Assembly (NCBI GenBank): GCA_029865845.1 | Contig: JARXAM010000056.1 | Span: forward strand, 1 to 39,757 | Reading direction: 5' to 3' | DNA: 39,757 bases | From: Rhodoferax sp. | Lineage (GTDB): Bacteria; Pseudomonadota; Gammaproteobacteria; Burkholderiales; Burkholderiaceae_C | Shown: positions 1 to 39,757 of the stretch, one piece after another | Numbering within the stretch: the stretch's first letter is position 1 | Layout of the letters: the number at the start of each line of letters is the position of its first letter | Notes under the pieces: model-generated | Database searches by the model: none | Told to the model about the DNA's origin: nothing | What the model saw: only the letters and a program-made list of their open reading frames with translations | Position numbers and translations under genes: made by a program

Positions 1-654
<654 letters not shown>

Positions 655-730
655 CTAAGATTTAAGTAAAAAGGACTGCCAGCGCGCATGAAATAAGCGC
701 CACCAGCTATGAATTCAGTAGCGGTTCAGC

Positions 731-1021
731 TTAGGCTTCGACGACTGCGAACAGGTCGTCTTCCTTCATGACCAACAGCTCGTCGCCGTCGACCTTGACG
801 GTCTGGCCGGAGTACTTGCCGAACAACACGCGGTCGCCGACTTTCACGGTCAAGGCCTTGGTTTCGCCCTTGTCATTGGTCTTGCCGGGGCCGACAGCCA
901 ACACTTCACCTTGATCTGGCTTTTCAGCAGCGGCATCAGGAATGTAAATACCGGAAGCGGTGCGGGTTTCGTTTTCAACGCGCTTCACAATCACGCGGTC
1001 TGCCAAAGGGCGCAGTTTCAT
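731..1021 (-). CDS. groS: GroES co-chaperonin
   Basis: A 96-residue co-chaperonin that caps the GroEL ring. It starts [14 protein letters not shown], contains the mobile-loop region [14 protein letters not shown] and the conserved GEVLAVGPG and [11 protein letters not shown] segments, and ends in the usual VVEA. Length matches the family (95-97 aa). I chose the ATG at 1019-1021 because AGGAG sits 7 nt upstream and the protein begins exactly at the conserved N-terminus; the longer in-frame opening would add 11 unconserved residues. It is the first gene of the groESL operon and is controlled by the CIRCE element and promoter just upstream. Confidence 0.98.
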
Positions 1022-1106
1022 GAAAAATCTCCTAAATTTGGAAACAAGGAACACCAGGCGCTGCCAAAAAGCGGCAACGTCCTGAGAACTAACCCGGCGG
1101 GTGCTG

Positions 1107-1133
1107 TTAGCACTCGATGCCAGTGAGTGCTAA
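1107..1133 (-). promoter_or_regulatory. CIRCE operator (HrcA binding site) of groESL
   Basis: A perfect inverted repeat TTAGCACTC - 9 nt - GAGTGCTAA, identical to the CIRCE consensus bound by the HrcA repressor. It lies 86 bp upstream of the groES start and overlaps the end of the predicted -10 element, so HrcA binding would block transcription initiation at normal temperature. Confidence 0.97.
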
Positions 1134-1160
1134 TGATAAGGGGTTTTCCGCCCGTTTCAA
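1133..1160 (-). promoter_or_regulatory. groESL promoter (sigma70 / sigma32-like)
   Basis: On the minus strand, TTGAAA (1160-1155), a 16-nt spacer and TATCAT (1138-1133) form a sigma70-type promoter. The same bases read CTTGAAA then CCCCTTAT, which resembles the sigma32 consensus, so heat-shock sigma use is possible. The CIRCE element follows directly. Inferred by motif only. Confidence 0.65.
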
Positions 1161-1578
1161 GGGCAGCCGGCGGTTCTCAAGGGCTATTTCTGCGGAATGA
1201 CACTTGACCTTCCACTATGCGCCATGCATCTTTCCACCTTCATTCCCAAATTAGGCCTGTGGCTTATTGTTTTCTCGTATCGTGGAATGCTGGAGTTAAT
1301 GTAGCCATAGGATAAAAGGTAGACCGTGCGGGAATTGCGGCTTGCGCTCATGGAATGGCTGCAGGCTGAAAGTGGGCCATCACGGCAGTCATTTGGATGG
1401 CAGCAAGCGACCCAAAGCGGTCTTCCGCACTCTTGGAATAGATCCCCAAAAGCGGACATCCGATCTGTTACAAATAAGGCGGGCCTGCCAAGGTCGTCTA
1501 TGCAGCGACTGCAGAGACAGCTTTGGGCCAGTTGTAGGCCATGGCGAATGTCAGCTTCCTGAACCCTTCATCACTTGA
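1161..1578. other. Intergenic region with a dispersed repeat copy
   Basis: Gap between the groESL promoter and the 3' end of the TetR gene. I see no credible gene; the short open frames lack family signatures. It contains copy A of a dispersed repeat (1400-1483) described separately. Confidence 0.6.
1400..1483 (+). repeat. Dispersed intergenic repeat, copy A
   Basis: Shares the blocks CGACCCAAAG and CCCAAAAGCGGACATCCGATCTG, with equal spacing, with the reverse complement of 35866-35950 (copy B). It also shares CGACCCAAAGCG, a TCTTCC stretch and a CCCC-AAGCGG block with the reverse complement of 39383-39438 (copy C). Non-coding; looks like a degenerate member of a family scattered between genes. 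Confidence 0.7.
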
Positions 1579-2217
1579 CTACTCTGTTTTCGTTGGGTCG
1601 GGCCAGGTGACCATGACAGTGTCGATCATTCTGAGAAGCTTTTCTCTGGGGGCTCCATCGCGTGCAAGAGTCGACATACCTTGGATAACTGCCATAGTCA
1701 GACTTGCCAATGCTTCAGCAGCCGTGTCTTTGGGAAGTTGACCGGCCTCCACGGACTCTTTCACCTTTTTCAGAAGTCGCCCCTCAATCCCACGCCGGAT
1801 AGCCGCCAACTCCTCCTTCACGTCGTTCGCCCCTTCAGAACAACTGATAGCGGAACTCGCTAACAAGCAACCTGCGGGAGTGTGTTCCCCTGTGAAGCCT
1901 TCTGCCGCTGCCATTAATAGTCCCCGCGCTGCCTCTCGTCCATCCGCGGCCTCATCAATGATGGACGCAGACGTAATGGGTCCAGACAAATACTTGGTAA
2001 CCGCTTCAAGGAAGAGGCGCTTTTTATCTCCAAAGACACTGTAAATGCTGGAGGGTTTGACACCCAGCACCGTCGTTAAGTCATTCAGTGATGTGGCTTC
2101 GTAACCATGTTGCCAAAACAGCAACATGGCCTTGTTCAACGCATCCTCGCGATCAAAGGACAGGGGGCGACCCTTTTTACGTTGAGTTGTTGTCAGATCT
2201 ATATTTGTAGTAGTCAC
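1579..2217 (-). CDS. TetR/AcrR-family transcriptional regulator
   Basis: A 212-residue repressor-type protein. The N-terminal helix-turn-helix region (about residues 15-65) reads KGRPLSFDREDALNKAMLLF, then GYEATSLNDLTTVLGV and KPSSIYSVFGDKKRLF, the standard TetR DNA-binding domain. The C-terminal ligand domain carries GCLLASSAI, typical of the subgroup with TetR_C domains near oxidoreductase genes. It is divergent from the aldo-keto reductase 59 bp away, so that gene is the likely target along with itself. The ligand cannot be told from sequence. Confidence 0.92.
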   Translation of the reverse strand: MTTTNIDLTTTQRKKGRPLSFDREDALNKAMLLFWQHGYEATSLNDLTTVLGVKPSSIYSVFGDKKRLFLEAVTKYLSGPITSASIIDEAADGREAARGLLMAAAEGFTGEHTPAGCLLASSAISCSEGANDVKEELAAIRRGIEGRLLKKVKESVEAGQLPKDTAAEALASLTMAVIQGMSTLARDGAPREKLLRMIDTVMVTWPDPTKTE

Positions 2218-2270
2218 TAGTAAATATCCGCAGCTTGCCCTATGATTATCCTATCAATCACTAGGAAATA
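2214..2270. promoter_or_regulatory. Divergent control region with direct repeats, likely TetR operator
   Basis: The short space between the TetR start and the reductase start contains two near-identical copies of TCACTAGKAAATA (2214-2226 and 2258-2270), 44 bp apart, each overlapping or abutting one gene's start region. Such paired sites fit binding of the neighbouring TetR protein. Operator role is inferred. Confidence 0.45.
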
Positions 2271-2276
2271 AAGATC

Positions 2277-3389
2277 ATGTCACTTACAAACTACCGAACT
2301 CTTGGCCGATCCGGGCTTGCGGTCAGTCCATTGGCGCTGGGGACCATGACGTTTGGAGCAGCGAGATGGGGCTCTGGAGAAGACGATTCACGTGCCGTCT
2401 TTAACGCGTACGTAGATGCGGGCGGAAACTTTGTAGATACCGCGGATGTCTATTCCGCCGGCCTCGGAGAGGAAATGCTGGGACGCTTCATTGTGGAGCG
2501 GTCGCTACGGGACAGCATTGTTCTATCTACCAAGTCTGGTTTCGCGGCAGGACAGGGACCACATAAAGGAGGCAATGGCAGCAAACATATCCACGCCGCA
2601 TTGGCAGGTTCATTGAAGCGTCTACGCACCGACTACATCGATCTGTATTGGGTCCATGTTTGGGATTCGGTGACTCCTGCAGAGGAACTACTGGAAACAA
2701 TGACCGCCTTGGTGCGCAACGGCAAGATCCGTTATTGGGGGATGTCTAACGCACCGGCTTGGTACGTGTCAAAGGTCGCGACGCTTGCGGCAGTACGCGG
2801 TCTAGTGGGGCCCATTGCAATGCAATACTTTTACTCACTGACCAATCGCGACATTGAAGATGAGCATATTCCCTTAGCTGCCGAATTCGGTTTGGGCATT
2901 GTGCCGTGGAGTCCACTTTCTTTCGGATTGTTGTCCGGCAAATATGACCGCACTACCGTTGAAGCTGCTGCACCTCGCAGCGCGGGCTTGCCAAGCGATG
3001 CGGCAGCTGTTGGTGAACAACGCCCTGAAGGCGATAAACGATTGGATGGCACAAATCCATTCGGTGACTCACTCTTTACCGAACGGAACTGGAAGATTGT
3101 GGAAACTTTAAAGCAAGTAGCTAAAGACGCTGGAGAAACGCCTGCCCGTGTAGCTCTGGCCTGGGTTGCTCACCGGCCTTCTGTTTCTTCAACTCTCATG
3201 GGAGTTAGTCGAGTTTCCCAAATAGGGGAGAACATCGCATCCCTAGATTTGGTCATTTCAGCGGAACACAAAGCAGAACTTGACGCGGTGAGCGCTCCAG
3301 ATGCACGAATGCTGTACACCCTGTTCACCCCCACTGCTCGTCAATATGCGGTGTTTGGCGGCAATAGTGTGATGCCCTGGAAGTCGTAA
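2277..3389 (+). CDS. Aldo/keto reductase
   Basis: A 370-residue NADPH-dependent oxidoreductase of the aldo/keto reductase superfamily (TIM barrel). Visible family features: the N-terminal YRTLGRSGLAVSPLALGTMTFG, the catalytic tetrad context GGNFVDTADVYSAGLGEE (Asp and Tyr), STKSGF (Lys), the IDLYWVHVWD strand (His), and the C-terminal cofactor-site region with SSTLMGVSRVSQI. It resembles the general stress/YajO-like group; substrate unknown. The ATG follows an AGGAAAT stretch. Expression is probably controlled by the divergent TetR gene. Confidence 0.93.
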   Translation: MSLTNYRTLGRSGLAVSPLALGTMTFGAARWGSGEDDSRAVFNAYVDAGGNFVDTADVYSAGLGEEMLGRFIVERSLRDSIVLSTKSGFAAGQGPHKGGNGSKHIHAALAGSLKRLRTDYIDLYWVHVWDSVTPAEELLETMTALVRNGKIRYWGMSNAPAWYVSKVATLAAVRGLVGPIAMQYFYSLTNRDIEDEHIPLAAEFGLGIVPWSPLSFGLLSGKYDRTTVEAAAPRSAGLPSDAAAVGEQRPEGDKRLDGTNPFGDSLFTERNWKIVETLKQVAKDAGETPARVALAWVAHRPSVSSTLMGVSRVSQIGENIASLDLVISAEHKAELDAVSAPDARMLYTLFTPTARQYAVFGGNSVMPWKS

Positions 3390-3567
3390 CAGATTACTTC
3401 GCTGAGGAGTTGGTGGGATATCTTGACTACCGTACGGGGCCAGTTGCTGACTTCGGAGAATGACCGCTACTGAGCAACTTTTTTTTGAGGATTGAAGGAA
3501 GACGTTCTATTTAGGCAAAGGCAAAGGCATAACGATGCCGCCAACCTTTCAGTCTGCCAGATTGACT

Positions 3568-4224
3568 CTAATTGACTGATATCAAGATTTCGCTGCGTCG
3601 AAGCAAAGGGGGCACCGACGGAGGGTCATAGCGTGCGAACTGAGGCGCTCCATTGGCAACCAGTCCTTTTTTGTCCATCCAATTCATCAACAATGAGGTT
3701 TGCTCTGCCACATTGGCCTCAGTGCTGAATTTGGAAAAACGTATGGAAGCTATTTTTTGCTCGGGTATGGCGCGAACTGTTACTCGCGGATCTGCAGATT
3801 TTGGCAAGGTGTCCAGTGTGTAGCTAGACGGCATAACAAAGTGCAGGCGGTAAGTGGACTTCGACTTTGCCTCCATAGTGACTGGCAGAGTCATAGAGAT
3901 CTTTTCCTGCTTATTCTCCATAGTGACTGGCAGGGTCATGGAAATCTGTTCGGAGGCCTGCTTTTTTGTGTCTAAAGAAGCATTCGGGCCCTCTCGAAAG
4001 ATGTACTGTTTGACCAAACGGGCACCTTCTTTCCCTGCAGAGGTCAGGTCACCTTCAACGACTACCTCAGCTACAAGCATTGGCCTGTAAAGGCGTAATT
4101 CATACTCGGCGTCTTTCTCTAGTGACTGGTACTTCGGCTGCTCAAGCGAGAACAGTTGAGCGTGAGCGCCTGAAAAGGCGAGTGCCGCCAAAAGAAAGAC
4201 CACTTTGTCGCGCCGCGAGCGCAT
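3568..4224 (-). CDS. SOUL-family heme-binding-like protein, exported
   Basis: Encodes a SOUL/HBP-domain protein. Family features are YELRLYRPMLVAEV near the start of the domain, ISMTLPVTME, FVMPSSYTLDTLPKSADPRV and the C-terminal ARYDPP. With the start chosen here (ATG at 4224) the protein is 218 aa and begins MRSRRDKVVFLLAALAFSGAHA, a clean signal peptide, so it is likely periplasmic. An upstream ATG at 4269 and a longer reading to 4362 are possible but have no better ribosome site. The ISMTLPVTME block occurs twice, 15 residues apart, encoded by a 45-bp near-perfect tandem repeat. Heme or tetrapyrrole binding is family knowledge, not visible here. It stands alone with no operon partner. Confidence 0.85.
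   Translation of the reverse strand: MRSRRDKVVFLLAALAFSGAHAQLFSLEQPKYQSLEKDAEYELRLYRPMLVAEVVVEGDLTSAGKEGARLVKQYIFREGPNASLDTKKQASEQISMTLPVTMENKQEKISMTLPVTMEAKSKSTYRLHFVMPSSYTLDTLPKSADPRVTVRAIPEQKIASIRFSKFSTEANVAEQTSLLMNWMDKKGLVANGAPQFARYDPPSVPPLLRRSEILISVN
3871..3945 (-). repeat. 45-bp-period repeat inside the SOUL gene
   Basis: The stretch CTCCATAGTGACTGGCAG occurs at 3871 and again at 3916, followed each time by a GTCAT-GA-ATCT stretch. It encodes two copies of ISMTLPVTME at a 15-residue period. The frame is kept. Other SOUL proteins, as I recall, also carry a doubled MT-PVT motif, so this need not be recent. Confidence 0.8.
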
Positions 4225-4362
4225 CAATTCGAAGCAAGTATCTGAGGGCTGATTAAGTGACTTTTTCATGGAAATGCACGTGGGCGAAAAACCAGACGGT
4301 ATCTGAAAACACTGAACAATAACTGCGTCTAGCCCAACACCATGCTTTTTGAGGGGGCTCAC

Positions 4363-5106
4363 ATTTTGGCGAGACGGGTCGAATCGCGTGGTGATACCTG
4401 TTTTAGGAAATTCAGCGTAAACCCGAAGTCTCCCATCCTCAGCATCACTTGGGTTTGGGATCCGTTCACTTACACCCTATACAGATGGACAGTAAGCGCG
4501 CCAACTTGAATGTCTACCATAGAGCTAAGATTTAGAAGTTGTGTAAGTCTGCTATGAGTCGACAGCCGCTTCGGGCCAGTCGCAGTCATTTGCGAATGAC
4601 TGCTTTGGAGTACTGTTTTTCGAGCGCCAAATTCGCAGGGCCTGTCCGAGCGAACTTCGAAGTTGGGCTGGAGCCTGACATTCGGGTAACTGCCTTGACT
4701 GGAAGTTCTAACCTTTGCAGTCAATTGCAAGTGTCAGGTATCAATCTCTCCATAGTTGAAAGTTTGTGGGTCGGGATTAGTCGTTTGTCCCCGATGTCTT
4801 GGCCCTCATGCCTCGAGTACAGCCTAGTGACAATTTCATTCTTAAAGCGGTGATCTCAAGATTGGCATTAGGTCTCACGCATGAACACGTTTCAGAGATA
4901 TGGGGGCAGAGGTACAAGTCGAATTGAGTTTTCACCCTATGTACACGGCTTTGGGTCTAGCGATTCAAGGGAAAGCGGCGTGCGGTTTACCTCCTTGCTA
5001 AGTCAAACCCTCTCCGATTGCATCCCTGTGTTTCAGATCCGCATTTAGTAGTCGAGAAGGCGGATACTTCATTGCTAGGTACCGTCACGATTACACTTCT
5101 TTTATT
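4363..5106. other. Intergenic region without a recognisable gene
   Basis: No open frame here shows a family signature or coherent codon use. It contains one perfect hairpin (4582-4603). The last 100 bp before paaX must hold its promoter, but I see no strong -35/-10 pair. Confidence 0.6.
4582..4603. repeat. Perfect hairpin, 9-bp arms and 4-nt loop
   Basis: GCAGTCATT - TGCG - AATGACTGC. No T-tract follows on either strand, so it is not a classic terminator. The right arm continues into TGCTTTGG, resembling the ends of the dispersed repeat copies, so it may be a relative of that family. Confidence 0.6.
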
Positions 5107-6084
5107 GTGCAAGATTTAGTCTCAAAAGCCTTTCAAGCGCGACTGGAGCGGTTTCGCCAAAAAAGTCGTATCCAGGCCGGGTCGTTGATTACCACGGTGT
5201 TTGGTGATGCCATCCTGCCCCGGGGTGGAAGGGTGTCTCTGGGTAGCATGATTCAGTTGTTGCAACCCTTGGGCGTCAATGAGCGGCTAGTGCGCACCGC
5301 TGTGTATCGCTTAGTCAAAGAGGAGTGGCTGCAGTCCGAGGCATTGGGGCGCAAGACCGACTACATGCTCACTCCTTCGGGACGGAGCCGCTTCGATGAG
5401 GCATCCCGACAAATTTATGCCGCTGATATCCCCAGTTGGGACCATCGCTGGCGCCTGATTCTGATTGTGGGGGACTTGGACATTCGCTTGCGCGAACAGC
5501 TGCGCCGTGCATTGTTTTGGCACGGTTTTGGCGAAACGGCGACGGGTGGCTTCGTGCATCCAACAGCCGATCTGGAAAAAGTTATGGAAGGCCTGGAGTC
5601 CGAAGGACTGGAAGAGGTACGCGCTCACCTAATGCCTATGGTGGCCGTAAATGCGCGTGCGCCACAAGGTGCCAGTGACATCGACATGGTGCAAAAGGCT
5701 TGGAACTTGAGTGACTTGGCTTCGTCTTACGAAGGCTTTCTACAAAAGTACGAACCTATTCGCGATGCGCTGCTTGCAGGCACCCAGGAGGAAGTTTCGG
5801 ATGAAAGCGCATTTCTGGTGCGTACCCTGCTGATCCATGATGTGCGCCGGCTTTTACTACGTGATCCCCAGTTGCCGGAGAGCCTGCTCCCGTTGACTTG
5901 GCCGGGAAGTCGTGCCCGTCTTCTCTGTCGGGATTTGTACCGTAAGCTGTTGCCGCCGTCCGAGCGCCATCTGGATGCCAATGTGCGACTGTCAAGTGGC
6001 ACAGTGCCACAGCCGTCACGCGCACTGACCAGTCGTTTTGAATTCGGCATAGATCTTTATACCGGTACTCTGAGCGTAGTCTGA
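5107..6084 (+). CDS. paaX: PaaX, phenylacetate degradation operon repressor
   Basis: A 325-residue regulator of the PaaX family, a GntR-like winged-helix repressor that releases DNA on binding phenylacetyl-CoA. The N-terminal wHTH spans roughly residues 15-95 (SLITTVFGDAILPRGGRVSLGSMIQLL, then VRTAVYRLVKEEWLQ). The PaaX C-terminal domain follows, with WDHRWRLILI and the conserved FLVRTLLIHDVRRLLLRDPQLPE and WPGSRAR segments. Length is close to the usual 300-320 aa. The start is a GTG with no obvious Shine-Dalgarno; another start a few codons in is possible. It is transcribed toward the liv-paa cluster but separated from it by 1.1 kb with a terminator, so it is probably its own unit. Confidence 0.95.
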   Translation: MQDLVSKAFQARLERFRQKSRIQAGSLITTVFGDAILPRGGRVSLGSMIQLLQPLGVNERLVRTAVYRLVKEEWLQSEALGRKTDYMLTPSGRSRFDEASRQIYAADIPSWDHRWRLILIVGDLDIRLREQLRRALFWHGFGETATGGFVHPTADLEKVMEGLESEGLEEVRAHLMPMVAVNARAPQGASDIDMVQKAWNLSDLASSYEGFLQKYEPIRDALLAGTQEEVSDESAFLVRTLLIHDVRRLLLRDPQLPESLLPLTWPGSRARLLCRDLYRKLLPPSERHLDANVRLSSGTVPQPSRALTSRFEFGIDLYTGTLSVV

Positions 6085-6867
6085 AGGGGAAACCCATTGA
6101 AGACGAGCTTCGGGTAGCCACGGTGTGCAATCACTGTCGAACAGTATTGGTTGGCGCAAGGCTTTGTGGGGTTCGTCTCGACCTCGGTGCTCAGGTAATG
6201 TGTCGTCGCGTCTGGCATGTTTGCGACCAAGGCGCAACGGTAAGCGGTTCAGTATGGTGCGTTTCGATCTCGTAGTGCTGGGTCTCGCAAACGAGAAATT
6301 TGGCACGACTTCGCCGGTCATTCCAATGGGCTGTCGGTAGAGGACCGGATCTATGAGATCGCAAGCTAGTCAGCGTGGAGCTAGCTTGGTCCGTTGATGA
6401 TCCGCTGGGAACGACTTCGCGCTGTCCAACTTCATTCAGTGTAGTTACCGGCTCTTCCGTCAATTCGCTTGCTACCTCAACTCGACACTTGTTCTAAGTC
6501 TGGAGGCCAGAAGACGTAGTTAGGCCCCGTATGGCGAACGAACTGCGTTAAAGGCGCCACACTGAATCCAGGGCGCGTGGACCAAGTGACTTATCTATAC
6601 AGAGGGTACTTGCTAATCACTTTTCATTTGTGTGGGTCAGTGACTTTTCGGCCTCGTGAAAGGTCTGTTGCTCAGGTGCGTAACTTCGACAACAACATCC
6701 CCACGGCGATTACCTTCGTTTGTGTGGAGGGGGTGTAAGGCATTGGGCCCAACAGTCGGGCTTCGATAGAACTCACGCGTAGAGCATAGGCCGAGGGTAT
6801 GTGTTTGCGCCAGCCCTTAAAAATGATTCAAAAATAATAAAAAAATAGTTTATAACGTGTCTAATTA

Positions 6868-6891
6868 AAGCCGTCTCAGACGGCTTTTTTT
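6868..6891 (+). terminator. Rho-independent terminator
   Basis: AAGCCGTC - TCA - GACGGCTT followed by a run of seven T. An 8-bp G+C-containing stem with a tri-nucleotide loop and T-tract, reading on the plus strand. It would end transcripts from the paaX side and insulate the liv-paa promoter downstream. The A-rich bases on its left also allow partial activity on the minus strand. Confidence 0.85.
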
Positions 6892-7001
6892 ATCACTTGT
6901 TTAAACGCGCTCTCCTACGATACCCCTTGTTTTTTCTACCCCCGGAGCGAGGTTTAGCCTCCTTTTGAGACGTCTTGGCATCTAGGTGAAAACCCTGATT
7001 C

Positions 7002-7038
7002 GATACAAAATATACAAAAAATGTCTAATTTTTGTATC
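7002..7038. promoter_or_regulatory. Inverted repeat upstream of the liv-paa promoter, candidate operator
   Basis: GATACAAAA (7002-7010) and TTTTGTATC (7030-7038) form a perfect 9-bp inverted repeat with a 19-nt A/T-rich spacer. It ends 7 nt before the proposed -35. A TGATTCG (6996-7002) directly at its left edge resembles the core I recall for E. coli PaaX boxes. Which protein binds is inferred; PaaX is the natural candidate. Confidence 0.5.
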
Positions 7039-7045
7039 TTTTTAT

Positions 7046-7074
7046 TTGACGTAGTCGATTCCGAATGCCAGAAT
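7046..7074 (+). promoter_or_regulatory. Candidate promoter of the liv-paa cluster
   Basis: TTGACG (7046-7051), 17-nt spacer, CAGAAT (7069-7074), a sigma70-like pair 124 bp upstream of livH. A small palindrome ATTC-C-GAAT (7058-7066) lies between the two hexamers, where a bound repressor would block initiation. Motif-based only. Confidence 0.45.
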
Positions 7075-7197
7075 TTCACCCAAGCGAAAGACACAACACC
7101 CTGAGATTTCAAAAGTCGGGGGAGGCTAAAAGGAGACTTCTGTGCCACTCGGTCAAAAAACAATTGAATGCCGTCATAGCAATCGGGTGAGCGCCTG

Positions 7198-8073
7198 ATG
7201 TTGGCCGAATTCCTGCAATTCCTGTTTTCAGGCATCACAGTGGGCTCCACCTATGCGCTAGCCGCATTGGGTTTCACGCTGATCTACAACTCAAGCCATG
7301 TGATCAACTTCGCTCAAGGCGAGTTCATCATGCTAGGTGGCATGTTGGCCGTGTACTTCACCAACTCAGGTCTGGGGTTGCCGCTGTCGCTGGTCTTGGC
7401 CATCATGCTGCCGGCTATCGTTGGCCTCCTAATGGAAAAAGCAGCCATTGAGCCGGTGAAAGGTGCTGAGCCAGTCACTCTGATCATCATCACTATCGGA
7501 GCCTCGCTGGTGATACGTGGTCTTGTGCAAGTCTGGTTGGGCAAGGGTACTTTCAGTCTTCCGGCCTTCTCTGGCGAGCAGCCCATCAACGTCTTGGGTG
7601 CAACGCTCATGCCACAAAGCCTTTGGGTGCTAGGTGTTTCAGCAGTGGTGGTCCTCTCCCTTTGGTACTTCTTTGCCTGCACCCTTATGGGTAAAGCCAT
7701 GTTGGCTACCTCTGTTAACCGAGTGGCTGCAGAGTTGGTTGGCATCAACACCGACGGCGTGCTGTTTCTAAGCTTTGCTATGTCAGCGGCCCTGGGCGCA
7801 CTGGGTGGTGTTCTTATCACGCCCATCACGCTTACCTCGTATGACGCCGGCATCATGCTCGGCCTCAAAGGATTTGTCGGTGCGGTGTTGGGTGGACTTG
7901 GGAATGGGTTGGGCGCGGTGGTAGGTGGTCTGCTGGTAGGCGTGCTCGAGGCCATGGGCGCCGGCTACATCTCATCCTCTTACAAGGACGCCATGCCCTT
8001 TGTGCTGATTCTTCTGATTTTGTTTTTCCGGCCAAGCGGCCTATTTGGTGGCAAAGCCACAGACCGGGTTTAA
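7198..8073 (+). CDS. livH: Branched-chain-amino-acid-type ABC transporter permease LivH
   Basis: A 291-residue inner-membrane permease of the LivH family with about eight hydrophobic helices. Typical segments are FLFSGITVGSTYALAALGFTLIYNSSHVINFAQGEF at the N-terminus and the cytoplasmic loop AELVGINTDGV followed by AMSAALGALGGVLI, which docks to the ATPase. It ends FFRPSGLFG. First gene of the liv-paa run, 4 nt before livM. In this context the transporter most likely imports an aromatic acid such as phenylacetate and not branched-chain amino acids; the sequence alone cannot decide. Confidence 0.93.
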   Translation: MLAEFLQFLFSGITVGSTYALAALGFTLIYNSSHVINFAQGEFIMLGGMLAVYFTNSGLGLPLSLVLAIMLPAIVGLLMEKAAIEPVKGAEPVTLIIITIGASLVIRGLVQVWLGKGTFSLPAFSGEQPINVLGATLMPQSLWVLGVSAVVVLSLWYFFACTLMGKAMLATSVNRVAAELVGINTDGVLFLSFAMSAALGALGGVLITPITLTSYDAGIMLGLKGFVGAVLGGLGNGLGAVVGGLLVGVLEAMGAGYISSSYKDAMPFVLILLILFFRPSGLFGGKATDRV

Positions 8074-8077
8074 GAGC

Positions 8078-9010
8078 ATGAGCAAACATCCCTACCGCGG
8101 TCTGTATTTGATCGCCGCTGTGCTCCTACTACTGCCGCTGGTGCTGCCCAATAGCTTTTATGTGGACTTAGTGATTCGGATGGCTATCAACGCCGTCATC
8201 GTGCTGGGCCTGAATCTGCTGATTGGCTTTGCCGGGCAGATCAGCCTGGGCCATGCGGGCTTTATCGGCATTGGCGCGTATGCCTCGGCTGCCTTGCCCA
8301 CGCACCTCGGCTGGCACCCCTTGCTAGCCGTGGTGGTTGGAGCACTCGCAGCAGGAGTGCTAGCTGCTGTGCTGGCGCGCCCGATCTTCCGTCTAAAGGG
8401 CCACTACCTGGCCATGGCCACGCTGGGTCTCGGCATCATCATCAACATCGTTGTGCGCAACGAAGCCGCCTGGAGTGGTGGCCCCGACGGCATGGCCGTG
8501 CCTCCCATGGCCTTTGGCAGTTTTGAAATCTCCGGCGACAAGCCCTGGTACTGGATCGTTGCCAGTCTGCTGTGCGTCAGCATCTGGGCGTCCATCAACA
8601 TCATCGATTCACCCTTTGGCCGCGCCCTGCGGGCCTTGCATGGGTCCGAGGTGGCGTCCAAGGTGGTGGGTGTGCATGTGGTGCGTTACAAAGTCAGCGT
8701 GTTCGTCATGTCTGCCATGTTTGCCAGCATCATGGGCAGCGTTACCGCACTTTATGTGGGGTTCGTCACACCGAATCTAGCGGACTTTTTCCATTCGATC
8801 GAACTGGTAACAATGGTCGTTATCGGCGGCATGGGCTCCATCTATGGCTCGGTGCTAGGCGCTGTGTTGCTCACCGCTTTGCCCCAAGCACTGGCCACCT
8901 GTGAGGGTTGGGAGACGGTGGTGTTTGGCGCCATCCTGATGCTCTGCATGATCTTCCTGCCCAAGGGTCTGGTGCCCACGCTGGCCGCCCGTTTCGGCAA
9001 GGGGGAATGA
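8078..9010 (+). CDS. livM: Branched-chain-amino-acid-type ABC transporter permease LivM
   Basis: A 310-residue permease partner of LivH. Family features: LNLLIGFAGQISLGHAGFIGIGAYASA, then RLKGHYLAMATLGLG, FGRALRALHGSEVASKVVGVHV (the ATPase-coupling loop) and GMGSIYGSVLGAV. I start at the ATG at 8078 (SKHPYRGLYL), just after the livH stop; the longer reading from 8045 would overlap livH by 29 nt without a ribosome site. Its stop codon overlaps the livG start (ATGA), so the two are translationally coupled. Confidence 0.93.
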   Translation: MSKHPYRGLYLIAAVLLLLPLVLPNSFYVDLVIRMAINAVIVLGLNLLIGFAGQISLGHAGFIGIGAYASAALPTHLGWHPLLAVVVGALAAGVLAAVLARPIFRLKGHYLAMATLGLGIIINIVVRNEAAWSGGPDGMAVPPMAFGSFEISGDKPWYWIVASLLCVSIWASINIIDSPFGRALRALHGSEVASKVVGVHVVRYKVSVFVMSAMFASIMGSVTALYVGFVTPNLADFFHSIELVTMVVIGGMGSIYGSVLGAVLLTALPQALATCEGWETVVFGAILMLCMIFLPKGLVPTLAARFGKGE

Positions 9011-9774
9011 ACATGGCTTTGCTTGAAGTTCAAGACCTCTCGATCCAGTTTGGCGGCGTCAAAGCCGTGCAGAACGTGTCGTTCAGTATCGATGCCGGTA
9101 TCGTCTATGCAGTGATAGGGCCCAACGGCGCCGGCAAGACCACGCTGTTCAACCTGATTACGGGCATCTACACGCCCACCTCCGGCAGCATCTTGCTCGA
9201 TGGCCAGCCCATTCAGGGCAAATCGCCCGATGTACTGGCGCAGCGCGGTGTAGCGCGCACCTTTCAGAATCTGCAGATCTGCATGAACATGAGCGCGGTG
9301 GAAAACGTCATGGTCGGCGCCCATTTGCGCCTGGACCGCAACCTGTTTAAGTCCGCGCTGCGCTGGCCCGCCCTCAAGGCGCGTGACCGCGATCTGCACG
9401 CCGAGGCGTTGGAGCTAATGCGCTTTGTGGGCCTGGAGAGTTATGCAACGGCACGCGCCGACAGCATGTCTTATGGAGCCCTCAAACGCCTGGAGATTGC
9501 CCGCGCGCTGGCCATGAAGCCGCGCCTGCTGTTTCTAGACGAGCCGGCTGCCGGCCTCAACCCGAAGGAAACCATCGAGGTGGATGCCCTGATCCGCAAG
9601 GTGGCCGACACCGGCGTGACCGTGGTGCTGGTGGAGCACGACATGAAGATGGTGATGAACCTGTCCGACCGCATTCTAGTGCTGGACTACGGACGCAAGC
9701 TGGCCGAAGGCACTGGCGCCGAAGTGCGGCGCAACCCCGATGTGATTGCCGCCTATCTGGGCGCCCACGCCTGA
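9007..9774 (+). CDS. livG: ABC transporter ATP-binding protein LivG
   Basis: A 255-residue ATPase that energises the LivHM pore. Walker A GPNGAGKTT at residues 38-46, Q-loop in ARTFQNLQICMNM, a variant signature region SYGALKRLEIARAL where LSGGQ normally stands, Walker B LLFLDEPAAGLNP, and the switch His in VLVEHDMKMV. The C-terminal RRNPDVIAAYLG is characteristic of LivG. The signature reads SYGALKR instead of LSGGQQR, a known variant within LivG-like proteins. ATG overlaps the livM stop; GGGGGA precedes it. Confidence 0.93.
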   Translation: MNMALLEVQDLSIQFGGVKAVQNVSFSIDAGIVYAVIGPNGAGKTTLFNLITGIYTPTSGSILLDGQPIQGKSPDVLAQRGVARTFQNLQICMNMSAVENVMVGAHLRLDRNLFKSALRWPALKARDRDLHAEALELMRFVGLESYATARADSMSYGALKRLEIARALAMKPRLLFLDEPAAGLNPKETIEVDALIRKVADTGVTVVLVEHDMKMVMNLSDRILVLDYGRKLAEGTGAEVRRNPDVIAAYLGAHA

Positions 9775-9787
9775 ACGGAATACCTCC

Positions 9788-11104
9788 ATGGACGCACTCA
9801 CCATCATCAGCCAGGAACACAGCAATATGTGGCGCCTGGCGACCACCCTGGACCAGGTGGCTTCCGACATGCAGGCGGTGGCGCCATCGGAGATCGCCTT
9901 CTTCGAGGCCGCATTCGACTACATGACGCAGTTTGTCGACCGCATGCACCACCCCAAGGAAGACCACTTCCTGTTTCGCCTGCTGCGCCTGCGCAGCGCC
10001 GAAGCGGCGGATGTGCTGGACGCTCTGGAAGCCGACCACCGCCAGGGCCCGGCGAATTTGGCGCAGCTGCGCTCCAAACTGGCCGCTGCGGCCCAGGGAC
10101 AACTGCCCGTCGCAGCCTTGGCGGTCGCCGTCAAGCATTACACCGATGGCCTCAAGGGCCACATCAAGACCGAAGAAGAGCATGTGCTGCCGCTGGCACG
10201 CAAAGCGCTGCTGCCGCAAGACTGGGCCGAGATCGACCAAGCCTTTCGCACTCACAGCGACCCTGTGTTTGGCGACCACGACAAGGCCGAATTCCGCGAA
10301 CTGTTTCACCGTATTGCAAGCCTGGCCCCCGACTCGGTCGGCCTGGGTGCCAGCTGTGTGGGCAGCTTGCAAGTCACCACGGCAACGACGCAACAATCGG
10401 TGCTGCTCAAAGTGGAAGGGCTGGAGAGTTGCTACGGCCGCATCAAGGCGCTAAAGGGCATCACCCTGGAAGTGCGCAAGGGCGAGACCGTGGCCTTGGT
10501 GGGTGCCAACGGCGCCGGCAAGACCACGTTTCTGCGCGCGGTGTCGGGCGTGCAATCCATCAGCGCCGGCAGCATCCACTTTGATGGCGAAGACATCAGC
10601 AAGCTGCGCTCTGACAAGCGCATGCGCCGAGGCATTTGCCAAAGTCCCGAGGGCCGCCAGGTATTCGGGCCGCTTTCGATCGAAGATAACTTGCGCCTGG
10701 GTGCCTACACCCAGCCCAAGCACCAGGTGGCCGGCGACATGGAAAAGATATTTGCCATGTTTCCCATCTTGAAAGAAAAGCGCGCCTTACCTGCGGGCAC
10801 CCTGTCCGGCGGGCAGCAGCAGATGCTAGCCATAGGCCGCGCCCTGATGGGCCGCCCCAGCCTGTTGCTGCTGGACGAGCCCTCGATGGGGCTAGCGCCG
10901 CTCTTGGTCGAAGAAGTCTTCAACGTCATCAAGACACTCAAGTCCCAGGGGATGACGATTCTGCTGGTGGAGCAAAACGCCTTCGCCGCACTGGCCATTG
11001 CCGACCGCGGCTATGTCCTGGAGACCGGCACAGTGACGCTGACCGGCACGGGAGAAGAGCTGATCCACAACGAACAAGTGCGCGCTGCCTACTTGGGTAT
11101 GTAA
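9788..11104 (+). CDS. Hemerythrin-like domain fused to ABC ATPase LivF
   Basis: A 438-residue two-domain protein. Residues 1 to about 180 form a hemerythrin/HHE cation-binding domain: H11 in SQEHSNMW, H54-H55-x2-E58 in MHHPKEDHFLF, H84 in LEADH, and H125-x3-E129 with H132 in GHIKTEEEH. This is the ligand pattern for a non-heme di-iron centre. A linker of about 25 residues leads into a full LivF ATPase (about 205-438) with Walker A GANGAGKTT (239-247), LSGGQ (339-343), Walker B LLLLDEP (359-365), the switch-His position replaced by Gln in LVEQNAFAAL, and the usual LivF ending VRAAYLGM. Free LivF is about 235 aa, so the first 200 residues are extra. The start ATG is 13 nt after livG. Probably cytoplasmic at the membrane; O2 or redox sensing is inferred. 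Confidence 0.92.
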   Translation: MDALTIISQEHSNMWRLATTLDQVASDMQAVAPSEIAFFEAAFDYMTQFVDRMHHPKEDHFLFRLLRLRSAEAADVLDALEADHRQGPANLAQLRSKLAAAAQGQLPVAALAVAVKHYTDGLKGHIKTEEEHVLPLARKALLPQDWAEIDQAFRTHSDPVFGDHDKAEFRELFHRIASLAPDSVGLGASCVGSLQVTTATTQQSVLLKVEGLESCYGRIKALKGITLEVRKGETVALVGANGAGKTTFLRAVSGVQSISAGSIHFDGEDISKLRSDKRMRRGICQSPEGRQVFGPLSIEDNLRLGAYTQPKHQVAGDMEKIFAMFPILKEKRALPAGTLSGGQQQMLAIGRALMGRPSLLLLDEPSMGLAPLLVEEVFNVIKTLKSQGMTILLVEQNAFAALAIADRGYVLETGTVTLTGTGEELIHNEQVRAAYLGM

Positions 11105-11151
11105 ACACGGCGCTTTTTTTCATCGACCAAAAAATGATTCGGAGATACGTT

Positions 11152-12819
11152 ATGCCTCAAGCCTTTTTTGAGAAGCATCAGACCACGTTGTACGCTGCGT
11201 TGGACGCCATTGGCAGTCGCTGCTACTGGTCTGCCTACGCAGAAATGCCCAGCCCGAAAATCTACGGAGAGACGGCGCCCGCAACTGGAAAAACCGACTA
11301 TGAGGCGCACCTTGGGAAGCACTTTGACTTGACACAACCCGGTATACAGGCATGGGCTGGTGGCGAGCAGTCTCCTTACGGGGTGGCACTGGATGTGCAG
11401 TATCCGGTATGCGCAATCCAGGCACTGATCGATGCCGGGCAGGCCGCCATGGCGTCGTGGCAAGCACTGGGAGTGAACGGCAGAACGGGCGTCTGCATGG
11501 AAATGCTGGCGCGCTTGAACCAGCGTAGTTTTGAGCTCGCCCACTCCGTGATGATGACCACGGGCCAAGGCTGGATGATGGCTTTTCAGGCCGGTGCCGC
11601 GCACGCCCAGGACAGGGGCCTGGAGGCAGTGGCCTACGCCTACCGCGAGCAGAGCTTTGTGCCGCAGGATGCCATGTGGGAAAAGCCGCAGGGTAAGAAC
11701 CCGCCACTGCGTATGCAAAAACATTTTGAGATTGTCGGCCGTGGTGTGGCCGTCGTCGTGGGCTGCGGCACCTTCCCCACTTGGAATACCTATCCCGGTT
11801 TATTCGCGGCGTTGGCCACCGGCAATGCCGTGATCGTCAAACCGCATGAACAGGCTATCTTGCCTGCGGCAATCACGGTCAAAATTCTGCGCGAGGTACT
11901 GAGCCAAGTGGGCGTAAGTCCTAATCTGGTTAGTTTGTGTGTGCCCGCCAACCAAGAGATCACTCAAGCCCTGGTCACACATGCAGATGTCAAGTCCGTT
12001 GACTTCACTGGCAGCAATTCCTTTGGCAACTGGCTCATAGACCGCTGCCGCCAAGCCCAGGTCTATGCCGAGCTAGCGGGAGTCAATACCATCGTCATCG
12101 ACTCCACTGATTCCTACCAGGCCATGCTGCGCAACCTGGCCTTCAGCCTGTGCCTTTACTCAGGCCAGATGTGCACCACCTCCCAGTTGCTGGTGGTGCC
12201 AGCAGCCGGCATTGGCACCGACGAAGGCGCCAAGAGCTACGAGCAAGTCTGTGCCGATCTGGCCGCCGCCATCGATTTAGCCCTCGCTAAGCCGGAGGTG
12301 GCGTGTGCTGTCTTGGGTGCGATCCAGTCACCGGCCACTATTGCCCGAATCGACCACGCCAATAGCGGTGAGTTGGGTACCGTGGTGCGTGCCTCGCAAA
12401 CCCTGCACAACGCCGAATTCCCGGCTGCCGTTGTGCGCTCGCCCGTGCTGCTGGCCGTGGATGCCAGTGCCGAGTCCGCCTACATGGAAGAGCGCTTTGG
12501 TCCCATTACTTTTGTAGTCAAAGCCGCAGATACCAACGCTGCGATCGCTCTGGCCGAGCGCATCGTTCACACCCATGGCGCGTTGACGCTGGCGGTGTAC
12601 TCCACACAGAGCGCGGTGGTCGACGCCATGACGCAAGCCAGTTGGAATGCCAAGGTGGCCTTGTCCATCAACCTCACCAGCGGCGTGTTCGTCAACCAGT
12701 CGGCCGCCTTCTCCGATTACCACGGCACCGGTGGCAACCCGGCAGCCAATGCTTCCTATTGCGACTCGGCCTTTGTGGCCAATCGCTTCCGCGTGATCCA
12801 GCGCCGTTACCACGTTTAA
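11152..12819 (+). CDS. paaN: PaaN-type aldehyde dehydrogenase family protein
   Basis: A 555-residue protein of the PaaN_2 branch of the aldehyde dehydrogenase superfamily, found in Paa clusters. The ALDH fold is visible from VGCGTFPTWNTYPGLFAAL through GNAVIVKPHE, VDFTGSNSFG, the catalytic Glu in VYAELAGVN (E307) and Cys in SGQMCTTSQ (C341), spaced 34 residues as usual. It ends in the PaaN-like YHGTGGNPAANASYCDSAFV. GGAG at 11141-11144 supports the ATG at 11152 over one 18 nt upstream. Its exact step is uncertain because paaZ, present downstream, already has an aldehyde dehydrogenase domain; in clusters with both, PaaN may be accessory or act on a related aldehyde. Confidence 0.88.
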   Translation: MPQAFFEKHQTTLYAALDAIGSRCYWSAYAEMPSPKIYGETAPATGKTDYEAHLGKHFDLTQPGIQAWAGGEQSPYGVALDVQYPVCAIQALIDAGQAAMASWQALGVNGRTGVCMEMLARLNQRSFELAHSVMMTTGQGWMMAFQAGAAHAQDRGLEAVAYAYREQSFVPQDAMWEKPQGKNPPLRMQKHFEIVGRGVAVVVGCGTFPTWNTYPGLFAALATGNAVIVKPHEQAILPAAITVKILREVLSQVGVSPNLVSLCVPANQEITQALVTHADVKSVDFTGSNSFGNWLIDRCRQAQVYAELAGVNTIVIDSTDSYQAMLRNLAFSLCLYSGQMCTTSQLLVVPAAGIGTDEGAKSYEQVCADLAAAIDLALAKPEVACAVLGAIQSPATIARIDHANSGELGTVVRASQTLHNAEFPAAVVRSPVLLAVDASAESAYMEERFGPITFVVKAADTNAAIALAERIVHTHGALTLAVYSTQSAVVDAMTQASWNAKVALSINLTSGVFVNQSAAFSDYHGTGGNPAANASYCDSAFVANRFRVIQRRYHV

Positions 12820-12828
12820 GGACGGCCC

Positions 12829-13620
12829 ATGGACTACCAGAACATCCGCTTTGAAGTCACAGCTGGCGTCGCCCGCCTGACGCTGAACCGCCCGGACAAG
12901 CTCAACAGCTTCACCGGTGTAATGCATGTGGAGTTGCGCGTTGCACTCGACAGCATCCAGACCGATAAGAGCATCCGCGTGCTAGTGCTCACCGGTGCCG
13001 GCCGTGCTTTTTGCGCCGGGCAAGACCTGGCCGATCCGGACATGGCCGTGGGTGCCACGGCGCCCGACATCGGCAATGTAGTTGAGCAGAACTACAAGCC
13101 GCTGATCCTACGCCTGCAAAATTTGAGCGTGCCCACGGTCGCCATGGTCAATGGCGTAGCAGCGGGTGCCGGTGCCAGTCTGGCCCTTGCTTGCGATCTG
13201 GTGATTGCCGGCAAATCGGCGTCTTTCCTGCAGGCCTTCAGCAAGATCGGCCTGATTCCTGATACCGGCGGCACCTGGTTTTTGCCGCAGCGCGTGGGCA
13301 TGGCTCGCGCGCTTGGGTTGGCGATGTTGGCCGACAAGCTGCCAGCTGAAAAAGCTGCCGAATGGGGCCTGATTTGGCAAGCGGTGGAAGATGCCGAACT
13401 GGTTGCCACCGTCGACAAACTGGCCACACAACTCGCTGCCATGCCGACCAAGGCGCTGGTGCGCACGCGCCAGGCCATGCACGCCGCGCCCATGCACACG
13501 CTGGAGCAACAGCTCTCAATGGAAGGGGGCTTTATGCGCGAACTCGGCTGGAGCCCCGACTTTGCTGAGGGCGTCGCCGCCTTTATGGAAAAGCGCGCAG
13601 CGCGTTTCACCGGTAACTGA
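12829..13620 (+). CDS. paaG: PaaG, 1,2-epoxyphenylacetyl-CoA isomerase
   Basis: A 263-residue crotonase-family enzyme that converts ring-1,2-epoxyphenylacetyl-CoA to oxepin-CoA. It has the oxyanion-hole segments GRAFCAGQDLAD and GVAAGAGASLALACDLVIA, and the FSKIGLIPDTGGTWFLP segment in which the Asp replaces the hydratase Glu, as expected for an isomerase of the PaaG type. Starts 9 nt after paaN and ends 4 nt before paaH, within the cluster. Confidence 0.9.
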   Translation: MDYQNIRFEVTAGVARLTLNRPDKLNSFTGVMHVELRVALDSIQTDKSIRVLVLTGAGRAFCAGQDLADPDMAVGATAPDIGNVVEQNYKPLILRLQNLSVPTVAMVNGVAAGAGASLALACDLVIAGKSASFLQAFSKIGLIPDTGGTWFLPQRVGMARALGLAMLADKLPAEKAAEWGLIWQAVEDAELVATVDKLATQLAAMPTKALVRTRQAMHAAPMHTLEQQLSMEGGFMRELGWSPDFAEGVAAFMEKRAARFTGN

Positions 13621-13624
13621 TCGC

Positions 13625-15190
13625 ATGAACACTACTCCCTTAACGTCTGCCATGTCTACTGCATCGTCGACAGCACTTCCGCAACACGCCTTGGTGGCGG
13701 TGGTCGGCGCCGGTGCCATGGGTGCCGGTATTGCTCAGGTGGCTGCCGTAGCCGGGCACCGCGTGATGCTACTAGACAACCGTCCGGGCGCTGCTCAAGC
13801 CGCAATCGACGGACTGCGCGCCCAACTCGACAAGCTGGCCGCAAAGGGCAAGCTGACAGCAGAAGCCGCGCAGACTGCTGGCCAACGCCTGCAGGCCGCC
13901 ACGGAACTCAGCGATCTCTCCGCCGCCGCCCTGGTGGTCGAAGCCATTGTCGAAAGCCTGAGCGCCAAACAAGCCCTGTTCGCAGATCTGGAAGCACTGG
14001 TGTCCACCGACTGCCTCTTTGGCAGCAACACGTCCTCCATCTCGATTACCGCGATTGGTTCGGCCTTAAAGCATCCGCAGCGGCTGGCCGGCTTGCACTT
14101 TTTCAACCCCGCGCCGGTGATGGCGCTGGTGGAAATCGTCAGCGGCCTGGCCACTGACACAGCCGTGGCTGACACGCTGTTTGCCACCGCCACTGCCTGG
14201 GGTAAGACGGCTGTACACGCCAAGTCCACTCCCGGCTTTATCGTGAATCGCGTGGCTCGACCGTTTTACGCCGAAGCGCTGCGCCTGCGCACCGAAGGCG
14301 CGGCAAGCTGCGCCACGTTGGATGCTGTGATGCGCGAGTCCGGCGGCTTTCGCATGGGTCCATTCGAGTTGATGGACATGATCGGCTTGGATGTCAATTT
14401 CGCGGTCACACGTTCGGTGTGGAATGCATATTTCAACGACCCGCGCTACCTGCCGTCGCTAATTCAGCAGGACCTCGTCGATGCCGGTTTTCTGGGTAAG
14501 AAGAGTGGCCGAGGTTTCTACGACTACCGCGAAGGTGCCGCCAAACCCCAGCCGCAAACTGAGCCGCGCCATTCCGCGCCGACCCGCCTCGTGGTCTGTG
14601 GCGATGCGCCCGCAGCCCAAGCGCTGGGCGTAAGACTGCAAGCAGCCGGCGTGGCGTTTGAACGCACCGTCTCTATTGATGGTCGCATTGCCGAAGCCGA
14701 TGACACTGTGCTTTTCGTAACGGACGGCCGCAGTGCCACCCAGCGTGCAGCCGAAGGTGGTATTGCCAATACAGTGCTGATCGATCTGGCGCTGGACTAC
14801 AGCAAAGCCACCCGTGTCGCTCTGGCCCCTGCCGGCCAGTGCAGCGAGGCCGCCTTTGCCGCCGCTTGCGCCGCGCTGCAAGCCGCCGGCGCACAGGTCT
14901 CGCGTCTGGCTGATGTGCCGGGGCTGGCCGTGATGCGCTCCGTGGCCATGCTGGCCAACGAAGCGGCGGACGCGGTCTACCAGGGCGTATGCACAGCTCG
15001 CGCTGCAGACGACGCCATGCGCTTGGGCGTGAACTATCCAAAGGGGCCGCTGGCTTGGGCCGACCAAGTGGGCCTGGCCAGCATCCAGCAGGTGCTCACC
15101 CATTTGAACGCAGCCTATGGCGAAGACCGTTACCGCATTTCGCCGCTGATCCAGCGACAGGTTTATCAAGGGAAGAACATCCATGTCTGA
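13625..15190 (+). CDS. paaH: PaaH, 3-hydroxyadipyl-CoA dehydrogenase
   Basis: A 521-residue 3-hydroxyacyl-CoA dehydrogenase. The N-terminal Rossmann motif VVGAGAMGAGIAQ has its glycines at 28, 30 and 33; SNTSSISI and GLHFFNPAPVMALVEIV mark the catalytic His region; NRVARPFYAEALRL and the K-SGRGFYDY motif end the first catalytic domain. A second, shorter dehydrogenase C-terminal domain follows from about residue 410 (NEAADAVYQGV, MRLGVNYPKGPLAWAD). It oxidises 3-hydroxyadipyl-CoA with NAD+. The start at 13625 is 4 nt after paaG; an alternative ATG lies at 13652. It overlaps paaI by 8 nt. Confidence 0.92.
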   Translation: MNTTPLTSAMSTASSTALPQHALVAVVGAGAMGAGIAQVAAVAGHRVMLLDNRPGAAQAAIDGLRAQLDKLAAKGKLTAEAAQTAGQRLQAATELSDLSAAALVVEAIVESLSAKQALFADLEALVSTDCLFGSNTSSISITAIGSALKHPQRLAGLHFFNPAPVMALVEIVSGLATDTAVADTLFATATAWGKTAVHAKSTPGFIVNRVARPFYAEALRLRTEGAASCATLDAVMRESGGFRMGPFELMDMIGLDVNFAVTRSVWNAYFNDPRYLPSLIQQDLVDAGFLGKKSGRGFYDYREGAAKPQPQTEPRHSAPTRLVVCGDAPAAQALGVRLQAAGVAFERTVSIDGRIAEADDTVLFVTDGRSATQRAAEGGIANTVLIDLALDYSKATRVALAPAGQCSEAAFAAACAALQAAGAQVSRLADVPGLAVMRSVAMLANEAADAVYQGVCTARAADDAMRLGVNYPKGPLAWADQVGLASIQQVLTHLNAAYGEDRYRISPLIQRQVYQGKNIHV

Positions 15191-15662
15191 ACACGCCCAC
15201 GCGCATGTGCCCGAACTGACACCCGCCGAGGCGGAGCAACTGGCGCAAGACGCTGCCAATGCGATGTGGTCACGCGATCATGTGGCTCAGTCCATGGCCA
15301 TGGCACTGGATGAAGTCAGACCTGGCTTCGCCCGCCTCTCCATGGTGATTCGCCAGGACATGGTCAATGGCCACGCCATCTGCCACGGCGGGATGCTGTT
15401 CACATTGGCCGACACCGCCTTTGCATACGCCTGTAACAGCCACAACCACAACACTGTGGCCTCGGCCTGCCACATCGACTTTCTGGCGCCCTCGCACCTG
15501 GGCGAAACCTTGGTGGCCGAAGCGCACGAACGCGCTCTCAGTGGTCGCGCCGGCGTGTATGACGTGACCGTCAGTACGGCAAAGGGCAAGACAGTGGCCC
15601 TGTTTCGCGGCAAGTCCGCACGCATCAAGGGTGAAGTCACGGCCAGCTTGGTGCAGGCCTAA
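15183..15662 (+). CDS. paaI: PaaI, hydroxyphenylacetyl-CoA thioesterase
   Basis: A 159-residue hotdog-fold thioesterase. The conserved active-site stretch reads GHAICHGGMLFTLADTAFAYACNS, with the Asp in LADTAFA as the likely catalytic residue, followed by CHIDFLAPSHLGETL. PaaI frees CoA from dead-end or inhibitory intermediates of the pathway, preferring ring-hydroxylated phenylacetyl-CoA esters. Overlaps the end of paaH, so coupled translation is likely. Its N-terminus has a His-rich stretch EHAHAHVPE. Confidence 0.93.
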   Translation: MSEHAHAHVPELTPAEAEQLAQDAANAMWSRDHVAQSMAMALDEVRPGFARLSMVIRQDMVNGHAICHGGMLFTLADTAFAYACNSHNHNTVASACHIDFLAPSHLGETLVAEAHERALSGRAGVYDVTVSTAKGKTVALFRGKSARIKGEVTASLVQA

Positions 15663-15703
15663 GCCCATTTCACGCAATCAAAAAAATCTATGCAGGAGAC
15701 AAC

Positions 15704-17029
15704 ATGACCGTCAAATTCCCCCAGCCCGGTGAACTCGAAGCGATCGAGACCGCCAGCCGCGACGAGATATCGGCGCTGCAACTTGAGCGCCTGAAATGGT
15801 CGCTGCGCCATGCCTATGACAACGTGCCCTTTCACCGCAAGGCCTTTGACGACAAGGGTGTGCACCCGGACGATTTGAAGACGCTGGGGGATCTGTCCAA
15901 GTTCCCCTTCATGACCAAGAACGCCCTGCGCGACAACTATCCATTTGGCCTGTTTGCCGTGCCACGTGAGCAGGTCTTGCGCCTGCATGCATCGAGCGGA
16001 ACCACCGGCAAATCCATTGTCGTGGGTTACACCGCGCAAGACATCGACAACTGGGCCAATCTGGTGGCGCGATCGATACGCGCCGCCGGTGGCCGTAAGG
16101 GCGACATGCTGCACAACGCCTATGGCTACGGCATGTTCACCGGCGGCTTGGGTGCGCACTACGGCGCCGAGCGCTTGGGCTGCACCGTGGTGCCCATGTC
16201 CGGCGGTCAGACCGAAAAGCAGGTCGCACAGATTCTGGATTTCCAGCCGCAGATCATCATGGTCACGCCGTCCTACTCGCTGGTGATTGCCGAAGAGTTC
16301 GAACGACTGGGCATCAAGCCCGACGACATTTCGCTCAAGGTAGGCATCTTCGGTGCCGAGCCCTGGGGCGAGGGCATGCGCGCCGAGATAGAACGCAAGC
16401 TCGGTATCGACGCCATCGACATCTACGGCCTGACCGAAGTGATGGGGCCGGGCGTGGCCTGCGAATGCATCGAGTCAAAGGACGGCCCGGTGATCTGGGA
16501 AGACCATTTCTATCCCGAGATCATCAACCCCGACACCGGCGAAGTGGTGGCAGACGGCGAAGACGGCGAACTGGTGTTTACCTCGCTCACCAAGCAGGCT
16601 TTCCCCGTCATCCGCTACCGCACCCGGGATCTGACGCGCCTGCTGCCACCTACCTCACGCGCTTTCCGCCGCATGGGCAAGATCACCGGTCGGTCGGACG
16701 ATATGTTGATCGTGCGCGGTGTGAATGTGTTCCCCTCGCAGATTGAAGAGCAGATCCTGCGCGACAAGCGCCTGTCGGGCAACTACCAGGTGCTGCTCAC
16801 GCGTGACGGCCCGCTGGACAACCTGGAGGTACGTTGCGAGGTGCAGCGCGAGATCTCTGCCACCTTGAGCCAGGACCTGATCGCATCCATTGCCAAGGAA
16901 CTGCAGCACCACATCAAGACCAACGTGGGCGTCTCCACCCGCGTCACGGTCATGCCCTTTGAGGGCATTCCCCGCACTGTCACCGGCAAGGCTCGCCGCG
17001 TGATCGACGAACGCCCCAAACTGGTTTGA
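15704..17029 (+). CDS. paaK: PaaK, phenylacetate-CoA ligase
   Basis: A 441-residue adenylate-forming enzyme that activates phenylacetate with ATP and CoA, the entry step of the pathway. The P-loop HASSGTTGKSIVVGYT lies near residue 96, followed by NAYGYGMFTGGLGAHYGAERLGCTVVP, the motif IYGLTEVMGPGVACEC and the hinge region YRTRDLTRLL. The C-terminal domain has GRSDDMLIVRGVNVFPSQIE and the catalytic Lys region RTVTGKARRVID. Length matches the family. AGGAGA precedes the ATG. Lies between paaI and paaJ in one run. Confidence 0.96.
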   Translation: MTVKFPQPGELEAIETASRDEISALQLERLKWSLRHAYDNVPFHRKAFDDKGVHPDDLKTLGDLSKFPFMTKNALRDNYPFGLFAVPREQVLRLHASSGTTGKSIVVGYTAQDIDNWANLVARSIRAAGGRKGDMLHNAYGYGMFTGGLGAHYGAERLGCTVVPMSGGQTEKQVAQILDFQPQIIMVTPSYSLVIAEEFERLGIKPDDISLKVGIFGAEPWGEGMRAEIERKLGIDAIDIYGLTEVMGPGVACECIESKDGPVIWEDHFYPEIINPDTGEVVADGEDGELVFTSLTKQAFPVIRYRTRDLTRLLPPTSRAFRRMGKITGRSDDMLIVRGVNVFPSQIEEQILRDKRLSGNYQVLLTRDGPLDNLEVRCEVQREISATLSQDLIASIAKELQHHIKTNVGVSTRVTVMPFEGIPRTVTGKARRVIDERPKLV

Positions 17030-17038
17030 AGGAAAAAC

Positions 17039-18244
17039 ATGATTGATGCCCTGATTTGCGACGCAATTCGCACACCCATTGGCCGCTACGGCGGCGCGCT
17101 GGCCAGCATGCGCCCGGATGATCTGGGAGCCGTGCCCCTGAAAGCGCTGATGCAGCGCAACCCCACGGTCGATTGGACAGCGGTGGACGACATCCTCTAT
17201 GGCTGCGCCAACCAGGCCGGTGAAGACAACCGCAATGTGGCGCGCATGTCTGGTCTGCTTGCCGGCCTGCCGATCGAAGTGCCCGGCACCACTCTGAACC
17301 GCCTGTGCGGCTCGGGCATGGACGCTGTGGGACTGGCGGCCCGCTCCATCAAGTCGGGCGAGACGCAACTGATGATTGCCGGTGGCGTGGAGAGCATGTC
17401 GCGCGCACCCTTTGTCATGGGCAAGGCTGAGACGGCCTTCTCGCGCAACGCTGCCATTTTTGATACGACGATCGGCTGGCGTTTTGTCAATCCTTTGATG
17501 AAAGCGCAGCATGGCATCGACTCTATGCCGCAAACCGCTGACAACGTAGCTGCAGACTTTAATGTCTCGCGCGCAGATCAAGACGCATTTGCCTTGCGCT
17601 CGCAACAGCGCTGGGCCAAAGCTCACGCTGCGGGTCACTTTCTGGACGAGCTAGTACCTGTTGTGATGACACGCAAAAAGGGCGATGCGGTCTTTTTTGA
17701 AACAGACGAGCATCCCCGCCCTGAAACCACGCTGGACATGCTGGCCAAGCTCAAGGGCGTCAACGGTCCGGACTTGTCGGTCACCGCCGGTAATGCCTCT
17801 GGTGTGAACGATGGTGCCTGCGCCCTGCTGCTGGCATCCAAAGATGCGGCAGCGCGCTACGGCCTGACGCCCAAAGCGCGTGTGGTCGGTATGGCCACCG
17901 CCGGTGTAGCACCGCGCATCATGGGTATCGGTCCCGCACCCGCCGTGCGCAAAGTGCTGCAGCAAACCGGACTGACGCTGGCGCAGATGGATGTGATTGA
18001 ACTCAATGAGGCGTTTGCCGCACAAGGCCTGGCCGTTATGCGTGACCTGAATCTGGCCGACGACGACTCCCGCGTCAACCCCAATGGCGGTGCCATTGCG
18101 ATGGGCCACCCGCTGGGCATGAGCGGTGCGCGCTTGGTCACCACCGCTATGTATGAACTCAACCGCCGAAATGGTCGCTACGCACTGTGCACCATGTGCG
18201 TCGGTGTAGGGCAGGGGATTGCGCTGGTGATAGAGCGCGTTTGA
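17039..18244 (+). CDS. paaJ: PaaJ/PcaF, 3-oxoadipyl-CoA (and oxo-dehydrosuberyl-CoA) thiolase
   Basis: A 401-residue thiolase, full length for the family (400-401). Catalytic Cys at residue 90 in LNRLCGSGMDAVG; GGVESMSRAPFVM; the His motif NGGAIAMGHPLGMSGARL; and the second Cys in CTMCVGVGQGIAL. It resembles both PaaJ and PcaF, which carry out the same thiolysis; the position in the Paa cluster points to PaaJ. It cleaves 3-oxo-5,6-dehydrosuberyl-CoA and 3-oxoadipyl-CoA. Starts 9 nt after paaK, with AAGGAA ahead of the ATG. Confidence 0.92.
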   Translation: MIDALICDAIRTPIGRYGGALASMRPDDLGAVPLKALMQRNPTVDWTAVDDILYGCANQAGEDNRNVARMSGLLAGLPIEVPGTTLNRLCGSGMDAVGLAARSIKSGETQLMIAGGVESMSRAPFVMGKAETAFSRNAAIFDTTIGWRFVNPLMKAQHGIDSMPQTADNVAADFNVSRADQDAFALRSQQRWAKAHAAGHFLDELVPVVMTRKKGDAVFFETDEHPRPETTLDMLAKLKGVNGPDLSVTAGNASGVNDGACALLLASKDAAARYGLTPKARVVGMATAGVAPRIMGIGPAPAVRKVLQQTGLTLAQMDVIELNEAFAAQGLAVMRDLNLADDDSRVNPNGGAIAMGHPLGMSGARLVTTAMYELNRRNGRYALCTMCVGVGQGIALVIERV

Positions 18245-18281
18245 GCTGAGTGTTTAAAACAAACCCAAAAGGAGACAAAGC

Positions 18282-19439
18282 ATGATTTCTCGTTTCAAAA
18301 AACTCGTCCTCGGGTGCTCTATGACGACGGCATTGGCGCTGTTGACTGGTGCAGCGTTGGCTGCAGACCCGATCAAGGTCGGCTCAGTCCTGTCCATCAC
18401 CGGCCCTGCCGGTTACCTGGGTGACCCCGAACTCAAAACCTTGCAGATGATGGTGGAAGACATCAACAAAAAAGGCGGCGTGCTGGGCCGCCCCCTGGAG
18501 CTGGTGCACTACGACGATGGCAGCGATGCCAGCAAAGCGAATGGCTTTGGCAAACGGCTGATTGACGACGACAAGGTCGACATCATCGTGGGGGGCACGA
18601 CTACTGGCGCCACCATGTCCATGGTGCCGCTGGTCGAGAAAGCCGGTGTGCCATTCATTTCACTGGCCGGTGCCGTGGTAGTGATTGAGCCGGTGAAAAA
18701 GTTTGTTTTCAAGACGCCGCACACCGACCGCATGGCCGCGGAGAAAGTGTTTGACGACATGAAGAAGCGCGGAATTACCAAAGTAGCTTTGTTGTCCGAG
18801 ACCAGCGGCTTTGGCGCTTCAGGCAAAAAGGAGACCGAAGGCGTTGCCGGCAAGTACGGCATCACGTTGGTGGCCAACGAAACCTACGGTCCCAAAGACA
18901 CCGACATGGGCCCGCAGCTAACCAAAATTCGGAACACTGCCGGCGTAGAAGCAGTGTTTGTGTTCGGCCTAGGTCAGGGCCCGGCGCTGGTTACCAAGGG
19001 CTACAAGCAGCTCGGTATCACCCTGCCTCTGTACCACGCACATGGTGTTGCGTCTGACGACTTCATCAAGCTCGCCGGCCCTGCATCTGAAGGCGTGCGC
19101 CTGCCTACATCTGCCTTGCTGGCACCGGACAAGCTGGCCGCTAACGACCCGCAGCGCCCCGTAGCCGAGGGCTACACCAAGGCATTCAAAGCCAAGTACA
19201 AGACAGACGTTTCTGCGTTTGGCGGCTATGCCTATGACGCTCTGGCCCTGGCAGTCGATGCCATCAAGCGCGCCGGTTCGACCGACAAGGCCAAGGTACG
19301 TGACGCCATCGAAGCCACCAAAGGCTTTGTAGGTACCGGTGGCGTATTCAATATGTCTGCCACCGACCACATGGGGCTGGACCTGTCGGCCTTTCGCATA
19401 TTTGAAATCAAGAACGGCGACTGGATTCTGTCCAAGTAA
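18282..19439 (+). CDS. Periplasmic ABC substrate-binding protein (Leu/Ile/Val-binding type)
   Basis: A 385-residue type-I periplasmic binding protein (Peripla_BP_6). The N-terminus has a signal peptide with charged start and hydrophobic core ending ALAADPIKVG. Then come SVLSITGPAGYLGDPELKTLQMMVEDINKKGGVLGRPLELV and the hinge and pocket region IIVGGTTTGATMSMVPLVEKAGVPFISLAG. It is the missing capture component for LivHMGF, though placed about 7 kb downstream between paaJ and a hydratase. AAGGAG lies ahead of the ATG. Its presence in the catabolic run argues for an aromatic-acid ligand (inference). Confidence 0.93.
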   Translation: MISRFKKLVLGCSMTTALALLTGAALAADPIKVGSVLSITGPAGYLGDPELKTLQMMVEDINKKGGVLGRPLELVHYDDGSDASKANGFGKRLIDDDKVDIIVGGTTTGATMSMVPLVEKAGVPFISLAGAVVVIEPVKKFVFKTPHTDRMAAEKVFDDMKKRGITKVALLSETSGFGASGKKETEGVAGKYGITLVANETYGPKDTDMGPQLTKIRNTAGVEAVFVFGLGQGPALVTKGYKQLGITLPLYHAHGVASDDFIKLAGPASEGVRLPTSALLAPDKLAANDPQRPVAEGYTKAFKAKYKTDVSAFGGYAYDALALAVDAIKRAGSTDKAKVRDAIEATKGFVGTGGVFNMSATDHMGLDLSAFRIFEIKNGDWILSK

Positions 19440-19465
19440 ACCCCGCATCAATTCAGCCTTGCACT

Positions 19466-20251
19466 ATGTTTGAAACCCTCACGATTGAACATTCTGGCCC
19501 GGTTGCCACAATCTGGATGACTAGGCCCGATGTCTTCAACGCTTTCAACGAGCAACTTATTAACGAGCTTACCGCCGCCTATGCCTTGCTTGAACAGGAC
19601 AACAGCGTACGAGTGGTGGTGCTTGGTGGACGCGGACCGCATTTCTCGGCTGGTGCTGACCTGAACTGGATGCGTCGAGCTGCCAACGCCAGTGAGCAAG
19701 ATAACTTGGAGGACGCTCGCTGCTTTGCCCGCATGCTGCACACGCTCTCAACCTTGTCTAAGCCCACCATTGCTAGGGTGCAAGGAGCGGCATTAGGGGG
19801 GGGCACCGGACTGACTGCTGCTTGCGATATGGCCGTGGCCAGTGCGGATGCGGTGTTCAGTACTTCCGAAGTGAAGTTCGGCATTATCCCGGCCGTCATC
19901 AGTCCCTACGTGCTGCGGGCTATCGGGCCACGTCAGGCGCTGCGCTATTTCCAGTCGGCTGAGCGTATCAGCGTCGAGAAGGCTCTAGCCATAGGCTTGG
20001 TGCATGAAGTCGCGCCGTTAGAGCAGCTGGATGTGGCGGTTGCTGCACTTGTGAAGTCTTTGCTTGCTGGTGGCCCGTTGGCACAAAAGGCCGCCAAGGA
20101 TTTGATTTCAGCCGTGCATGGCAAAGCACTAAATGAGCTGACGTTAGAAGACACATCACAGCGCATTGCGCGTCAGCGCCGAACTGATGAAGCACGCGAA
20201 GGCGTGTCGGCATTTCTCGACAAGCGGTCCCCCGCTTGGATGACCCCTTAA
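19466..20251 (+). CDS. Enoyl-CoA hydratase/isomerase family protein, PaaF candidate
   Basis: A 261-residue crotonase-family protein. Oxyanion-hole segments are PHFSAGADLNWM and VQGAALGGGTGLTAACDMAVAS, and the catalytic region is STSEVKFGIIPAVISPYVLRAIG. The cluster otherwise lacks paaF (2,3-dehydroadipyl-CoA hydratase), so this is the natural candidate. However, GADLNWMRR and the ISPYV stretch resemble methylglutaconyl-CoA hydratases of leucine catabolism, so it might be a recruited enzyme. Starts 26 nt after the binding protein. Role assigned by context. Confidence 0.75.
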   Translation: MFETLTIEHSGPVATIWMTRPDVFNAFNEQLINELTAAYALLEQDNSVRVVVLGGRGPHFSAGADLNWMRRAANASEQDNLEDARCFARMLHTLSTLSKPTIARVQGAALGGGTGLTAACDMAVASADAVFSTSEVKFGIIPAVISPYVLRAIGPRQALRYFQSAERISVEKALAIGLVHEVAPLEQLDVAVAALVKSLLAGGPLAQKAAKDLISAVHGKALNELTLEDTSQRIARQRRTDEAREGVSAFLDKRSPAWMTP

Positions 20252-20282
20252 ACCACTGATAACCCCCAAGGAGTGAGTGCAG

Positions 20283-21296
20283 ATGTACACCCAATCATTT
20301 AACGTGCAAGAAAAACCAGGCCAGAGGCCTGCAAGCCTGCCGGTCTCGCTGGAGAACGTCGAATCGCAAAAGCGCTTTGACAATCGGATTGATGCCGACG
20401 GCAAAATTGAGCCACAAGACTGGATGCCTGAGGCCTATCGCAAAACGCTATTGCGTCAGATCAGCCAGCATGCGCACAGCGAGATCGTCGGTATGCTGCC
20501 TGAGGGCAATTGGATTAGCCGCGCTCCCAGCCTTAAGCGCAAGGCCATCCTGATTGCCAAGGTGCAAGACGAGGCCGGTCACGGCCTGTACCTTTACAGC
20601 GCTGCCGAAACACTGGGTCAGGGTCGTGACCAGATGTTGGCTGACCTGCACAGCGGTAAAGCCAAGTACAGCTCCATCTTCAACTACCCCACGCTCAGCT
20701 GGGCAGATGTCGGCGTGGTCGGCTGGCTGGTGGATGGCGCGGCAATCATGAACCAGATACCGCTTTGTCGCTGCTCCTATGGACCGTATGCGCGGGCCAT
20801 GATTCGGGTCTGCAAAGAAGAGTCATTCCACCAGCGTCAAGGCTATGAGGCCTTGCTGGTAATGATGCAAGGAACGGCCGAACAGAAGGCCATGGTCCAG
20901 GACGCCGTGAACCGCTTTTGGTGGAAGTGCTTGGCTATGTTCGGACCTCCGGATGCCAACAGTCCGCACAGCGAGCAGGCCATGCGTTGGGGTATCAAGC
21001 GCGTTAGTAACGATGACCTGCGCCAGAAGTTCATTGACGCTACGGTTCCACAAGCTCGAGTGCTGGGCGTGACCCTGCCCGACCCTGATCTGAAGTGGAA
21101 CGAAGAGCGCCAGCACTACGACTATGGCCAGATTGACTGGGATGAATTCTGGAATACGGTAAACGGCAACGGCCCTTGCAACAAGGAGCGTCTAGCCACG
21201 CGAGTGAAAGCCCACCACGACGGCCAATGGGTGCGCGATGCCGCCTTGGCCTATGCCCAAAAACACAAGTCCATAACGCACAAGGAAGCAGCATGA
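20283..21296 (+). CDS. paaA: PaaA, catalytic subunit of phenylacetyl-CoA 1,2-epoxidase
   Basis: A 337-residue di-iron oxygenase subunit that inserts an oxygen atom into the aromatic ring of phenylacetyl-CoA. Iron-ligand regions are visible: [17 protein letters not shown] and [15 protein letters not shown], both of the E-x2-H type. Conserved [14 protein letters not shown] follows. AAGGAG (20268-20273) is 9 nt from the ATG at 20283, which therefore is preferred over the GTG at 20277. Stop overlaps the paaB start (ATGA). Confidence 0.96.
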
Positions 21297-21589
21297 GCAC
21301 CACAGCTTTGAAAGATTGGCCTCTCTGGGAAGTTTTCGTTCGTAGCAAACAGGGCCTGGAGCATAAGCACTGCGGCAGCTTGCACGCATCGGAAGCGCAA
21401 CACGCTTTGCAAATGGCGCGCGATGTCTACACCCGCCGCCAGGAAGGTGTGAGCATCTGGGTGGTGCCCTCAAAGTCCATCACTGCCAGTGCACCGGATG
21501 ACAAGGATTCGCTGTTCGAGCCAGCTGCCGACAAAATCTACCGGCATCCCACCTTTTACAACATTCCTGAAGAAGTGGGGCACATGTAA
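21293..21589 (+). CDS. paaB: PaaB, structural subunit of phenylacetyl-CoA epoxidase
   Basis: A 98-residue small subunit that bridges PaaAC heterodimers. Family features: [47 protein letters not shown] and the ending [16 protein letters not shown]. Length matches (about 95 aa). Its ATG overlaps the paaA stop, and its TAA shares a base with the paaC start. Confidence 0.96.
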
Positions 21590-22374
21590 TGGCAGCTTAT
21601 CAAGACTATCTGCTGCACCTAGCAGACAACGCCCTGATCTTGGGTCAGCGCAACGCCGAGTGGTGTGGCCACGGTCCTATCCTAGAGGAAGATCTGGCAC
21701 TCGCGAACAACAGTTTGGACCTTATCGGTCAGGCCCGTTTGCTTTATCAGCACGTGGCTGCGGTGCGCAATGACGGGAAAAGTAATGAAGACCTGCTGGC
21801 TTACTACCGCGATGTGCCAGAGTTCAAAAACTACACTTTGCTGGAGCTGCCGCACAGCACTGCGATCCTGCCAACATCACGTGGCGACCGCGACTATGCA
21901 GTCACCATAGCGCGTAATTTTTTGTACAGCGCCCTTATGGTGCAGGTCTGGGCCAAGTTGGCGGAGTCGACCGATAAGCAACTGGCCGCGATTGCCTCTA
22001 AGTCACTCAAAGAAGTGCAATATCACCTGCGCCACGCGCATGACTGGGTGCTACGCATGGGCGATGGAACGGACATATCCCATGTGCGTGTGCAGGCGGC
22101 GTTTGATTACTTGATGCCATTTACTCAGGAGTTTTGGACTCCCAGTGCCATGGAAGCAGTCGCCGTCAAGACTGGTGCCGGTGTTGATGTGACTGTGTTT
22201 AAGAGCGAGTGGGAAGCTATGGTCAGCGACACGCTGCAGGCTGCCACGCTGAAGGTTTCTCCCAGCACCGGCTTCATCACTACTGGTAAACACGGCGTGC
22301 ACTCCGAGCACCTGGGCTTTTTGCTGTCAGAGATGCAGAGCCTTGCACGAGCTCACCCTGAGGCCGTGTGGTAA
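21589..22374 (+). CDS. paaC: PaaC, structural subunit of phenylacetyl-CoA epoxidase
   Basis: A 261-residue ferritin-like subunit that pairs with PaaA but lacks a catalytic centre in characterised members. Shows LADNALILGQRNAEWCGHGPILEEDLALANNSLDLIGQARLLY, RDYAVTIARNFLYSALM, and the C-terminal GKHGVHSEHLGFLLSEMQ. Length typical (about 250 aa). Starts within TAATG of paaB. Confidence 0.95.
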   Translation: MAAYQDYLLHLADNALILGQRNAEWCGHGPILEEDLALANNSLDLIGQARLLYQHVAAVRNDGKSNEDLLAYYRDVPEFKNYTLLELPHSTAILPTSRGDRDYAVTIARNFLYSALMVQVWAKLAESTDKQLAAIASKSLKEVQYHLRHAHDWVLRMGDGTDISHVRVQAAFDYLMPFTQEFWTPSAMEAVAVKTGAGVDVTVFKSEWEAMVSDTLQAATLKVSPSTGFITTGKHGVHSEHLGFLLSEMQSLARAHPEAVW

Positions 22375-22379
22375 TTACC

Positions 22380-22988
22380 ATGTCTATGCAAGTCTCCTCC
22401 AGCGCTGTGCCTCTGCCACCTGGTGTGTTACCAAACGGTCCGTTGGCGCAAAGTAAAGAGACTGATGCGCACCACGCCATTTGGGAGTTGCTGGAGGCAG
22501 TGACCGACCCGGAAATCCCGGTGGTGAACCTACGCGAAATGGGCATTCTTCGTGCCGTGCGCCAAGGGCCGAATGGTTTGGAGGTGGTGATTACCCCCAC
22601 CTACAGTGGCTGTCCGGCCATGGGTCAGATGGAAGACGATGTGGCCAACGCGCTGTTGCAAGCCGGAGTGACCGCTCGTGTGGTCACTCAACTGGCACCT
22701 GCTTGGTCAACCGACTGGATGACACCCGAGGGTCGCGAGAAATTGCGCGCCTATGGTATTGCACCGCCCGTGAAAAGCGCCTGCGCTGCCGCCGCCGATA
22801 CCCAAGTGGTGGCGTTTGCCGCCCGCCGAGTTGCTGGTAAGGGTCTGGTGGAGCGGGAAACCGTGGCTTGCCCGCAATGTGGCTCCGATAACACCACCGA
22901 GATTTCGCACTTCGGCTCCACAGCCTGTAAGGCTCTGTACCGCTGCTTGAAATGCATGGAACCGTTTGATTACTTCAAACCTTATTAA
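22380..22988 (+). CDS. paaD: PaaD, iron-sulfur assembly protein for the epoxidase
   Basis: A 202-residue MIP18/SufT-like protein needed to mature the Fe-S or di-iron centres of the epoxidase. The DUF59 core reads AVTDPEIPVVNLREMGIL and TYSGCPAMGQM. The C-terminus is a zinc-ribbon-like module with CPQC and CLKC pairs, ending MEPFDYFKPY as in PaaD. About 30 residues longer at the N-terminus than usual; the ATG at 22386 is an alternative start. Begins 5 nt after paaC. Confidence 0.94.
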   Translation: MSMQVSSSAVPLPPGVLPNGPLAQSKETDAHHAIWELLEAVTDPEIPVVNLREMGILRAVRQGPNGLEVVITPTYSGCPAMGQMEDDVANALLQAGVTARVVTQLAPAWSTDWMTPEGREKLRAYGIAPPVKSACAAAADTQVVAFAARRVAGKGLVERETVACPQCGSDNTTEISHFGSTACKALYRCLKCMEPFDYFKPY

Positions 22989-23023
22989 TCCCCATCCGCT
23001 AACCCTATTCCTACCCGCACCCC

Positions 23024-24127
23024 ATGACTGCATCTTCCCGTTTTCACGATCTGCGCATTGCGCGGATCAGCCCTGAGGCGGCTGGCTCGGTCGCCATTGC
23101 CTTCAACGTACCCGACGATTTGTTGTCGCGCTTTGACTTCCAACCCGGCCAATACCTGACGCTGCGTAGCAAGATTAATGGTGCAGATGTGCGGCGCAGC
23201 TATTCAATTTGCTCTACCCACAGTCACCTCAAGCGATGTCATGAACTGGTGGTGGGCATTCGCCCGATGGAGGGGGGAGTCTTTTCCAATTGGGCCGCCA
23301 ACACCCTGAAGGCTGGCGATACTTTGTCAGTGATGCCACCCGAAGGCCGCTTCGTCTCAAAGCGTCCGCGTGCCCTACACCGGGTAGCCTTTGCCGCTGG
23401 CTCTGGCATCACTCCTATTCTGTCCATCATGGCCAGCACCCTTGAAGACCAGCCGGAGTCTAAATTCACGTTGGTCTACGGTAACCGCAGCATGAACTCG
23501 GTGATGTTCAACGAGGCACTGCAAGACCTGAAAGACCGCTTCGCTGACCGACTGACTTTGATCCATGTTCTCTCGCGCCAAGCGCAAGAAGTGGATCTGC
23601 TGCAAGGGCGCATCGACGCCGACAAGGTGCAGAGCATTATCGACACCTTGCTTCCAGTGGCCAGTATGGACGAAGTGTTTATCTGCGGCCCCGAACTGAT
23701 GATCGAAGTGACGGAAAAGGCCTTGCTGGCGGCCGGTGTTCCGGCCAAACAAATTCATACTGAGCGCTTTACCTCACCTGTCTTGGAAACGCTCACCCCT
23801 CAGGCGCGCCAGGCGGCTGTCGCCAAGCTCAATCTTCCTACTGGTGGTCAAGTTGCACTAACAGTTGTGCTGGACGGTAAGGCGCACGCCCTTCACATGA
23901 ACCCCGATGAACACGTGCTGGACGTAGCCATGGCTGCCGGCCTAGACCTACCATTTTCATGCAAGGGCGGCGTTTGCGCCACCTGCCGCTGCAAGGTGAT
24001 GACTGGAAGCGTGGCCATGGACAAAAACTATGGTCTGGAAGCTTGGGAAACCGAAAAGGGCTTTGTGCTGAGTTGCCAGTCGCGTCCCACATCTGAAGCC
24101 GTGACCATCAGTTTCGACGAACGCTAA
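23024..24127 (+). CDS. paaE: PaaE, reductase of phenylacetyl-CoA epoxidase
   Basis: A 367-residue NADPH:acceptor reductase delivering electrons to PaaA. Domains in order: FAD-binding barrel with RRSYSICS (about residues 1-105), NAD(P)-binding domain with FAAGSGITPILSI and VFICGPELMI, and a plant-type 2Fe-2S domain with C-x4-C-x2-C in CKGGVCATCRCKVMTG and the fourth Cys in LSCQSRP. Length matches E. coli PaaE (356 aa). Last epoxidase gene, 22 nt before paaZ. Confidence 0.96.
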   Translation: MTASSRFHDLRIARISPEAAGSVAIAFNVPDDLLSRFDFQPGQYLTLRSKINGADVRRSYSICSTHSHLKRCHELVVGIRPMEGGVFSNWAANTLKAGDTLSVMPPEGRFVSKRPRALHRVAFAAGSGITPILSIMASTLEDQPESKFTLVYGNRSMNSVMFNEALQDLKDRFADRLTLIHVLSRQAQEVDLLQGRIDADKVQSIIDTLLPVASMDEVFICGPELMIEVTEKALLAAGVPAKQIHTERFTSPVLETLTPQARQAAVAKLNLPTGGQVALTVVLDGKAHALHMNPDEHVLDVAMAAGLDLPFSCKGGVCATCRCKVMTGSVAMDKNYGLEAWETEKGFVLSCQSRPTSEAVTISFDER

Positions 24128-24149
24128 GCCTTCATTCTGAATACACATC

Positions 24150-26189
24150 ATGACCCAAATTCTTCAAAGCTACATTGGCGGTCGCTGGCAGGGCATGCAA
24201 GCTTCAGGCGCCTTGCGCAGTGCAGTTAATGGCGTCACCGTGGCTCACACCCACGCCGACGCACTCGACTTTGGCGAGGCCGTGGAGTACGCCCGCCGCA
24301 AGGGCCTGCCTGCCCTGATGACCATGGATTTCCAGGAGCGCGCCCAGCGCCTCAAGGCGCTTGGCAAGTATCTGCTAGAGCACAAAGAACAGCTGTACGC
24401 CATTTCTGCCCACACTGGCGCCACCAAGTTGGACAGCTGGATTGATATCGACGGTGGCGCTGGGACCCTGTTTGCCTATGCATCCATTGGAAGCAATGAG
24501 TTACCGTCCGGCAATTTGGTGCACGAAGGTCCCGCGTTTACCCTCGGTAAAAAAGGCGGCTTTTCAGGCACCCACGTTCTTGTACCCCGTGGCGGACTGG
24601 CTGTGCACATCAATGCCTTCAACTTCCCGGTTTGGGGTCTCTTGGAAAAGTTCGCGCCCAGCTTTTTGGCAGGCATGCCGTGTATCGGAAAACCAGCCAG
24701 CGCCACCAGCTATTTGACCGAAGCCGCCATGCGCTTGATTGTGCAATCTGGCATCCTGCCGGAGGGCAGCCTACAACTAGTCATTGGCGGTACGGGTGAT
24801 TTGCTGGACCGTTTGAATGGTGGTGATGTGGTCACCTTTACCGGCTCAGCCGATACCGCTTCGCGCCTTCGGGTGCATCCGAATCTGGTCGCGAACTCGG
24901 TCCCCTTCAACGCCGAGGCTGACTCGCTCAACTGCGCCATACTCGGACCGGACGTTACGCCCGATGATGAAGAGTTCGATCTGTTTGTGAAGGAAGTGGC
25001 GCGCGAAATGACGGTCAAGGCCGGTCAGAAGTGCACAGCGATTCGGCGTGCCATCGTGCCCGCAAATCTGCTGGATGCTGTGTGCGAGCAATTGATCGTA
25101 CGTTTGGCCAAGACTACGGTGGGAGATCCGGCTGATGAGCGCGTACGCATGGGCCCATTGGCCTCGCATGCGCAGCAGGCTGATGTTGCCGAGCGTATTG
25201 CGCTCTTACGCCAGGATGCGGAGCTGGTGTACTCCGGTAAGGAGGACTGGATTGGTGAAAACATTGCCCAAGGGGCCTTCTGCGCACCCACGCTACTCTC
25301 CTGCCGGAAACCCATGGACGTGGACTCCGTGCATACGGTTGAAGCATTCGGTCCTGTCAGTACCGTTATGGCCTACGACGATTTGGATGAAGCGTTGACC
25401 TTGGCCGCACGCGGTCAGGGCAGCCTAGTCGCCACGCTTGTAACGCACGACAGCGCAGTGGCTGCTAAAGCAATTCCATCCATGGCTGCTTGGCACGGCC
25501 GCCTACATATTCTTGACCGCGAATCAGCAATCGAATCCACCGGCCACGGAGCACCTTTACCAACTCTCAAACATGGCGGCCCGGGCCGCGCGGGTGGTGG
25601 TGAAGAGTTGGGTGGTCTTCGTGCCGTGAAGCATTACCTGCAACGCTCCGCCTTACAAGGTTCGCCCAACATGCTGGCAGCCATCACCGGCGAGCATGTG
25701 CGCGGTGCCAAAGTCACTGACACCGTAGTGCACCCGTTTAGAAGCTACTTTGAAGATTTAAAGATCGGCGACTCACTGCTGACGCACCGCCGCACCGTGA
25801 GCGAGGCTGATGTTGTGGCCTTTGGTGGTATTTCGGGTGACTACTTTTACATGCACTTTGATGAGGTTGCTGCTAAGGATTCGCCGTTCGGTAAGCGTAT
25901 TGCGCATGGTTACTTTGTACTCTCTGCCGCCGCCGGCTTGTTTGTTTCGCCAGCTCCCGGACCGGTGCTGGCCAACTACGGTCTGGATACGCTGCGCTTT
26001 GTCAAACCGGTAGGCATTGGTGACACCATCCAAGCGCGCCTAACAGCCAAGCGCAAGATCGACCGCAACAAGATAGACGCTAAGGGCGTGGGGCAGGGCG
26101 TCGTCGCGTGGGATGTGGAAGTGACGAATCAACTCGGAGAGTTGGTCGCCAGCTACGACATTCTTACGCTGGTGGCCAAGCGCAAATAG
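24150..26189 (+). CDS. paaZ: PaaZ, bifunctional oxepin-CoA hydrolase / semialdehyde dehydrogenase
   Basis: A 679-residue fusion enzyme that opens the oxepin ring and oxidises the resulting aldehyde. The N-terminal aldehyde dehydrogenase (about 1-520) has catalytic Glu256 in FNAEADSLN and Cys295 in KAGQKCTAIRR, the same numbers as in E. coli PaaZ. The C-terminal MaoC-like hydratase (about 535-679) has the catalytic pair D564 and H569 in SGDYFYMHFD. Both active sites look intact. Lies between paaE and paaY. Confidence 0.96.
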   Translation: MTQILQSYIGGRWQGMQASGALRSAVNGVTVAHTHADALDFGEAVEYARRKGLPALMTMDFQERAQRLKALGKYLLEHKEQLYAISAHTGATKLDSWIDIDGGAGTLFAYASIGSNELPSGNLVHEGPAFTLGKKGGFSGTHVLVPRGGLAVHINAFNFPVWGLLEKFAPSFLAGMPCIGKPASATSYLTEAAMRLIVQSGILPEGSLQLVIGGTGDLLDRLNGGDVVTFTGSADTASRLRVHPNLVANSVPFNAEADSLNCAILGPDVTPDDEEFDLFVKEVAREMTVKAGQKCTAIRRAIVPANLLDAVCEQLIVRLAKTTVGDPADERVRMGPLASHAQQADVAERIALLRQDAELVYSGKEDWIGENIAQGAFCAPTLLSCRKPMDVDSVHTVEAFGPVSTVMAYDDLDEALTLAARGQGSLVATLVTHDSAVAAKAIPSMAAWHGRLHILDRESAIESTGHGAPLPTLKHGGPGRAGGGEELGGLRAVKHYLQRSALQGSPNMLAAITGEHVRGAKVTDTVVHPFRSYFEDLKIGDSLLTHRRTVSEADVVAFGGISGDYFYMHFDEVAAKDSPFGKRIAHGYFVLSAAAGLFVSPAPGPVLANYGLDTLRFVKPVGIGDTIQARLTAKRKIDRNKIDAKGVGQGVVAWDVEVTNQLGELVASYDILTLVAKRK

Positions 26190-26196
26190 GAACTAA

Positions 26197-26799
26197 ATGC
26201 CTTGCTATTCGATTGAAGGGGTGATACCCGTGGTGCACCCCAGCGCCTACGTACATCCGACAGCCGTGCTGATCGGTGACGTGCATATCGGCCCGAACTG
26301 CTACGTAGGACCCAACGCCAGTTTGCGCGGTGACTTCGGTCGCATCGTGCTGCTGGCCGGAGCAAATTTGCAGGACAACTGTGTCATGCATGGATTCCCG
26401 CAGCAGGACACTTTGGTCGAGGAAAATGGCCACATCGGTCACGGCGCCGTACTACATAGCTGCACGGTGCGCCGCGATGCTTTGGTGGGTATGAACGCGG
26501 TGGTGATGGACGAAGCTGAGGTAGGACCACGAGCCATAGTGGCCGCATGTGCATTCGTTCCTGCGGGTATGCGGGTGGCTGAGCAGACATTGGTAGCTGG
26601 TGTACCAGCTAGAGCGATACGCCAACTAACCGAAGAGGAAGTCCAATGGAAGCTTGCTGGTACTGAGACCTACCAAGACTTGACCCGGCGTTGCCTAGCC
26701 TCGCTCAAGAAAGTAGATCCGCTCGAAGAGGTTGAGGATAATCGTCCCTCAGTGCTTGCGCCACCGGTAAGGCCGCTTATTGCCATCAAGCGCGGTTGA
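26197..26799 (+). CDS. paaY: PaaY, hexapeptide-repeat thioesterase/carbonic-anhydrase-like protein
   Basis: A 200-residue left-handed beta-helix protein of the gamma-carbonic-anhydrase-like family. Hexapeptide repeats run from [35 protein letters not shown] to [17 protein letters not shown]. Metal-ligand histidines sit in DNCVMHGFP and in [12 protein letters not shown]. PaaY acts as a thioesterase on a dead-end CoA adduct in studied bacteria. Starts 7 nt after paaZ. Confidence 0.92.
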
Positions 26800-26823
26800 T
26801 CTTTTTATGGGGAGTAAACGTTG

Positions 26824-27765
26824 ATGACATTCACAGCCGCGATGCCGACGGCCTCGTCGAATGAAAACTTCTTGCTTGATGCTTGGAATGTTCAGCTTGG
26901 TTCGGTATGTGGTGCATTCCGTACAGTGGCTGCCACCGAGCAAATTACTGGAAGCATCTCGACGCGCTCATTCATGGGGATGGAGATTGTCAACGTCAAT
27001 GTGAGTCCTTCACACATTATTCGAAGTCAAAAAGACGTTCGAAGTGATGGAGCAGAGTACTATTTTTTGATCGGGCAGATCGCAGGACAAGCTCACATTC
27101 AGCATAGTGGTCGGAGTGTGCTTTTGGCCGCAGGTGATATGGTCCTGGTGGATTCGTCACAAGAGTCCAAGTTCATTTACGCTGATAGCGAGTCGAAATC
27201 TATTTCAAATCAACTATCCGTGCATGTTCCTCGAACATTCTTGGAGGGTAAATTGTCACAGCATCAGTTCGGTGAACGAATTGAAGCTAATTCTGATTTA
27301 GCGCATTGTGTTTGGGTTCAGCTTACGGCCATAGAGGAGGTGATCAGCCTATTGAGCGATTCGCGAATGTATTCAGACGCATTTCGTGAGTTGTTTCTGA
27401 AAGCGTTTACCTACATGTTCTACACAGATCGGCATCAAGATCGTTTTGTGAAAATCATGTCGAACTTATTGAAGGAAGCGGGTGCACAGGCGAGTGGTGT
27501 AGATTTTCTTGCGAATATGAGCGCAAGTTCTAGACGCACGCTTTTCCGCATTTTTGAAAAACGCGATACATCGATAGGTGAGATGCTGAAATACATTCGC
27601 CTATTGCGATTTCTCAAACTCTGTAAAAATCACGCCCAGAGTCCAGTTCGCCCGACTGTTAGTTCACTGATTTATCAAGCTGGATTCAGTGATGTTTCCA
27701 ACTTCAATCATTTGTTCAAGGCCAACTTTGGTATTACTCCGCGCGAGCTAATTACCAAGCATTGA
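26824..27765 (+). CDS. feaR: FeaR-like AraC-family activator
   Basis: A 313-residue AraC-family regulator. The N-terminal AraC-binding-like domain includes EYYFLIGQIAGQAHIQHSGRSVLLAAGDMVLVDS; the C-terminal double helix-turn-helix includes SSRRTLFRIFEKRDTSIGEMLKYIRLLR and SSLIYQAGFSDVSNFNHLFKANFGITPREL. Length and layout match E. coli FeaR (301 aa), activator of tynA and feaB, and genes like both lie 4-6 kb downstream. GGGGAG (26809-26814) is 9 nt from the ATG at 26824. Only 24 nt separate it from paaY, so it is probably transcribed with the paa run. Its base composition looks more A+T-rich than its upstream neighbours. Confidence 0.8.
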   Translation: MTFTAAMPTASSNENFLLDAWNVQLGSVCGAFRTVAATEQITGSISTRSFMGMEIVNVNVSPSHIIRSQKDVRSDGAEYYFLIGQIAGQAHIQHSGRSVLLAAGDMVLVDSSQESKFIYADSESKSISNQLSVHVPRTFLEGKLSQHQFGERIEANSDLAHCVWVQLTAIEEVISLLSDSRMYSDAFRELFLKAFTYMFYTDRHQDRFVKIMSNLLKEAGAQASGVDFLANMSASSRRTLFRIFEKRDTSIGEMLKYIRLLRFLKLCKNHAQSPVRPTVSSLIYQAGFSDVSNFNHLFKANFGITPRELITKH

Positions 27766-28200
27766 GATGAGAGTGGTCGTTGACCTCCTCCACACCAACC
27801 CCGGGGCATACTTGGCCTCATGCGGTTAAGTTCTCTGTCTGTGTGCAGCAGCAGACCATTGCGAGGGTGCATATCCGACGCAATACTTGGTGATAGTGAA
27901 TTTGGATAGGGATTGGACCAATGACATCGGCTTCATGAACAACTGTGTCACCCTGCGCATCAACCGTCAGCAGATGGACATCTGCACAGTCAACTGTTTG
28001 CAACGAGGTGTGATCGTCTAGTCCCGATTTGGTTAAACCGTAGCGTTCATGCTGGCCAAAGTGCACCAGTACAACGCCGTCAGAGCCTTCACATTTCTTT
28101 GAACTGCGTCTACGGTGGAGCTATCTGCCAAGCAGCGAGTCCAGCACTCGGTACACCCATGCCACAGCCCTGATAACTCTACCGTGACTTTGTCACAAAC
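27766..28200. other. Intergenic region, no recognisable gene
   Basis: 435 bp between the FeaR-like gene and the 3' end of a minus-strand AraC gene. A minus-strand open frame of 82 codons (27818-28066) exists but resembles no family I know and has no ribosome site. May be decayed sequence. Confidence 0.5.
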
Positions 28201-29016
28201 TTACCCCTCCTCTGTGGACGAATCAAAGTACTTGCCTGGCACTATGCCGAGTGCCAACTTGAAGTCTCGGGAAAAAGCAGAAACATCGCCGTAACCGACG
28301 TTAAACGCCACTTGTGTGACGGGCGCTCCACCGGCGAGCATTTCAACAGCGTGCAGCAACCGGCATTGTCTGCGCCACTGCACAAAACCGATCCCCGTGT
28401 CGAGCTTGAAGGCACGCGTCAACGTGCGCTCGCTAGCGCCCACAGACGCAGCCCACTCACGCAACTCCGTAGAGTTTGCGGGGTCGCTTAACAACGCATC
28501 ACAAATGCGTGCAATGCGTTTGTCCTTAGCCTGCGGGAGCTTCAATGGTTCGCTGCGTTGCACGGAAACTTGATCCAATGCCACGCGTAGCAAGCGCTCT
28601 TGAGCACCGCCGCGAGGCCAGTCCACGCCAAAGCCTGCCCCCTTGAGCAATAGTTCGGAGAGTAATGGCGAAACCTGCACCACCTGGCAATCGCTTCCTA
28701 ACTTCTTGGCGTGAAGTGCACTTACATATAGGGTGCAAAAGTCAAAGCGCTTCTTGGACAGTACGGCATGCTCGGTGGCAGGAGGTATCCATACTCCGCG
28801 CTGCGGAGGCACGATCCAGCGTCCCCCTTCGGTGCGAACTTCCAGCACACCGCTAGATGCATGAATCAGCTGGGCAAAGCGATGCTGATGTGGCGCAATA
28901 TGCGAAGGCACATAGGCCTGACGCAAAACAAAAAAAGGCCGTAACACATCGTCGGGGTTGATGAACTTTTGAGGAACTGGGGAGGCGTTTGGCAGTTTCG
29001 GCATAGAACTTGGCAT
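28201..29016 (-). CDS. AraC-family regulator with N-terminal cupin domain
   Basis: A protein of about 271 residues of the NimR/YdeO-like AraC group. The cupin part has HIAPHQHRFAQLIHASSGVLEVRTEGGRWIVPPQRGVWIPPATEHAV (about 40-90), where the HQH and final H could bind a ligand or metal. The C-terminal DNA-binding domain has LREWAASVGASERTLTRAFKLDTGIGFVQWRRQCRL and VAFNVGYGDVSAFSRDFKLALGIVPGKYF. The start is uncertain: ATGs lie at 29016 and 29004 and a TTG at 29046, none with a clear Shine-Dalgarno. It is divergent from the MBL-like gene 84 bp away, its likely target. Confidence 0.85.
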   Translation of the reverse strand: MPSSMPKLPNASPVPQKFINPDDVLRPFFVLRQAYVPSHIAPHQHRFAQLIHASSGVLEVRTEGGRWIVPPQRGVWIPPATEHAVLSKKRFDFCTLYVSALHAKKLGSDCQVVQVSPLLSELLLKGAGFGVDWPRGGAQERLLRVALDQVSVQRSEPLKLPQAKDKRIARICDALLSDPANSTELREWAASVGASERTLTRAFKLDTGIGFVQWRRQCRLLHAVEMLAGGAPVTQVAFNVGYGDVSAFSRDFKLALGIVPGKYFDSSTEEG

Positions 29017-29100
29017 TTTTGGCTGGGCGCGCACCGGAGGCGACAAATACAGTTCTCTCTATCGAAAGACATGTTGTTTTTCTTTCTATTGAGAACCATT

Positions 29101-30060
29101 ATGAAACTCCTTAAATCACTCATTTCTGCTGGCGCGCTACTCTCACTAGGCGTAGTCGCTGCAAGCCCAGCCACAGCAGGCGCTCTGGGGAAATTCACTT
29201 CTGATGCAAATGGCTTCGACACACAAACCTATTGGTATGACGACGGACAAGAAGTGACTATCATCGATACACAATTCGTGCCCTTGCTCACTCAAGCGAT
29301 GCTCGATCAAATCAAAAAATCTTCTTCTAACCCGATCACGCGGGTGATTGTCACCCACCCTAATCCTGATAAGTTCAACGGCCTGCCCTTGCTGCACAGC
29401 ATGGGCATCGAGTCGATCGCATCCAAAGCTACAGCAGATGCTATGCTTGGCGTACACGCTTACAAAAAATACTTCTGGACGAAGGTCGCGAAGTCTTTCA
29501 CTGAAGAGAGCTACCCCAAGTTTGAAGCGGTCAAGTCTACTTTTATTGGCCAAACAACCATCAAGCTCAAGTCTGGCGAAACCATATCGTTGATTGAACT
29601 GAAAAACAGTGGTGTAGCTAGCACACAGACCGTTGTACGTATTGATCGAACTGGCGACCTTATCGTTGGTGACTTGGTGCACTACAAGGCCCACGCATGG
29701 CTAGAAGGTGGAATCGTGAACGGCAAAGCAAAGCCGGATTTGAAAGCATGGGGCTTAGCATTGGCCGAACTCCCAAGCCTGACACCTCAGCCCAAGCTAT
29801 CAAAGGTCTATGGGGGCCGCGGGGCATCTGGAACGGTGAACGAGGTCGTAGCTTTTCAGGACGATTACCTGACTAGAGCCGAAGCATTAGTGGACAGCTA
29901 CATAAAGAAAACACCTGCGGCCGATTTGAAAGATCCAGCCCAAGCACAAAAGCACTACTCAGCGTTGCAAGCTGAGTTTGACGAGCAAATGCCGGGACTT
30001 GCACTACCCTACTTGGTGGGCTACGGGGTTTACGGCCTACTTGACTCAAAATCAAACTAA
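29101..30060 (+). CDS. Exported MBL-fold-like protein with a degenerate metal site
   Basis: A 319-residue protein starting MKLLKSLISAGALLSLGVVA and ending its signal peptide near ATAGA, so probably periplasmic. The fold resembles metallo-beta-lactamase-type hydrolases: EVTIIDTQFVPLLTQ, VIVTHPNPDKFNGLPLL, and GDLIVGDLVHYKAHAWLEGG. The canonical HxHxDH metal motif reads H86-P-N88-P-D90-K91 here, so two of the four ligands are replaced. Similar THPNPDKF motifs occur in a subset of MBL-like proteins, as I recall. A longer open frame exists upstream, but the signal peptide supports the ATG at 29101. Function unknown. Confidence 0.75.
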   Translation: MKLLKSLISAGALLSLGVVAASPATAGALGKFTSDANGFDTQTYWYDDGQEVTIIDTQFVPLLTQAMLDQIKKSSSNPITRVIVTHPNPDKFNGLPLLHSMGIESIASKATADAMLGVHAYKKYFWTKVAKSFTEESYPKFEAVKSTFIGQTTIKLKSGETISLIELKNSGVASTQTVVRIDRTGDLIVGDLVHYKAHAWLEGGIVNGKAKPDLKAWGLALAELPSLTPQPKLSKVYGGRGASGTVNEVVAFQDDYLTRAEALVDSYIKKTPAADLKDPAQAQKHYSALQAEFDEQMPGLALPYLVGYGVYGLLDSKSN

Positions 30061-30156
30061 GGTTAACTGATAGACCTTCGCTGAAGTTAATGTGAAACCT
30101 CCTTGAAAACTTGATCCAGTCAGAAGTAGAGAAAATTCCCCCAACGGATTCTCTAT

Positions 30157-30423
30157 TTAAAGAAATCAAAGTTCAATGAAAGTCAAATCGTTGACCTCTT
30201 GAAAGAGGTCAAATTGGGAGTCAAGGTCGGTGAGACCTGCAGGAAGCATGGCGTCAGCGAACCCACCTACTACATGTGGAAGAATCAGTTCAACGGGATG
30301 ACTGTCCCGCATCTTTCTCAGCTGCGAGAGCTGCAGGAGAAGAACGCCAAGCTCAAGCGCATGTATGCCGACCTTGCCCTCATGCACCATGCGTTGAAGG
30401 ACGTCGTTGACCGAAAGCTCTGA
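30157..30423 (+). pseudogene. IS3-family transposase OrfA remnant
   Basis: The frame from 30160 reads KKSKFNESQIVDLLKEVK, then GETCRKHGVSEPTYYMWKNQF and NAKLKRMYADLALMHHALKDVVDRKL, the helix-turn-helix plus leucine-zipper layout of OrfA. The codon where the family's ATG is expected (30157-30159) is TTA, so the normal start is lost; an internal start may still allow 74 codons. Confidence 0.8.
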
Positions 30424-30928
30424 CCCCGCAGCGTCGGATTGATGTGGTGCAAACGCTCATGGGCGACCATGGCATGAGCCAACGTAAAGCCTGTGTTGCC
30501 AGTGGCATTGTCCGTTCAACACTGCGCTATTGCCACAAACAGTCTGACGGCTACGGGGTAATCCAGTTTATGCAGACATAGTTGGCTACCTATCCACGGT
30601 ATGGGTTTGGCCTGCTTTACGCCAGCGCATGCCATCAGATCAGCCCTGGGGCAAGACAGTGTTGTGACGGGTGTACTACCGCTCAATCTGAATCTGCCAC
30701 GACGGTGTGAGAGGCACGTGCCTGCGCGTATCCGACAGCCTCTGGAAGCGGGAAAGCAGCCCTATCAGGGTTGGTGCTGAACTGCTACGTCTTCGACTCC
30801 TTGCAGGGGGTCAGAGACATGACTGCGGACTGGCTCCATCGCTACAACCACCACCGGCCCCATAAGTTTCTGGGGTCGTTTCCACCGGTCGAGTACCGTG
30901 CGACAAAAATCTCCAACCTCTACTTCTG
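30424..30928 (+). pseudogene. IS3-family transposase OrfB remnant (frameshifts, stop, deletion)
   Basis: Right after OrfA, TPQRRIDVVQTL, then MSQRKACVASGIVRSTLRY and, past an in-frame stop near 30580, YPRYGFGLLYA match the OrfB N-terminus. Near 30785-30900, another frame gives LNCYVFDSL, then WLHRYNHHRPHKFLGSFPPVEY, the C-terminal end of the integrase core. The central DDE region is missing or scrambled, so the element cannot move by itself. Confidence 0.78.
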
Positions 30929-30940
30929 ACTGGTCCAGGA

Positions 30941-31629
30941 ATTCGAGGTGGCTTCAGTCATATTTGAATTAAAAGCGCCTGATGTCATCTTCAAGCGACG
31001 CTCCTTTCTGCTGCAATTTTGTGAGCTCCTTTTGTTTGGGGATTGGCCCTGAGGTATCTGCTGCTCTAGCAAGGGGCACTGAACTGGATTGGAGGCGCAA
31101 TGAACTCTAAGGTGATCTGCGCGTCGTCGGAACCGACCGCTGCTGGGACTAGCTGGTTCTAGACCAATCAACCACCCAAAAACCAGAAGCAACGCATACC
31201 AAGCTGGAGCACTCATGCCATACCGCCCACACGCTCTGCCGCAGATTAATTGAGTTCACGAAAGAGCGCAAGCGATGCACGGCAAGCAGTGGGCGTCTTC
31301 CGCTACCAAAAAAATGCATCCATGCTCCCTTGAGCGCTTCTGAAAACCCTTATAGGTGCAAACCCTAGGCGGCTCAAATTGGCACAAAAAACCAAGATTG
31401 AAATACTGGTGACTCGTAAATTCCTTCACAAGCACCTTGCAGTTTCGTTCATCTTTAGCCAGACCAGATTTAGCGAGTTCGGTGATGAGTTGACTCAACT
31501 TTGATAAGCGCCAACTAAAACGAGGAGACATGTCGATTGGTGCATCCAGCTAGAGACAAATGTTGACGGACCTGTGGAGCAAAGGGGATCAAGCAAGAAA
31601 CCAAGCGGAATAACTTAACCCATTTCAAT
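30941..31629. other. Intergenic region upstream of feaB
   Basis: About 690 bp without a supported gene. A minus-strand open frame (30920-31216) starts with a short hydrophobic stretch but has no family match and overlaps the IS end. The feaB promoter and the FeaR target site should lie here; I see no unambiguous promoter. Confidence 0.5.
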
Positions 31630-33045
31630 ATGACTGCAAATTACACGTTGACAATCAATGGTCAAGCCGTTCCTGGCGATGCCGAATCGTTTCCTATTTT
31701 CAACCCAGCGACAGGCGCACTGTTAGGTCACGCGCCCGCATCTACGCGAGCTCAAGTTGATGTCGCAGTGACTGCTGCTCGTGCAGCACAGCCAGCTTGG
31801 GCGGCACTCCCTGACGATGAACGTAGGGCATTGGTAGTGCGTGTTGCGGAAATCCTTGCGACTAACTCACAGTATCTTGCCGAATGGATTACTCGTGAGC
31901 AGGGTAAGCCGCTGACTGGTCCCGGCGCTTTGTTTGAAATGCAGGCTTGTGTCGGTTGGACTCAAGTAGCGGCAAGTCTCGAGCTACCAATGGAGGTGGC
32001 GTTTGAGGACGACACTCGCCGTGACGAAATCCATCGTAAACCGATTGGTGTGGTCGCGGCAATTGCGCCTTGGAATTGGCCTCTCATGATTGCCATTTGG
32101 CAAATCATTCCTGCCTTACGTGCCGGAAATACAGTGGTACTTAAGCCTTCTGAATATACGCCTCTCGGAACACTTGAAATGGTGCGTCTGATTAACGCTG
32201 TATTGCCTCCTGGTGTTTTAAACACAGTGAGCGGCAATGGTCGGACAGGTGATGTCCTTGTCCGTCACCCTGATGTTAAAAAAATTATGTTTACTGGCTC
32301 TGCTGCTACCGGCAGAAAAATCATTGAGGCATCGGCGGGAAATATGGCGCGCCTTACCCTTGAGCTTGGCGGCAACGATGCTGCAATCGTCTTACCTAGC
32401 GCTGATGTGCAAGCTATGGCCCAGGGTCTTTTCTGGGGTGCGTTCCTTAATATGGGACAGACATGTGCATGTATTAAGCGACTCTACGTGCACGAAAGTC
32501 ATTACGAAAATGTGATTTCTGCACTTAAGGCTCTTGCTGAGTCGATACCGATGGGTGACGGTATGCAAGAAGGCATCTTGCTTGGACCAGTTCAAAACCG
32601 TATGCAGTTTGAAAAGGTTGTCGCTCTAGTTGACGCTGCTCGTAACGCTGGAGCCCGCATCGTGACGGGTGGAAAACCAAAAGCAGACAGTCTCTTCTAC
32701 CCTGTCACGTTGGTGGCCGACGTGAAGGATGGGAATCCTCTTGTCGATGAAGAGCAATTCGGGCCAGCTCTGCCCATCATTGTCTATAGCGATGTAAATG
32801 AAGCCGTACGCCTGGCCAACCGATTGGACGTCGCACTAGGCGCATCGGTGTGGGGCAATGATATCGAGGAGCTAAAGCGTGTGGCGACAAAGCTTGAAGC
32901 AGGCACAGTTTGGATCAATCAACACGGTGCCATTCATCCAATGGTGCCTTTTGGTGGCATTAAAGCTTCTGGCTACGGCGTGGAATTCGGTATCGAAGGC
33001 CTCAAAGCCGTGACGGTGCCTCAGGTCATCAGTATCAAGAAGTGA
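31630..33045 (+). CDS. feaB: Phenylacetaldehyde dehydrogenase-like aldehyde dehydrogenase
   Basis: A 471-residue NAD(P)+-dependent aldehyde dehydrogenase. Catalytic Glu245 in LELGGNDAAIV and Cys279 in MGQTCACIKR, the cofactor motif FTGSAATGRKI and APWNWPLMIAIWQIIPAL are all intact. The placement 41 nt ahead of an amine oxidase gene points to oxidation of phenylacetaldehyde (or 4-hydroxyphenylacetaldehyde) to the acid, as FeaB does in E. coli. Close relatives act on many aldehydes, so the gene name is by context. No clear Shine-Dalgarno before the ATG. Confidence 0.82.
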   Translation: MTANYTLTINGQAVPGDAESFPIFNPATGALLGHAPASTRAQVDVAVTAARAAQPAWAALPDDERRALVVRVAEILATNSQYLAEWITREQGKPLTGPGALFEMQACVGWTQVAASLELPMEVAFEDDTRRDEIHRKPIGVVAAIAPWNWPLMIAIWQIIPALRAGNTVVLKPSEYTPLGTLEMVRLINAVLPPGVLNTVSGNGRTGDVLVRHPDVKKIMFTGSAATGRKIIEASAGNMARLTLELGGNDAAIVLPSADVQAMAQGLFWGAFLNMGQTCACIKRLYVHESHYENVISALKALAESIPMGDGMQEGILLGPVQNRMQFEKVVALVDAARNAGARIVTGGKPKADSLFYPVTLVADVKDGNPLVDEEQFGPALPIIVYSDVNEAVRLANRLDVALGASVWGNDIEELKRVATKLEAGTVWINQHGAIHPMVPFGGIKASGYGVEFGIEGLKAVTVPQVISIKK

Positions 33046-33086
33046 CGATCAAAATTTTTAATGCTTTTCTTCTGAGGTAATTTGAT

Positions 33087-35369
33087 ATGAAAAAAATGCA
33101 AAATAGTAGTAAGTCGCTGAGCTGTGCACTCAGTGCCGTTGCTTTGGCGTGCTTTGCCATTCTTCCGCAGATAGCGAACGCCCATGGAAGCGCCGCCCAA
33201 ATGGTGCCTCTCAAGAAGATCGCTAACGAGGCCGGTGGAACCCTGAAATGGGACAGCTACGCCAACGTCTACACCTTCAACCGTAACAGTACCTTGGTAC
33301 GCGCTAAGCCAGGCTCCAGCACGATCACCGTCAACGGTAGTCCATTCAAGTTGTCGGCACCTTTGGTGGTGCGCAAAGGTGCTGCATACGTTCCCCACGA
33401 CTTTCTGCAACAAGTCACCCAGTCCAGCTTGGACCGCACCTTTGTGGTGGAACGTACACCTAACCCGTTGAACCCGCTAAGCGAAGAAGAAATCAAATCA
33501 ACCGTTGAGATTCTGAAAACCAGCGGCAAGTACCAACCCGGCTATCGGTTTTCGGAAATCACACTACGCATGCCGCCGAAGGAAGAGGTATGGGCCTTTG
33601 CTTTGGAAGGCAAAAAGGTAACTACTCCCCGAACCGCAGAAGTAACCATTCTCGATGGCAAGCATGTCATTGAAAGCACAGTGGACCTAAAAGCCAAGAA
33701 AGTCACCCGCTGGGAACCGAAGGAAGGTGCTCATGGGATGGTCTTGATTGATGACTTTGCTACTGTCCAAGCGGCTATTGAATCTAGCCCGGCCTACATT
33801 GAAGCGCTAGCCAAGCGCGGAATTACCGACATCAAGAAAGTGGTGACCACACCATTGACGGTGGGTTACTTCGACAACAAAGACGGGCTTCAACAGCAAG
33901 ACCGCCTGCTCAAAATCGTCAGCTATCTGGACGTTGGCGATGGCAACTACTGGGCTCACCCGATTGAAAATTTGGTAGCCGTACTGGACTTGGTTCAAAA
34001 AAAGATCATCAAAGTTGAAGATCAAGGTGTCATCCCGGTACCCATGAAAGCGACTGCTTATGACGGCAGTGATCGAAAAGCAGGTACCCCGCCAAAACCG
34101 CTGGAGATCTCAGAGCCTCAGGGTAAAAACTACACCATCACCGGAAACTCTTTGCACTGGCGCAACTGGGACTTCCATTTGCGTGTGGATTCACGCGTGG
34201 GACTGTCGCTGTCTACCGTGACATTCAATGACAAAGGTACAAAGCGCAAGGTGATGTACGAGGGCTCTTTGGGCGGCATGATCGTGCCTTATGGCGACCC
34301 CGACGTAGGCTGGTACTTCAAGGCATACTTGGATTCCGGTGAGTACGGCATGGGTACGCTGACATCACCGATCGAACCAGGCAAAGACGCTCCAGAGAAC
34401 GCTGTATTTCTGGATGCCACGCTAGCCGACTTCAACGGTGCACCCGCAACCATCCCCAATGCAGTGGCGGTTTTCGAGCGCTATGCAGGCCCCGAGTACA
34501 AGCACCAGGAAATGGGACGACCCAATGTAAGCACGGAACGCCGCGAGCTGGTGGTGCGCTGGATCAGTACGGTAGGCAACTACGACTACATGTTCGACTG
34601 GGTGTTTAGCGAGAACGGCACCATCGGCATCAATGCGGGTGCTACAGGCATTGAGGCTGTCAAAGGCGTGAAATCACGCACTATGCAAGACGCCACTGCC
34701 AAGGAAGATACGCGCTATGGCACTTTGTTAGATCACAACATTGTGGGCACCACCCACCAGCACATTTACAACTTCCGTCTTGATATGGATGTGGACGGTG
34801 AAAGTAACACTCTTACAGAGATCGATCCTGTAGTGTTGCCAAACACCACTGGAACACCTCGCACCAGTACCATGCAGACCGTCGAGCGGACCGTGACCAC
34901 CGAGAAGCAGGCTGCGCAGAAGTTTGATCCGGCAACAGTGCGTTTGTTGAGTAACACCAACAAGACGAACAAGGTAGGCAACCCGGTGTCCTACCAGCTC
35001 ATTCCTTACGCAGGTGGAACACACCCTGTCGCAAAAGGTGCGAACTTCGGAAAAGACGAGTGGATTTATAACCGCCTGAGCTTTATGGATAAGCAGCTCT
35101 GGGTCACCAAATACAACCCTGAAGAGCGATTCCCTGAAGGAAAGTACCCCAACCGTTCATCCAAAGACACGGGCCTCGGACAGTTCAGCGCAGATGATCA
35201 AAACATCGTAAACACCGACAACGTTGTGTGGCTCACAACCGGAACCACCCACATCGCCCGCGCCGAAGAGTGGCCCATCATGCCAACCGAATGGGTGAAC
35301 GTGCTGCTCAAGCCTTGGAACTACTTTAGCGAAACACCCACACTGCATCTGGGTGGTACTGCTAAGTAA
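33087..35369 (+). CDS. tynA: Periplasmic copper amine oxidase (tyramine/phenylethylamine oxidase)
   Basis: A 760-residue quinoprotein that oxidises primary amines to aldehydes, releasing ammonia and H2O2. A signal peptide ends near IANAHG. An N-terminal Cu-amine-oxidase D1-type domain follows (about 35-115). The TPQ cofactor site is N-Y499-D-Y; copper ligands are H557 and H559 in TTHQHIYNF and H722 in GTTHIARAEEW; the catalytic base is D416 in YLDSGEYG. All five positions are offset by exactly 33 from the numbers I recall for E. coli TynA (D383, Y466, H524, H526, H689). Follows feaB by 41 nt, so co-transcribed. Confidence 0.96.
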   Translation: MKKMQNSSKSLSCALSAVALACFAILPQIANAHGSAAQMVPLKKIANEAGGTLKWDSYANVYTFNRNSTLVRAKPGSSTITVNGSPFKLSAPLVVRKGAAYVPHDFLQQVTQSSLDRTFVVERTPNPLNPLSEEEIKSTVEILKTSGKYQPGYRFSEITLRMPPKEEVWAFALEGKKVTTPRTAEVTILDGKHVIESTVDLKAKKVTRWEPKEGAHGMVLIDDFATVQAAIESSPAYIEALAKRGITDIKKVVTTPLTVGYFDNKDGLQQQDRLLKIVSYLDVGDGNYWAHPIENLVAVLDLVQKKIIKVEDQGVIPVPMKATAYDGSDRKAGTPPKPLEISEPQGKNYTITGNSLHWRNWDFHLRVDSRVGLSLSTVTFNDKGTKRKVMYEGSLGGMIVPYGDPDVGWYFKAYLDSGEYGMGTLTSPIEPGKDAPENAVFLDATLADFNGAPATIPNAVAVFERYAGPEYKHQEMGRPNVSTERRELVVRWISTVGNYDYMFDWVFSENGTIGINAGATGIEAVKGVKSRTMQDATAKEDTRYGTLLDHNIVGTTHQHIYNFRLDMDVDGESNTLTEIDPVVLPNTTGTPRTSTMQTVERTVTTEKQAAQKFDPATVRLLSNTNKTNKVGNPVSYQLIPYAGGTHPVAKGANFGKDEWIYNRLSFMDKQLWVTKYNPEERFPEGKYPNRSSKDTGLGQFSADDQNIVNTDNVVWLTTGTTHIARAEEWPIMPTEWVNVLLKPWNYFSETPTLHLGGTAK

Positions 35370-35373
35370 GACG

Positions 35374-35781
35374 ATGGCGAAGTCACACTTTATTCTCTTA
35401 GCGTTTTACGCATTGGCTAACAGTTTGCACTTCGCCAGCAATGGAGACTTCATCGCCTACTACCCTTATATGCCTGAGTGGATGTCGGCGGAGAGGGTCT
35501 ATTTTGTCTGGATGGGAGTGACAGGTATTGGACTGACTGGCTTGGTGTTGGGCTTGTCAGGTCGATTTTGGATCTCCCGTCCCCTATTGGCTCTATATGG
35601 TTTATGTGGACTAGACGGTCTCTTCCACTACTCGTTAGATTTGTGCAAAGATCATGACTTGTTGACCAATTTTTTGATTGTCAGCGAAGCGCTTCTAGGC
35701 ATCTCACTGTTTGCGGCAGTTGTGTTAGGGGGTTTAGGACTGAAAAAGAACAGGCTTGGGAGTAAGTCATTTTCTCAATGA
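35374..35781 (+). CDS. Small integral membrane protein, unknown function
   Basis: 135 residues with four hydrophobic segments: about 5-20, 45-65, 70-90 and 105-125. Distinctive features are NSLHFASNGDFIAYYPYMPEWMS in the first loop and LFHYSLDLCKDHDLLTN between helices 3 and 4. I do not recognise the family. It starts 4 nt after tynA and is clearly in the same transcript, so it may serve the amine oxidase, for example by membrane anchoring, electron disposal or peroxide handling, but this is speculation. Confidence 0.7.
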   Translation: MAKSHFILLAFYALANSLHFASNGDFIAYYPYMPEWMSAERVYFVWMGVTGIGLTGLVLGLSGRFWISRPLLALYGLCGLDGLFHYSLDLCKDHDLLTNFLIVSEALLGISLFAAVVLGGLGLKKNRLGSKSFSQ

Positions 35782-36119
35782 GTCAATTGTTCCTAGATCA
35801 ATGTTCACATCGCACCGCACCAAACCTCGAACGACTTTCATCTCGACAAAAGTGGTCTCGATAAGCCCGCTGAATTTGTATCAGATCGGATGTCCGCTTT
35901 TGGGCAGCTAATCTAGAGGAGCGGATGATCACTTTGGGTCGACAGCTGCTGAGGGCCACAGGAGGTCGATGTTGAGGGTTAAGTTCCGTTGGGAAGCAAA
36001 GAGGAGCTCCGAAAAAATCAAGATTACGCGACATCTGTTGATTGCGTGCTAACAAATCCATTTGTCCAATGTCTTGAACTGCCAGCCACTAGCGGGCTCA
36101 CACAAAGGGTTAGGGATTT
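35782..36119. other. Intergenic region with a dispersed repeat copy
   Basis: 338 bp between the membrane protein and the converging AraC gene. No gene seen. It contains copy B of the dispersed repeat (35866-35950). Confidence 0.6.
35866..35950 (-). repeat. Dispersed intergenic repeat, copy B (inverted to copy A)
   Basis: The reverse complement aligns base for base in length with 1400-1483, with identical blocks CGACCCAAAG and a 23-base match through CCAAAAGCGGACATCCGATC. Confidence 0.7.
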
Positions 36120-37097
36120 CTAATAGTCTCTTTCGGAGAACCGAAATTGCTTTCGCCATTCCGTCGGTGCAATGCCAAATTGGCGACGGAAGTGCAACCG
36201 CAGTGACTCTACCGATCCGAATCCGGCCCGCTCTGCAACAAACTCCATGGATCCGCCGGTGGACTCCAAAAGTCGCTGGGCATAGGCCAATCGCTCAGAC
36301 AGCAACCACGACAAAACACCCATGCCCGTGAGCTGCTTGAACTGCCGGGTAAAGGTTCGGCGGCTCATGAAGGTGCGCTCAGCGAGGGAGTCTACGGTGT
36401 GAGTGAGGTGTGGGTTCTCGCGAATCCAATCAAACAAATCAGAGAGGCGAGAATTTGCTGGAGTAACTGGTATCGGTTGCTCGATAAATTGAGCCTGCCC
36501 ACCTTGGCGGTGCGGAGAAACTACCAAACGCCTGGCCACACTATTGGCCACTTGTGAGCCATGCATTTGACGCAGCAGGTAGAGGCAACAGTCGAGCCCC
36601 GCTGCCGTGCCGGCAGAGGTGACCACTCCACGGTCTTCCACATAGAGCACATCAGCATCCAATTGAACCGCGGGATACCGCGCACCAAAGTCTTTGGCAT
36701 AGGCCCAATGGGTCGTTGCCTTGCGCCCGTCCAGCAAACCCGCTTCAGCCAACACAAACGCGCCCAAGCAAAGGCCCACAATCTTAGCGCCGCGCTCGTG
36801 CGCAACATTCAACGCTTTGAGCAGTGACTTCGGAGGACTTTCTGCGACATCACGCCAACTGGGCACGATGATGGTCGCGGCATGTTGCAGTGCCGACAGT
36901 CCATAACGAACGTCGATATCGAACCCGACAGAAGTACGCAGCCTGCCTGACTCAGCGGCACATACTTTGAAGTCGATCGGTGGGCAACCCGGGTGGCTTT
37001 CACCGAACACCACGCACGGTGTAGCCAAGTGAAAGGGGCTGATCAGATCGAAAGCAACGACCGCGATTGAATCTGTAGAAGTTTCAGGATTCGGCAT
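36120..37097 (-). CDS. GATase1-like AraC-family regulator (FtrA type)
   Basis: A 325-residue regulator with an N-terminal DJ-1/PfpI-like domain (about 10-190) and a C-terminal AraC double HTH (about 220-320). The first has IIVPSWRD, the nucleophile-elbow-like GAKIVGLCLGAFVLAEAGLLDGRKATTHWAYA with a Cys, and VVTSAGTAAGLDCCLYLLR. The second has LAERTFMSRRTFTRQFKQLTG and FGSVESLRLHFRRQFGIAPTEWRK. Family members sense small metabolites, such as betaine-like or arginine-like compounds, not aromatic amines in particular. Divergent from the HD-domain gene, its likely target. Confidence 0.92.
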   Translation of the reverse strand: MPNPETSTDSIAVVAFDLISPFHLATPCVVFGESHPGCPPIDFKVCAAESGRLRTSVGFDIDVRYGLSALQHAATIIVPSWRDVAESPPKSLLKALNVAHERGAKIVGLCLGAFVLAEAGLLDGRKATTHWAYAKDFGARYPAVQLDADVLYVEDRGVVTSAGTAAGLDCCLYLLRQMHGSQVANSVARRLVVSPHRQGGQAQFIEQPIPVTPANSRLSDLFDWIRENPHLTHTVDSLAERTFMSRRTFTRQFKQLTGMGVLSWLLSERLAYAQRLLESTGGSMEFVAERAGFGSVESLRLHFRRQFGIAPTEWRKQFRFSERDY

Positions 37098-37196
37098 ATT
37101 GGCCTAATCTTACTGATCATTGTCAAACGAGCCACTTAGCAACAGCCGCATCACTCGACAAAATTCTGGCCAGAAAACAAACTTGTTGAGGGCTCC

Positions 37197-37757
37197 ATGA
37201 AATATGAAACGACTGTCTACCCGACGCTACCTTTGGTTGAGCATATTCTCCAACCCTGGCGAACTCGCATCGGCCCTGATTTCGACGGATACAAAAACCA
37301 CGTGTATCGCATGCTGCACTGCTGCTTCGCACTGGCGCCGTGCACTGACGAAGATCGCAAGAAACTCATCATTGCCGCCTGCCACCATGACATCGGCATT
37401 TGGTCTGACCATACCGTCGACTACCTGCCGCCCTCGATCCGTGAAGCGGTCGCATACCTGCATGCCAATCAACTGAATCAATGGGAGGAGGAAGTCACTT
37501 TGCTCATTGACCTCCACCACAAGGTGCGTGCAATCAAAGGAGAGTTGGCTGAAAAGTATCCACTGCTGGAGGTATTCAGGCGGGCAGACTTGGCCGACTT
37601 TTCTCTCGGGCTGATCTTGGGCGGTGTGCCCAGGCGCTACTTTGCAAGCGTCAAACGCCAGTTCCCCAATGCAGGGTTTCACAAGATGCTTATGAAGTCA
37701 GCTGGGGGATGGTTTGCAAAGCATCCACTGTCACCACCGCCTTTTATGAGGTGGTGA
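37197..37757 (+). CDS. HD-domain protein
   Basis: A 186-residue protein with a predicted HD metal-dependent phosphohydrolase fold: H35 in YKNHVYRM, the H64-D65 pair in AACHHDIGIWSDH and a later D in FRRADLADFSLG. No second domain. Substrate cannot be inferred. GAGGG precedes the ATG at 37197. Divergent from the GATase1-AraC regulator with 99 bp between, so probably controlled by it. Confidence 0.82.
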   Translation: MKYETTVYPTLPLVEHILQPWRTRIGPDFDGYKNHVYRMLHCCFALAPCTDEDRKKLIIAACHHDIGIWSDHTVDYLPPSIREAVAYLHANQLNQWEEEVTLLIDLHHKVRAIKGELAEKYPLLEVFRRADLADFSLGLILGGVPRRYFASVKRQFPNAGFHKMLMKSAGGWFAKHPLSPPPFMRW

Positions 37758-38373
37758 TTTCGCAAGGCATCAAGCAGGTCTCGACTTTCCACCCGTTCTC
37801 TGCAGCACTGTCTTTGGGGATCTATATCGAACAGCAAGGGTGATGGCCAATTGGACAGACTATGGTCATCACGCGAATCCTGCTAGCTGACTAGGATTTC
37901 AAAGAGGCGTTAATTCCGGCAGAGTGTTCATATACCGATGAATGTCTGCTATCGAGCGATGCGCCATACACGCTTTGGGTCGCAGGGCGTCCAACATCGC
38001 CAAATCTTGCGTTGCATACCCCTATGCATGATTGTCGCCGTTCGCGAGAGAGTTGATTTGACTCACTGATGACGTTGCCCGCATGCGGAGCAACTCACTC
38101 TGGTCAATTCGAGAATGCCAGCTGTCGGTGGTCAGCTATTCCCAGAACAGATGGTCAAGTTAACCGGAATACGCAGTCTTTGAAACCGGCAACAGCCCTA
38201 ACCGAAGACATGTGGACCATCACGATATATGAATGCGTGGAAATGCAGCAGTAGACTCTCGAGAAACTCATAGGGACCACTCACTTGACAGCAGCAAAGT
38301 GAGGAGCAGATCGTGATCATTTGTCCATGTTGTACCGAGCCTATTCGGACTATTCAAAGCAGACTGCACACAA
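37758..38373. other. Intergenic region, no supported gene
   Basis: About 615 bp. A shortened relative of the dispersed repeat (GAATGTCTGCT ... CGCTTTGGGTCG, about 37940-37982) is present. Short open frames lack any family signature. Confidence 0.5.
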
Positions 38374-38673
38374 ATGCCCATTTCTCGCTTCACATTCATT
38401 GTCAAAACACCGGGTTACTCGCCGAAAGTTCACCGTAGCATCCTCGCGACGGACTACTTCACAACGGTGATCGTCGGTGTGGCTAACTTAGCGTCCGCAG
38501 TACTTGTCGCCAAGGAGTAAGCTGAGTCCGGAACGCAGCTCATTGAACTTTGTGGCGGTTTCACGCAAGAAGAGGCTAGCCAAGTTCGCCTTCAGGTGCC
38601 ACACACGCTCCCAGTCGGAATGGTTTCCTATACCGCTGAACAAGAGGCAGAGTTGGCTCGTCTGTTCGCTTGA
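38374..38673 (+). pseudogene. DUF6506-like small protein gene with an in-frame stop
   Basis: The frame from ATG 38374 reads MPISRFTFIVKTPGYSPKVH, then FTTVIVGVANLASAVLVAKE, TAA (38518-38520), then AESGTQLIELCGGFTQEEA, VPHTLPVGMVSYTAEQEAEL and TGA at 38671. Both halves together make a coherent 99-codon protein that I recognise as DUF6506-like. The TAA sits where I would expect a hydrophobic residue, so one substitution, for example from TTA, explains it. No frameshift. The family's function is not known to me. Ordinary ORF calling would miss it. Confidence 0.65.
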
Positions 38674-38832
38674 AAGTGCTGCAACGCTTCAACCAGGTTC
38701 CCAAATTGCTGCCTTCGTTTAATTGCCGCTCTATGCCGAAAGCATAATTGCACACAATCACATCGATGTCCCATAGTGAAGGCATTAGGTGCCGCTGAGG
38801 CACTTCAATGCGAGCCTGAACCAGAGCCAAAC

Positions 38833-39243
38833 TCAATCTGCACTCGCTGCCTCGTAGTCGGAATGAACGTGCCACCAACGTGGCATGCGCGAGACGTAAG
38901 AGTGGTATGTCGGAGCAAAATCTTTCAGGTGGGGTTTGTCAAATACACCTGTTGCGAGTGCGATGGTCGGCTCGTCGTCGATTGCGCCGATAGTGGTGCC
39001 GCAGGTGCTGCAAAACGCTCGACTAGAGGAAGAGGAAGAACGCCATGTCGATGGTTTACCGCTAGGGCCTGTCCATTCGACACTAAGGGCAGGGAACTCG
39101 ACCCATGTGAGTGTCAAAGAGCCAGAGTGTTTACGGCAGCTTGTGCACGAGCAAGTATGGGGTTTGCCAAGTGCGCCAGTCGCTCGGAACCTGATAGCGC
39201 CGCACAAGCAGCCGCCTTCGTATTGTTTGGGTTTCACGTTCAT
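38833..39243 (-). CDS. GFA-family (glutathione-dependent formaldehyde-activating-like) protein
   Basis: A 136-residue zinc-binding protein of the GFA/CENP-V fold. Cysteine motifs are CLCG in YEGGCLCGAIRFRATG, C-x-C-x2-C in HTCSCTSCRKHSG and C-x2-C in RAFCSTCGTTIG, the usual two-zinc arrangement. I chose the ATG at 39243 because the domain starts right after it; a longer reading to 39330 adds residues unlike the family. Family members are annotated as formaldehyde-activating enzymes, but most lack proven activity. Confidence 0.9.
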   Translation of the reverse strand: MNVKPKQYEGGCLCGAIRFRATGALGKPHTCSCTSCRKHSGSLTLTWVEFPALSVEWTGPSGKPSTWRSSSSSSRAFCSTCGTTIGAIDDEPTIALATGVFDKPHLKDFAPTYHSYVSRMPRWWHVHSDYEAASAD

Positions 39244-39382
39244 CGTGGTAGTGGTCGCGAATAAGTGAAGACGGATGAGAAGACACCTCCACGCGCATTT
39301 TGGGTTGAAGCAATAGGCTTTTTCTGCCAAGGGTCGATATCCCTCCGTCGCAGTCCACAGAGATTTCGGCTAGCTGTGTTCC

Positions 39383-39438
39383 CATAATGGCCGCTTCGGG
39401 GCAGCGATTTGTACTGTCTGGAAGAGCGCTTTGGGTCG
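39383..39438 (-). repeat. Dispersed intergenic repeat, copy C
   Basis: The reverse complement shares CGACCCAAAGCG and a CCCC-AAGCGG-CAT block with copy A at the same spacing (about 25 nt between blocks). More diverged than copy B. Confidence 0.55.
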
Positions 39439-39476
39439 AATCCCGACGTTTATTGGATTGGTTCGCGAAAAGTAAG

Positions 39477-39521
39477 GTGTTAAGTGGCACACAATAGACA
39501 AAATTGAGTGTTGAGTGGCAC
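39477..39521. repeat. Direct repeats GTGTTRAGTGGCAC
   Basis: Two 14-bp copies differing at one base (39477-39490 and 39508-39521), starts 31 bp apart, about three helical turns. Could be tandem binding sites or the relic of an insertion-sequence end. Confidence 0.55.
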
Positions 39522-39669
39522 GATCGTGGAATGTGCATTTACAAGCCACAAAGTCCATCCCTTATCAATCAACTACTTAGATTAGGGAAGCGTGGATACA
39601 TAAATGACGTTCCGCACAAGGGCTATTTCTCCCGATGTTTGCCAGACGTGAGCGACTTGAAATCACGGT

Positions 39670-39698
39670 TTGTTGGATTCCTTGGCTTCCCCTATAGT
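39670..39698 (+). promoter_or_regulatory. Candidate promoter for the riboswitch transcript
   Basis: TTGTTG (39670-39675), 17-nt spacer, TATAGT (39693-39698), a sigma70-like pair placed so that transcription would start just before the riboswitch aptamer. Confidence 0.45.
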
Positions 39699-39712
39699 CT
39701 GGCTTTTGCGCG

Positions 39713-39757
39713 TTGAGCGCATGGGCAAACCTGCCGAGAGGCAGGGACGCAAAGCCT
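39713..39757 (+). ncRNA. c-di-GMP-I (GEMM) riboswitch aptamer, cut by window edge
   Basis: GAGCGCATGGGCAAACC, then a CTGCC-GAGA-GGCAG stem-loop with a GNRA tetraloop, then GGGACGCAAAGCCT. This is the signature first half of the GEMM-I aptamer: the GGGCAAACC strand, the tetraloop hairpin and GACGCAAAGCC. The second hairpin with its receptor and the expression platform lie beyond the window. It should control the next plus-strand gene in response to cyclic di-GMP. Confidence 0.88.

Follow-up and report, generated by a model that had tools for sequence, protein, structure and literature searches.

Why would the ATPase subunit of an amino-acid-type importer carry a hemerythrin-like domain, and could that domain tie the uptake of an aromatic acid to O2? 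The question is raised by one gene on a 39,757-nt contig of Rhodoferax sp. (JARXAM010000056.1, assembly GCA_029865845.1; this whole stretch is referred to as the window), which a first-pass annotation described as a hemerythrin-like di-iron domain fused to a LivF ATPase inside a phenylacetate (paa) cluster. The fusion is kept in dozens of relatives and is reversed in two other pumps, and uptake of aromatic acids may therefore be tied to O2.

Domain structure of the fused protein

The fusion ORF (9788-11104, + strand) is open from ATG to TAA and encodes 438 amino acids, with PF01814 and PF00005 matched in one frame, in agreement with the first-pass annotation. The hemerythrin-like (HHE) domain occupies 9788..10345 (aa 1-186), followed on the same strand by a variable linker (10346..10396, aa 187-203) with low conservation (alignment A1) and pLDDT <50, and by a LivF-type ABC ATPase domain with the stop codon (10397..11104, aa 204-438). 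The Pfam Hemerythrin match (PF01814) covers aa 4-137 and positions 3-127 of the 127-position profile (60.4 bits; cut-off 25.3). Its predicted ligands are H11, H54 (H55), E58, H84, H125 and E129, residues that stand at the positions given earlier. The domain is modelled as a helical bundle resembling solved members of PF01814.

In the C-terminal half, PF00005 (ABC_tran) matches aa 222-366 (105.3 bits, Pfam), and the motifs GANGAGKT, LSGGQQQ and LLLLDEP, which we take to be Walker A, the signature and Walker B, are all present in columns that are invariant or nearly so in a 23-row alignment; the nucleotide-binding motifs are intact, as had been claimed. The NCBIfam LivF model (NF008626) is covered from position 3 to 236 of 237 by aa 204-437, at 264.8 bits (equivalog cut-off 441), and this half scores below the cut-off in each of the best 25 of 188 NCBIfam models. 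By its domain matches the C-terminal half is a LivF-like subunit, and to that extent the earlier label "LivF" holds, but the E. coli LivF equivalog is ruled out by the score. The PF00005 match, together with a run of LivH, LivM and LivG genes and a periplasmic binding protein, places the protein among the ABC ATPases of the branched-chain-amino-acid importer class. LivF and UrtE subunits match the C-terminal half over their full length, and the operon order LivH-LivM-LivG-LivF is common to both, whereas those subunits are without the extra N-terminal domain of the window protein.

The production of free LivF from an internal start is unlikely, because the in-frame start codons near the linker in the window are GTG or TTG only (10358, 10367, 10400, 10412) and there is no conserved Met around the linker in the 23-row alignment. 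The full-length model has a mean pLDDT of 61 and does not place the HHE domain relative to LivF; its ATPase half is modelled poorly, and we therefore make no claim on domain contacts. The Foldseek matches listed for this model are ABC proteins, one without a title.

Gene cluster in the window

The fusion gene comes after those for LivH, LivM and LivG and before paaN, in the order paaX-livH-livM-livG-[HHE-livF]-paa, all on the + strand; the placement inside a phenylacetate cluster is upheld by paaX, paaNGHIKJ, paaA-E, paaZ and paaY around it. The PaaX repressor (5107..6084) scores 276.2 bits with TIGR02277 (cut-off 264.55). The LivH-type permease (7198..8073), the LivM-type permease (8045..9010; uncertain start) and the LivG-type ATPase, the partner subunit (9013..9774), match their NCBIfam models at 138.2, 163.6 and 287.2 bits, respectively, below cut-offs of 379, 366 and 362. 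Downstream, paaN, paaG, paaH, paaI, paaK and paaJ (11134..18244) are assigned from NCBIfam, Pfam and gene order: PaaN, PaaG and PaaK pass the NCBIfam cut-offs, PaaH scores 668.8 vs. 669.4, and PaaI and PaaJ are assigned from Pfam domain and gene order. Within the paa run, ~7 kb downstream of the fusion gene, lies a gene for a periplasmic substrate-binding protein (18282..19439; PF13458, 205.1 bits; LivK-type model, 96.3 bits, below the cut-off of 477). It is followed by genes for an enoyl-CoA hydratase, paaA-paaE, paaZ and paaY (19466..26799), with PaaZ and PaaY above the NCBIfam cut-offs. We take paaA-paaE to encode the ring epoxidase and its reductase.

Recurrence of the fusion and its gene neighbourhoods

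Scans of named genomes and of relatives gave 34 distinct fused proteins including that of the window, 30 of them full-length, with 3 that run off the contig and one (L055) that ends early near a contig end. An ATG stands at the window's start position in every fused row among the 34, and LivG is immediately upstream of the fusion in every locus read. The first-pass annotation had reckoned with a stop or frameshift between the domains and with relatives that carry separate genes only; fused relatives with the same domain order exist, and both domains lie in one open frame in 56 of 56 other fused loci checked. The window genome, in 143 contigs and ~76% complete, could by itself invite suspicion of an assembly or frameshift artefact. 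Against this stand the 56 other loci, which include single-contig genomes (four carry the fusion: G221, G669, G755 and G656) and a complete plasmid. Because the fusion is repeated in independent assemblies, chance or frameshift fusion is ruled out, and we give an artefact practically no weight.

Among close LivF matches (E up to 1e-85), 13 of 22 are fused in 399 genomes sampled from the family and 10 of 23 in 399 genomes sampled from the order, the rest being unfused; the window's own genome is counted in both samples. At the level of the phylum, 4 of 378 genomes match at 1e-95, namely the genome of the window and three genomes from family f62, which belongs to the same class. Relatives with and without the domain coexist in one genus group (G636 and G562). 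A plasmid search gave 95 matching records; one of the matches listed covers at least 80% of the query and the other 14 correspond to the ATPase half. The former is a full-length fusion (47% identical) on the complete plasmid AZO_p1 of Azospirillum lipoferum 4B (NC_016585.1, 996793-998115); a gene for a Rieske ring-hydroxylating oxygenase lies ~5 kb away, and no paa match was found in 25 kb around the fusion save a weak PaaE-like one.

At least one paa-type gene is present in 35 of the 42 distinct fused loci with flanks (36 of 43 rows before L155, a duplicate of L049, is merged), and eight of these 35 have a single paa-type gene only (L056, L061, L062, L146, L153, L159, L248 and L250). The check proposed earlier, whether the fusion always lies in paa clusters, is thus largely borne out, with 7 of the 42 loci lacking such a gene. 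From this gene neighbourhood we infer that the importer substrate is phenylacetate or a close aryl acid. Three loci (L054, L057 and L149) have no match to the paa, FAD-oxidoreductase, c34 (a gene described below) or Ior queries, and at L151 the only match among these queries is IclR; the other genes of these four loci are only partly annotated. An FAD-dependent oxidoreductase gene occurs in eight fused loci (L046, L048, L049, L050, L152, L160, L163 and L164; 863 bits with NF006002 in L050), the flanks of which hold an MBL gene in seven, a VOC gene in five and a FAH gene in four. IorA/IorB-type genes neighbour the fusion in three loci (L051, L061 and L062), with the L061 gene at 521.9 bits against the TIGR03336 cut-off of 650.9.

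Ligand conservation, selection and phylogeny

Ligands were counted in 55 distinct fused HHE segments, derived from 56 loci and the window. The count omits L010-L013 and L017, whose genomes are already represented by named loci; L105 and L124, which are duplicates of L049 and L053 in the LivF tree; and L064 and L066, for which the available sequence contains no HHE. All six predicted ligands are kept in 51 of the 55, and H55 is common (48 of 55). The six ligand columns average 97% conservation vs. 65% for HHE columns 1-159, a level that random sets of six HHE columns reach in 4 of 100,000 draws. The same seven residues (the six ligands and H55) are found in 12 of 13 separate and 2 of 2 C-terminally fused HHE domains. 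Values of dN/dS for the HHE domain are 0.07-0.35, indicating purifying selection, and the domain evolves faster than the LivF part. Ligand retention and dN/dS both fit the earlier description of one intact protein. In the L057 fusion (8034-9350), R11, K58 and D129 stand at predicted ligand sites, and in the L245-L247 fusions (family f62) T58 and Y84 do so, with the LivF half in frame in each.

A quick LivF tree recovers a main clade with 53 fused, 4 unfused and 1 unclassified row (SH-aLRT 91, not starred), while the fused rows L114 and L132 fall outside it. Three of the four unfused rows in the clade (L064, L111, L115 and L128) still sit in paa clusters (L064; loci L161 and L150), so the importer is kept without HHE in these cases. 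In the HHE tree, a single branch (SH-aLRT 97) separates the 25 N-terminally fused rows from the rest. One origin of the N-terminal fusion followed by several losses would be the simplest reading of trees that do not separate gain from loss. At L064 (3731-5244), in a paa cluster, the LivF is 90% identical to that of the window, the HHE stretch is absent and a linker-like peptide stands at the LivF start, which looks like a clean natural deletion of HHE.

HHE genes beside other Liv-type importers

In other importers the match of a separate HHE gene begins 21-60 bases after the end of livF. Such livF-HHE pairs occur with a 3-hydroxybenzoate 6-monooxygenase that passes its cut-off (L200 and L202), with a gentisate dioxygenase-like gene (L195 and L200) and an AndAc-like Rieske dioxygenase (L195 and L198) that both score below theirs, and with meta-cleavage genes, assigned in L239 with an aldolase above cut-off and in L240-L242 by gene order (L240 and L241 have the same monooxygenase-like domains). 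In L252 the pair shares its stretch with a LigB extradiol dioxygenase gene, and in L199 the HHE gene comes after LivM, near an HpaB-like gene. In L196 and L197 the pair is followed not by aromatic genes but by one for a dicarboxylate symporter, and in L196 also by one for a serine dehydratase (Pfam), which rules out that separate pairs are always in aromatic clusters.

The reverse order, LivF-HHE, is found as a fusion in two genomes. That of G798 (L208, 95-1417, - strand, 441 aa) is ~6 kb from a protocatechuate 4,5-dioxygenase LigA gene, and that of G765 (L251, 6241-7632, - strand, 464 aa) is directly before a 3-hydroxyanthranilate 3,4-dioxygenase gene; G798 carries both fusion types (HHE-LivF and LivF-HHE). 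The two C-terminally fused rows are placed apart from each other in the HHE tree, where both are long branches. The link between HHE, importers of the Liv type and aromatic pathways that use O2 extends beyond what the first-pass annotation could see.

When the LivF-HHE protein of G798 is used as the query for this second LivF type, HHE is present in 4 of 15 places (fused in L223 and L235, separate in L224, adjacent in L229) and absent from the available stretch in the other 11, which rules out that this type is usually accompanied by HHE. Likewise, HHE is not usually near Liv genes: 40 of 47 HHE loci, which are top search matches and no random sample, have no Liv gene within ~1.5 kb, and one of the remaining seven has a partial LivF match.

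Comparison with known hemerythrin domains

The HHE domain of the window does not fit the canonical hemerythrin motif: HxxxE is present (H54, E58), no His stands at 88 after H84, and H125xxxE129 replaces HxxxxD. Its best profile match among solved structures is the hemerythrin domain of FBXL5 (PDB 3v5x and 3u9j; E 4e-5), and the YtfE iron-sulphur repair protein is matched at E 2e-4; a single-sequence search of solved structures returned one chance-level match (E 0.47). FBXL5 is a human ligase subunit whose hemerythrin domain is an iron and O2 sensor. Its H57, E61, H126 and E130, presumably the metal-site ligands, align with H54, E58, H125 and E129 of the window, whereas FBXL5 has E where H55 stands and identity over the fold match is ~16%.

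Separate HHE genes (COG3945) have been described in benzoate clusters of the Rhodocyclales and Rhodoferax ferrireducens, and their operons can include a benzoate ABC transporter; their role in benzoate metabolism is given there as "not clear", with protection or an O2 store/scavenger suggested (PMC6449761). These benzoate/phenol clusters resemble the window in that HHE and an aromatic-acid ABC importer are encoded together in Betaproteobacteria, but the COG3945 HHE is a separate gene, whereas that of the window is fused in frame to the ATPase and fused loci are mostly near paa genes (PMC6449761). Aromatic operons that combine an HHE gene with an ABC importer, the arrangement of the COG3945 type, were found here by gene context.

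A hemerythrin-like domain on a transport ATPase is also present in P1B-5 ATPases, where its role (O2, redox or iron) is unsettled; these are metal-ion P-type ATPases with the motif H-HxxxE-HxE-HxxxxD, in contrast to the organic-acid-type ABC importer of the window (PMC9388753). DcrH, Bhr-DGC and Bhr-HD-GYP likewise use a hemerythrin domain as an input fused to an effector domain, but the effectors are chemotaxis or c-di-GMP domains and the motif is H-HxxxE-HxxxH-HxxxxD (PMC9388753). The window protein shares with sensors of the DcrH type the fusion to an N- or C-terminal functional domain.

Among the papers listed by searches of the open-licence PMC literature, we found no account of an HHE-LivF fusion. 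The earlier statement that no such system was known to be described holds for the fusion within those listings, but needs qualifying for its nearest parallels, separate HHE genes with benzoate ABC transporters (PMC6449761) and P1B-5 (PMC9388753). The fusion is ordinary in its parts and new in its combination and recurrence.

Proposed function and alternative explanations

We propose that the fused protein is the LivF-type ATPase of an ABC importer of the branched-chain-amino-acid family, with a di-iron-type hemerythrin-like domain on its N-terminus. The HHE domain would bind a di-iron centre, and its O2, redox or iron state would alter the ATPase or importer assembly, such that the aryl acid is admitted only while PaaABCE, whose attack on the ring depends on O2 and iron, is able to work; PaaK would then trap the imported acid as its CoA ester. 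The same kind of partner may serve some importers for other aromatic acids, either as a separate protein or as a C-terminal fusion. HHE is joined to LivF in either order, and where it is a gene of its own it lies close to livF; both observations point to action at the ATPase. Many of the neighbouring genes belong to ring attack with O2, and for that reason we favour an input from O2, redox state or iron. That HHE provides such an input on aryl-acid uptake is the most probable of the readings considered, and we hold it tentatively. Somewhat more speculative is the broader idea of an importer class in which a di-iron sensor of O2/redox (or iron) switches the ATPase directly, with the coupling having evolved several times (N- and C-terminal fusion, separate partner).

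Next in probability, and doubtful in our view, is a tethered HHE that serves the importer as a local O2 store, scavenger or protector against ROS, without transport control. Such a role, or protection, has been suggested for the separate COG3945 HHE of benzoate clusters (PMC6449761), and an HHE protein encoded separately in such an operon does not have to touch LivF; the reading fails, however, to explain why LivF and not an oxygenase is the fusion partner in both orders, and a single site per ATPase would be a small store. We consider it improbable that the domain is a structural passenger that stabilises LivF or the complex with no need of metal. Loss of ligands in 4 of 55 distinct fused HHE domains, the faster evolution of HHE than of LivF and the four rows of the fused clade without the domain would all suit a passenger, whereas the far higher conservation of the ligand columns than of other HHE columns, and the recurrence of the same seven residues in separate and C-terminally fused domains, speak against it. 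Ranked last is a role in iron alone, in which HHE senses cellular iron or supplies iron to the PaaABC epoxidase. The profile matches to FBXL5 and YtfE agree with it, as does a ligand pattern that aligns with FBXL5 and misfits the canonical motif, but HHE also accompanies importers beside enzymes such as 3-hydroxybenzoate 6-monooxygenase, for which we know of no need for a di-iron centre.

The preferred reading, in which O2, redox state or iron acts on uptake through HHE, has limits of its own. The unfused rows in the fused clade, the ligand losses and the IorAB-type neighbours in three loci argue against a strict O2 gate, and the absence of the domain from intact-looking paa clusters, together with the ligand losses, means that some hosts can do without whatever control there is. 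If the domain does control transport, we would have, to our knowledge, the first case of an ABC importer under a hemerythrin-type gate, and a way in which bacteria of soil and fresh water keep reactive aryl-CoA intermediates from building up when O2 runs out. Even without gating, the two LivF-HHE fusions and the repeated livF-HHE pairs offer a direct route to the HHE genes found in aromatic clusters. The matter can now be put to the test, with relatives that differ in the domain within one genus group (G636, G562) and with A. lipoferum 4B as a carrier of the fusion.

Additional genes in the window and related loci

Seven fused loci (L051, L062, L145, L147, L148, L154 and L156) contain gene c34, the L051 copy of which (7-1032, - strand, 342 aa) has no Pfam or NCBIfam match. 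ExxH-like motifs are visible by eye, and the gene is often beside a PaaE-like reductase gene and near livH. Such a reductase gene is near c34 in 5 of the 7 loci, the L145 copy having Fer2 and reductase domains; the two genes possibly encode an unnamed di-iron oxygenase pair.

Eight relatives (L039-L044, L055 and L059) have a gene for an IclR-type regulator of ~260 aa between paaX and livH, and in L041 it comes directly after a cut paaX. In the window this position (6116-6780, + strand) holds what looks like a decayed copy, because only fragments in three frames match (25-42% identity).

Elsewhere in the window, an aldehyde dehydrogenase gene is followed by a copper amine oxidase gene (31630-35369; NF011285, 1376 bits, above cut-off). 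Phenylacetaldehyde dehydrogenase StyD models are among the best for the former, all below cut-off, and the two could form a feeder from phenylethylamine to phenylacetate. An FtrA-like regulator gene (36120-37097, - strand) scores below cut-off, and a SOUL heme-binding protein gene (3568-4362, - strand; PF04832, 133.8 bits) is near paaX. In two further loci (L205, 1480-2502, - strand; L190, 1015-2055, + strand) a PF00582 universal stress protein domain is followed by a PF01814 hemerythrin domain.
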